Assembly: GCA_903813345.2 (NCBI GenBank) | Contig: CAIIXF020000005.1 | Location: forward strand, 4,493,375-4,557,374 | Length of the DNA stretch: 64,000 nt | Reading direction: 5' to 3' | Source: Owenia fusiformis | Lineage: Eukaryota > Annelida > Polychaeta > Sabellida > Oweniidae | In this document: positions 1 through 64,000 of the stretch, in pieces | Layout: the number at the start of each line of letters is the position of its first letter | Position numbering within the stretch: position 1 is the first letter of the stretch | The notes under the pieces: generated by a model | What the model was told of the DNA's origin: nothing | What the model saw: only the letters and a program-made list of their open reading frames with translations | Databases searched by the model: none | Position numbers and translations under genes: made by a program

Positions 1-149
1 CTTCTACCCCCATAGGGTATAAGTGTACAAAATATGAACAAAATCGGGCCAACGGTATTTGAGTTATTGCCCGGACGGACGGACAGACTAACGGACGGAG
101 GCGTTCCCTATATCCCTCCAAACTTCGTTCGATGGGATAACAAATAATC
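1..149 (-). mobile_element. Terminal fragment of repeat family C (TIR ATCCCATCGAAC)
   Basis: Reverse-strand copy of the end of a repeat seen again at 25,745, 51,898 and, inverted, up to 61,998. It reads outward into the terminal motif ATCCCATCGAAC, preceded by a short tccg/cgga tetramer run. Only the outer 150 bp are inside the window; the rest lies before position 1, inside ING3 intron 4. No coding sequence is visible in it. Confidence 0.75.
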
Positions 150-418
150 TCAAATCAGTATTGTAGAATAACTACTAGCAATAAAAATACCATTTCTACA
201 TCATACTAGCCAAATTGGCAAGGATGGTTGAAGTTCATTTTTTCAAGCCAAGCTTCAGTTAAAAAGTGAGAATTTGACAGTTTACTCTGTATTTGCCATT
301 CTGGAAAGCAAATTTTGATCAATCCCAAAACCAATTTTACACTCGCAATCAGTTAGTGGCAAATGGTTGTATTTTCACATTGCTATGGACATAGTAAACA
401 AGCATTAACATGACAAAA

Positions 419-965
419 TGTCACCACCTAGTTGCTCATAATATTATTAGTTCAATCTTAAGTCAGATTTGAATTTCTAAGAACTTGTAGTTGATTTTGA
501 AAAAGAAAATTGGTCAATTTGAAGCAAGATAGAAAATACCTTGAGAATGTCATTGAAGGTCAAATCTATAGTCAGATTTGAACATTTAAGAACTTATGTA
601 GATGATTTTGAATAAAAAATTGCTCAATTTAAACAAGTTGAAAAAAGACCTTTTTGACATTTTTTGACCTTGAGAAGGTCATTGAAGGTCAAATCTCAAA
701 TCTAAAGTCAGATTTGAACTTCTGATAACTTGTAGATGATTTTGAATTTGGAGCAAGTCGAAAAAATACCTTTTTGACCTTGAGAAGGTCAAATCTTAAA
801 TATAAAGTCAGGTTTGAACTTCTGAAAACTTAGAAGTCAGTCTAAACAGTTAGTTAGTAATTGAAAGTTGTAAGAATTTGTTACAGACTCAGATCGCCAA
901 CCACCAACCGCCGTTAAAAAAACGGAGACCATAACAATATATCACCACTTTTTGGTGGTGACATA
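419..965 (+). mobile_element. Repeat family D copy 1 (TIR TGTCACCACC) with three minisatellite units
   Basis: Starts with TGTCACCACC and ends with GGTGGTGACA, a 10-bp terminal inverted repeat. The interior has about three copies of the ~130-bp unit that is expanded at 1,738-3,900, followed by a unique tail (gtcagtctaaacag ... aacggagaccataac) shared with copy 2. The left flank ATTAACATGACA is common to all three copies, so the true end may lie slightly further out. It sits in ING3 intron 4. It is non-coding and presumably non-autonomous. Confidence 0.75.
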
Positions 966-1076
966 ATAAAACTGTTTATGTTTCAAGACTGCATCATATT
1001 AAAGTCCATTTATTGAGGCCATCAAATCAATAGTAACTCTAGGTTTATAAAATACATTAATGAACTTGACACTTAC

Positions 1077-4000
1077 CAATTCATATATTTGGTTCGCTAA
1101 CTGCACTTTTTCATCTGCATCTTCTAATGCTTTGTTGTATTCCTAAAATTAAACAAAAAGAATTTGATCATGTATATTGTCATGACGTCATTTATCTTTA
1201 AAAATCTCAAGTTTAGTTGGAAATTAAAACACTGATTTCAACATTTTGTAAAGAAAATATATATCAGTCATACCATGGGCTTTCATACCTCTGTTAGTGG
1301 AACAAGACCAACTGACTTAATGTTAAATGAACCTCTATAAATGGAACACCTCCCAAGTAGAACAATTTTAAGAGGTACCCAAGGTGTTCTACTTAGACAG
1401 GTTTTATTGTATTTTATTGTATGAAATGAAGTTTTAAGTAATGTACCTCTTTCAGTTTTTTAAACTGCTCATCCCTAACATCTGATTTGACAGTTTTGTC
1501 AACATGGCACTTTTTGAAGAACTGTTTTACTCTATCATCAAGGCTGTCCATTGCATCTACAAAAATATGGTATGTTTTATCATAAAGGTCCAAGGTTTTA
1601 TTAGCAGCATGATAAAATTACCGGAACTTACTAGATAACGCCAATGTTTAGGATGTAAAGTTATGTTGCCAAAAGAAAACAAGGCATTAACATGACAAAA
1701 TGTCACCACCTAGTTGCTCACAATATCATGAGTTCAAACTTAAGTCAGATTTGAATTTCTGAGAACTTGTAAAGTCAAATTTGAACTTCTGAAAAGATGT
1801 AGATGATTTTGAAAAAAAATTGGGTCAATTTGAAGCAAGTTGAAAACAGACCTTTTTGACCTTTTTTGACCTTGAGAAGGTCATTAAAGGTCAAATGTCA
1901 AATCTAAAGTCAGATTTGAATTTCTGAGAACATGTAGATGATTTTGAAAAAAAAATTAGTCAATTTGAAGCAAGTTGAAAAAAGACCTGTTTGACCTTTT
2001 TTGACCTTGAGAAGGTCATTGAAGGTCAAATGTCAAACCTAAAGTCAAATCAAAAGTCATATTTGAATTTCTGAGAACATGTAGATGATTTTGAAAAAAA
2101 ATTTAGTCAATTTGAAGCAAGATGAAAAAATACCTTTTTGACCTTTTTTGACATTGAGAAGGTCATTGAAGGTCAAATGTCAAATCTAAAATCAGATTTG
2201 AATTTCTGAGAACATGTAGATGATTTTGAAAAAAAATTTAGTCAATTTGAAGCAAGATGAAAAAATACCTTTTTGACCTTTTTTGACATTGAGAAGGTCA
2301 TTGAAGGTCAAATGTCAAATCTAAAATCAGATTTGAATTTCTGAGAACATGTAGATGATTTTGAAAAAAAATTTAGTCAATTTGAAGCAAGTTGAAAAAA
2401 GACCTTTTTGACCTTTTTTGACCTTGAGAAGGTCATTGAAGGTCAAATGTCAAATCTAAAGTCAGATTTGAATTTCTGAGAACACGTAGATGATTTGGAA
2501 AAAATTCTTTATTCAATTTGAAGCAAGTTGAAAACGGACCTTTTTGACCTTTTTTGACCTTGAGAAGGTCATTAAAGGTCAAATGTCAAATCTAAAGTCA
2601 GATTTGAATTTCTGAGAACATGAAGATGATTTTGAAAAAAAAATTAGTCAATTTGAAGCAAGTTGAAAAAAGACCTTTTTGACCTTTTTTGACCTTGAGA
2701 AGGTCATTGAAGGTCAAATGTCAAATCTAAAGTCATATTTGAATTTCTGAAAACATGTAGATGATTTAGAAAAAAATTTAGTCAATTTGAAGCAAGATGA
2801 GAAAATACCTTTTTGACCTTTTTTGACATTGAGAAGGTCATTGAAGGTCAAATGTCAAATCTAAAGTCAGATTTGAATTTCTGAGAACATGTAGATGATT
2901 TTGAAAAAAAAATAGTCAATTTGAAGCAAGTTGAAAAAAGACCTTTTTGACCTTTTTTGACTTTAAGAAGGTCATTGAAGGTAAAATGTCAAATCTTAAG
3001 TCAAATCTAAAGTCAGATTTGAATTTCTGAGAACACGTAGATGATTTTGAAAAAAAATTTAGTCAATTTGAAGCAAGTTGAAAACATACCTTTTTGACCT
3101 TTCTTGACCTTGAGAAGGTCATTGAAGGTCAAATGTCAAATCTAAAGTCAGATTTGAATTTCTGAGAACACATAGATGATTTTAAAAAAAAAATTTAGTC
3201 AATTTGAAGCAAGTTGAAAACAGACCTTTTTGACCTTTTTTGACCTTGAGAAGGTCATTGAAGGTCAAATGTCAAATCTAAAGTCAGATTTGAATTTCTG
3301 AGAACATGTAGATGATTTTGAAAAAAAATTTTAGTCAATTTGAAGCAAGTTGAAAAAAGACCTTTTTGACCTTTTTTGACTTTGACTTTGAGAAGGTCAT
3401 TGAAGGTCAAATGTCAAATCTAAAGTCAGATTTGAATTTCTTAGAACACGTAGATGATTTTGAAAATTTTTTTTAGTCAATTTGAAGCAAGTTGAAAACA
3501 GACCTTTTTGACCTTTTTTGACCTTGAGAAGGTCATTGAAGGTCAAATGTCAAATCTTAAGTCAGATTTGAATTTCTGAGAACACGTAGATGATTTTGAA
3601 AAAAAAATTTAGTCAATTTGAAGCAAGTTGAAAACAGACCTTTTTGACCTTTTTTGACCTTGAGAAGGTCATTGAAGGTCAAATGTCAAATCTAAAGTCA
3701 GATTTGAAGGTCAAATGTCAAATCTAAAGTCAAATTTGAATTTCTGAGAACATGTAGATGATTTTGAAAAAAAATTTAGTCAATGTGAAGCAAGTTGAAA
3801 AAAGACCTTTTTGACCTTGAGAAGGTCATTGAAGGTCAAATGTCAAATCTAAAGTCAGATTTGAACTTCTGAGAACATGTAGATGATTTAGAAAAAAATT
3901 GAAGTCAGTCTAAACAGTATTTGTTAAGTTATAGGAAGTTGTAAGGAATTGTTACAGACGCCGGACGCCAACCGCCGGACGCCAACCACCAACCGCCGGA

Positions 4001-6401
4001 CGCCGTCGCAAAAAAACGGAGACCATAACAATATGTCACCACTTTTGGTGGTGACATAAAAATATAAGATTATTCTATGGTTTTGAAAAATAGCATTTAT
4101 ATCCATGAGTGGATATTGATATCTTCACAAGCGAACACAAGCACATCTTGTAAAACAAACCATATCAAATTGTTTGACAAAGAAGAGATGTTGCCATCCA
4201 CATTTCAAATATTCCGTCAACTTGAATGTTGCTCATCTTTTTAGACTGAAATACTAGAATAGTACTCAATTTGGCAGACTTCCACTATACATAGATTTGA
4301 AGATTAAAAGCTTAGCCACCATGGTTCATGTCTATTGAAATAATTATGTCTTCTGTATATAGATGAATGCACATGGGATGCAGTCTCTGCCTTCACCATA
4401 ATTTCAACAACTGGGGATAAACTGTAAATAATACCATGAAACCTCAGAAAGTCCATGATGGATATAGTCCTGAGTAAGGACACTAGCGGTTACCGTTAGT
4501 GGTTTGGTTTTCTGTATAAAAAGTCATTTTTCTCCTTTCCTACCCCATTAGAGCGCCATTTGGCGTTTGGGAAGTGAATTGGGACTAAATATTTATAAGG
4601 TAGGTCCTGATTTATCTGAAAACATGCCAAAGTTCAGTGGGAAATCTCATTTTAAGCTGGCGGCGGAGTGATTTTGACCTTGGTGATTTTACCAGAATTC
4701 TCTGAGAAATCTGACGATAGAGGGGGTTAGTGTCTTCAAGTTTATTTATCTCAAAAATTCGGTGGACAACCCATGGTAAGATTGTTATAGCAGTCTAGGC
4801 GAGTCTCTCCCGAACACTGTGGTATGTTGCACTAGGCTTGGATACTAATCGTTAATAAGATACAGGGTAAAATGTTATAATGGCCACCTATGGGAAACTC
4901 TACTGTGGTCTTCAACCTATTAGAAGGCGCATTCTTGGGGTATTTTGTAGGTTTTGTCCCCTTTTGAGGTGTTTAAGTTCATTAAGAAGCCTAATAGCGC
5001 ATATCATATTAAAGGACTGTATCTTAGCTGAACAATGGTACCAAAATCGTGACATTTTGAAGCAACTTTAGTGTTTTGGGGGCGAGGCCATTGTGCCAAG
5101 TACCCCGAATTCCATTCTCCCGTGCCATTCAATTGTCTTCTGGGCAGTTTTGAATGAACCTTTGTTTCTCCCTAACGTTATGACGTCATAATATGCAATT
5201 GAACGCCTTGACATGGATATCACTCGAAAGATATTAGAAATCGCTTTCCAATGATACCCCGTATAGCCATGTTCCCCTCAGTTGGGTGTACTCAATCTGT
5301 GATGCAAACTGTAAGGTGCACCCCTACCCCAAAGAAATTTCAAGAAATCTCAAAATCAAATTTCCTGAATTTTGCTAAAAGGACCTGTGTCTATAAGGAT
5401 TGAATCTTCCCCCGTGCATTTTCTCAAATATAGCATTGTTATATACCATTGTGATCGGGATAATGCCTACAATGCTAATATAACCATGTTGAAAGAAAAC
5501 AAACTAATTTAGTTTACTATTAGGATATAGTCCTGAGTAAGGACACTAGCGGTTACCGTTAGTGGTTTGGTTTTCTGTATAAAAAGTCATTTTTCTCCTT
5601 TCCTACCCCATTAGAGCGCCATTTGGCGTTTGGGAAGTGAATTGGGACTAAATATTTATAAGGTAGGTCCTGATTTATCTGAAAACATGCCAAAGTTCAG
5701 TGGGAAATCTCATTTTAAGCTGGCGGCGGAGTGATTTTGACCTTGGTGATTTTACCAGAATTCTCTGAGAAATCTGACGATAGAGGGGGTTAGTGTCTTC
5801 AAGTTTATTTATCTCAAAAATTCGGTGGACAACCCATGGTAAGATTGTTATAGCAGTCTAGGCGAGTCTCTCCCGAACACTGTGGTATGTTGCACTAGGC
5901 TTGGATACTAATCGTTAATAAGATACAGGGTAAAATGTTATAATGGCCACCTATGGGAAACTCTACTGTGGTCTTCAACCGATAAATCTTATCCAAAAAC
6001 GAAAGTGAAACTGAAAATATCAGATGAGCAGTGGCGACATCATGCGGTCATTTGTCAAACCTGGCATTAAACATTCAAAACACTTATTACTCCATGAAAA
6101 CACATGCAATGTGGATCAAATTTTGCCACTTTATACAAAATATAATTTTGCATATGACAATGGAAAGAAAAATTGTAAACAACTTACTCTGCACCTGCAA
6201 ATCCATCTCCCTCATCTCAGTAAATCGATCTCGCATCTCCATTGGGAGATTTTCTATCACTGAAAATACGAAGCAAAATTAGCCATTTCGACCTTAACGG
6301 CATCTTCAAAAGTGATACTCATTGAAGGAATATATCATAAATAATGTTTTTAGAATCTATTTTTCATACTTACTCTCCAAATAGTCCTCTAAATACAACA
6401 T
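1077..6401 (-). CDS. ING3: ING3, N-terminal four coding exons (partial; continues past window start)
   Basis: Inhibitor of growth 3, the PHD-finger subunit of the NuA4/TIP60 histone acetyltransferase complex; nuclear. Exons on the minus strand: 6,401-6,374, 6,259-6,188, 1,556-1,447 and 1,142-1,077, all with GT-AG borders and matching phases (1, 1, 0, 0), giving 92 residues. The protein starts MLYLEDYLEMIENLPMEMR and includes DRFTEMREMDLQVQNAMD and LEDADEKVQLANQIYEL, near-identical to what I recall of vertebrate ING3; this is the helical ING N-terminal domain that binds complex partners. The Asp/Lys-rich stretch in exon 3 is more divergent. The central region and the C-terminal PHD finger would lie before position 1. 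Intron 2 is about 4.6 kb and filled with repeats. The start is the only ATG before a conserved N-terminus. Transcription diverges from AMT. Family identity comes from remembered sequence, not a search. Confidence 0.93.
1289..1405 (-). repeat. Short dispersed repeat, inverted copy also at 18,150-18,290
   Basis: The stretch around gaccaactgacttaatgtt, followed by tgaacctctataaatggaac, is found in reverse complement near 18,180-18,250. Both copies are in non-coding DNA. It is probably an old MITE-like element; ends and target duplication were not resolved. Confidence 0.55.
1701..4058 (+). mobile_element. Repeat family D copy 2 with ~16-unit minisatellite of AGGTCA half-sites
   Basis: The same TIR pair as copy 1 (TGTCACCACC ... 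GGTGGTGACA) brackets a tandem array of about 16 units of ~135 bp, counted by the recurring gaatttctgagaac. Each unit carries a T-run, the segment TGACCTTGAGAAGGTCA and a further AGGTCA, so nuclear-receptor-type half-sites recur four to five times per unit. The tail has short cgccggacgccaac repeats. It lies in ING3 intron 2. No coding capacity; an apparent short minus-strand frame near 4,000 is incidental. Confidence 0.85.
4460..5980 (+). repeat. Pair of identical 458-bp direct repeats (4,460-4,917 and 5,523-5,980)
   Basis: The two copies read the same base for base on my inspection and are separated by 605 bp of unrelated sequence. Each starts GGATATAGTCCTGAG and ends GTGGTCTTCAACC, and contains the hairpin CACTAGCGGT-TACCGTTAGTG near its start. 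The arrangement resembles a terminal-repeat retrotransposon in miniature, but the copies lack TG...CA ends, no primer-binding site was recognised, and the flanks match only over gat. A recent unequal duplication is an equal alternative. No protein-coding signal in the spacer. It lies in ING3 intron 2. Confidence 0.85.
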
Positions 6402-6974
6402 TTTGGTTCCTTATTTTTTCGGGGGGCAAAATGTACTTCAGCATATGTGATTTTGATTATGTAGTAGGGGTTTTCTGATTGGCTGAAAATAAATAAGCAA
6501 TTTAAGGTAAAATGCTTCATTTCTGATCTTTTGGAGTCGTTCTAAATCATTTCAGCATATATATTCGATACACATAATATATTTGTTATAAATGAAACAA
6601 CTAAAGTAAACATAAAAGCCCGTGGCTTTCATTTTTTCCTGAATATGTCTAAAACTACTGATTTCAGTCAGCCAATCAAATTTTACTTAACATCTTATTT
6701 GGTATTTTTAAATTTCAATTAGTGTCCTCCATCTTTAATTTTCATGATTTTTTAAATGACAACTGCGCAAGAACAACACTCGTAAACACATAAAATAAGA
6801 TTCACAACGGGTTTTAGCATTCTTTAGTATATGAAAAATTGAAACAATGAATACGAAATCTTGAGATTTAGCTAAAATATGAGATTATCATTTTGGCAAG
6901 TACTCAAATTTGATTGGTTGGCTTCAGATATCTAAGACTTCCGGTTTAGGCAGATTGAAAGTTTATTTGTGAAA
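6402..6974. promoter_or_regulatory. Shared ING3/AMT divergent promoter region
   Basis: 573 bp between the two start codons, ING3 leaving on the minus strand and AMT on the plus strand. Three CCAAT boxes (NF-Y type) are visible: ATTGG at 6,478-6,482, CCAAT at 6,672-6,676 and ATTGG at 6,913-6,917. No clear TATA box in either direction. The spacing and CCAAT content fit a bidirectional housekeeping promoter; this is inference, as transcription starts cannot be read from sequence. Confidence 0.6.
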
Positions 6975-9900
6975 ATGAGTTTATTTCTTAAAAATGCACT
7001 GTCTTATGGGGTTAATAAATATCTTAAACAGTTGCCTGTAATAGCGTTTACACCTCAAAAAAGATATGCAAGTTCGGGAGTGAGTATCCTGTTTTATTTT
7101 CTTTGAAAATCCAAATAATATTTTCAAAAATAAAAATTGTGAAAGTGAAAGTGAAACTTAAAGAGCCATCAAGACACTTTATTGTTATGATGAGATGATA
7201 GCTCTTTTTCATGCAGTTAGGCTATAATAAATTGAGCAATTTATGTTTAATTGAAAGGTAATTTACTTGCCATACATAGCAAACATGTAAAGTAGATTTC
7301 ATGGCCTGACTTCGTCGGTAGAACTTGAAAAATAAGATTTACCTGAAGATTAGGAGTCTACCCCACCCTTCCCCATCCTAACTTTTGTGTATTTCAGAAG
7401 GTTATGTATGTTAAAGCTAATAGGCTTTTGTAATTTAGAGAATTTCAACCATGTTAATTTTGATAACAATTTTAGTAACATGGCAGAAATATATTCAAAG
7501 AATAGAGGCTACACATATGAGTATGACATGGTCACAAACTTCAAAAGAAACCAAAACATGTACATGTACAATATAGATATGTTTTTATTTTTCCATATAG
7601 ATCTAATATTGCAATATTGTCCCTCAATCGCTTATTTTTTAGATTTAAAGTTGTCAAGAAGTCTTAAGATTAAAATTTCTTTTGCAGGCTTTATCATGGG
7701 CTTTCAACAACAAATTGTACATACATGTAACATGTACCTGTATATAACTATTTCTATCAGATCACTGTCATTGTCAGTGTCTTTATTTTTAGTCCAATGA
7801 CTTGAAGAAAACAGTTTTATATGACCTGCATGTGGAGCTTGGTGGCAAGATGGTAGATTTTGCTGGTTGGCTGATGCCTGTTCAGTACAAGAACATGGGC
7901 ATAGGACCTTCAACTAACCACACAAGAACGCAATGCAGCCTTTTTGATGTGTCACATATGCTACAAACAAAAATACATGGTAAAGATAGAGTGAAATTCA
8001 TGGAAAGTCTAACAGTTGCTGATGTTGCTGGGTTAGCTGAGAATAGTGGGACTCTTTCTGTGTTCACCAATGACAACGGTGGAATAGAAGATGACTTGAT
8101 CATCAACAACATTGCTGATCATTTATATGTTGTCTCAAATGCTGGTTGCTCTGATAAAGATCTGGCAAATATGCAGGTAAGAAAAACTTATAAGTGTGTT
8201 TAAAGAAAAAACTGCAAACAGCAAATAAGCAGTAAAACTAGCTATATTAAATACATACTGTAGTAATATATGATATTATGCATAAGTATAGTACTACATT
8301 CTGAGCCTTTGTAAGATTTCACCATTATAATTTTTATTAAGTTGTTTTGATTTGTAAATTGAGTTGACATTTTACAGCCTGGATAAGGAATACTGTGATT
8401 GTATCGTGTTGACTTGTATTTTGTTATTACATGAATATGCATACAAAATGAACATTGTTGCAGGCTCAAGAAAGCAAGTTTAAATCTCAAGGCTTGGATG
8501 TCTCAGTAGAAGTTCTCCGTTATGGATTAATAGCACTTCAAGGTAAATTGCTTTCAAGTTGGGACTCTAAATCTAGATTTTCACATAAGAAATATCATGA
8601 GAGTGAATAATCATATGTTCGGCAGTACTCATATTCTATCAAATGTTCATCTATCAAAGACATGTTTAGGATAAAAAGCCTCTCAAGGCCAGCCTATATT
8701 GGCGGAATGCAGGCATATTTCACTTCATAGTGAGTTGACATATTTTATATTTTCATGCACTCATATTTCACACTTCAGGTCCAGCTATGCAGAAACTTCT
8801 TCAAACAGGTGTTAACTTCAACTTGACTGATCTGCCCTTTATGACTACAACTGAAGCATCAGTGTTTGGTATTCCTGGCTGCAGAGTCAGTAGATGTGGC
8901 TACACAGGGGAGGATGGTGTCGAGGTGAGAATTAAAGAGGCATTGTCAAGAGGCTGAAATTTCCCAGAATTCATAGATGAATCTAGGTTGAATTACCCAG
9001 AATTCAAAGATGAACCCATCTTTATGTAAAGATGAGCCCAGGTTTGAATTCTGAATCTTTGAATTTTGGGTTATTTTTTCCTCCTTTCATTTATTATCAA
9101 CCAAGCACCATATAGAAAATCTAATATTGGAACTTCATAGAATGAGGTTGTAAGAACTAAGTTTTCAAAAAATTATCTAATAAAAATCTAGAATTCTTTA
9201 AAGACTATGTATCTTTCTTCCAACATCATGTGTTCTCAGTAGAAACCATATTTTATTCTATTGTTGAAAATAGCTACAGATCGAGTGTTTTTTCAAAATC
9301 ATCTACAAGTTCTCAGAAGTTCAGATCTGACTTTAGATTTGAGATTTCACCTTCAATGACCTTCTCAAGGTCAAAAAAGGTCAAAAAGGTATTTTTTCAA
9401 CTTGCTCCAAATTGACCATTTTTTTTTCAAAATCATCTGCAAGTTCTCAAAAGTTCAAATCTGACTAGAGATTTGAGATTTGACCTTCTTGAATGACCTT
9501 CTCAAGGTAAAAGAAATTGACCTTCAATGGCCTTCTCAAGGTCAAAAAGCAATCAACTTGTTTCACATTGACCAAATTCTTTTTCCAAAATCATCTACAA
9601 GTATTCAGAAGTTCAAACCTGACTGTAGATTTAAAGTACTAGTATCGCCCTAAAATCGTCAAAAATGTTCCAAATTCATGATATCAAACGATTCCTTATG
9701 ATCCAAAGACAAAATACAACCTGTTTATGTCCGCCAATCTCACCTTCTCAGGGTCAAAAAGGTATTTTTTCAACTCATTTAAAATTGACCAATTTTTTCA
9801 AAACTACCTACAAGTTCTGAGAAATTCAAATCTGACTTGAGAATTGAGAATGAACTAATAATATTGTGAGCAACTAGGTGGTGACAATATGTCATGTTAA

Positions 9901-12212
9901 TGTCTTGTTGGTTTATGTAAAGATATTCATTATTTCAAACATTTTTTTATGTTCAGATATCAGTACCATCAGAATATACAGAGGACCTGGCCAGAAAACT
10001 GCTTCAACTTGATGGCTGTGAGGGTGCAGGATTGGGTATGTTGAAAGAAGATATTCAAATATTTTAATCAAAGTGGCAACCTTGTTTGATTTGCCTTGGA
10101 CTCGAAGGAAAATTTCTTTACATGTAGCATACACTTTGTACATAATTTGACAAAAACATCTGAGATATACGTAATATCTAATCTTTGAAGTCGTATGCAT
10201 TGTATTTTATGCATCATGTTGCAATGGACATTTATAAAATTACCAACTTTGACTGTGTCGAAGTATAGTACATTGCAGTATGACAAAGTTATGGTGTACA
10301 TGTATGTCAAAATGTACGAGTACAAAGATTTTTTTACCAATGTGAAACATTCTTTTTATCAACCTGCTCATCTTTAATGGGAAAATGTTCAGTCCTTTAC
10401 ACTATTACCAGAGACTAACATAAAACATTTTTACTGTCATGATTTTGACCAAAACTTGTTTTATCTTTTAGATTTTTAGTGTTTGTATTTTCTTATTTGT
10501 TTAGGGGCCAGAGATGCACTTCGACTTGAGGCAGGATTATGTCTCTATGGCAATGACATAGATGAGTCTACAACACCCGTTGAAGCAATGCTCACATGGA
10601 CTATAGGTAGGCCATTGCATGACCTGCTACTGAGTATCTAATGGATTAAATATTACCACAAACTTGTTCACATTTTTTCTACTTTTTTTGTTTCAAGGAA
10701 AAATATGTTTAAGCAATTACAATACAGTAACATGATAAAGTAACAATATTGTTTTGGTTTACAGAATTATTATGAGGGAAATGTATTGTTTGGCATTTTA
10801 AAAAGGAAACCCTAAGTACTGTTAGTCTAATTTAAATTCCACAATTTTTCTACTTGGTATTCCTATATATATTGTTGAATTTCAGTCGTTACTTAACATT
10901 TAGAAAGTTTAGGAAAAGTCAAAAGATAATATTTGAAGATCCAATTGAATATAAGACTCCATAAGACATATGAATTGCAACATATAAAAATATGAGGCAA
11001 TAATCAATGTTGTAGGAAAAAGGCGCAAGGAAGAAGGAGGATTCCCAGGTGCAGATGTAATACTTGCTCAACTAAAGGATGCTAAATCTGTGACTAGGAA
11101 GAGAAGAGGTTTCATCAGTTCTGGCCCACCAGCAAGAGGTACTACACTGTATTCTTCTTGGCCTTCAGGCATCTCTCCCTCTTATAAAATAACCTATATT
11201 CTATGTGTTATGTTACCTTAAAGAATCGAATAGAAGACGAGATTGATTTGCAGATGGAAAAATATTATACAAATAGTGACTGCCATTGAGGGCAATAGTG
11301 TAAATTATTTCCCCGAGGGAATATCCTCTACAATGTACTATTCCCGAAGCTGTTTTTCGTCTGCGCAGTGATGATGCGCAGACGTTTCCAAGGGTAATAG
11401 AAGTTGCAATCGTGACGTCAGCGGGCAATAGTTCAAATGTATATTCCCACTGACGTCACATTTGAGGGAATATAACTTTCCGAGGGAAATAGTAAATCTA
11501 TTTCGGAACACGTGACTAGGTATTGACCAATCAGGATTAGTGTTACATATTGGGTATATAATAATATTCATTATATGTTTGTTTGATTTTTGACTGTTTG
11601 TTTGTTTGTTTCTCATTGAAGTCATGCATTCCAATTTATTGAGATGCCTGAATTATTGTGCATTGCAATAGACAGACAGGCCATTCATGATTATTCTTCA
11701 CATTTCTCAACTTCCTACCAAAATGGGCATTTTAGACCAATATTGCTAAATATTTATTTCATGAAAGATTCTTTGATTTAAACCTATCCATTTAGAGCCA
11801 CATCATTTGGAAATGAGTCGCAAAAATTTTTGTTGACAAACTTTGACGGCAACAACTTCATGATTTTTCTTATAAGCTTCAAATATGCTAGCTTTGATTT
11901 GTGCCCACCCTGTCTATAAGGATGATTTTATTGCCTACACTATATGTGTTCCTGGGGATTATATACACATATTGTACATCTGTTTCAGGGGGAACCAAGA
12001 TATATGATGCATCAGGCGAGAAGGAGATTGGGGTCCTCACCAGTGGTGTTCCCTCGCCAACTCTTAAACAGAACGTTAGCATGGGTTATATATCCTCTAC
12101 AGCAGCTAAGTTTGGCACTGACGTTAAATTTGGAATAAGAAATAAACTCTACGACGCTAAGGTTACTAAAATGCCATTTGTACCCACAAACTATTACATT
12201 CCCAAAAAGTGA
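6975..12212 (+). CDS. AMT: Aminomethyltransferase, glycine cleavage system T-protein (complete, 8 exons)
   Basis: Tetrahydrofolate-dependent enzyme of the mitochondrial glycine cleavage system; it releases ammonia from the aminomethyl-lipoyl H-protein and forms 5,10-methylene-THF. Exons: 6,975-7,079, 7,793-8,176, 8,464-8,542, 8,779-8,924, 9,957-10,035, 10,505-10,606, 11,016-11,138 and 11,989-12,212. All have GT-AG borders and compatible phases and give 413 residues (human AMT about 403). Residues 1-35 are basic and hydroxylated with no acids, a typical mitochondrial presequence. Family motifs seen: [37 protein letters not shown] with the Asp thought to be catalytic, [40 protein letters not shown] and [10 protein letters not shown] near the C-terminus. 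Intron 4 contains an inverted family D repeat. The stop codon overlaps a donor-like GTGAGT, but the protein is already full length there. Confidence 0.97.
9268..9885 (-). mobile_element. Repeat family D copy 3, inverted, in AMT intron 4
   Basis: Reverse-complement copy with about four degenerate ~130-bp units (ttcaatgaccttctcaaggt, acaagttctcagaagttca) and the terminal GGTGGTGACA at 9,876-9,885. The far end lacks the aacggagacc tail of the other copies, so it is truncated. It ends about 70 bp before AMT exon 5, close to the expected branch-point zone. Confidence 0.75.
11298..11500. repeat. Small inverted-repeat element (MITE-like) in AMT intron 7
   Basis: Outer inverted motif: atttccccgagggaata on the left against the reverse complement of ttccgagggaaatag on the right. 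The interior has the hairpin CTGCGCAgtgatgaTGCGCAG and two TGACGTCA/TGACGTCAG sites, which match CREB/ATF consensus. It is GC-richer than the surrounding intron. No clear target duplication. Confidence 0.5.
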
Positions 12213-14180
12213 GTATTTTAACAATGCACACTCAGCAATAATAGTGGTACAACGATAATGGTAATACAACGATAAATACATGCATGGTAATGGAATATAC
12301 AGTAGAGAGGTAAGTTAACCATGTGAGATTATACCCATGATAGGAATGTACTTGCATAAATTAAACGATATTAAAATGATCAGATGCTCATGTATAATGG
12401 AAACGAAACTTATATGAGGGAAATGGTGCCAAATATTTGAACAGATTATATATTCTGTACAGTATTAATATATATACCAGGACTGTATAGCCAGCTTTTG
12501 ACAACTTTGGCCAAAAATCACTTGAAAAGGGTTGAGAATGGTGAAAAAACCCTGAACCCCCCTCAGCTATGGGCATGCGTACTATACTTAAATGTAATGT
12601 GAAATATGAATGTTGCCATGATAACAGACATAGTGTAGACCATAGTAAGACTTAGAGTAGACCATATAAATAAGTGACATAGAGTAGACCATAGTAAAGT
12701 GACATGGATTAGACCATAACAAGAGACATGAGTAAATCATAATTAGATAGAATTGACCATAATAAAGGACAACGAGTACACAAACATAATTACCTTATTA
12801 TCTTTTCTCTCAGGTGACCAAGTTAATGAAATGAGTATTTTATGTGATTATGGTGTGAAAGGATCTAATTTACGGACACTGCACTCTCATCTTGTGAAAG
12901 ATAAATCTAATTATATATACAGCTGTGTTTATCTGCATCATATTAGAATGTACTTTTCTTTAAAAAATTGTAATTCTCATTGGTTTATGATTCTTTGAAC
13001 AGTACGTTCTTTGATTTCAGAAATATTCATTTTAGACATCGCATTGAACGAGGACATATATGAACCAGTGTATTAAAAATATTATCCTCAAATTTAAGAG
13101 GATACTTACACTAATCCTATTGTGGAATACATGCACAGTGCATCATAACTTAAAGTAAAATTGTAAATGAACGCTTTCAGATTAGTTTTCAGAATGATTG
13201 TCATATCAGGACATATAAAGTCATGATAGAAATGTTAATGGTTTTCTGACATTTTGGGATCAGTGATGGTCATATTATCATACCAACTTTGTTGATTGTT
13301 GAACTGTTGATTTTGCTTGCTATTGGCTGTAAATAATATTAATTATTATAGAATTGTAATTAAAAGGGTTGCCATAATGTACTATATGTATTTACCCAGT
13401 ATATTTTTTCTTACTAATATTGTTGGTTTGTTGAATTATAAAATTTATTTTATTAAAATATTTACGAAATAAACAAAATGATTTTCAATATGCAATATCT
13501 TAAAAATGTATAATTTATTTTTATATTATAACATAAGACATACAAAGTAATATGTAAGACATGGAATGGTTAAATCATGAAGAGATCATATACATCAGAC
13601 AGACATTGTAGACTCAGTGTTATTTTACATGTAATATTATTCCATGATTAATGTGATATCTGTATAATAACAACCAGTGATACGTCTGATATTATGGAGA
13701 TCCAGGTGATGTTATTTAAAAAATCATTTATCTGTCAAGCTACATATTTGGCTGATATCATTTATCAGCTGCATATCTGTGTGATAAACAAATTTGAATT
13801 TTTCTTAAAAATCAAGGGATAAACCCAATATCAGATAATTTCTCATCAGATCAGATCAGATCATTTAATAGCCTCGTAGGTACCAAATACTCAACACGTA
13901 TTCGCTTCTCTCACTCATGTTGATATTTAATATCAACTTGTCAATTAAAAAGATATCACTCAAAATGATCTGATATTGCCTATATATTAACCTGTTAATG
14001 TTGATCATTTACATTTACATGGATGATATAATTTTCTTTGTTTATTACCTAGTCACTAGGTTGTCCAGATATCATATATCTATTCATGGATAAATCACAT
14101 CACTCATAAATCGTCAGGAAAGCGTCTATTTATTACTAGATGTTGTGTATTCTGGCAGTATATACAAAAAGTTTGCCAAA
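12213..14180 (+). other. AMT 3' flank and possible 3' UTR
   Basis: AT-rich, no open frame with coding character. At 12,625-12,760 a degenerate minisatellite repeats gtagaccatagtaa / gacata. The clearest AATAAA is at 13,468-13,473; whether AMT transcripts reach it is unknown. A short open frame at 12,753-12,998 has no recognisable product. Confidence 0.4.
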
Positions 14181-14188
14181 TGTAAGAG

Positions 14189-15471
14189 CTTCCTGGTCAA
14201 CTCAACCCCAAGTCAACTCAACCCAAGTCAACTCAACCCATAGTCAAGTCGACCCCAAGTCAAGTCGACCCTTAGTCAAGTCGACCCCAAGTCATCTCGA
14301 CCCTTAGTCAACTCGACCCCAAGTCATCTCAACCCTTGGTCAACTCAACCCTTAGTCAAGTCGACCCCAATGATTTTACTTGTTTTAAGTAGATTAAAAT
14401 ACAATATAATATATCATTAAATAGTACTTCGTTGAATATTTTGATAGTATATGATTTATTAAAGGAATAATAGAAAATTATGGCAAAGATAAACTTTCCT
14501 ATTTGAATCCAATTTGATTAATGCAATTTCTTTCCTAATTCAAAAATAGATATTGCATTGAGAAAATAAATCTGACATATGATTAAGATAATGAGAAACA
14601 GAAATCCCATTGTTTGTACAGTCTTGTTTTAAAATCTGACTTCAAAAAATAAACATTTCCGTCACCTATAGATCATAAGGAAGATTTGAACTGGATCATA
14701 AAATCCCAATCTGATTGTTTATGACACCTGACATATGAGTAAGATAATGGAAAATAGAAAAACATACATGTAAATCCCATTGTTTGTTCAGTCTTGTTTT
14801 AAGATCTAACTTCAAAAAATAAACATTTCAATCGCCTAAAGATCAGAAGGAAGATTTGAACTATATCATATTGTTTATTGTTTATTATTATTATCAAAAT
14901 ATAAAATCATTCAATACAAAGTAATGGATGGATGTTGGCACAATGCACATTTTGCAAAAGTTACCTGTTGTCAAAAAATACTGTTGCAACAATTTCGGTA
15001 TAACAGAAAAGTGTATAGAAAAATTCTATTTACAATTATAATTTTTTATTTCAGAGAGATAAAACAAGCTCAAATATGAAAGGGTGAAATATATGTATAG
15101 CATCGTGAATAGCCCTCTTAAGATTTATGAAATATTATTTTGGTAAATAAATGTCATATTTATAAAAATTATAACTAGTTGATAATTTTGTTTTGGAAAA
15201 TTAGCATTTTAATCCCTCATTCTTTCAAAATTCATTTCAATATCATACCATGAAAGGTACATCTATTTGTTTTTATGATGGGGTCGAGTTGACTAAGGGT
15301 TGAGATGACCAAGGGTTGAGATGACTTGGGGTCGAATTGACTAAGGGTCGAGATGACTTGGGGTCGACTTGACTAAGGGTCGACTTGACTTAGGGTCGAC
15401 TTGACTAAGGGTTGAGTTGACTTGGGTTGAGTTGACTTGGGGTTGAGTTGACCAGTTACCATGTAAGAGAT
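14189..15471. mobile_element. Fold-back-type transposon with 8-bp target duplication
   Basis: About 180-bp arms at 14,194-14,370 and 15,283-15,460 are inverted copies of each other, and each arm is itself a tandem array of a 14-17-bp unit (agtcaagtcgaccc / agtcaactcaaccc). The element is bounded by TGTAAGAG at 14,181-14,188 and 15,472-15,479. The interior has a ~130-bp direct duplication (14,572-14,700 and 14,729-14,872) and no coding sequence. Subrepeat-built inverted arms are typical of fold-back elements. It must depend on a transposase encoded elsewhere. Confidence 0.85.
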
Positions 15472-15479
15472 ACATCTAT

Positions 15480-17481
15480 TGGTTTATTAACTGAATTTAA
15501 AATTAAAAAATTAACATCAAAATATTTTACACTTTTTGAATTACACATACTGAAAACTGAAAGATGGCTCTGTGATATAATGATCAGGTTTTGTTATAAC
15601 TCCAGTTAGATATATTGGAGAGGTAATCATATATAGTTCTCATGATATCTCTAATTTTTTATTTTTTGATATGTTTTGATGATATATTCACAGAATGTAC
15701 AATAAATAATGACTTAACTTGTCAATCCAACTAAAATATTTAGATCTTACAGAAATACATAATGGTTGCCATAGTGACAAAGATTACACCTCGTATGTTT
15801 CAGTCAGAATATCGGAAACCTTCCATTTCCATTGTATTACTGAATGTATGCAACTGCCTAATACAAATTACAATATATTTACACTTTATTTAAATAAAAA
15901 TAGTAAGAATATATAAGATTAATATGCCCAGATGTTCCAAAGAAGAAACTCTACGAAAAGTTAAAATACTACATTTCTTATATCAGAATAATACTCTCTT
16001 ATATCTGTTTTGTAAATTATGATATAAAAAATACTATAGATTGTGCCATTCCCCCCTGGGTGGTACATTAGTAGTCACCAAATGTAACTTTAAACATGAT
16101 AAATCCCTTTACCAATAAGTAGCGTTTCATGTTCTTATGGTATTATCTTTCAAATTATCCCAAGGCTTCGCTAAAGCAATGCTTTGATGAAGGGAGATAA
16201 ATCAATCATGTCCTATGTAAAATTGTTATTGTGATAAGTACAAGAATTCCTACATATTACATGTATTATAATTGTTTAACATGTAAAAATATTGTAACGG
16301 TTTCTCAGTTTGTTGAATGAATTATTTAAATATGTGTGAACATCAATGCACGCTGATACACATTATTTATAAAAAATGTCATATTTATCCCCACCCAAAG
16401 CATTACAATATTAAAACCAGCAATTAACAGATTGCGTGAAATTATGATGGCTTCATAAAAATACTTTAATCATCATACTCTCTCATTAATTAATTAGGTT
16501 TCTATGTGTTATTGATAGGGCCTGTCTCCTATTTCATTCATCATGGTCTAATATACATACCATTGGAAACAGCTCTTCCTGTAACATAGCACAGTATTTG
16601 ATAAACTTCATTGCTTTCCCTTTTTTAATTGCCTGAATTATTTCAAGTTTCATAGTACATTTAAAATAACATTCATTTTCTCTTATCTTCAGTAGATCCG
16701 TTTTGTGGTAGATGTCATTTCAGCATAATTTTAACAAAATATTCTGATTTTGAATCATGTTTTCTACTGCTATGTGTTAATATCCATAACAACATTTTGA
16801 AAAACATTACCCATTTGATTGATTCTTGTTGATTGAAATCATTAAAATTACATGGGAATACAATGCATTAAAATGTTTTCAAGGACAAATCCCCTGTTAC
16901 AAAAATAAATAAAAAAGAAGTATGAGTGGCAAGTGTTCTATATATAGATCTTAATAGAATTGTACTTAGAGCATCATTGTCAATGTATTTACCTGGAGAT
17001 AATCCATTGATCCTTGTAAGGCAGGGTAACCTGACATAAATGCTGCTCATTAAAATCATGGTACACTGTTTATTATTAGGTATTATACAACTTCTGTTGC
17101 TACCAGGTTTTCTGAATATGTGGAATATTGCGAAGCCCAAACCCTGGTCAATGTAGTAGTTTGTCCTTGTACTACTATGTATAAGTGAAGAGACTACCTT
17201 TATTTCTTGCAATAGATTGGTGTGTACCCCCAAAGCTGAAAGTTTGAATGAGTATCTCAGTCATCTATTTGCCATATGTTTGATTGTAACGCAGTCACTT
17301 TTTGATGCTGTACTACTCTTGCACTGACTTCTTCCAGCTACACTGAACTGTTCAATTATTTCTTTGTTGAAGTTATTTTGATAATGTATACACAACAATA
17401 CTGCACTGTATTGTACTGTACTATACCGTACTGTATGTAGTGTACTGCACTGTATGTAGTGTACTGTATTGAACTGAACAG
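15480..17481. other. Non-coding, AT-rich interval
   Basis: No exon with family resemblance and no defined repeat were recognised. An open frame on the minus strand at 17,233-16,868 (121 residues) lies downstream of the unidentified gene's stop codon and is most easily explained as 3' UTR. Near 17,392-17,470 there is a simple gtactgtactgta-type tract. Confidence 0.4.
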
Positions 17482-18549
17482 TTAGATTATTGTACATCCC
17501 CAGCAACATTGTTGAGGGTAGTCAGGGGAATATACAGAGCGGTTTGTCCCATAAACCCAGAATCTTGTATTGGTATCCTTCCACTGGTAGCGACACTCAG
17601 TCACTGGTACAGCTCGCAGAATCTGACGCTGGAAGTAAATATGTTTGTTTAAGAGTTGCACAATTCATTATTATTTCACTACCTTATTCTTCTCTCTGTG
17701 ATTGGTCCAAGTCATGACATTTTGTCCAACTTTGAGTTTGTCTTGTGTAATTTATAATTTACTTCTATCTGTTATTCCAAGGGTGTAAATTTGTATATTT
17801 ATACTTTTTAACATTTTATACATTCATTTGATACATTTTAACTTTTACATTGTTTTCATGTAATTATTGTAGTTACTGATGCCCCTATTGTAATTTTAGT
17901 GTACCATAGTTAAGAAAGCATAAGTCAAACTAAATACATATGTAGTAAGTAAAGTAATATGTTAGCAACTTACCTGTTGAATCCACCTCTCACTGGCAAA
18001 GCTCTGGCGATGATGGTCACATAGTCTTTGGGAGTTTTGGTTAATCTCAGCAATAGGGTATGCAATGATAGGCCAAATCTGTACAAAAATGGAACATTGT
18101 AGTTTTTACCTTTATACCTGTTTGAAAGTATAGGAACAGTTAACCTGTCAGTGTGGAACATCGTTGGTACCTCTAAAAAGTGTTCCACTTCGGAGGTGTT
18201 TCACTTATAGAGGTTCATTTAACATTAAATCAGTTGGTCTTGAGACTGAAAAGTGTTCCACTGACAGAGGTGTTCCACTTTACAGGTTTCACTGTCCCTC
18301 ATTTCACAATATTTTAAATATGTTTTAATCAGAAAATTTAGAGAGCATGATTATAGTGAAATTGTGAAAGGATCATTCACAGTTCTTGATATATTTAAAT
18401 AAGACAAGTTTCTTTAAATCTGTGGAATAAGAATGGGTATTCTTACTTGTGGAAGCGTTTGTTCAAATATAGGTATTCCCCCTACATCTCTGACCAGTTC
18501 ATCAGGCATATCTGTTTTCTCCATGATATGGTCACTTAGGTGATTTATA
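17482..18549 (-). CDS. Unidentified conserved-looking gene, last three exons
   Basis: Three exons join in frame on the minus strand: 18,549-18,447, 18,078-17,974 and 17,628-17,482 (stop TAA). Splice sites are good (tatag/gtaaga, acag/gtaagt, ccag), phases match, and together they encode 117 residues. Visible stretches are DHIMEKTDMPDELVRDVGG, IFEQTLPQIWPIIAYPIAEI, RLCDHHRQSF, ILRAVPVTECRYQW and a C-terminus of FWVYGTNRSVYSPDYPQQCC-WGCTII. Regular codon structure, short exons and the Trp/Cys/Pro-rich end argue for a real gene. I do not recognise the family and give no function. Upstream exons should lie between 18,550 and the gap or beyond it; the promoter at 19.8 kb could be theirs if it works in both directions. 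The 3' end is complete, the 5' end missing. Confidence 0.75.
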
Positions 18550-18917
18550 CTATAAAGCAAATATGTATTGTGGTCATTACAGTGATTTTGATTATTAAAC
18601 AAACACAAAATAGTTGTCACTTAAGTGATAAGTGTAATACAAATACTTAAACTTGTAGATTAAAATGTATCATGGATAGAGATTTTGGTAATTTGGCTTT
18701 TGTATAAGTTAAGTAGAGATGAGATAATTTGAATCCGACATCAAATAATGCATTTACTTTGAATTAGCCACTCTCAACTTTCTTTCTATAGGTATCTCAG
18801 AAGCCTTGTATCTGAAGCTACTTGCCTCCACTTTACAGGTTTCACTGTCCCTCATTTCACAATATTTTAAATATGTTTTAATCAGAAAATTTAGAGAGCA
18901 TGATTATAGTGAAAACC
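18271..18917 (+). repeat. Direct 90-bp duplication (18,271-18,362 and 18,829-18,917) beside a contig end
   Basis: ccactttacaggtttcac to gagcatgattatagtgaaa occurs twice, almost identically, the second time 65 bp before the contig end. It could be a true duplication or an assembly artefact at the contig edge. Confidence 0.7.
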
Positions 18918-18981
18918 CACGATATCATGATGTCTGTTTCGTACATGTAAATGGTTTGTTCTATAAACAGTTTAGCCACGT

Positions 18982-19481
18982 NNNNNNNNNNNNNNNNNNN
19001 NNNNNNNNNNNNNNNNNNNNNNNNNNNNNNNNNNNNNNNNNNNNNNNNNNNNNNNNNNNNNNNNNNNNNNNNNNNNNNNNNNNNNNNNNNNNNNNNNNNN
19101 NNNNNNNNNNNNNNNNNNNNNNNNNNNNNNNNNNNNNNNNNNNNNNNNNNNNNNNNNNNNNNNNNNNNNNNNNNNNNNNNNNNNNNNNNNNNNNNNNNNN
19201 NNNNNNNNNNNNNNNNNNNNNNNNNNNNNNNNNNNNNNNNNNNNNNNNNNNNNNNNNNNNNNNNNNNNNNNNNNNNNNNNNNNNNNNNNNNNNNNNNNNN
19301 NNNNNNNNNNNNNNNNNNNNNNNNNNNNNNNNNNNNNNNNNNNNNNNNNNNNNNNNNNNNNNNNNNNNNNNNNNNNNNNNNNNNNNNNNNNNNNNNNNNN
19401 NNNNNNNNNNNNNNNNNNNNNNNNNNNNNNNNNNNNNNNNNNNNNNNNNNNNNNNNNNNNNNNNNNNNNNNNNNNNNNNNN
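18982..19481. other. Assembly gap, exactly 500 N
   Basis: A round-number gap indicates a scaffold join of unknown real size. Order and orientation of the flanking contigs rest on scaffolding data that cannot be judged here. Confidence 0.98.
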
Positions 19482-19769
19482 CAAACTGATATATCTGCGA
19501 AATTGATGCAGTTGAAAATGAAGTCATTATTATCGGAGATTTAAAAAAACAGTATAAAAATAGTCCTTAGGTCGACATTGAAAAACGTCTCCCATTTCTA
19601 TTTCGTTCATTATTATCTACATTTGACCTCATTAGATCGTGTCTTTATTCTCTCTTCGACTTATTTTCGTCTATCGAAGTGAATTTGATGAAAAGTAAAC
19701 GCCCTGCGAATTACGCATTATTATCCTCATCCAGAATTTCAGTTTTTGTATTTTTCAAACTTCCCACCA

Positions 19770-19873
19770 TGCGCATGCGCACTTAAAAGTTTGAAAAGCA
19801 AAATGGCGGTACATTGTTGGTTGAAGTGACGAGACGGCAGCGCTTTGCAGTCCATTTACAGTTGATGTATGAG
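19770..19873 (+). promoter_or_regulatory. Probable core promoter and first exon (NRF1 and YY1 motifs)
   Basis: TGCGCATGCGCA at 19,770-19,781 is a perfect NRF1-type palindrome, and AAAATGGCGG at 19,800-19,809 matches the YY1 consensus often found just after transcription starts. The area 19,560-19,880 is locally richer in CpG than its surroundings. A donor-like ATGAG/GTGCGT at 19,873/19,874 could end a short first exon. No downstream exon could be assigned with confidence. It might serve the unidentified minus-strand gene across the gap, a plus-strand gene, or both. Confidence 0.55.
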
Positions 19874-19881
19874 GTGCGTGA

Positions 19882-20454
19882 GTATATATTTAGTATATTT
19901 ATTAAAATGTAAGCCCAATCGTCATAATATAGAGATTTAAGGGTTGGATATTAAGTAGTTTTAGGCGAAATCGAATGTTCCAAATGAAATGTCATTTTTT
20001 CAAAGTCATGCCGAACGATTTTCATAAATATCTTTTACTTTGACAATTCATATAAATATGACGTGTACGGTTATCCCGTGGTTATAAATTCGAATTCATT
20101 CGACTTCCCGAGCAGTTATCTCGAATGCATGCAAATATCAATCTGATTCACAGTCCCCGGTCTGTCAAATATCACCGGTAAATATTGTTTCTTCCAATTT
20201 TGTTTGGAAATTTGTGGGTTTATGTAATAAGCCGGGTAGTCGGGTGACCGGGTACCTAACGTTCCTACCAGGGATACCTATATTCTCTATTGTATAGACA
20301 TGGTTAGGAATTTGATTCTTTCATTTTATGCCTCAAAACTGACTGACCTCCACCTCAACGTACCAAGCAAACAACCAAGAAACAAAATAAAGAAACATCG
20401 ATATTCTGTCAATCACTGAGGCAATAAATCAAGCAACTTTAAAGTTGTATTGTA
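19882..20454. other. Non-coding interval after the promoter
   Basis: Presumed intron or intergenic DNA. No exon, repeat or RNA gene recognised. Confidence 0.4.
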
Positions 20455-20462
20455 CATCATAC

Positions 20463-20933
20463 TAGTGTTGTCGCGATGTGCCATAATCGTACATCGATGC
20501 ATCGGCAATTTTCAGGAGTAAACATCGATGCACATCGCGATGTACATCGAGAAAAAGTCTGAGAAAAGTGCACTGAAATACCGAACGCTAATACACTAAA
20601 ATACCGAACGGAACAAATTAATAAGAGTACGCTGGTACATCCGGGAACTTCTAGTAACGGTGAAATGAAAGTAAAAGTAATTTTTTTAGATTAATGGTTC
20701 ATTTAGACTAGCTAAAGCAGTTTTGGAGCGAAAGAATATCAGAAAACATTGGAAAATGAAATAACTCATGAGAAAGGTAAGCGATTTGCGTCAAAATAAG
20801 ATAAGAAAGGGTGATTTTTAGCGAATTAAAATTTTTTCAAAAACATCGATGTTTTGTTTCAGACATCGATGCATCGCCAGAATCAGCTTTGGCGATGTAT
20901 ATCGCGATGTATCGATTAATCGCGACAACACTA
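20463..20933. mobile_element. hAT-like MITE with 8-bp target duplication
   Basis: Perfect 15-bp terminal inverted repeat TAGTGTTGTCGCGAT ... ATCGCGACAACACTA, bounded by CATCATAC at 20,455-20,462 and 20,934-20,941. Both ends also carry inverted acatcgatgcatcg motifs. At 471 bp with no coding sequence it is non-autonomous; the 8-bp duplication and the TIR fit the hAT superfamily. Confidence 0.88.
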
Positions 20934-21149
20934 CATCATACCCTAATTAACGACAAAGAATCATACACTTTACGTGTCCTTAATATATATTATACAAAGC
21001 TTCATCACATACCTCGTACAAATCGTCATCGTAGAAAACAATGATCGATATGTGCTCTATCTCTTATACGATAATTATAATGACTAAAGATTTGGGCTTG
21101 CTTTCTCGACTATTTTTTTATTCTTGCAAATCATTATGTTGTGTTAAAA

Positions 21150-21510
21150 CCTACTGTTGTCTCGGTGTGCCTTATTCGTACATTGATGCATTATCAGCTT
21201 TCAGGAGTAAATATTGATGATTCGATACATCTGGAAACAAAGTCGGAGAAAAAGTTCACAGATTTTTTTAGAAAATTTAAACAAGTTTATGATAAAAAAA
21301 CCTAAACAGTGTAACTTTTCTGAATGAACGCATATCAGAGAACATTGGAAATGAACCAAGAAATGAGAAAAGTTAAGACATTTGCATGAAAAAAGAAAGG
21401 AATTGCTTTTTAGCAGATTTAATTTATTTAAAAACAATGTATTGTTTCAGGCATTTATGATTGCCAGAATCTCTTTTGGTGATGTACATGCAATATATTG
21501 ATTATTCCTG
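21150..21510. mobile_element. Degenerate second copy of the hAT-like MITE
   Basis: Diverged similarity to 20,463-20,933 in the same order: tgttgtctcggtgtgcc, acattgatgcatt, ttcaggagtaaa, then ttgccagaatct and gatgtacatgcaatatattg. CpG sites of the younger copy are mostly lost (e.g. cgcgat to tcggtg). The terminal repeats and target duplication are no longer clear. Confidence 0.65.
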
Positions 21511-21774
21511 ACTGAGTCGAGTTCAGTATTTACTTTTCAAAAGCCTATTATTTCTCGGCACTTGCTGCATTTATTTATTTCTGTTAATTGTTCATCTGCT
21601 ATCTCGCTCTTGTCATAAAAGTTTCCACAATCTCAAATTACAGAAATGTGTTTACAATTGCTTTTTGAGCCAGTCAGTTTTCAAAATGTTGGAATGACAT
21701 TCACTTCGGTAATTTTGCAAAATTTTGGAATGACATTCACTTTGGTGAATCTTTTTTCAGAATTATTTCCTGTT

Positions 21775-23028
21775 ACCAATGTGGCATGTTTAAAAACCTC
21801 TGTCGATAGGATTCCTGTTTTAAGTTATTTCTGTTCAACATCAATACAGAAAACTCGCCTATGACTCCTGGTTCAAAAGCTCACCTATTTTCAAAATGGC
21901 CGCCATTTTTGTCTCGCAAAATTCACTTTTTACCCATTTCCTAGCTTTACAAATAATTTCAGGTGTCCTGCATTGTAAAAATCCATGTCTATGTAAAGAG
22001 TAGTTGTATGAAATAATTTTGTTACAAAAAATCAGCAAAAAATTTATATCCTTTTTTTATTTTCAGCCATTTTAGTTAACATTGATTTGTCCATCTGACT
22101 CGCGAAATCCACTTTTCCATCAACTATAGTGGCATGTTTTAAAACCTCTGTTGATAGGATTCCTATTTTAAGCTATTTTTGTTCAACATCAATACCGAAA
22201 ACTTCCCTATGACTCCTGGTTCAAAAGCTCACCTATTTTCAAAATGGCCGCCATTTATATCTTGTGAAATTCACTTTTGAGCCATATCCTAGCTTTACAA
22301 GTAAATTCAGGTGTCATGCTTTGTAAAAATCCATGTCAATGTAAAGAGTAGTTTTATGAAATAATTTTGTTTCATCCATTGTTATATCCATTTTTTTATT
22401 TTCAGCCATTTTAGTTAACATTGATTTGTCCATCTGACTGGTGAAATCCACTTTTCCATCAACAATAGTGGCACGTTTTAAAACCTCTGTTGATAGGATT
22501 CCTGTTATAAGTTATTTCTGTTCACATCAATACAGAAAACTCCCCTATGAGTGTATGACTCCTGGTTCAAAAGCTTGCCTATTTTCAAAATGGTCGCCAT
22601 TTTTGTCTCGCGAAATTCAATTTTGGCCCATTTCCTAGCTATACATATAATTTCAGGTGTCCTGCATTGTAAAAAGCCATGTCACTGTAAAGAGTAGTTG
22701 TATGAAATATTTTTGTTACAAATAATTGGCAAAAAAATATCATTTTTTTATTTTCAGCCATTTTTAAATATTTTTACCTGTGGCTCCTGCCTCTTTAGCT
22801 CGAATATTTTCAAAAAAGCGGCCATTTCTGTCTCGCGAAATTCACTTTTGGCCCATTTCCTAGCTTCACAAATAATTTCTGGTGTCCTGCATTTTAAAGA
22901 GCTATGTTTTTGTAAAGAGTAGTTCTTTGAAATAATTTTGTTACAACAAATCAGCAAAAAATTGTATCCATTTTTTTATTTTCTGTCATTTTAGCCATTA
23001 TTCACTTTTGAGCAACACCATGTGAGCC
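21775..23028 (+). mobile_element. Repeat family E copy 1: ~305-bp tandem units
   Basis: About four units of ~305 bp. Each contains aaacctctgtygataggatt, ctcctggttcaaaagct, caaaatggccgccatttttg, ctcgcgaaattcac, ttcaggtgtcctgcattg and gaaataattttgttac. It ends with the family terminus caacaccatgtgagcc. The other terminus (AGCTCACATGGTGAGC), present in the other copies, is missing here. Upstream, 21,640-21,770 has a short ggaatgacattcactt duplication. Non-coding. Confidence 0.75.
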
Positions 23029-23208
23029 CAGTATCCACTAACTATTTTATTATTCACTTTATATTTATTTACAGAATTTACTTATTATTATGAACAGAAT
23101 AATGCATCACCTCACTTCACATTTCACTTGCAAATTTCTTTCGAACCGAAAATCGCCACTTTTGAACAAAAAATAAATTGAGAACGCAGCCTGATATCCT
23201 GTTAATTA

Positions 23209-23936
23209 TCCCAATGAACGAAGTTCGGTAGGGATATAGTGAAGCCCTCCGTCAGTCCGTCCGTCCGGAAGATAACTCAAATATTAGTTGACCGATTTTC
23301 TTCATATTTGGTTGAAAGATGTATATTGATGAATAGTTCTACGCAAAAACAAAATTTTCCAAGATGGCCGCCGCTGTAAAAATGATGGGACTTTTTCGCA
23401 AAAATTTAAAATTTTTCATTTTAAACCAAAGTAATTAATATTATTGTTTGAAATTTTGGTAGTATATTCGCAACATCTATCTATTTCACATATATTCCGT
23501 GTTTTTCATCCTGACCCCCAGGGGCCGTGTATGGGGGGTCAGGAAAACAGAAAGTTTCCCTAATTTTTAGATCTTTCTGAAGTATAGCTTTATTATACTC
23601 AAATGAAAGGCAATTAAGAGTAGATTGCAAATATTGAATTTTTTTCCTGATTCGAGCCTCGTAAAATTCAAAATGGCCGTCTAATGTATGATTTCGCAAT
23701 AATTTTTTGATCCCTTCAAAGTATGGCCATATAATACTCAAATTGAAGGAATTTTGGAGTAGATCACAATTATGGTATTATTTTTCAGATTTGTACCTCA
23801 GAAAATTCAAAATGGCTGCTTTGCAGGAATTCGCAATTCTAAAATTTTCAATTTTAACCAAAGTAATGTCGGTAATTGATATTTTGTTCGTTGGGATTTG
23901 CTACTCCGCGGAGTTGCCATTATCTAGTTAAACATA
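23209..23936 (+). mobile_element. Repeat family F copy 1, intact (TIR ATCCCAAYGAAC)
   Basis: Begins ATCCCAATGAACGAAGTTCG, then a ccgtcagtccgtccgtccgg run. It has segments in common with the split copy at 26,914-27,291 plus 38,909-39,336, and ends near GTTCGTTGGGAT, the inverted terminal motif, followed by ctactccgcggagttgcc. It contains TGGGGGGTC at 23,532-23,540, the empty target site used by the 11.6-kb insertion in copy 2. Open frames inside it are not coding. Confidence 0.8.
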
Positions 23937-25340
23937 ATCTTTCCTGAGCTTGTCAAATTTCGCAGTTTCTTCTTTGGTTGAGATTGTGGGCGCTTGTGTC
24001 ACTCATTGATTTTCTGGGCAGGAAACCTATGGTATACTGCATCTTTTAACATATATTTATCTTTTATAGACATTGCTACGTAATTAATAACTGTAACCAC
24101 AATTAGAAAAAGTTAATGAGAAATGGGAGTCTAACCTTATATCCTTTGGTTTATTCCAAAGCAATATACTTACACTTTCTTGACCTGTAAATTAAGCACT
24201 GTAGTGGTTAACAACGTTATTAATTAGTTGGGGCATATCACATCATCTGAGAACAAGTCATAACACATGACTAAGGGGCACTATTTTTGAGAATCACTGC
24301 AATTCTAGGGACATGGACAATTGGTAAAGAATTAGACCCACGATGATTATTTTGCTGCTGGACAATCCGAATTGAAGGTTTCCAAAAATATGTTGAAAAA
24401 TTATATCAATTACTACGATTCATTCATAAATTTGATCACATGATCCATATCGGTTAAATCTGTTAGTGGGCAGTCTTAAGTATGATTGATGGGCCACAAA
24501 AATACTGTACTCCCACTAATATTTGACACATCTATTTCTAATTATATAGTAAAACTGTTGGAATTTCGCGCCTTTTATATTTTTCGAATTTTTCGAATCT
24601 CTCGAAAAGAACGAAATATATTAGAGCGCGAAAATTACCGAGAGTACATTATACGGGAAATTGTTGTCTAATGCTGAGAGTAAGACTGAATCTACAACTC
24701 ACAGTATTCATTCTCCAATCATTTAACCTCTTTTTCCATATTGTACAGCTGACAAAATCTAACTATATTTGCCCAAAATTTAACGAATAGTACCTTGGAC
24801 AGGTTCAATTATGTAGTCATGTTTTTACTCTATATTTGCAATGGAACAACCACTTTTATTGAAATTTTCAAGATTTATTCTGGAGATAATTTCCAATTAT
24901 GTAATCAAGATTCAAGATAAATAAAGTTCAATATGGAATAAAATCAAGAAGATGAATGTTGTCAAAATCTGATAAATTGTGATTATGCCGAGTCTGCTAA
25001 TTTCAATTTCTGATTCCTTGATAGATATTATTTGCAAGAGTCATTGAAATAAGGTGATCAACTTGGGTGTATTCTTCAGCAAGTAAAATAATCCATCATT
25101 TGCATTTCAGATGTTCAGAGTAGAAAGTATGATGGTGGCTTCTAAAGAGTGCAATGATACATGTAAGGACTGGTGGAAGAATGTTCAAGAAATATGAGCC
25201 TAATTAATCTCCAGATTCTACAAGTCTGATGTGAATAGTTTGCGATGGACTAGTCACAGGCCAAGTAAAGACTAATATTCACGAGATGTTGTTACTCGAC
25301 CCAAGAGGTAAATAATTCAAATCAGATGTTTTCTGATACT
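23937..25340. other. Non-coding interval
   Basis: No gene or well-bounded repeat recognised. Short open frames have no coding character. A small part near 24,510-24,580 resembles 25,349-25,420 (cactaatatttgaca ... ttggaattt), suggesting an old dispersed repeat. Confidence 0.35.
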
Positions 25341-25348
25341 GAACTGCC

Positions 25349-25740
25349 ACTAATATTTGACATGATGCTTTTATATTTCACGTTCTAGCGATTTTGGAAT
25401 TTTGCAGCTTTTAATTTTTGCTTATATCAGTTTTTCAAAATTTTGGGGCTATAAAGTTTTGCAGATTTGTGACTTTTCAAAATTTTTCCAGCTCCTTTTT
25501 CTTATTTCTTTGATTAAAATCTTTTTTAGAACCCAAAATAAATTAAAGCTTTAAAGCATTGAAAAAATTGTTCATATTTAGTCACGCCCAGTGATCGAAC
25601 AAAATGAACGGAGGGGAGTAGGCGATTTCTGCAAGAAAACTCAATAAATCTGGAAAATTAATTTTTTCAAGAGCAAGTTTACAACTGAATTGCCAAATGA
25701 ATAGGTGCAGTACATGGCAAAATATGTTAGGGTCTTCTAG
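25349..25740 (+). repeat. Dispersed repeat, inverted copy at 41,394-41,730
   Basis: The blocks tttcacgttctagcgatttt, atatttagtcacgccc, gttgccaaatgaatagg-like and cagtacatggcaaaatatg recur in reverse complement and matching order at 41,394-41,730. Flanked on its right by repeat family C. Non-coding. Confidence 0.7.
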
Positions 25741-25744
25741 TATT

Positions 25745-26805
25745 GTTATCCCATCGAACGAAGTTCGGAGGGATATAGGGAACGCCTCCGTCCGTCCGTA
25801 TGTACATCCTTCCGTCTGTCCGGGCAATAACTTAAATACCGTTGGCCCGATTTTGTTCATATTTTGTATACATATACCCTATGGGGTATTGATTTTCAAA
25901 ATGGCCTCTCATTTCAAAATGGTGGCCATTTTAGTACCGAATTTACAGTTATTTAGGTGCAATATGTAAAACTGTAATAGCAATATGTTTTAGATGTAAA
26001 ATAATTATATAGGACATTAATAAAGCTAGAAATGTAGATATTAAAGAAGCACATGGCAGCCATCTTGAAAAATGGCGGCCTTTACTCGTTATTTTACAAT
26101 TTTTGCTGTAACTCGAAAAGTAGTGGAGCGATTTTGTTCATATTTGGTATGTGAATACTATAAACATTGCACACTGTCTGAAGATTTTTGGTAGAAAGGT
26201 GGCCATTTTAAATAATGGCCGCCATTTTGAAAAATTTTACTATAACTCGAAAAGTAGTGAAGCGATTTTGTTCATATTTTTCACACTTTTGGTAGAAGGT
26301 GGCCATTTTAAATAATGGCCGCCATTTTGAAAATTTTTACTATAACTCGAAAAGTAGTGAAGCGATTTTGTTCATATTTGGTATGTGAATACTAAAAGCA
26401 TGACACACTATCCTATCACACTTTTAGTAGAAGGTGGCCATTTTGAAAAACATTTTGAAAAATGGCTGCCATTTTAATGTATTTTATAATAATTCGAAAA
26501 GTAGTGAAGCGATTTTGTTCATATTTGGTATGTGAATACTGTAAGCATGGCACACTGTCTAATGACACTTTTGGTAGAAGGCGGCCATTTTTCAAAATGG
26601 CCGCCATTTTAACGTATTTTACTATAACTCGAAAAGTAGTGGAGCGATTTTGTTCATATTTGGTATGTGAATACTATAAGTATGGCAAATGGTCTAATGA
26701 CACTTTAGGTAGAAGGCGGTCATTTTGTTTACTTTGTTTGTAAAAATGCCTTCCATGGCTGTTCTATGAGATTCACTACGCTTTGGCATTGCCGTTGTTC
26801 TGGTT
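25745..26805 (+). mobile_element. Repeat family C copy: ~150-bp tandem units with ATGGCGGC palindromes
   Basis: Starts ATCCCATCGAACGAAGTTCG, then tccg repeats, aataacttaaataccgttgg and tacccctatgggg-like sequence, followed by about five ~150-bp units. Each unit has actataactcgaaaagtagt, gcgattttgttcatatttgg and paired ggcggccatttt/aaaatggccgcc palindromes. It ends with ggcattgccgttgttctgg after a degenerate inverted terminal motif. Close relatives are at 51,898 and 60,996. Non-coding. Confidence 0.8.
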
Positions 26806-26913
26806 TTTGAACTGATACGCAAGATTTGTTAAAAAAGGCTCATTGTTATCAATGTGCAAAAGTCAATATTTTTGCTGTAAATCGGCAACAATGGTCTACA
26901 TGACCTGTAATTA

Positions 26914-27291
26914 TCCCAACGAACGAAGTTCGGTAGGGATATAGTGAAGCCCTCCGTCCGTCCGTCAGTCCGTCAGTCTGTCAGTCCGTCAGTCAGTCAG
27001 TCCATCCGTCCGGAAGATAACTCAAATATTAGTTGACGGATTTTCGTCATATTTGGTGGAAAGATGTATATTGATGAATAGTTTTACGAAAAAAAACTAT
27101 TCATTTTTTTCAAGATGGCCGCCACTTCAAAAATGACGGGACTTTTTCGCAAAAATCATAAATTTTTCATTCTAAACCAAAGTAATTAATATTATTGTTT
27201 GAAATTTTGGTGGTATATTCGCAACATCTATCTATTTCACATATATTCTGTGTTTTTCATCCTAACCCCCAGGGGCCGTGTATGGGGGGTC
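26914..27291 (+). mobile_element. Repeat family F copy 2, left part (split by insertion)
   Basis: Matches 23,209-23,540, including the terminal ATCCCAACGAACGAAGTTCG, then stops abruptly after TGGGGGGTC at 27,283-27,291. The remainder of the copy resumes at 38,909. Confidence 0.88.
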
Positions 27292-27353
27292 CCGAGACTG
27301 CGGCTAATTGTAACCCTGTCGGTTACAATTGGCCGCAATGCGGCTAATTGTAA

Positions 27354-29014
27354 CCCGACTGTGGATATTGCGGCCAATTGTAACCGAATCACTAATTGTA
27401 ACCTAAAGCGGTTAATTGTAATCCAAATTTTGAAAATTTAATTTAAAGTCTTAAATACAATTAAATTGGTATTTATGTAGTTTTAGAATCTGTTAATCTT
27501 ACAATTGAGTCAGATGTCCAGAAATAAGCCCTTTATCAGTTCATCTTTTCAGAAAAGCAATTAACTTGGTATATTTGTAGATACACCACATCTGAGTGAA
27601 AAATGATTTCAGTGTAAGTGATTTGGGATAGTCTTTGTGGATTTTTTAGCCCCTGACCCCCCACCTATCATGCATGTGGGGGGTACATTATAAAAACTAA
27701 TTAAAAATGATTTTAAAGTAATTTTCTTTAAATGACTTCATTTGGTGATTGCTTTGAGTCTTTAAATTGTGTAAAACCCATTTTGAAAGTGGTGTTTAGA
27801 GGGAAAATACATGTTAACTAAATTATCTAGCAATAATTCATGGTTTAAAGGGCCAGATATGTGACATCCAGTACTGTATTTCAAGAATTTGATGACTTGA
27901 AGTCTTTAAAAAATTCATTGTAATAGAGATTTGGGTGTTTACACAGACACAGAAAGTTAGCACATGTATTTTTGATAAAAAAGTATTGAAATTTCAATTT
28001 TTAGCTCTTATGGCTCAGGGGTAACCTTGTTTTACCTTAATAATTTTTGAAATATGCAATGTATGCATCTCATATGAGCTCAGAATGGTATATGACATCT
28101 TGTTTTGTCATATCATTCCTAATTGGATGTAAAAATGATTGTAAATTTTAAAATAATTAAATTTACATTTTCGCTTCTGAAGGGCCAGGGGTAACAATAT
28201 TTTATCTTAGTAATTTTTAAGATAATGTAATATATGCATCTCATATGAGCTCAAGATGGTGCACATAGTCTTGTGATTGGACATTTCTTAAAAATCTAAT
28301 TTTTTGCATCTTAAATGAGCTCAAAATGGTGTATACTTGTATCATATTTTTTCTCTCTATTATTCTTAAAGAGATGTAAAAATGATTGGAAATTGGAAAA
28401 ATGACATTTTCAAAGTAGCTTGTGATGGTTTAGGGATATTTTACCATAATGACTTTCAAGATAGGCTTATACGTATGTCTCATTAAAATGAGCTCAGAAT
28501 AGTGGATTTAGTCTTGTTTTGTCATATTGTTCCTACAAAAAAATTCTAGGTCAATATCCATTTATTCCTTTCAAGTACAATGGAAGAATAATTTTTAAGA
28601 TATGAAAATGTTTGATAGTCCAGTTTGTACTGAGTAGTAGCATTGTTGGATTCCATTTACATGTACAATCATTTGAGAATATTATACAAATCTATAAAAC
28701 ATAATCAAAAAGTTCAAGATTGATTGATTCTGAAAAAAATGATGGTACCACCATCCAGGTCTCCAATTCAATTGATTTAGAAATCAATTGAGAAATCATT
28801 AAATACCACTTCTTAATTGGGTTTTACACAATTTAAAGGCCAAAAGCAATCACCAAATAAAGTCATAAAAAAATACTTTAAAACCAATTTTAATTAGTTT
28901 TTTTATAATTTAAGACAGAAAATTAAATTTTTTAAATTTGGATTACAATTTAATCGCTTTAGATTTCAATCAATGATCGTGTTACCATTGACCGCAATAT
29001 CCACAGTGGGGCTT
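27354..29014. mobile_element. Fold-back element A, deletion derivative of the element at 42.9-47.3 kb
   Basis: The outer ~100 bp (ctgtggatattgcggccaat ... ggttaattgtaatccaaa) recur inverted at 28,925-29,014, and 27,690-27,800 recurs inverted at 28,790-28,910. The interior (28,010-28,560) is a tandem run of ~175-bp units (ggggtaaccttgttttacc, tgcatctcatatgagctca). From 27,505 to 28,738 it follows the left arm of element B in order, then jumps to the right terminus, so most of the right arm and the central part are missing. Confidence 0.72.
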
Positions 29015-29924
29015 GGACCGTGCCATAGACTTGAGATATGGGATCAGACCATCATAAGATGATTCCATATTATTCTCCAGTAAAACCATTGTAAATATTC
29101 ACAAATAAATGAAAAATTGCAATACAGGGTAAACCTAGTGTTATCAATAGCCATTTGTAAGTAAAACAACATATCAAAAATCTAGAAAAATCGAACTTGT
29201 GGAAAACCTTAAAATCACCATTTATACTCCCTGGGGTAATTTTATGAGGGGGTACTAGGATAAACATTAATAATTTCTGTTATATAACTCCAATCACAAT
29301 AAGGCTGGTTTAATATAATAAGGTTTTATTTATTTGCTATAAGATTTTAAACTTGATAACATACGAAGGCCTAGGTAAACATTACATTATTGGCCTCCCT
29401 TATTTGAATATATATGTATATTGGTTCTCAAGCATGTGTCCTGTCATTTATAAGTGATTAGAGGTCACAACTTAATTGCTCAAAATCTTTAATATTTCAG
29501 GTAAATCTGAAGCTTTCTATAATAACAGATGTTTCTATTTCTCTTCAAATGATTTGAAAATACATGTAAACATTAAGTTACCCTAAAAACATATTTGGGG
29601 AGTGTTTAATGAGATAACACGATTAATATGATGAATTATATGATATCTTCAACTCTGGACTCTATTCTATTAGGTGAATAACCACTCTAGTGGCACTTTT
29701 TGATGATTATTTCCCAAAAATGTCATTTTACAGAATCAGTCACAGTTTTATTTATAGGGCTCATGGAAACTGATGTTATTCTTTAATATGGTGAGTGTCA
29801 AGGGGTTGCCATAGTAACAGGGTATAATAAACGCGAATAGTGTAGTATAGTGCATATTTTCTGAGAACACTCATTTTATAACATGAAATATGTATATGAT
29901 GTGCCTAAGATAGGTACAGCCTCT

Positions 29925-30640
29925 TTACTAGTCTAAGATGGTACAGCTTCCAGATGTAACATGGGATCAGTCTCCAGAGTCTTAAGATGATGCAACCTTC
30001 AGATCCTATGATTGCTCTGGCATTCAGAGCCTAAGATAAGTACAGCCTCCATGAGTCTAAGATGATACAGCCTCCAGACCCTTAGATGGTACAGCCTCCA
30101 GTTATAACATGGGATCAGTTTCCAGAGTCTAAGATGGTACAGCCTTCAGAGCCTAAGATGGTTTAGCCTCCAGAGTGGAAAATGGTATAGTCTATGAGTA
30201 ATATTAACAATCATAGTCTAATATGGCTTCAGCCTCAAGAGTTTAATGGTCTACTTCTATGATGGCTACAACCTCCAATTCCAAGAGGCTAAGATGGCCC
30301 AGTCTCTATAATCTAAAATTGATACAGCCTACAGAGTCTCATATGGTACAACCTCCAGAGTATCATATGGACTCAGCCTCCAGAGTCAAAGATGGTACAG
30401 CCACTACAGTATATTATGAATTCAGCCTTCAGAGACCAATATGGTGTGACTTCAGATAATATGGATTTAGCCTCTAGAGCCAAAGATAGGTACAGCCTCC
30501 AAGAGTCTAAGATGGAACAGCTTACAAGAGTCTGAGATGGTAAAGCCTCCAAGAGTCTAAGATGGTATAGCCTCCAGAGTCTACAATTGGTATAGCCTCC
30601 AGAGTCAAAGATGGTATAGCCTCCAGATCCTATGATGAGT
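29925..30640 (+). repeat. Minisatellite, ~25-bp unit
   Basis: About 25 imperfect copies of a unit close to tacagcctccagagtctaagatgg, with variable spacers. Translatable stretches are incidental. It ends about 10 bp before the LINE fragment. Confidence 0.85.
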
Positions 30641-30648
30641 TCTGGGAA

Positions 30649-30960
30649 CAGCCTTTAAGAACCTTCACTAGTAATCACCTTTTTAAATGGAAAATTGAAG
30701 GAGGTACCTCAAAGAATTGTTCATATTGTAACGAGGAAGATTCATTTGCACACTTTTTCATTTCATGCAAAAGAGTAAAGCTTTTATGGAATGAAGTAGA
30801 ATGCAAATTAAATGCTAGATTTGGGCACAGACTTAGACTGTAGGACACAAACACATCTTATTCAAATATGAATGTAAAAAGGAAGAAGACTATATCAATT
30901 ATATTATTGCTATTGCAAAAAATTGTATAAGTCAGTACAAATATGGGGATCATCCCAATT
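30649..30960 (+). pseudogene. LINE reverse transcriptase C-terminal fragment
   Basis: In one frame (30,649-30,840) it reads through FKWKIEGG, CSYCNEEDSFAHFFISC and LLWNEVE to a stop at 30,841. The Cys-x2-Cys ... His-x4-Cys pattern followed by LLWNE is typical of the zinc-binding tail of non-LTR retrotransposon polymerases. A frameshift follows, and from 30,882 another frame reads EEDYINYIIAIAKNCI, as expected for the end of such proteins. Only about 100 residues of what should be a ~900-residue protein remain. It is dead and probably 5'-truncated. Confidence 0.72.
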
Positions 30961-32292
30961 TGTTGTGCTTGTTTGATCAAGATCACAATATTTTCTTTCT
31001 TTTTTGACTGCTCTAGGACCCGTGACATGGGTTGTCATGGTTATAGAACACTGAATATTAAATATTGATGACACATTGAATTTTATTCTGTGTATATATA
31101 ATTATTAGAGCATCATCCTGTGAGACAATGAGCCAGATTCATTAATGTTTACAATAGTTAGAGCACTTTTCATCTTACTTAATGATCACCTTGTACTGTA
31201 TGCTATTGTTGTTTGGTAATATTTTAACAATATTTTTGTTTGTTTGCAGGAGTGCATATAACTGGATGCCCATCTTTTAACAAAAGGTGACAGTTAATTA
31301 TGCAAAATGTGCTAGATGACTTTCAATGGGTGGCAATGTTGAACTGAAACACTATTTTAGATTGTTAATTCATATAAACTTTCAGAATAATGATGAATTT
31401 AAATCTAAGTTAAAGGATTGTATTCCTGTTCAAAAACATGCCTTTCATACCAGTCATCAAACACATTATTATTGATCAATAAGTTACTTGCATGCAGCTT
31501 ATGTTTTGATGTTTTTATATAGATAAGCAACAAGGACTTTTTAAATAGGCTTTCTTGACTAAAAGCTATGAGGACATTGCATTTTGTGATCCATGATATC
31601 TTTCTCACACCATTTTCACAATATTTTGTGAACATAAGTCTAGTGTTTAGACTGTCCAGAGATTAACATTCAACAAGATCTAGCCTCATAACTTATAAAA
31701 ATGAATGATTTAGTAGAAGTTCCTTTCATGGCAGTGAAAACAAGGTAACTTTTTTGTATTAATTTTATATCATTTGTAACTTAAAAATTACAAATGTACT
31801 TACATAAGTTTACATAAGGCTTTAGTTACCAAGTTTCTGTTTACATATGTTAAATGTTAAAGTTCAGTTGTCTGTATCACCACTGATGACCATGTTGTAT
31901 GGCTTTGTGACAACAGGTAAGAACTGATGTTAAAAATGAATCAATGTTTTACTGATTCTGATTACATAGCATGGATATTTTCAGTGAACATATGATTCAT
32001 TTTCTACTGCTAAAGGCAGAATCAGATCTAGTAGAGGCACTCTCGGAGTACTGACTTGACAAAAATTATAGAGTGTACTGTATGTATTTGAGGAAAATTA
32101 AAGATTTTTATTACAATTATAATGCATCTATAGAAAATGAACACAATACAAATTTTGAAGTTAAAATGATATGAGCCTATTTACTGGCATTCTAAAATTG
32201 AAATTTTGAAAATGTTGCTTGCTTGATCTGATTTTGCCTTTATCAATGTCAGTTGAGACACAGCGGACCCTACAGACAACTAATACTCCACC
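30961..32292. other. Non-coding part of the 11.6-kb insertion
   Basis: No supported gene or bounded repeat. Some splice-like small blocks at 31,250-31,286 and 31,868-31,916 were considered and rejected as exons. Confidence 0.35.
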
Positions 32293-33139
32293 TACACTCC
32301 CCTAGTTTGGCAACCTTAGCTCCCCCATTGAACTACGTGTTAAAGCCTCTTTATATTTGAATTTTATTTACTTAACCTGTGATGAAAATACTTATTACTA
32401 GTATATTGAGGGAAACGTAACTTGACTTTATTACCAATACCTCCAAATATTCCCATTTCTTTCCTCAATTACAATAGGTTGAAAATTGATGATAAATTTG
32501 ATGAATTTTTGAAAAGCAACATTCCCATGTTAACCCATGGGAAATGGTTTGTTGTCTCAAGTCATATGACAGAATATCCATCTCTCCGATTTCTCGCAAG
32601 AAGTACAAGTTAGGTAGTCAATTGAATTTGCTAACTTCATTTAACAAAAAATTGACATATTTCATCAGATTCAGGTCCAACAAAGTTATAGGTCTTTAAA
32701 ATCAGAATTATTTTTTCAAAAACTCCCATTGAAATAACACAGGAGGCGAAAAATGATTTTCAAAAATGTATTCATAAAGTAAACTAAACACTCAGTGTAC
32801 AAAAAAGTTAGACAATTCAATTTTCTATATAAAAATTTTTTTTGGTGAATCTTTTACTGAATAGATATCCAGATTTCTGATTTGCCCTGAACTCACCATT
32901 TCCCATTTGTTTACATGGGAATGACAACTTTCAAAAAATACTATCAATTTTGACCTATTGTAATTGATGGAAATAATTGGGAAATTTGAAGGTATTGGAA
33001 AATAAAGTCAAGTTACGTTTCCATCAATATTTCAAGTATTTAATAGCAGGTTAAGTAAATAAGAATTCAAATATAAAGAGGCTTCAACACATAGTTCAAT
33101 GAGGGAGCTAAGGTGTCCAAACTTATGGAGGGGAGTGTA
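32293..33139. mobile_element. Long hairpin MITE
   Basis: TACACTCCCC at the left is matched by GGGGAGTGTA at the right, and the arms stay complementary for roughly 350 bp (e.g. ctctttatatttgaat against attcaaatataaagag; aattacaataggtt against gacctattgtaatt). The central loop is AT-rich. No coding sequence; target duplication not evident. Confidence 0.75.
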
Positions 33140-33359
33140 CTTAAACATCATGGGTCAAAACCGAATGACATGCTTTGGCAAGAAGTGATACATTTATCAT
33201 GGTGTCATTGTGTGTGTTTCATTTAGTCTGGGGGTAGAGTACTGACAAATATTTCTTCAAAATCATTCAATTACTGTACTGTACTTCTTACTGTGCTCAG
33301 TCCATCAATACAGGTATTGGAATATCTCCAGGTTACCAGTTAAACATTTGCATTTATTG

Positions 33360-35785
33360 CTGGTCATTGAGATGGGCTGACTGAAAGATGACATATCATT
33401 TATTATAGGTCATTGAGATGGGCTGACTGATAGATGAAGTATAATTTATTATGCATTTATTATAGGTCACTGAGATTGGCTGACTGGTGGATGAAGTAAA
33501 ATTTATTGTAGGTCATTGACATGGGCTGACTGGTGGATGAAGTATCATTTGTTATGTATTAATTGTAGGTCAATGAGATGGGCTGACTTGTGAAAGAAGT
33601 ATCATTTATTATGCATTTATTATAGGTCAATGACATGGGCTGACTGGTGGATGAAGTATCATTTATTATGTTTTTATGGTCAATGAGATGGGGTGACTGG
33701 TGGATGAAGTATCATTTATTATGTTTTTATGGTCAATGAGATGGGGTGACTGGTGGATGAAGTATCTTTTATTATGTATTTATTATAGGTCAATGAGATG
33801 GGATGACTGGTGGATGAAGTATCATTTATTATGTATTTATTATAGGTCAATGACATGGGCTGACTGGTGGATGAAGTATCATTTATTATGTATTTATTAT
33901 AGGTCAATGACATGGGCTGACTGGTGGATGAAGTATCTTTTATTATGTATTTATTATAGGTCAATGAGATGGGATGACTGGTGGATGAAGTATCATTTAT
34001 TATGCATTTATTATAGGTGAATGACATGGGCTGACTGGTGGATGAAGTATCATTTATTATGTATCTATTATATGTCAATGAGATGGGGTGACTGGTGGAT
34101 GAAGTATCATTTATTATGTATCTATTATATGTCAATGAGATGGGGTGACTGGTGGATGAAGTATCATTTATTATGCATTTATTTTAGGTCAATGACAGGG
34201 GCTGACTGGTGAATGAAGTATCATTTATTATATATTTATTATAGGTCAATGAGATGGTGTGACTGGTGAATGAAGTATCATTTATTATATATTTATTATA
34301 GGTCAATGACATGGGCTGACTGGTGAATGAAGTATCATTTATTATATATCTATTATAGGTCAATGAGATGGGGTGACTGGTGGATGAAGTATCATTTATT
34401 ATGTATCTATTATATGTCAATGAGATGGGGTGACTGGTGAATGAAGTATCATTTATTATATATTTATTATAGGTCAATTAGATGAGCTGACTGGTGAATG
34501 AAGTATCATTTATTATATATTTATTATAGGTCAATTAGATGAGCTGACTGGTGAATGAAGTATCATTTATTATGTATCTATTATATGTCAATGAGATGGG
34601 GTGACTGGTGGATGAAGTATCATTTATTATACATTTATTATAGGTCAATTGGATGAGCTGACTGGTGAATGAAGTATCATTTATTATGTATCTATTATAT
34701 GTCAATGAGATGGGGTGACTGGTGGATGAAGTATCATTTATTATACATTTATTATAGGTCAATTGGATGAGCTGACTGGTGAATGAAGTATCATTTATTA
34801 TGCATTTATTATAGGTCAATGAGATGGGCTGACTGGTGAATGAAGTATCATTTATTATGTATCTATTATATGTCAATGAGATGGGGTGGCTGATGGATGA
34901 AGTATCATTTATTATGTATTTATTATAGGTCAATTAGATGAGTTGACTGGTGAATGAAGTATCTTTTATTATGTATTTATTATAGGTCAATGAGATGGGG
35001 TGACTGGTGGATGAAGTATCATTTATTATGTATCTATTATAGGTCAATGAGATGGGGTGACTGGTGGATGAAGTATCATTTATTATGCAATTATTATAGG
35101 TCAATGACATGGGCTGACTGGTGGATAATGTATCATTTATTATGTATCTATTATAGGTCAATGAGATGGGGTGACTGGTGGATAATGTATCATTTATTAT
35201 GTATCTATTATAGGTCAATGACATGGGCTGACTGGTGGATAATGTATCATTTATTATGCATTTATTATAGGTCAATGAGATGGGCTGACTGGTGGATGAG
35301 TGGATGAAGTATCATTTATTATGTATCTATTATACATGTCAATGAGATGGGGTGACTGATGGATGAAGTATCATTTATTATGTATTTATTATAGGTCAAT
35401 GAGATGGGCTGACTTGTGAATGAAGTATCATTTATTATGCATTTATTATAGGTCAATGACATGGGCTGACTGGTGGATGAAGTATCATTTATTATGTATT
35501 TATTATAGGTCAATGACATGGGCTGACTGGTGGATGAAGTATCATTTATTATGTATTTATTATAGGTCAATGACATGGGCTGACTGGTGAATGAAGTATC
35601 ATTTATTATGCATTTGTTTTCTAGGTTGATGAGATTGGGTGAATGGAGTATGATTTATTATGCATTTATCATAGGTCGATGAGATGGGGTGAATGAAGTA
35701 TAATTTATTATAGGTCAATGAGATGGGCTGACTGGTGGATGGAGTATAATTTATTATGCATTTATTATAGGTTGATGATATTAGA
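33360..35785 (+). repeat. Tandem array with a 57-bp unit (about 40 copies)
   Basis: Unit close to ggtcaatgagatggggtgac tggtggatgaagtatcattt attatgtatttattata. Two main variants differ at gacatgggctg versus gagatggggtg and are interleaved, indicating higher-order turnover. The unit length is 19 codons, so long frames stay open on both strands (e.g. MRWGDWWMKYHLLCIYYRS per unit). These are a consequence of the period and not evidence of a protein. Confidence 0.92.
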
Positions 35786-37689
35786 AGCTAGGCCTACATG
35801 TAGATGCAAGGTTAAACAATATGAAGTCATTGAAAATGGGGCAGACTACTTATTACGCCATTTTCTGATAGTCTCCAAGATAACCCATTTATAGATCTGA
35901 ATATGGATTTAAATACATTTAGTTTCAATTGATGCATGTCCATTTTATTTTATTTATTTAAAATATAGTCTGGAGATGATCCAGGTGTAGATACTGTATA
36001 TTATGCATCAGCTCTGGGTTACCACTTTACCAAAAAATGTGTTTTTATTTTTAAGAATTAAATAAAATGGAGGCGCATCAGTTTGAAATTAAATAAATCT
36101 ATATAAAAAATGTTTATATTGGTATTGTCTTCTACATTAGTTGTTTTTGATCATAACTGACTTCAAAGAACATTTATCAAGTGTAATAATTGATTTGATC
36201 ATTCCATGGACTGGAATTCATACATGTAACACACTAAACATTTAATAGGTGTTACATAATTTTGTTTTAAAACATAGTGACTTAGAATAGGCTGGGTTAT
36301 GATGAAATGATGTCAGTTAATAATGACATATCATTAAACTACAATACAAATATTTTTGCAACTCAATCAAACCTGAAAAAGAAGCAATGTGAAATAAACA
36401 AAAGGACTAAAACATGAATCTATTTTTCAATGAAATCCAAAGGCCATGATAACAACTGGGAATATATATTATATCATATCTGGGGAGTAGGCAGCTAGTC
36501 TAACCCTTATTTAAATCTATGCTACCCCCATGATTATGTGGATTAGAGACCACAAAATGTAAACATTTTCAAAATACTGAAGTGTAAACAAATGCAGTAT
36601 TGTAATTTTAGTATGTAACTGTATTGTAATTGCTTTAACATATTTTCTCAAATGCAGTTATATCACTTAAATAATAATTATGTATTTATTGTAATTGAAT
36701 TAGGCCTAACATATTTTCTCTGAAATAAAATAAAATGGTTGGAAGTAATCATTTCAATGTATCCCTAGCATGAACATGTATCACCTACAAGTTTGATTTT
36801 ATTATTCTGAAATAAAGAATTGAGATATTTATCAATTATAGACTGATAGGAGTAATTGAATATTTAAGAAACAAAATGTCAAAATTCATTAGAATAGCCA
36901 GCCACTGTTCAAAGATTCTGAGATAATCATTAAAATTAAAGGATTATCATAAAATAAAGTCTGAACTGTTGGACTCTAAGACACAGGACTACACAAAGGT
37001 TTGTCATGAAATAAAATCTGAATTGATAGACTAGAAAAAAAGGATGATATAAAATATTGTGAGCAAAACACTGTGATAGTTTTTAAGAAAATTGTTTCAG
37101 TGTTCATATAATCATTATAATAGTTGAATCTGTGCTTACCTTTTTGCTAATGCTCTTTCAGCCTCCCAAAATGTTATTGTAATACTATATTGATGATTTA
37201 GTTAAATAAAATAAACTGTAAATAAAAAATGCTTATATCTCAGAGTTATTATTATTATTTTATTATTAGCATCTTCAGTGATATGGATTTTTGACATGTG
37301 TCAATCAAGCAAGTTTCTACATTCTATGGGCCATTGCATTCACATGGAAAACACATTCTTACTGTTTTAAAAATACAACCCATAACAAATAGATAAATTT
37401 GTATCCATTTTAAAATCATTTTCCATTTGAAATTGTAGACGTCTTTCATTAAATTTGATAACCTTATCACACAGATATTCATAAAAGTAACTTCAAACTA
37501 ACACCAACCTAAAATCAAGAAAATGTTTTTTTTTTATTTTCGACCATGACTGACTCGATCACTCCATTCTACGGCAAATCCAATGATGATGAATTGAAAA
37601 ATTCGTGCTGTTAAAAATGATATGCTGAATTTCAATTACGTCTAATAAATAACTTAAAAATTGGTGCATTTACCATTGCAGATGTGAAA
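35786..37689. other. Non-coding part of the 11.6-kb insertion
   Basis: AT-rich. No gene, RNA gene or bounded repeat recognised. Some short pieces (e.g. around 36,960 and 37,020, aaataaa-tctgaa-tg) look like weak internal duplications. Confidence 0.35.
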
Positions 37690-38730
37690 GAATTAATCAC
37701 TGGGTTGGCGTGATCGGGTCCCTATTGGGTTACAATTAATCGCAATTTTGTTAAGCTGCGATTAACAACGCGAATTTAATTTTATTTTATCGATGGTGCA
37801 AGGTATTCCCGTGAATACATCGTTGAAATTTAATTATTTTTTAGAAAAAACAAAATAATCAAGCGGTGAATTAAAACCTCTGAAGACTGCAATAAAACGT
37901 GCGATCAGACTTAATGTTGTATTGTCCGATGTTCGTATTTATTATTTTATTTTTAGGATCTTCGGCGTTGTGGATTTTTGACATATCTCATTATCTGTCT
38001 CTGTTTATATCAAAGTTCCTGCCGCCAAATAGCCTTGGATGCAGAATCAAACAGTTCAATTATCAGAAGCTTGGTAGAACAAGATGATGCGTCCCATTTA
38101 AATTGATGAAACAATCGTGCGTAAATCGTTTTATTTAATCGTTTTTACACGTTTTATTAATTGATAACTCCCTTAAAACGTCATTCAACATACATTAAAA
38201 TAAATATCGATGTCTTAAATTACATTTAAAGCTGTTATATTTGTTTCTGTTTCGTTGCAGACGTGATAAAATTAATTATTGGGTCAAAATTAAAGTTTGG
38301 TCGCGCATTTGGGTTACAATTAACCACGAGTTACAATTGACCAAGCGAATCCGATTTTGTTCAAAAAAAATATTTTAATGAAATAATATTACGAAACTGA
38401 TTACATTTCCTGAATTCCCCATCCTTCCCCATCACAAATATCTCGTCAAAACGTTTTGAAACCGAAAACTTTTCATTTAAACGAAAAATGAACAATGAAT
38501 GCGATCGAAGGATAGATAAATCACGACCATGATATAATCATGTCAGATCATTTTTCCGAGTGGCCCATTTTCTCTCAAAACGGGATAATTATGTACAAAG
38601 AGCGGTAAAATCGACCACTATACCAAGAAATCGCCCCCGAGGGACCTACTTATTACTTAAAATTATCGAATTTGGTGCACTTTTATGAGTCGCCATGTGG
38701 GTTACAATTAACCACATGCGCAACTTCAGT
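37690..38730 (+). repeat. Subterminal zone with repeated GGGTTACAATTAA motifs
   Basis: gggttacaattaa(c/t)c occurs near 37,729, 38,310 and 38,700. The blocks around 37,670-37,740 and 38,250-38,320 are diverged direct repeats about 590 bp apart (tgcagacgtgataaaattaa). At 38,694-38,718 it forms the near-palindrome CATGTGGGTTA ... TAACCACATG. This matches the AATTGTAACC-rich left end of the same insertion at 27,300-27,440. Confidence 0.6.
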
Positions 38731-38908
38731 TAAGCATGACTTGACCAAAACGTCTTTATTTTGAATGAAATTCACCGTGACGATTCTTTAGGACAATGAT
38801 ACTCTACATAAAAAACCTTTTTGATTTTTGATCGATATTTTTTATTTAATGCACACTTTTACCATTTTTGGTCGCAGGGGTGCAATTAGCAATGGCATTA
38901 GTCTCGCG

Positions 38909-39336
38909 TGGGGGGTCAGGAAAACAGAAATTTTCGCTTATTTTTAGATCTTTCTGAGGTATAGCTTTATTATACTCAAATGAAAGGCAATTAAGAGTAC
39001 ATTGCAAATATTTTATCTTTTTTCTGATTCGAGCCTCGTAAAATCCAAAATGACCGTCTAATGTACGATTTCGCAATAATTTTTCGATCCCTTCAAAGTA
39101 TGGCTATATTATACTCAAATTGAAGGAATTTTGGAGTAGATCACAATTATGGTATTATTTTTCAGATTTGTACCTCAGAAAATTCAAAATGGCCGTTTTG
39201 CAGGAATTCGCAATTCTAAAATCTAAATTTTTCAATTTTAACCAAAGTAATGAATATAATTGATAGGAATCCGGTAATTGATATTTTGTTCGTTGGGATT
39301 TGCTACTCCGCGGAGTTGCCGTTATCTAGTTAAGGG
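38909..39336 (+). mobile_element. Repeat family F copy 2, right part
   Basis: Continues the copy broken at 27,291. It starts with the duplicated TGGGGGGTC, then follows 23,541-23,936 closely (aggaaaacagaaa, tctttctgaggtatagc, gttcgttgggatttgctac) and ends at ttatctagttaa as copy 1 does. Confidence 0.88.
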
Positions 39337-39378
39337 ACGTTATTATCACGAGGCTAATGATATAATGGGCTTTTTATT

Positions 39379-40956
39379 AGCTCACATGGTGAGCTTTTGC
39401 AATCGCTCACTTGTCCGTCTGTCTGTCCGTCTGTCTGTCTGTCCGTCAACAATAGTGGCACGTTCTAAAACCTCTGTCGATAGGATTCCTGTTTTAAGTT
39501 ATTTCTGTTCAACATCAATACAGAAAACTCCCCTATGACTCCTGGTTCAAAAGCTTGCCTATTTTCAAAATGGCTGCCATTTTTGTCTCACGAAAATCAC
39601 TTTTGACCCATTTCCTAGAAAACCTCTGTTGATAGGATTCCTGTTTTAAGTTATTTCTGTTCAACATCAATACAGAAAACTCCCTTATGACTCCTGGTTC
39701 AAAAGCTCGCCTATTTTCAAAATGGCCGCCATTTTTGTCTCGCGAAATTCACTTTTGACCCATTTCCTAGCTTTACAAATAATTTCAGGTGTCCTACATT
39801 GTAAAAATCCATGTCAATGTAAAGAGTAGATATATGAAATAATTTTGTTACAAAAAATCAGCGAAAAATTCTATCCATTTTTTTATTTTCAGCCATTTTA
39901 GTTAACATTGATTTGTCCATCTGACTCGCGAAATCCACTTTTTCGTCAACAACAGTGGCACGTTTTAAAACCTCTGTTGATAGGATTCCTGTTTTAAGTT
40001 ATTTCTGTTCAACATCAATACAGAAAACTCCCCTATGACTCCTGGCTCAAAAGCTCGCCTATTTTCAAAATGGCCGCCATTTTTGTCTCGCGAAATTTAC
40101 TTTTGGCCCATTTCCTAGCTTTACAAATAATTTCAAGTGTCCTACATTGTAAAAATCCATGTCAATGTAAAGAGTAGATGTATGAAATAATTTTGTTACG
40201 AAAAATCAGCAAAAAATTCCATCCATTTTTTTATTTTCAGCCATTTTAGTTAACATTGATTTGTCCATCTGTCTCGCAAAATCCACTTTTGGACCATTTG
40301 CCTTAAACCCTCTGTCGATAGGATTCCTGTTTTAAGTTAATTTTGTTCAACATCAATACAAAAAACTCTCCTATGACTCTTGGTTCAAAAGCTCGCCTAT
40401 TTTCAAAATGGTCGCCATTCCTGTCTCGGGAAATTCACTTTTGGCCCATTTCCTAGCTTTACAAATAATTTCAGCTGTCCTGCATTGTAAAAAGCCATGT
40501 CACTGTAAAGAGTAGATATATGAAATAATTTTGTTACAAAAATTCAGCAAAATACTATATCTGTTTTTTTATTTTCAGCCATTTTAGTTAACATTGATTC
40601 GTCCATCTGTCTCTCAGTCAGTCCAAAATTGGCAAGTTTTAAACCTCTGTCAACACTTTTTAAATCCTCTGTAGAAAGGATTCCTGATTTAAAATATTTT
40701 GTTCAACATCAATAAAGAAAAAAAACTGTGACTCCTGCTTCAAAATCTTGCCTATTCTCAAAATGGCCACCATTTTTGTCTCGGGAAATTCACTTTTGGC
40801 CCATTTCCTAGCTTTACAAATAAGTTCAGGTGTCCTGCATTGTAAAAAGCCATGTCTTTGAAAAGAGTAGTTGTATGAAATAATTTTGTCACAAAAAATC
40901 TGCAAATAATTATACCTGTCTTTTTATTTTCACTTTTGAGCAACACCATGTGAGCC
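39379..40956 (+). mobile_element. Repeat family E copy 2, both ends present
   Basis: Left end AGCTCACATGGTGAGC, right end CACCATGTGAGCC: an inverted terminal motif GCTCACATGGTG. A tccg/tctg run follows the left end, then about five ~305-bp units like those at 21,775-23,028. Right flank acccacggtact is also found at the copy starting 49,067. Non-coding. Confidence 0.8.
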
Positions 40957-41393
40957 TAGTACCCACGGTACTAATTTTAATTTTTAAAGTTAGTTTCCAT
41001 ACGTTTAAAAAAGAATAATCGTAAAAAATCAACATTGAACGGAGGGGGGGGGAACAGAGGGGGAGAGGAACATGTATACATTGCGATAAGACATGTTACT
41101 TGAATTTAAATCCGAATTTTCTCATTTTTCATTCTCCAGAGATGTAATGACTAGTTTCTTACTGAGGTACTGAGTTTAGTTTTTTCAAATACACAAGTTC
41201 TTGTGAATTCGTTCCATTTAAAAGACATATTACTCCCCCTTCGTTCAATTTACATTTTTTTCGATTATTTCTTTTAAAACGTATGGAAACTAACTGATTT
41301 ATAGCAAAAACATTGACTTTTGCACATTGCTGATGATGCACGTTTTTTAATAGATCCCATATCTTAGAAGCGTTTCAGTCCAGAAAAATAAAG

Positions 41394-41730
41394 ACCTAAC
41401 ATATTTTGCCATGTACTGCACTTATTCATTTGGCAATTCAGATGTAAACTTTCTCTTGAATAAATAAATCTTCAAGATTTGTTGAGTTTTCATGCAGAAA
41501 TCTCCTACTCCCCTCCCATCTGTTCATTTTGTTTGATCACCAGGCGTGACTAAATATGAATATTTTTTTCAATGCTTTAAAGCTTTATTTATTTTGGGTT
41601 CAAAGAAGATTTGAATCAAAGAAATAAGAAAAAGGAGCCAGCTGGAAAATTTTGAAAAATCACAAATCTGCAAAACAAAATAGCTGCAAAATTAAAAGCT
41701 GCAAAATTCCCAAATCACTAGAACGTGAAA
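41394..41730 (-). repeat. Inverted copy of the dispersed repeat at 25,349-25,740
   Basis: Reads catattttgccatgtactg through tcaccaggcgtgactaaata to tcactagaacgtgaaatat, the reverse complement order of the first copy. A further fragment of it (ctactcccccgccattcatt) repeats at 41,755-41,795. Confidence 0.7.
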
Positions 41731-42497
41731 TATAAAAGCAAAAAAGTAAATTGCCTACTCCCCCGCCATTCATTTTGTCCAATCACCAGGCATGTCACAG
41801 GGATATGCTTTGATGTCATTTCGGGTGGCAAGATATATTTCCAATTTTTTCTGTCATATGATTATTTTATAAATATGGAAAATCTTGTTTTTGGCCTGTT
41901 AAGATTGAAAATAAGTTTTTTTCTCATTATAGTTGATATTATTGATCTAATGATCCAATAATTTTAAAATGCTCTTTTTCTAAACTACTTTTTATGCTAA
42001 TAAGTTAATTTCCTGCTTATTTCGCATCCATTTTTCTTTATTTCTACAACACAAAATAGTTAAAGATATGTGTTATACATTGGTGTAAAATTAAGTTCTT
42101 CTCAACCTTGAGATACAGAAAGATTCTATGAGTATCAGAATGGTAAACAATATAATATGAGCCAGGCCATAGAAAAAGGGGTCTTATCACAGATTTTTTA
42201 CAATCTGATTTTTTGTTTATCTTAAAAAAGCACAAAGAGACCTTTCAAATGAGCCATAGCTTGTGTCTAAACATTTTCCCCTTGCATAATATAGACCAAA
42301 AAGTCGGATTTGAATTTAGCACATTTTCCTCTTAATCTTGGGGACACTTTTGGCTCTGTAGCACAATTTAAATTTTTGTGATGAGACCAGTTTTCCTATG
42401 GCCAGGCTCATATATTGGTAGGTCAGTTGTGCATTTTGCTTGCAATCTTATCACCTAGCTGTATTAAAGACTTTAATGTGTCTCCTTATATTTGCAG

Positions 42498-42605
42498 ATT
42501 AGGTTGAAAGAAATAGCTAAAAACAAATATGCAGTACAGTCAGATTATGAGAGGTTCCAGATGGATTTCAAAACTCATTCATGTACAGACATATGCATTA
42601 ATTAA
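42498..42605 (+). CDS. Possible terminal exon of an unknown gene
   Basis: A good acceptor (tatatttgcag) is followed by 35 codons and a stop: IRLKEIAKNKYAVQ, SDYERFQMDF, KTHSCTDICIN. Composition looks protein-like and the block lies outside the defined repeats. No upstream partner exon was found within reach, no family is recognised, and one short exon is weak evidence. Confidence 0.25.
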   Translation: MRLKEIAKNKYAVQSDYERFQMDFKTHSCTDICIN

Positions 42606-44873
42606 AAGGTAGGACTTAATTTAGTTGATATTTTGTCATTCAAAGATTATTTCAAGAAATACACATTTGCATTTATGAATTTCATCGGTCATACATACTA
42701 CAATATAGACCAGAAAATCAATTATTCTTGCTATTGTGACGTCACGTATCATATTAGAATAATAGATATAGTGGATCAATTTTCAACTTAACTCTTTGAG
42801 GATGATACTTTTACCATTTAAAATGAGTTCAGTTTATACAAGCAATGATATTTCACTTGATTTTATAGCATGGTCTCTTAGGAACCTATCAGACCTAAAA
42901 TAAACTCATTTCATTTCAAATAGCGGGGTCAGATGTCCTTTTTTTGTTCGGCTTTTTCAGGAAAGCAACAAACTTGGCACAGTTGTAGAATCATATGATA
43001 TGAGTAAAAAATGATTTCAGGGCAAGTGATTTGGGGTGGTCTTCATGGATTTTTTAGCCTCTGACCCCCCACCCCTACCAGACTGGGAGGGGTATATTAT
43101 TAAAATTAAATAAAAATGGTTTTAAAGTATTTTTCTTTAAATGACTTCATTTGGTGATTGCTTTGAGCCTTGAAATTGTGTAAAACCCAATTAAGAAGTT
43201 GTCTGTAGCAAGAAAAACTCATTTTAACCCAATTATCTAAGAATAATTCGTTGTTTAAAGGGCCAAATACAGAACATCCAGTACTGTATTTCAAGAATGT
43301 GATGTCTGATAGTCCTGAAAAAATTCATAGTAGTAGAGGTTTAAGTGTTTATCACAGATAGAAAATATACCACAGGTGGCTCATGTATTTTTTGAGAAAA
43401 AAATTCTCTAAATTTCAATTTTTAAGTGCATGCGGCTCAGGGGTAACCTTATTTTACCTTAATAATTTTTAAAATATGCAATGTATGCATCTCATATGAG
43501 GTCAAAATGATGCATAGAGCATTGTTTTGTCATATTATTCCTAATAAGATGTAAAAAAATTATTGGAAATTTTTCAAAAATCCAAATTTTCATTTTCGCT
43601 TCTTAAAGGCCAGGGGTAACCATATTTTACCTTAATAATTTTCAAGATATGTAATATATGCATCTCAAATTAGCTCAAAATGGTGCATATAGCTTTGTTT
43701 TATCAGATTACCCTTGATTAGATGTAGAAAAATGATTTTACATTTCTTAAAAATCTAAATTTTCATTTTAGCTTATTGTGGCCTATGGGTAGCCATATTT
43801 TACCTTAATAATTTTCAAAGTACAAGACATATGCATCTCAAATGAGCTTTAAAGGGTTTTTTAATCTTCTTTTGTCATATGTTATTTCTAGGGAATGTAA
43901 AAAATGTTTGGAAACTTGAAAAAATGATATTTTCATATTAGGCCATAAGAATTAGATTCTCTGGTTTGCGTCCTGGCAAAATCCAAATCATGCAAGGGTA
44001 CAAGGAAACAAACACAAACTCAAAAAAAACACAAACTTGTTTGCTGAGAAATGTATACATTTTATGGGCATTAAAAGGAATGACATACCAATTTGCAGTG
44101 ATACAAACACAGATCTATACGTTTATACAATATATTTAAATATAGGTATTATTCAAGGGTAAAAATAAAAAAATGTATGCCAAAGTAATCAATAAGACTG
44201 TCAATTTTGACGCACATCAATTTATCCGCCCTTTCGTCTGATTCTGATTGAATGAAATGCGATGTTACTTTCAGACCCTTGTGGTTGCTATTTGGATGTG
44301 TTTTTTTTCTGATTTAGTCAAAATCATGCAAGCAAGGGGAAGCAAAACAAAGAATCTAATTCTTACGGCCTTAGCTTTTGATGCCATTTTACCATAATAA
44401 TTTAAATAAAGATATATCACACTTGTTACTCAAACGAGCTCAAAATGTTGATTATAGCCAAGTTTTGCCATTTATTCCTTCTGAAATAAGAAAAAATTAT
44501 AAAAAATCTCAACATCCATTTATTTATTTATATAAAGAATAACAACATCCATTTATTCCTTTTTAGTACCACTAGCTCGATACTGTACTATAGTTTTATC
44601 GAGCACTTTTCTAAGATTTGAAAATGTTTGACAGTTCAGTTTGTACTGAGTAGTAGCATTGTTAAGATTCTATGTATAATCATTTGAAAATATAATCCAA
44701 ATCCATAAAACATAATCAAACAGGTCAGGATTTATAGATTCTGACAGTCTCCCCTACGGCTACATAGCCCAGAGCAAATGAGATATGATTTCAAACATTT
44801 GCATATGTTCCCTCAACACTCCTTAAACATCAAACAAGTTTTTTGCATGCCTCGGATGCAACATCTTTTGTTA

Positions 44874-45110
44874 TTATACAGATATCAGCCTCATAGGACC
44901 AACATTTTCATATGTTGTGGCCTCAGTATCAGCAGTGGGAGTAGTCCAACCACATTCATGTGGTGATAGAAACTGTGGGTTAGAATGCATCAGAATAACA
45001 AATGACTCTACAACTGCAATGTTTCTAAAAAAAGATTCAAAGTTTAAAAACACCTGCAATAGCTCTGGGTATACACCTTCCATTCCTTCAAATCAGATGA
45101 TTTAGAGAAG
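44874..45110 (-). pseudogene. Transposon-type ORF fragment, left central copy
   Basis: On the minus strand it reads EGVYPELLQVFLNFE and, further on, VVESFVILMHSNPQFLS, then a Trp-containing segment. The first part is the inverted counterpart of the fragment at 45,489-45,670. It resembles a widespread invertebrate ORF found with repeats, in which a FHxxTGCD segment is followed by a W-x-x-(Y/F)-PE(V/L) segment and ERFV-x-LMY. It is interrupted and without an intact protein. Confidence 0.5.
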
Positions 45111-45488
45111 TAGTAGAATGCAAAGGTGACATATCAAATTCATTGATTGCATGAAAAATTGGGAGGGCTAAACTTTGGTCATGGCCAAGTGGTCTTGTAA
45201 TATTGTGGGCAGGTAGATATTGGAAGGATTTCCCCTTACCATATGCAATCCAAATTGACATTTTCAGTTTTACTACATCAAAATCAATTGTTAGGCAATG
45301 ATTGAAGCAGTCTCTCGTATGGAGAAATATCCTTGATGGCGCCTAAGACATTGCATTACTTGGTCACTATCATCTTGCCATGTTCTTGAGGGTTTCAGTG
45401 TTGATGCCTGGAAGGAGGACAGCTCCCTCTTGTTCCCACTACATCTTGGATTGCATTTGGTAAAAGAAAATCCATTCAATAACTATCT

Positions 45489-45670
45489 GTGCATGATATT
45501 GCAAGATCAATTGGCCATGACCAAAGTTTAGTCCTCCCCATTTTTCATTCAATCATTCCATGCGATGTCACATCTGCATTTAACTACTACTCTAAATCAT
45601 CTGATTTGGAGGAATGGAAGGTGTACCCAGAGGTGATGCAAGTGTTCTTAAACCTAATATCTTTATATAA
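45489..45670 (+). pseudogene. Transposon-type ORF fragment, right central copy (FHxxxxCD motif)
   Basis: Reads IARSIGHDQSLVLPIFHSII, PCDVTSAFNYYSK and EEWKVYPEVMQVFLNL. This matches, from memory, a recurrent repeat-associated ORF with LP-x-FH-x-x-TGCD-x-x-S-x-F. The Gly of TGCD is replaced, and the frame ends soon after. It is not recognised as the catalytic part of a transposase. Confidence 0.55.
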
Positions 45671-47557
45671 TAGTTCATTGATTTATCATTTTATATCTCA
45701 GTATGAATATATGAACATATGAATATGACAAAGTGCCATTTTGAGCTTATTTAAGTTGCAAATGTGACATATCTTGAAAATTATTATGGTAAAATGAGGC
45801 CACCTATAACCAGTCAAAAGCTAAATCAAAATCTGATCATTTTTTCCATCTCCTTAGAAATGATATGACAAAACAAGATTATATACACCATTTCAAGCTC
45901 ATTTGAGATGCATATATGTAACATACATTGAAAATTATAAGTATGGTTACCCCTGGGCTGTCAAAAGCTCAAATATAAAATTTAGATTTTTAGATATCAG
46001 ATATTTAGAAATGTCAAATTATGTTTTTATATATTATTAGGGGAAATATGATAACAAGACTTCTGGTATATGAATCACTTTGAGCTCATTTTAGATGCAT
46101 ATGTAATAATATGTAATTATTATGTTAAAAATATGGTCAAATAGAAAATTCAGATTTTTAAGAAATGTCCAATAATTTTTCTACATCTTATTTGGGGTAT
46201 GATAAAACATAGACTATATGCACCATTTTGAGCTCATTTGAGATGCATATACATGTATTACATATCTTGAAAATTATTATGCTAAAATATGGTTACCCCT
46301 GGACCATCTGAAGCTTAAATGAAAATTTAGAGTTTTAAGAATTATCAATCATTTTTCTACATCTTATTAGGGTTAATATGATTAAAAAAGACTAGATTCA
46401 CCATATTGAGCTCATTTGAGATGGATATATTACATATTTTAAAAATTATTAAGGTACAATATGGTTACCCCTGGCCCTTCAGAAGCGAAAATGAAAATTA
46501 GATTAAAAAAAAAATTCCAATCTTTTTTTTACTTCTAATTAGCAATATAATGACAAAACAAGACTAGATGCACCATTTTGAGCTCATTTGAGATGGATAT
46601 ATTACATATTTTGAAAATTATTAAGGTACAATATGGTTACCCCTGGCCATTCAGAATCGAAAATGAAAATTTGAATTTTTTTTTTGATTCCAATTTTTTT
46701 TGTACATCTAATTAGCAATAATATGACAAAACAAGACTAGAAGCACCATTCTGAGCTCATATGAGATGCATACATTGACTATCTTAAAAATTATTGAGGT
46801 AAGATAAGGTTACCCCTGAGCCAAATGCACCAAAAAATTGAAATTTCGATATTTTTTTTCTCTGACAATATATCAGCTATCAAAGCAATATTTTCTATCT
46901 GCAATAAACACTTATACTTCTATTACTGTGAATTTTTTTAAGGCTCTTAGTCATCACATTCTTGAAATACAGTAATGGACGTCCCATATTTGGCCCTTTA
47001 AATAATGAATTTTTCCTGGATAATTGGGTTTAAATGTATTTTCCTCACTAAATACCACTTCTAAAATGAGTTTTACATCATTTCAAGGCTCAAAGCAATC
47101 ACTAAATGAAGTCATTTAAACAAAAATACTTTAAAACCATTTTTATTTATTTTTTATAATTTACCCCTCCCACCTGATAGGGGTGGGGGTCAGAGGTAAA
47201 AAAATCCATGAAGACCACCCCCAACCACTTGCCCTGAAATCATTTTCCACTCAAATCATATGTTTCTACAAATGTGCCAAGTTTGTTGCTTTCCTGAAAA
47301 AGCCGAACAAAAAAGGGGTTATATCTGGACATCTGATCCCGCTAAAAGTTGATCAATAAATTTTAAAACACAGTTTTAGATGTAATTTTGTATACATGTA
47401 GACTTCAAATGCATACCTGGCAGTTTTCTAAAAACCGTGGTTTGGAATGAAAAATAAATTAGGAAATAAATCAAGGTTTACAAACATAATTAGATAAATC
47501 GGTGATTTAAATAAAAAAATTAGAATTGAATGAAAACTGGGGCTCAAATTGGGGTTT

Positions 47558-48340
47558 CACAGGCTGGTATCGAAAGATTTGTCCACTGTGACGGAGCATG
47601 CTACTTATCATAAAAGCACTAAGAATACTTCACAATTTATTTTTGAACTGACATGTCGCCATATCAAAGATCAAATTGCTTACTTCATGCAATGGATAAA
47701 TATCATTTGCAGGTAATCTTTACTTCTGTTTGAAGTTCAGTAACGCTATGAGTAAAAGCTATTGAAAACAGCGCCAGGGTATCAAACTCTTAAAATGTAC
47801 CATTTCTTTTTTTAACTTTTTAATTGCATGATATAGTGACATGATAATATGAACATATGATTTCATATGATTTATTTATAAAAAATAATGTTTGCATTTT
47901 TTGTCCGCTGTGAAGGAGCAATGTCACAGTTCACATTTATAACTGCTCCGTCACGGCTGACAAATATTTAAGCATTATTTTTAAAGACAAATTAGAAATA
48001 CCCAGTGCATCAACATCTCATTAATACCTTTATAGTTACGCTGAAAAATTATGTAAATATTATTGTGTCACTATATTGTGCTATTAAAAAGTTTTAAAAA
48101 ATGGTACATTTTGGAGTATGATACTCTGGCAACATTTTCAATAACTTTTCCTTCCAACATTATTGGACTTCAAACAGAAGTGAAAGTTACCTGCAAGTGA
48201 TATATTCATTGCATGGAGTAGGTAATTTCCTTTGATATTTCACAAAACATATGATAATAAATTGTGTGGTTTTCTTAGTTTTTTTTATGAAAAATAACAT
48301 GCCCCTTCACAGAGGACTAATCTTTCGATCCCAGCCTGTG
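47558..48340. mobile_element. Hairpin MITE (TIR CACAGGCTGG)
   Basis: CACAGGCTGGtatcgaaag at the left is inverted at the right (ctttcgatcCCAGCCTGTG). Arms remain complementary inward (cttctgtttgaag against cttcaaacagaag), and the centre is a second palindrome around 47,900-47,965 (ctgtgaaggagca / tgctccgtcac). 783 bp, non-coding, target duplication unclear. Confidence 0.75.
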
Positions 48341-49066
48341 GGTATGGCCTAAAAAATCTGAATTATTACCTTTTTTGATCCACATTTCTAGATGTAATTT
48401 TACATGGAGATTTCAAATGATATCACTTTGACTGAATTTTGAAGTTTTAATGATATTTTAGATTTTTATTTTATACCCATGCTCCATGAGTACAAGTTAT
48501 GCTCAAAAGCTGATTTTCAAAATGGCTGTCAAAATTACAGTTTTTTAGGTACATTGTACAACACATAAAACTGTAATATTTATATTTTTTAAATGCAAGA
48601 AATTATATAGGATATTGAGTAAGATGAGATTCTTTACTTTTAGGTTATTTTGAAAAAATGTTGGCCCTTACACGCTATATTAAGATTGTTGCTGTAATGG
48701 AAAAAAGTAATGGACGATTCTGTTAGAAGCATATAACACATTCCAATGAAACTTTGGCTAGTAAGCAGCCATTTTGATGTATGCTATCTTACATTTTTTG
48801 TTTTACTGAAAAAGAAGTGGAGTTGTTTTGTCAAAATTTTATATCATTAATAACAATTTGGCTATTTGATGGCAATTTCCAAAAATGTCAATTATGTCAA
48901 TTGGAATGGATTGGATTTACTTTGCCTTGGCATTGCTGTTATCTATTTTTCACGTTTAGGTGTCTTTTTCTCTTTTGTACTTCCTTGTCATGACTGTCAT
49001 GCCTTTTTTCTTAAGAACCTAAAGTCAATATAACCTTAATCAAGAAAATTAGTACCGTGGGTACTG

Positions 49067-50243
49067 GGCTCACATGGTGTTGCTCAAAAGTGAAAATAAA
49101 AAAGACGGGTATAATTTTTTGCAGATTTTTTGTGACAAAATTATTTCATACAACTTCTCTTTACAAAGACATGGCTTTTTAAAATGCGAACAGCTGAACT
49201 TATTTGTAAAGCTAGGAAATGGGCCAAAAGTGAATTTCCCGAGACAAAAATGGTGGCCATTTTGAAAATAGGCGATATTTTGAAGCAGGAGTCACAGGTT
49301 TTTTTTTTCTTTATTGATGTTGAACAAAAATATTTTAAATCAGGAATCCTATCTACAGAGAATTTAAAAAGTGAATTTCGCGAGACAAGAATGGTGACCA
49401 TTTTGAAAATAGGTGAGCTTTTGAACCAAGAATCATAGGAGAGTTTTTTGTATTGATGTTGAACAAAATCAACTTAAAACAGGAATCTTATCGACAGAGG
49501 GTTTAAGGCAAATGGTCCAAAAGTGGATTTTGCGAGACAGATGGACAAATCAATGTTAACTAAAATGGCTGAAAACAAAAAAAATGGATATAATTTTTGC
49601 TGATTTTTCGTAACAAAATTATTTCATACATCTACTCTTTACATTGACATGGATTTTTACAATGTAGGACACTTGAAATTATTTTGCGAGACAAAAATGG
49701 CGGCCATTTTGAAAATAGGCGAGCTTTTGAGCCAAGAGTCATAGGGGAGTTTTCTGTATTGATGTTGAACAGAAATAACTTAAAACAGGAATCCTATCAA
49801 CAGAGGTTTTAAAACGTGCCACTGTTGTTGACGGAAAAGTGGATTTCGCGAGTCAGATGGACAAATCAATGTTAACTAAAATTGCTGAAAATAAAAAAAA
49901 TGGATATAATTTTTCGCTGATTTTTTGTAACAAAATTATTTCATATATCTATTCTTTACATTGACATGGATTTTTACAATGTAGGACACCTGAAATTATT
50001 TGTAAAGCTAGAAAATGGGTCAAAAGTGAATTTTGCGAGACAAAAATGGCGGCCATTTTGAAAATAGGCGAGCTTTTGAACCAGGAGTCATAGGGCAGTT
50101 TTCTGTATTGATGTTGAACAGAAATAACTTAAAACAGGAATCCTATCGACAGAGGTTTTAAAACGTGCCACTATTGTTGACGGACAGACAGACGGACGGA
50201 CAGACGGACAAGTGAGCGATTGCAAAAGCTCACCATGTGAGCT
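49067..50243 (-). mobile_element. Repeat family E copy 3 (inverted)
   Basis: Reverse orientation relative to 39,379-40,956. It runs from GGCTCACATGGTG at 49,067 to CACCATGTGAGCT at 50,231-50,243, with about three and a half ~305-bp units and the tccg/gacg run at 50,180-50,210. Its right part is inside the inverted arm shared with 63.6-64.0 kb. Confidence 0.8.
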
Positions 50244-53200
50244 AAAAAGTGGGTATTTGGCTAGTTCAGTTGTCCATTTGAGGCTTTAAGGCTGAAGAAA
50301 AGGTCAAAATGCATGTTCTGTTGCAAACCATTCCTAGGATAAAATGTAAGCTTGACTACTGATTAAATGTGTCTTTTGTACCTGTATTTTCAGAGTGAAC
50401 AAAAAAAACAACTAAACATCATCATGGCCAGAAAAAGCTTAACATGGACAAGAGACAAACAAGAATACTACATGAATTATTGAAGCACAAAGGATAAAGA
50501 CTGAAGTCATTCAACAACTATTTTCTTGAACTTAAATAAAATTAGTAAATTCTCAGAAAGGATGGATTAATTGAGGACCTATTATGGAATAATGATTACT
50601 GATTCAATGTATATGGTAACTGTGTAAACATATACAATATACACCACCCTACAAGAGGATCAGTTAAAACTCATTTTGATAGTTATTCCTTGATCCTTAA
50701 AAATCATCCTTATCGTAGGGGGTAAAAAAGGAAGAATATATTCTGGATTTTGAAGCCCTGTGATCGGAGGATGTTAAATATGCTCTTACTGAAGTTTCAG
50801 ACTCTAAAAGGGTAGTTATCCCAATGGACATTAGTTTGGTACATTTTCTGGAATCCACTTTTTGCAACTGTAGATTATTTCATTTGCTAATGAATAAAGA
50901 TTTATTAGATGATTGAAGCTTAAATGTCACCTAATTTGTTCTTAGTCACTCTATTCTGTCACCTGACCACATTTAAAAGGGATACAGGCTACATTGAATT
51001 TGCAAATCGAGCGGATCTTCTTTAATTTTTTTGTCATTTGGGGCTTCTCTTGTAATAATATAAAACAAGTGCAAACTGCTCAATGAACCTATGTACAATG
51101 TATTGTAGAATACTTGGGATGTAAAATCGAGAATACCTTCAGAAATATTGAAATAAGAAAACAAGTGAACAACCTCCATTTGCAACTTCTCTGAAGCCTG
51201 TATCCCTTTTCACGAAATACTGGCCACAGTATAGTGATAGAGTAGTGTTAGTCAGATATCCCTCTTCCACCTCACTTTGACTTCAATAGAGATAAGTGAC
51301 TGGGGAGTAATGCACAAAAAGTAACTGATTAATGGAAGTAGTGACAAATTATTTCCACTTGCTAGATATGATCCTGCCATAATGGAGGTTGTACGCATAA
51401 TCACAGGAGACAGGCCAAAGGATATTCCCAAGAGAAGATCCTTTGCATTATTTCAGGAAATGTTGCAGTCACTAATTTGTTTGATTATCAATGTTTCCTA
51501 TAGAGAAAATGGTAAAACAGGTGTCAATAAACCCCTCTTTTAGCCCCTCCCCCAATGCAAAACAAGTATACTGTATATGGGCGTATAATTCAAAAGAAAG
51601 TATGATTTCTAAAAAATGTTAACATTGGAATGTTTAAATGTCAACTTTGTACAAATTTTCCCACTTTCTATTAAAAGAAATGAAAGCAATTGGTTTAATT
51701 TTGATTGAAACTGATAATAAGACATGTAGATGGAAATAAAAAAAACATTATAAATAAGATTCTCAATGGCAATTATGTGAAAATCGTAAGATAAAATGCC
51801 CATATGGGCATTTTCTATGGACACTGTATATTCGTGTTTCAAAATTAATGGTCTTCCCTTTTGAGCCTCTTCCAATATTCTTAGCTTTAAGAGTTATTAT
51901 CCCATCGAACGAAGTTCGGAGGGATATAGGGAACGCCTCAGTCCGTCTGTCCGTCCGTCCGTCCTGGCAATAACTGAAATACCGTTAGCCCGATTTTGTT
52001 CATATTTTGTACACATATACCCTATGGGGGTAGAAGTTCTGCTAGAAAGCCGATTTTCAAAATGGCCGCTCATTTAAAAATGGCGGCCATTTTAGTGCCA
52101 ATTTTACAGTAATTTAGGTGCAATATGTAAAACTGTAATAGCAATATGTTTTAAATGTAAAAAAATTATATAGGACATTAATAAAGCTAGAAATGTAGAT
52201 ATTGAAGGAGCACATGGCCGCCATTTTGAAAAATGGCGGCCTTTACTCGCTATTTTAACATATTTTACTATAACTCGAAAAGTAGTAGAGCGATTTTGTT
52301 CATATTTGGTATGTGAATACTATAAGCATGGCACGCTGTCTAATATCACTTTTGGTAGAAGGCGGCCGTTTTGAAAAATGGCCGCCATTTTGAAAAATGG
52401 CCTCAATTTTAACGTATTTTACTATAACTCAAAAAGTAGTGGAGCGATTTTGTTCGTATTTGGTATGTGAATACTATAAGCATGGCACACTGTCTAATGA
52501 CACTTTTGGTAGAAGGCGGCCATTTTGAAAAATGGCCGCCATTTTAACGTATTTTACTATAACTCAAAAAGTAGTGGAGCGATTTTGTTCATATTTGGTA
52601 TGAGAATACTATAAGCATAGCACACTGTCTAATGACACTATTGGTAGAATGTGGCCATTTTGAAAAATGGCCGCCATTTTAACGTTTTTTACTATAACTC
52701 GAAAAGTACTGGAGCGATTTTGTTCATATTTGGTATGTGAATACTATAAGCTTGGCACACTGTCTAATGTCACTGTCTAATGGTAGAAGGTGGCCATTTT
52801 GAAAAATGGCTGTTATTTTTGCTATATACTTGTACTTTGTTTGTAAATATGCCAGCCATGGCTGTTCGATGGGATTCGCTATGCTTTGGCGTTGCCGTTG
52901 TTCTGGTTATTTTTAAATGCCCATGGGCAATAAAGAGAAAATGATCACAATTAAATGCACATAAGGGCACTTCAATGAGAATGGATTTTATTATTTCAAT
53001 TATCTCGCCAGTTTTCGAAACATGTTTGCCATACTCTAAAAGAGTTATACATTTATAGGCTCACTTCTGATAAATGCCCATTGGCCATTGGCGTTTGATT
53101 TTAATCAAATCACCGTATTGGCACTTTATTTTAAGTTATTTGCCAATTTTGAGTTCCCGTAATTGAATGCACTCCATTGTTCACGTAACATATTTCTGGA

Positions 53201-53481
53201 TGATGCATTTATTTGATAAACAGTGTGGTGGACGAAAATTTACTCAATAATGATATATTCACATTACAACATACACAGGCTGTGACAAAGTAAGGGGGGC
53301 GTGTAAACATAAAACAATAAAATCATGCCAAGAGTAAAAATGCACAGCAGTCAACTCTTTATCCTTTGACGTTTAACGGTAAAGTGATTGTTGTAATCAT
53401 TGTCTCAAGTACCATATATTTGTATTTTTACGGAAGTGTCGACCCAATGACTATATTTCTGAATTATTATATCAATATGTT
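49927..53481 (+). repeat. Left arm of a >3.5-kb inverted duplication (ends at contig edge)
   Basis: Reverse complement of 60,457-64,000 over its whole length, with scattered substitutions and small indels (e.g. a 9-bp difference near 51,060 versus 62,822). Similarity runs to the very last base before the N gap. Contents: part of a family E element, a unique ~1.6-kb part (50,250-51,890), a family C element and about 550 bp of flank. Confidence 0.93.
51898..52915 (+). mobile_element. Repeat family C copy in left arm
   Basis: Starts ATCCCATCGAACGAAGTTCG, followed by gtccgtccgtccgtcc, four to five ~150-bp units with paired ggcggccatttt palindromes, the inverted end gttcgatgggat and gttgccgttgttctgg. 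Bounded on the right by gttattttta. Counterpart of 60,996-61,998. Confidence 0.85.
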
Positions 53482-53981
53482 NNNNNNNNNNNNNNNNNNN
53501 NNNNNNNNNNNNNNNNNNNNNNNNNNNNNNNNNNNNNNNNNNNNNNNNNNNNNNNNNNNNNNNNNNNNNNNNNNNNNNNNNNNNNNNNNNNNNNNNNNNN
53601 NNNNNNNNNNNNNNNNNNNNNNNNNNNNNNNNNNNNNNNNNNNNNNNNNNNNNNNNNNNNNNNNNNNNNNNNNNNNNNNNNNNNNNNNNNNNNNNNNNNN
53701 NNNNNNNNNNNNNNNNNNNNNNNNNNNNNNNNNNNNNNNNNNNNNNNNNNNNNNNNNNNNNNNNNNNNNNNNNNNNNNNNNNNNNNNNNNNNNNNNNNNN
53801 NNNNNNNNNNNNNNNNNNNNNNNNNNNNNNNNNNNNNNNNNNNNNNNNNNNNNNNNNNNNNNNNNNNNNNNNNNNNNNNNNNNNNNNNNNNNNNNNNNNN
53901 NNNNNNNNNNNNNNNNNNNNNNNNNNNNNNNNNNNNNNNNNNNNNNNNNNNNNNNNNNNNNNNNNNNNNNNNNNNNNNNNN
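53482..53981. other. Assembly gap, exactly 500 N
   Basis: Scaffold join of unknown real size between contig 2 and the contig with CATSPERB. The left side stops within the inverted duplication. Confidence 0.98.
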
Positions 53982-54087
53982 TCACCCGCTCATGCATTGT
54001 ATATTTGTGTGTATTTAAAAAAGGAAATAAACATAAACATAATGAAAGATGAATAGGATGCACTTGATGCGTAAACGTGTATGCTAT

Positions 54088-54377
54088 CAGTGGCGTAACG
54101 TTGGTATTTTGTGAGGGTACGCCACGAGTAAGCGATAGACGTGCTGTGAGGGGGGTTCGGGTGAGGTCCCCCCAAGAAAATTTGAAAATGAGATCGCATT
54201 TGAAGCGTTCTGGGGCGTTTGAAATACGAAATTCCGACTATTATGGACGAATAGAATGTAAATTATTAGCCATTTTTGAAGTGTGGGGCAAATCAATATA
54301 AAAAATCAACTGTTTTCTAAATTTTGAGAGTAAGCCTACGCCATGGCGTTTTATGCGTATATGACGCTACGCCATTG
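54088..54377. mobile_element. 290-bp MITE with TIR CARTGGCGTARCG and 4-bp duplication
   Basis: CAGTGGCGTAACG at the left pairs with CGCTACGCCATTG at the right; CTAT flanks both ends (54,084-54,087 and 54,378-54,381). Contains a ggtccccccaagaaaatttg segment common in this kind of element. The superfamily is not certain (Chapaev/CACTA-type ends are possible). Short open frames inside are not genes. Confidence 0.82.
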
Positions 54378-54381
54378 CTAT

Positions 54382-55446
54382 AAATTATAATTAACCAATT
54401 TACTAAGGACGTTGTAATGGGCCATTTTGATCAATTATGTTAAGAATTCCTAGTAAAATTGACTTGTAGATTCACAGAAAAGTTCCTCAATGGATTTTGA
54501 TATCTAAATCAACTGTAACACGCGTGTGTAAGGCCTAATAACATTTTGAACACAGAGACAACCGTTTTTAACAACATGAATGATGATTTTTTAAATCATA
54601 TAATATTGTAATAATAAGGTACTTTTAGGCTGCGTTCATAGGTTTAACTTTTCAAAATTACAATACAAATACCTTGAAATACGAGCACCTCGATAATCCT
54701 TTAACGCTTTAACCAGTCGCGATATAATCCATGTCATTTTCAATAAGGCCTAGCAATTTACATAATTGACCAAAACGTTACTTTTAAAATGCTATTATTT
54801 TTTGACCATGGAGCATATAACCTTGATACTGATCGTATCCGGACACTGATATGTCTTTAACTCCAAAAGGCCAAGTGATGAGCAAACAGGTCCATTGATT
54901 GTTAATAAGGGACGATCATTTTTGCTGTCTACATCCTAATTTTGATGAAATTGATCATTTAAGGACTACCGGAGAGCAAGTAGGAGATGTGATGGAAAAT
55001 AAGATAGGAGAAAGAAACACAACCAAGAATAATTTGTTAGTTTCTTGTACCGTATTTCCTCAACTCATTTTCTTGAATCACAATCCACAAAGTATGAGTC
55101 ATATCGACTTTTCCAAGATGATCGGTTCTCAAAGTAATTTGAAATTGCCGCGAAATCAACTTATTGGGAAAATATAATCCCCGATTGCATATTCTTTCTC
55201 ACTTTTCAGACATGTGCCGACGCGTTTTTTCTTGAATAATATAATTGATTATACCGTATTTTATTAATACATATAATATTCTTTAACATATTTTTACCGT
55301 AATAAATAATGAAAAAGCAAAAGCTTCGTCTGCTAAATGAATGCGCCAAAGTAGTTCCAATATGTCTGACATGTAGAAATCAAAAAAACAACTTTTGTAC
55401 TTGTATGAACATTAACTATCAAATAAGTGATATAATACTCGTGAAA
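54382..55446. other. Upstream region of CATSPERB
   Basis: AT-rich. No recognised promoter elements. The CATSPERB frame is open from 55,309, but codons 1-46 before the preferred start look like 5' UTR. An open frame at 54,899-55,177 has no family resemblance. Confidence 0.4.
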
Positions 55447-58400
55447 ATGACAAACAATATAGCTTGGAATACATTTATAAAGACAGTGATATTACTTGTC
55501 ACTGTTACATGCTGTACAGGCAACTATGTGCTACAGGTTCAAAATACTGGAGGTGGAAATTTTATTCCAAACAAGTTAATTTTGAATGGTGATACTTTGA
55601 TTATAAATTGTGAAATCATAGATCCTGACTTTGATTCATATGATGATCGACAACTTTTGCTGTATGAGTACCAAATGCAAGGCCACTCACCAAGCATCAC
55701 TCTTACTAACTCAACCTGGTCTCGTGTCTTCAACTTCCCCATGGATGGGACTGCATGGATCCTGTCGATTCCTCGCGTTGACATTGTTGGACCTGATCTC
55801 TCTGTACATCCCAGAGAACAATGGAAAGTATCAATTGAACTTAACATGAACATGCACTTATTCAAAACTTATGGGACACTTGTTGATTTGGTGAGCGAAC
55901 CTATTGCACAATGGTTGTTGAACCCCGAAAGTCCCCCCAATCCATCAACGTTATCTACAGCGACACAAATTCTTCATACAAGTAGCCCTTGTTCTGCAGA
56001 TGTGGGAATTATGAGTCCTATTTTCAGTGATCTCACAATTGGAATTTGGCTGTTTGTGACTTATACGTCGTTTCAAGCACCAAATGAACCTTGGTATAAT
56101 CTGAACACTAATACCCAATGGTGCGCAACATTGGATTGTTCGAGCGTACACCTCATTGATATGGAGTTAACAAACAATTATCTCCTATTACTGACAAACC
56201 ATGGCCTAGTTATACTGGATATGCTAGCTTCTGATGAAGCACAACTTTTTCACCTGGTTAACCCATTCGCTTCTACAAACCATTCTAATGTATTCAATAC
56301 TCCTCTGGCATTGGGAGACATGGCCTTAACATATGTGAACTATTGTGCAAGCAAACATCATACAATAAAAAAACATCAACTTGTGAGTGTTTGCTGTAGT
56401 ACGTGCCCTGCAAGCCCTGAAACATGCGTACATTCAGTGCCACCATACACGACTTGGTATGCTGTTTACAATGATGTGAATGGAGCCGTTCCTCCTGCTG
56501 ATTTATCAAGGGTGATTGACATGGTGTTTAACTTCCATATTGACTGTATGGTAATTCTGTACCAGACAGTTACCTCAGAATATGCTGTAGAAACTAGAGA
56601 GGTATTGCCTGATACCATTACATGCTTTTTCATGGCCTTGTTCCCATCATTTAAGTTTCCCTCCGATGCTGTTTTAACACACCTGTATTTCCATGTTCCT
56701 ACGGCAACATCATATTGCCATGGAAACCAAATCTGGATGAGTGTAGACTGTGGAAATATGTTTTCTTTATCAAGTCAGTTAATATCAACTTCAGGATTAA
56801 TGCATAATATGTATAGCAATCTAGATTTGGATACAGCTTTAGGAGTAACTGATGATAATGGTGCCTACTATACCAAAGCTGGTGTGAATAGATTTGCATA
56901 TATTGGGCCAGTCGATGACAGTCTACCCTATATATTCCATGTTGATCACCTGGGTTTTACGCGACATGTACAAATTGGTTCAGCTGGTGAAAATTTCTCA
57001 ACCACAGATTTCGATCCACAATCTCGCCTGTATGCTATTGATAATATTGTTAAACTTAGCCATCCACTAGCATTGAGATTTGTGACCAACGAGAAGATCA
57101 ACTTGTATGAGTATGATGTTGGATTAACATCTGAATTCTCCGATATGCATATTGGTCAACAATTGACCCTGCAGAATGGTGGAAGTGCTCTGATAAACAA
57201 CGTCTTAAAATTGAAATTTGCGAAACCTCATTGGGTGTCTTACATCACAGCTTATATCAACACTCCCCTATCTCCAGAGAGCTTCACTACAAGTCCTGCT
57301 CAGCAGTATGACATCACAGTGACAAATTTGGATTCTGATGCTGAGACAGTAACTTTAACTCTATCAGATAGTGGCTCTCCAATAGGTGGCACTGGGTGGA
57401 AATCGAGTGATGTGCACAAAACTGTTACTATTCGGTATTTAGGGGGATCTTATCTGATCATATCTTATACAGACACATCAAATGTTGTTGCTGTATCAAC
57501 TGTTGCATCACCGAAATCTGCATCTGCTCCTGGAGGGAAATGGTTCATGTTCAATTTTGGAGAATTTGAATCTCAAATGAACTGGTATTTGGAAGAAGCA
57601 CCTTGTCAACATAGCTGGTATCCAGATAGCACCACTAAGACTCAATTTGATTTAGATTCTGGAGATCGACTCACATTAGAACAAAGGGCCTTTTCAACTG
57701 GCGATGCTAGTACACAGCCATACAGCCACTTGATATATCTCAGAATGAGCAATCCCTTCTTCTATCATCCAGAGTTCACAGAAACTATAAATCATCAAGA
57801 TATAAACTTATTAAAGGTTGAGATGCAGGATGAGATGTTTAGTCAAGCAATGACAGTTGTTACTTTTCAGATGGTTGATGCATCTCTCAAGTGCCCTATA
57901 GTAACTAAAGTCTTCAGGGTGTATTCAGGATGTCCCGAGAGAAAGGTTTTGCAGTTCCACTACCCACATGAAATCTCTATACAGGAGTTTCTCTATGGTA
58001 ACCCTCTTGATAATAATAATCGATCTCTCATACAAGAACTTGTGCCAAATTATCGCCCACCATCACATATTGGGATAGATATTCCACTGACTGATAATAT
58101 ATACAACGCTGACCCAAGTGTTCCAAGACCTAATGATTATTTCAAGATATCCAAAGAATCTGGCAATTTAAAACAATGTGCCGGTGCATCAAATCGTGCC
58201 ATGTGTACCTGCACTGATGAAATGAAATTCAGCGATGATGTAAAATACTCAGATTGTCATCAACGTGTTTACAGGCTACTGTTTCCCGGAAAACTCACAT
58301 TGAACTTTACAGTAAATCAACCTGGTAAACAGACATATGTACTCGAGGAACAGTATATTATTCATATTTCGGAGCAGAACAATCGCAAAGATTACACAAC

Positions 58401-58752
58401 CTCATCAAAGGCTTCATCTATGCTTAAGTTTGCCAAAGCAAGTAAGGACCTAGGTGATACCTCAAAGCTTCTGACCCCTGGAGGCACTGCTTTAATCACA
58501 ATGTTTGCTTCAGGACTCTACCATTTCAAAGTAACACTCATGGATGGCTTCACATACTGTCCTCTTGAGACTCAATTTATGGTTTTCGTTGACTCCCCTC
58601 CATTAGCCTTCCCTTTGGTGTATGTGCTGATAGCCAGTGTTAGCATGTGTGTTGGTATTTCCATTTTCATGTCCTATATTTGGTATCTATCCAAGCATCA
58701 TCATTTTAGAATCAGAAAAGTAGGTTCACAATGTCAACCTTTTCATAGTTAG
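55309..58752 (+). CDS. CATSPERB: CATSPERB, sperm CatSper channel subunit beta, in a single exon
   Basis: Accessory single-pass subunit of the CatSper calcium channel of the sperm flagellum, with a large extracellular part. The frame has 1,147 codons; the likely start is Met47 (55,447), directly before a signal peptide (WNTFIKTVILLVTVTCC), giving 1,101 residues against about 1,116 in human. Stretches shared with CATSPERB as I recall it: EQWKVSIEL, GTLVDLVSEPIAQW, FPSFKFPS, YTKAGVNRF, NYRPPSHIGIDIPLTDN, then KQCAGASNRAMCTCT and SDCHQRVYRL, and LYHFKVTLMDG before the membrane segment (about 1,101-1,127). A short basic tail follows. No frameshift or stop breaks the protein. Absence of introns is unusual: the mammalian gene has many exons and neighbouring genes here are split. 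A donor-like GTAGGT at 58,720 could add a further C-terminal exon. It lies between inverted arms and beside a gap. Confidence 0.95.
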   Translation: MKKQKLRLLNECAKVVPICLTCRNQKNNFCTCMNINYQISDIILVKMTNNIAWNTFIKTVILLVTVTCCTGNYVLQVQNTGGGNFIPNKLILNGDTLIINCEIIDPDFDSYDDRQLLLYEYQMQGHSPSITLTNSTWSRVFNFPMDGTAWILSIPRVDIVGPDLSVHPREQWKVSIELNMNMHLFKTYGTLVDLVSEPIAQWLLNPESPPNPSTLSTATQILHTSSPCSADVGIMSPIFSDLTIGIWLFVTYTSFQAPNEPWYNLNTNTQWCATLDCSSVHLIDMELTNNYLLLLTNHGLVILDMLASDEAQLFHLVNPFASTNHSNVFNTPLALGDMALTYVNYCASKHHTIKKHQLVSVCCSTCPASPETCVHSVPPYTTWYAVYNDVNGAVPPADLSRVIDMVFNFHIDCMVILYQTVTSEYAVETREVLPDTITCFFMALFPSFKFPSDAVLTHLYFHVPTATSYCHGNQIWMSVDCGNMFSLSSQLISTSGLMHNMYSNLDLDTALGVTDDNGAYYTKAGVNRFAYIGPVDDSLPYIFHVDHLGFTRHVQIGSAGENFSTTDFDPQSRLYAIDNIVKLSHPLALRFVTNEKINLYEYDVGLTSEFSDMHIGQQLTLQNGGSALINNVLKLKFAKPHWVSYITAYINTPLSPESFTTSPAQQYDITVTNLDSDAETVTLTLSDSGSPIGGTGWKSSDVHKTVTIRYLGGSYLIISYTDTSNVVAVSTVASPKSASAPGGKWFMFNFGEFESQMNWYLEEAPCQHSWYPDSTTKTQFDLDSGDRLTLEQRAFSTGDASTQPYSHLIYLRMSNPFFYHPEFTETINHQDINLLKVEMQDEMFSQAMTVVTFQMVDASLKCPIVTKVFRVYSGCPERKVLQFHYPHEISIQEFLYGNPLDNNNRSLIQELVPNYRPPSHIGIDIPLTDNIYNADPSVPRPNDYFKISKESGNLKQCAGASNRAMCTCTDEMKFSDDVKYSDCHQRVYRLLFPGKLTLNFTVNQPGKQTYVLEEQYIIHISEQNNRKDYTTSSKASSMLKFAKASKDLGDTSKLLTPGGTALITMFASGLYHFKVTLMDGFTYCPLETQFMVFVDSPPLAFPLVYVLIASVSMCVGISIFMSYIWYLSKHHHFRIRKVGSQCQPFHS

Positions 58753-59996
58753 AGTTAGATAACTCAGTTCAGCTGTCAGCAATTGAAAGGAATCCTATGT
58801 TACACGACCAGATGAGTCCATAAAGTTACTTCTATCAGGGTGAGGTGGGGGGGGGAGTAAAACCCTACATGACAATGTCATTCTCAAAGAATATTGATTT
58901 TAAAAAATTTAAGTGAAACACATGTCAACATTACAAAATTTTGTTATACAGTGGGTGTGAGGGGTAAACCACGGAGGAATTAACTATTTTTTCACTTTTG
59001 GTAATATTTGGCCACCCCCTGAAGGCTTACTGACATATTGATAGGCCTATATCTAACTGTGCTTGAGGAATGAATGAAGCATACTTTAATGTTTAGAGGG
59101 TATCATACTTTAAACTGAATCAATTCACTTTCAAAATCTTTAATTTTACAAATTTTATTTCACCACCGAAAAGTGGTGACATATTGTTAGCAACCATTTT
59201 GCTGACAGTTATTTGGCACAGTAAGATATAGTTTCTGATGTTCACTACTATGAATAGGGCATGACTTCAAATGATAAACTTAAAAGGACAAGTCGCTTTT
59301 AGGTTGACTGTACTTAAATATGTCAGTAACATCTTCTATGTAATACAGAATAGCATTATTTTATTAAGGATTGGTTATACTATTCAGGATTTTCCAGAAT
59401 TGGCAGTATATCAAAACATTCACTTTTCAAATGGAATAGACTAGATGCGAGTAGAAATAACCTTGATTTACATCATTAAATATTCAAAATTCAGTCAAAG
59501 TGATGTCATAGTTGAAATCTGCATGTAAAAGTACATCTAGAAACATGGTTTCGAAAATTGTCTATCAACTTTGAAAATGTAATTTTTTTTGAAAATGTGA
59601 CTTCTTGTTCGGGTTGATTCCTCATAGACCCCATGTTACAAAATCACAAAAGGTGAATTATCTTTTCTTGTATTGGACAGATAACATTTTCTTTTACTGG
59701 ACATATTTAACATCTGTAGCCTTGATGAATAAAATTATAAATATAAGACATGAATGTAAAATATATATTATTTCTGATGATTAAAAATGAACAGCTACGT
59801 TGTATGAGTAGACATTGTGCACTGAGGCTGTTCTTAGTGTATAAGAGAATCATGTTAAGTACTGATGATGCCATGATAGTTGATCTCAGAATACTAGTAA
59901 CATAACAGAAATTGTGTATAATATTATGTTTATCTGGATATAAAAAGATATGTAAATAATGTTCAATATTTACAATTATAATAATACTTGTGGATG
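58753..59996. other. CATSPERB 3' flank
   Basis: No second gene recognised. An AATAAA is at 59,728-59,733; no long A-tract follows the stop codon. At 59,160-59,185 caccaccgaaaagtggtgac is a relic of a family D terminus. A minus-strand open frame at 60,018-59,707 has no family resemblance. Confidence 0.4.
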
Positions 59997-60512
59997 TGAC
60001 CTTAGGTCGACACAACATTATGATAGTGTAAAAATGGTCATTAGGTCGACAAATGAAAAATTTGAAAATTTTCTAAAAACAGAAAAATAATATCGTATTT
60101 GAGGTAATTAGACATAAGAATAGTCTTTGGGGGGATTATTATGATGTTTTATGTGATATTTTAGGAGATAAAATTTTTTTGTTGACCTAATACCATCAAC
60201 ATTTTTTTACACACTAGATTGGTCATTAGGTCGACACAAAGATAATAATGATAATAATACAAAAATGTAGACATTAGGTCGACATTTCTTTAATAATACA
60301 AAATGTCGTCATTAGGTCGACATTTAAATAATAATACTAAAATATGGTCATTTGGTCAACATATTGCAAAAATATAGTCATTGGGTCGACAATTTGATAA
60401 TATACAGAAATATGGGCATTAGGTCTACATTTTAGTAATAATACAAAATATGGTCATTTGGTCAACATATTGATATAATAATTCAGAAATATAGTCATTG
60501 GGTCGACACTTA
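59997..60512 (+). repeat. Tandem repeat built on GTCATTAGGTCGACA
   Basis: About ten copies of a 35-60-bp unit, gtcattaggtcgaca plus an AT-rich filler such as taataatacaaaaatat. Variants have ggtcaac or ggtctac. Its last part (from 60,457) is also at the end of contig 2 (53,430-53,481, inverted). A lone taggtcgacattg is at 19,568. Confidence 0.75.
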
Positions 60513-60995
60513 GGTAATAATACAAATATATGGTACTCGAGACAATGATTATCACTTTACGGTTAAACGTCAAAGGATAAAGAGTTGACTGCTGTGCATT
60601 TTTACTCTTGGCATGATTTTATTGTTTTATGTTTACACGCCACACTTACTTTGTCACAACCTGTGTATGTTGTTATGTGAATATATCATTATTGAGTCAA
60701 TTTTCGTTCACCACACTGTTTATCAAATAAATGCATCATCCAGAAATATGTTACGTGAACAATGGAGTGCATTCAATTCCGGAACTCAAAATTGGCAAAT
60801 AACTTAAAATAAAGTGCCAATACTGTGATTTGATTAAAATCAAACGCCAATGGCCAATGGGCATTTAGAGTATGGCAAACATGTTTCGAAAACTGGCGGG
60901 ATAATTGAAATAAGAAAATCCATTCTCATTGAAGTGCCCTTATGTGCATTTAATTGTGATCATTTTCTCTTTATTGCCCATGGGCATTTAAAAAT

Positions 60996-61998
60996 AACCA
61001 GAACAACAGCAACGCCAAAGCGTAGCGAATCCCATCGAACAGCCATGGCTGGCATATTTACAAACAAAGTACAAGTATATAGCAAAAATAACAGCCATTT
61101 TTCAAAATGGCCACCTTCTACCATTAGACAGTGACATTAGACAGTGTGCCATGCTTATAGTATTCACATACCAAATATGAACAAAATCGCTCCAGTACTT
61201 TTCGAGTTATAGTAAAATACGTTAAAATGGCGGCCATTTTTCAAAATGGCCACATTCTACCAATAGTGTCATTAGACAGTGTGCTATGCTTATAGTATTC
61301 TCATACCAAATATGAAAAAATCGCTCCACTACTTTTCGAGTTACAGTAAAATACGTTAAAATGGCGGACATTTTTCAAAATGGCCGCTTTCTACCAAAAG
61401 TGTCATTAGACAGTGTGCCATGCTTATAGTATTCACATACCAAATATGAACAAAAGCGCTCAACTACTTTTTGAGTTATAGTAAAATACGTTAAAATTGC
61501 GGCCATTTTTCAAAATGGCGGCTATTTTTCAAAACGGCCGCCTTCTACCAAAAGTGTTATTAGACAGCGTGCCATGCTTATAGTATTCACATACCAAATA
61601 TGAACAAAATTGCTCCACTACTTTTTGAATTATAGTAAAATATGTTAAAATAGCGAGTAAAGGCCGCCATTTTTCAAGATGGCGGCCATGTGCTCCTTTA
61701 ATATCTACATTTCTAGCTTTATTAATGTCCTATATAATTTTTTTACATTTAAAACATATTGCTATTACAGTTTTACATATTGCACCTAAATTACTGTAAA
61801 ATTGGCAATAAAATGGCCGCCATTTTTAAATGAGCGGCCATTTTGAAAATCGGCTTTCGAGCAGAACTTCTACCCCCATAGGGTATATGTGTACAAAATA
61901 TGAACAAAAGCGGGCTAACGGTATTTGAGTTATTGCCAGGACGGACGGACGGACAGAGGCGTTCCCTATATCCCTCCGAACTTCGTTCAGTGGGATAA
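60996..61998 (-). mobile_element. Repeat family C copy in right arm
   Basis: Inverted counterpart of 51,898-52,915. It runs from ccagaacaacagcaacg through the inner ATCCCATCGAAC at 61,030 and about five ~150-bp units to cgaacttcgttcagtgggat at the outer end. One terminal base pair differs (cagtggg versus cgatggg). Non-coding. Confidence 0.85.
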
Positions 61999-63646
61999 TA
62001 ACTCTTAAAGCTTAGAATATTGGAAGAGGCTCAAAAGGGAAGACAGGAATATACAGTGCCCATAGAAAATGCCCATATGGGCATTTTATCTTACGATTTT
62101 CACATAATTGCCATTGAGAATCTTATTAATAATGATTTTTTTATTTCCATCTACATGTCTTATTATCAGTTTCAATCAAAATTAAACCAATTGCTTTCAT
62201 TTCTTTTAATAGAAAGTGGGAAAATTTGTACAAAGTTGACATTTGAACATTCCAATGTTAAATTTTTTTAGAAATCATACTTTCTTTTGAATTATACGCC
62301 CATATACAGTATACTTTTGCATTGGGGGAGGGGCTAAAAGAGGGGTTTATTGACACCTGTTTTACCATTTTCTCTACAGGAAACATTGATAATCAAACAA
62401 ATTAGTGACTGCAACATTTCTTGAAATAATGCAAAGGATCTTCTCTTGGGAATATCCTTTGGCCTGTCTCCTGTGATTATGCGTACAACCTCCATTATGG
62501 CAGGATCAGATCTAGCAAGTAACAAAAACATTATCCCGTGGAAATAATTTGTCACTACTTCCATTAATCAGTTACTTTTTGTGCATTACTCCCCAGTTTA
62601 TCTCTATTGAAGTCAAAGTGAGGTGGAAGAGGGATATCTGACTAACACTTCTCTATCACCATACTGTGGCCAGTATTTCGTGAAAAGGGATACAGGCTTC
62701 AGAGAAGTTGCAAATGGAGGTTGTTCACTTGTTTTCTTATTTCAATATTTCTGAAGGTATTCTCGATTTTACATCCCAAGTATTCTACAATACATTGTAC
62801 ATAGGTTCATTGAGCAGTTTGCAGTATTATATTATTACAAGAGAAGCCCCAAATAACAAAAAAATTAAAGAAGATCCGCTCGATTTGCAAATTCAATGTA
62901 GCCTGTATCCCTTTTAAATGTGGTCAGTTGACAGAATATAGTGACTAAGAACAAATTAGGTGACATTTAAGCTTCAATCATCTAATAAATCTTTATTCAT
63001 TAGCAAATGAAATAATCTACAGTTGCAAGAAGTGGATTCCAGAAAATGTACCAAACTAATGTCCATTGGGATAACTACCCTTTTAGAGTCTGAAACTTCA
63101 GTAAGAGCATATTTAACATCCTCCGATCACAGGGCTTCAAAATCCAGAATATATTCTTTCTTTTTTACCCCTACGATAAGGATGATTTTTAAGGATCAAG
63201 TAATAACTATCAAAATGAGTTTTAACTGATCCTCTTGTAGGGTGGTGTATATTGTATATGTTTACACAGTTACCATATACATTGAATCAGTAATCATTAT
63301 TCCATAAAAGGTCCTCAATTAATCCATCCTTTCTGAGAATTTACTAATTTTATTTAAGTTCAAGAAAATAGTTGTTGAATGACTTCAGTCTTTATCCTTT
63401 GTGCTTCAATAATTCATGTTGTATTCTTGTTTGTCTCTTGTCCATGTTTAGCTTTTTCTGGCCATGGTGATGTTTAGTTTTTTTTTTGTTCACTCTGAAA
63501 ATACAGGTACAAAAGACACATTTAATCAGTAGTCAAGCTTACATTTTATCCTAGGAATGGTTTACAACAGAACATGCATTCTGACCTTTTCTTCAGCCTT
63601 AAAGCCTCAAATGGACAACTGAACTAGCCAAATACCCACTTTTCAG

Positions 63647-63681
63647 CTCACATGGTGAGCTTTTGCAATCGCTCACTTGTC

Positions 63682-63741
<60 letters not shown>

Positions 63742-64000
63742 CGTCAACAATAGTGGCATGTTTTAAAACCTCTGTCGATAGGATTCCTGTTTTAAGTTAT
63801 TTCTGTTCAACATCAATACAGAAAACTCCCCTATGACTCCTGGTTCAAAAGCTCGCCTATTTTCAAAATGGCCGCCATTTTTGTCTCGCGAAATTCAATT
63901 TTGACCCATTTCCTAGCTTTACAAATAATTTCAGGAGTCCTACATTGTAAAAATCCATGTCAATGTAAAGAGTAGATATATGAAATAATTTTGTTCCAAA
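63647..64000 (+). mobile_element. Repeat family E copy 4, first part
   Basis: Starts AGCTCACATGGTGAGC, followed by a long gtctgtccgtctgtccg run and the first ~305-bp unit (aaaacctctgtcgataggat, ctcctggttcaaaagctcgc, aaaatggccgccatttttg). Cut by the window end. Confidence 0.8.

Follow-up and report, generated by a model that had tools for sequence, protein, structure and literature searches.

CATSPERB, the gene for the CatSper beta subunit, is carried by Owenia fusiformis as a single uninterrupted coding exon, and we lean towards the view that it arose by retrogene replacement. This is the best explanation for a gene that has no introns, occurs in one copy and is out of its human linkage. In the window analysed (the whole stretch of 64,000 nucleotides, whose numbering is used unless a scaffold is named), a single open frame of 1,148 codons can be read on the plus strand from 55306 to 58749, with its stop at 58750-58752. 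The first ATG of this frame lies at 55309 and would yield a protein of 1,147 aa; the likely start, at 55447, yields 1,101 aa. When 53982-64000 was shuffled 200 times under a first-order Markov model, the longest open frame had a mean of 115 aa and a maximum of 209 aa, and the runner-up among the N-free open stretches of the whole window, found within a tandem array, counts 154 codons. The features of the coding sequence are as follows:

55447-58752, plus strand: CATSPERB coding sequence, one exon, 1,101 aa, from the likely start ATG at 55447
55447-55521, plus strand: hydrophobic N-terminus, signal-peptide-like (MTNNIAWNTFIKTVILLVTVTCCTG), read from the sequence, no prediction program
55573-55887, plus strand: first CATSPERB domain (PF21541), Pfam E 1.9e-14
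55966-56967, plus strand: second CATSPERB domain (PF21548), Pfam E 9.2e-27
57067-57591, plus strand: CATSPERB head domain (PF22830), Pfam E 4.4e-24
57652-57915, plus strand: CATSPERB Ig-like domain (PF22831), E 0.0079, 16.8 of 27 bits, under the curated cut-off
57931-58698, plus strand: CATSPERB C-terminal domain (PF15149), including the membrane segment, Pfam E 1.4e-67

The best solved relative of the encoded protein is mouse CATSPERB (7eeb_E, E 1.1e-90), with which residues 43-1091 pair collinearly over residues 48-1092, so that the similarity extends over the full length. All five CATSPERB domains were found by the Pfam search in the expected order, four of them above the cut-off and the Ig-like domain below it, and hydropathy, the only measure applied here, places a C-terminal membrane segment at residues 1053-1075 approximately, strong near residue 1057. 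With these likenesses to the mammalian protein (collinearity over the full length, the same order of domains and a C-terminal membrane segment), the product is a full-length CATSPERB. Mouse CatSper beta has a large ectodomain and a single membrane pass, and forms part of the canopy above the sperm calcium channel; the annelid product would be an ordinary CatSper beta subunit with the corresponding function in the channel. The difference from mammals lies in the gene, which has many exons there (about 27 in human) and one coding exon here.

Both ends and the length of the protein agree with mouse CATSPERB, and therefore the frame does not conceal a long intron; an intron read in frame was likewise ruled out, the two proteins being collinear and nearly equal in length. 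The original prediction of CATSPERB as an uninterrupted exon of at least 1,101 codons is thereby borne out by the 1,148-codon frame, the Pfam domains and the mouse alignment. It had named as one refuting case that the frame could be one exon of a larger gene, which for the coding part does not hold, as N-terminus, domains, membrane segment and stop share one frame; non-coding exons may exist besides the single coding exon. Several short motifs were also recorded in and behind the frame. The sequence GTRAGT occurs once inside it, at 56383, and downstream there are:

59475 and 59780, plus strand: ATTAAA, motif match only
59728-59733, plus strand: AATAAA, a possible polyadenylation signal, motif match only

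A search of the whole genome for a multi-exon CATSPERB, which had been proposed earlier as a check, returned this locus only. The assembly comprises 498,259,871 bases in 525 contigs, some parts of which read N, and within the limits set by these N stretches neither a second CATSPERB nor an intron-bearing parent was found in it. The single other match of the protein search is at chance level (36% over 46 aa, E 0.83, containing a stop), and a search of the assembly with the PF15149 profile gave the CATSPERB locus and nothing further. Neither COX1 (E up to 1e-5) nor bindin (E up to 1, in a search whose controls also stayed silent) had a match in the assembly.

The position of the gene was compared with human linkage. 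PPP4R3, CPSF2, TDP1, UNC79 and DGLUCY, the last of which is presumably identical to C14orf159, are what we take to be the neighbours of CATSPERB at human 14q31-32, their exact order being assumed likewise. In the passages available of one source, a human gene list, whose C14orf names point to chromosome 14, contains CATSPERB, CPSF2, TDP1, UNC79, PPP4R3A and C14orf159 (PMC6834745). In the annelid, four of the five human chromosome-14 companions (PPP4R3, CPSF2, TDP1 and UNC79) are found on scaffold C8 and CATSPERB on C5; the fifth, DGLUCY, had no match in the assembly, in a search run without a positive control, and was counted as a miss. The locus of CATSPERB thus differs from the human linkage: PPP4R3, CPSF2, TDP1 and UNC79 share a chromosome in annelid and human alike, and CATSPERB has not stayed with them. 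This pattern fits a jump by way of RNA in the annelid line. The same distribution over C5 and C8 would result if CATSPERB had moved in the vertebrate line and the human linkage were derived, which may be the case, but such a move by itself leaves the missing introns unexplained.

It is on this ground that the loss of all introns in place has to be weighed, i.e. recombination of a CATSPERB cDNA with its own gene and no move at all. It would likewise leave the gene with one exon, in a single copy and lacking a poly(A) tract, and the position on C5 could be ancestral for such a gene if it was the vertebrate line that moved it. Against it stand the four companions with a match, all on the other scaffold (DGLUCY being without one), and the removal of all introns from 3.3 kb is generally less common than the loss of a few. 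We regard intron loss in place as unlikely, and less likely than retrogene replacement. The earlier alternative of a functional retrocopy or complete intron loss can accordingly be narrowed in part: a retrocopy, putatively functional, is the better supported of the two (no other copy in the assembly; C5 as opposed to C8 for the four companions with a match).

A poly(A) tract and a target-site duplication are marks of young retrocopies and are not required of old ones. No run of eight or more A residues occurs in 58753-60500, in agreement with the earlier statement that no poly(A) tract was seen. If the gene is a retrogene, the event is therefore old or its marks have decayed. An ancient event is also central to a further reading, by which the single-exon CATSPERB is old and shared by a whole clade, for example the phylum, having come about by retroposition or by intron loss, and would then not be peculiar to this species. 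It agrees with the missing poly(A) tract, with the far divergence of the sequence from mouse, and with the finding that one CATSPERB per genome is usual, the gene being single-copy in sea urchin, amphioxus and two Ciona species according to the accessible part of PMC2572835. The passages at hand of this source, PMC6660944 and PMC10652287 contain no CATSPERB exon counts. We hold such an old, clade-wide state to be rather improbable, somewhat more so than the loss of introns in place.

As to constraint on the frame, approximately 4.5% of the single substitutions in it create a stop (3.5% with transitions weighted), and a copy that had diverged by 5% without constraint would stay stop-free with a probability of about 0.003, a figure for substitutions alone with indels uncounted. 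This low value argues that the frame is probably maintained, as judged from its intactness alone.

More attention should be drawn to the assembly around the gene, the main elements of which are:

19482-53481, no strand: 34,000-bp piece between two gaps of 500 N, probable uncollapsed haplotig
53482-53981, no strand: assembly gap of 500 N

The piece bearing CATSPERB starts at 53982 and runs for 1.3 kb before the open frame begins, and the 5' context of the gene is readable for these 1.3 kb only, up to the gap; AMT and ING are found on the piece 1-18981. The gene is flanked by an inverted repeat, 60464-64000 against 53481-49924 (94%), which grows upon extension to 60464-64565 against 53481-49367 (93%). 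With 20 kb added to the right, five collinear inverted blocks of 92-97% identity were observed, running 3' of CATSPERB from 60464 to 74090 and reaching both ends of 19482-53481, with about 23 kb inside the 34,000-bp piece (26.1-49.4 kb) free of a collinear match. The 94% repeat had suggested that CATSPERB sits in a palindrome or in a composite mobile element; this was rejected, the inverted homology stopping at both ends of the piece. Because it does so, the piece is probably an uncollapsed haplotig that was scaffolded in reverse, although a true inverted duplication around CATSPERB may be present instead. If the piece is read as a reversed haplotig, AMT and ING are tied to CATSPERB by scaffolding only.

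The closeness of the gap, with the CATSPERB piece beginning just 1.3 kb upstream of the frame, and the GC content of bin 56001-58000, the highest of the window (0.396), could be taken as signs of a foreign origin, that is, of an intronless gene brought in from another organism by contamination or horizontal transfer. However, the same piece shares dispersed repeats with 1-18981 and 19482-53481 (61867-62001 against 1-143, 88%), the GC content of the flanks (0.30-0.34) is like that of the remaining window, and the domains are those of animal CATSPERB, all of which makes this origin very improbable. Bacterial and archaeal contigs, when scanned, gave six pattern matches and no relative of CATSPERB. 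Least probable of all is a decaying retrocopy whose parent is concealed in an assembly gap: N runs do occur in the window and the assembly, but 1,101 codons are stop-free with their domains preserved, and a multi-exon parent would need to be wholly concealed.

The contrast with 'intron-rich neighbours', on which the original prediction was partly built, stands in one part: the AMT domains are split over open stretches, as expected, but AMT and ING belong to a different assembly piece and are linked to CATSPERB by scaffolding. AMT domains were matched by three of the four open stretches tested at 7.8-12.2 kb, and the remaining one matched nothing. In the three forward frames of 12300-18980 there was no Pfam match. 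As a control outside the window we used CATSPERD/E, a distant paralogue, whose family matches on scaffold C4 cover 43-62 profile positions each and are kilobases apart; these four pieces may not form one gene. The matches are:

7.8-12.2 kb: AMT-domain matches, GCV_T 1-122, GCV_T 142-198 and GCV_T_C 15-79
about 6180-6260, minus strand: N-terminal piece of ING, profile 8-34 of 102
C4 21,832,317: CATSPERD propeller match, profile search
C4 21,937,474: CATSPERD/E-family match, weak, E 0.127, contains a stop
C4 21,940,315: CATSPERD/E-family match, profile search
C4 21,945,705: CATSPERD/E-family match, profile search

The last three CATSPERD/E pieces are separated by 2.7 and 5.2 kb and the first lies approximately 105 kb off. 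The search that gave these three also matched the CATSPERB frame (E 0.018), as well as C290 with one piece (E 0.053). Searching the assembly with the CATSPERG profile (PF15064) gave one match, below the cut-off (E 0.065) and containing a stop, at a locus on C6 whose opposite strand is open over at least 1,031 aa; the PPP4R3 locus, too, includes an open piece of 362 codons. CATSPERB is not the only long single open frame in this genome.

Under retrogene replacement, the CATSPERB mRNA, once spliced, would have been reverse-transcribed in the germ line, passing through an RNA intermediate, and the cDNA would have been inserted on another chromosome, if the move went in this direction. There the copy would have gained a promoter and presumably testis expression, and the intron-bearing parent would subsequently have been lost. 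We only tentatively extend this to the statement that the sole source of CatSper beta in the lineage is a retrogene on a new chromosome and under a new promoter, with another CatSper subunit gene still split by introns, and that the replacement was favoured by better expression of the compact intronless copy in male germ cells or by the new linkage.

The taking over of the function of a lost parent would be common to CATSPERB and the human orphan retrogenes; the human cases differ in not being testis-specific, mammalian CATSPERB being a gene of sperm. For human, the part of the literature available to us reports 25 orphan retrogenes, 0 of 25 testis-specific (PMC8793726, citing Ciomborowska et al. 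2013), and retrogene replacement is treated there as a known pattern (PMC8793726); in another source seen in part it is described as rare (PMC5803294). The accessible passages of the latter also supply a precedent, SYCP1 of amphioxus. This meiosis gene consists of one coding exon of approximately 3,200 bp and adjoins the ParaHox cluster, and its multi-exon parent is lost, no parental copy having been found (PMC5803294, Garstang and Ferrier 2018). Common to both, as far as these passages go, are a germ-line gene, a coding sequence of about 3.2-3.3 kb in one exon and no multi-exon parent found; in contrast, SYCP1 is backed by transcripts, by splicing in its 5'UTR and by a position that three species share, and CATSPERB is known here from one genome. 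Among the literature matches listed, no intronless CATSPERB appears in titles or abstract openings, which is weak evidence of absence. Retrogene replacement is a known kind of event, of which CATSPERB would be a new member.

General caution should be undertaken in annotation, where a single exon of 3.3 kb might be set aside as a processed pseudogene, yet it is the sole CATSPERB found in the assembly. If true, the replacement of a sperm-channel subunit would offer a clean case in which to ask why genes of the germ line come to be without introns.

Four features in the window concern us here.

19482-53481: 34,000-bp assembly piece, flanked by two 500-N gaps
60251-60531: tandem array shortly 3' of CATSPERB, the CatSper beta gene with a single coding exon; its 38-bp unit includes ATTAGGTCGACA
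33349-35781: tandem array 2.4 kb long, whose unit is estimated from repeat-match offsets at about 57 bp
1770-3907: tandem array, unit about 135 bp, likewise from repeat-match offsets

The 34,000-bp piece matches, in inverted orientation and at 92-97%, the sequence downstream of CATSPERB (60464-64000, continued in L004/L005, the sequence compared alongside the window); this homology extends to both ends of the piece, about 23 kb of which is without a collinear match, and it begins at 60464, within the 38-bp-unit array. The piece is probably an uncollapsed haplotig.

In the array with the unit of about 57 bp, the forward strand is G-rich (GC skew 0.49 in the bin 34001-36000) and long open frames are found on both strands. 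Stretches related to the array with the unit of about 135 bp were found at 454-969 and 9288-9632, and one such relative falls within the AMT gene region.

Elsewhere in the genome assembly, a long open frame was observed on contig C6 (L010:199-3291, minus strand, in the numbering of the stretch taken from that contig), which is at least 1,031 amino acids long, runs to the edge of the examined stretch and shows a weak, below cut-off match to a ricin-type lectin (E 0.003); it is a further long uninterrupted frame in this genome. On C290, the open piece L009:1483-1794 is similar to the membrane end of CATSPERD/E, also below cut-off (E 3.9e-05), and may belong, as one exon, to a further auxiliary subunit of CatSper. 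At the CATSPERD/E locus on C4, a match to the CATSPERD/E C-terminus lies in the open frame L012:9166-9867, inside which a 27-residue unit (SYRPSTLPYDVKCFQNYIKCNANSTRP) occurs five times in tandem, and part of this stretch therefore looks like a recent tandem duplication or a misassembly.
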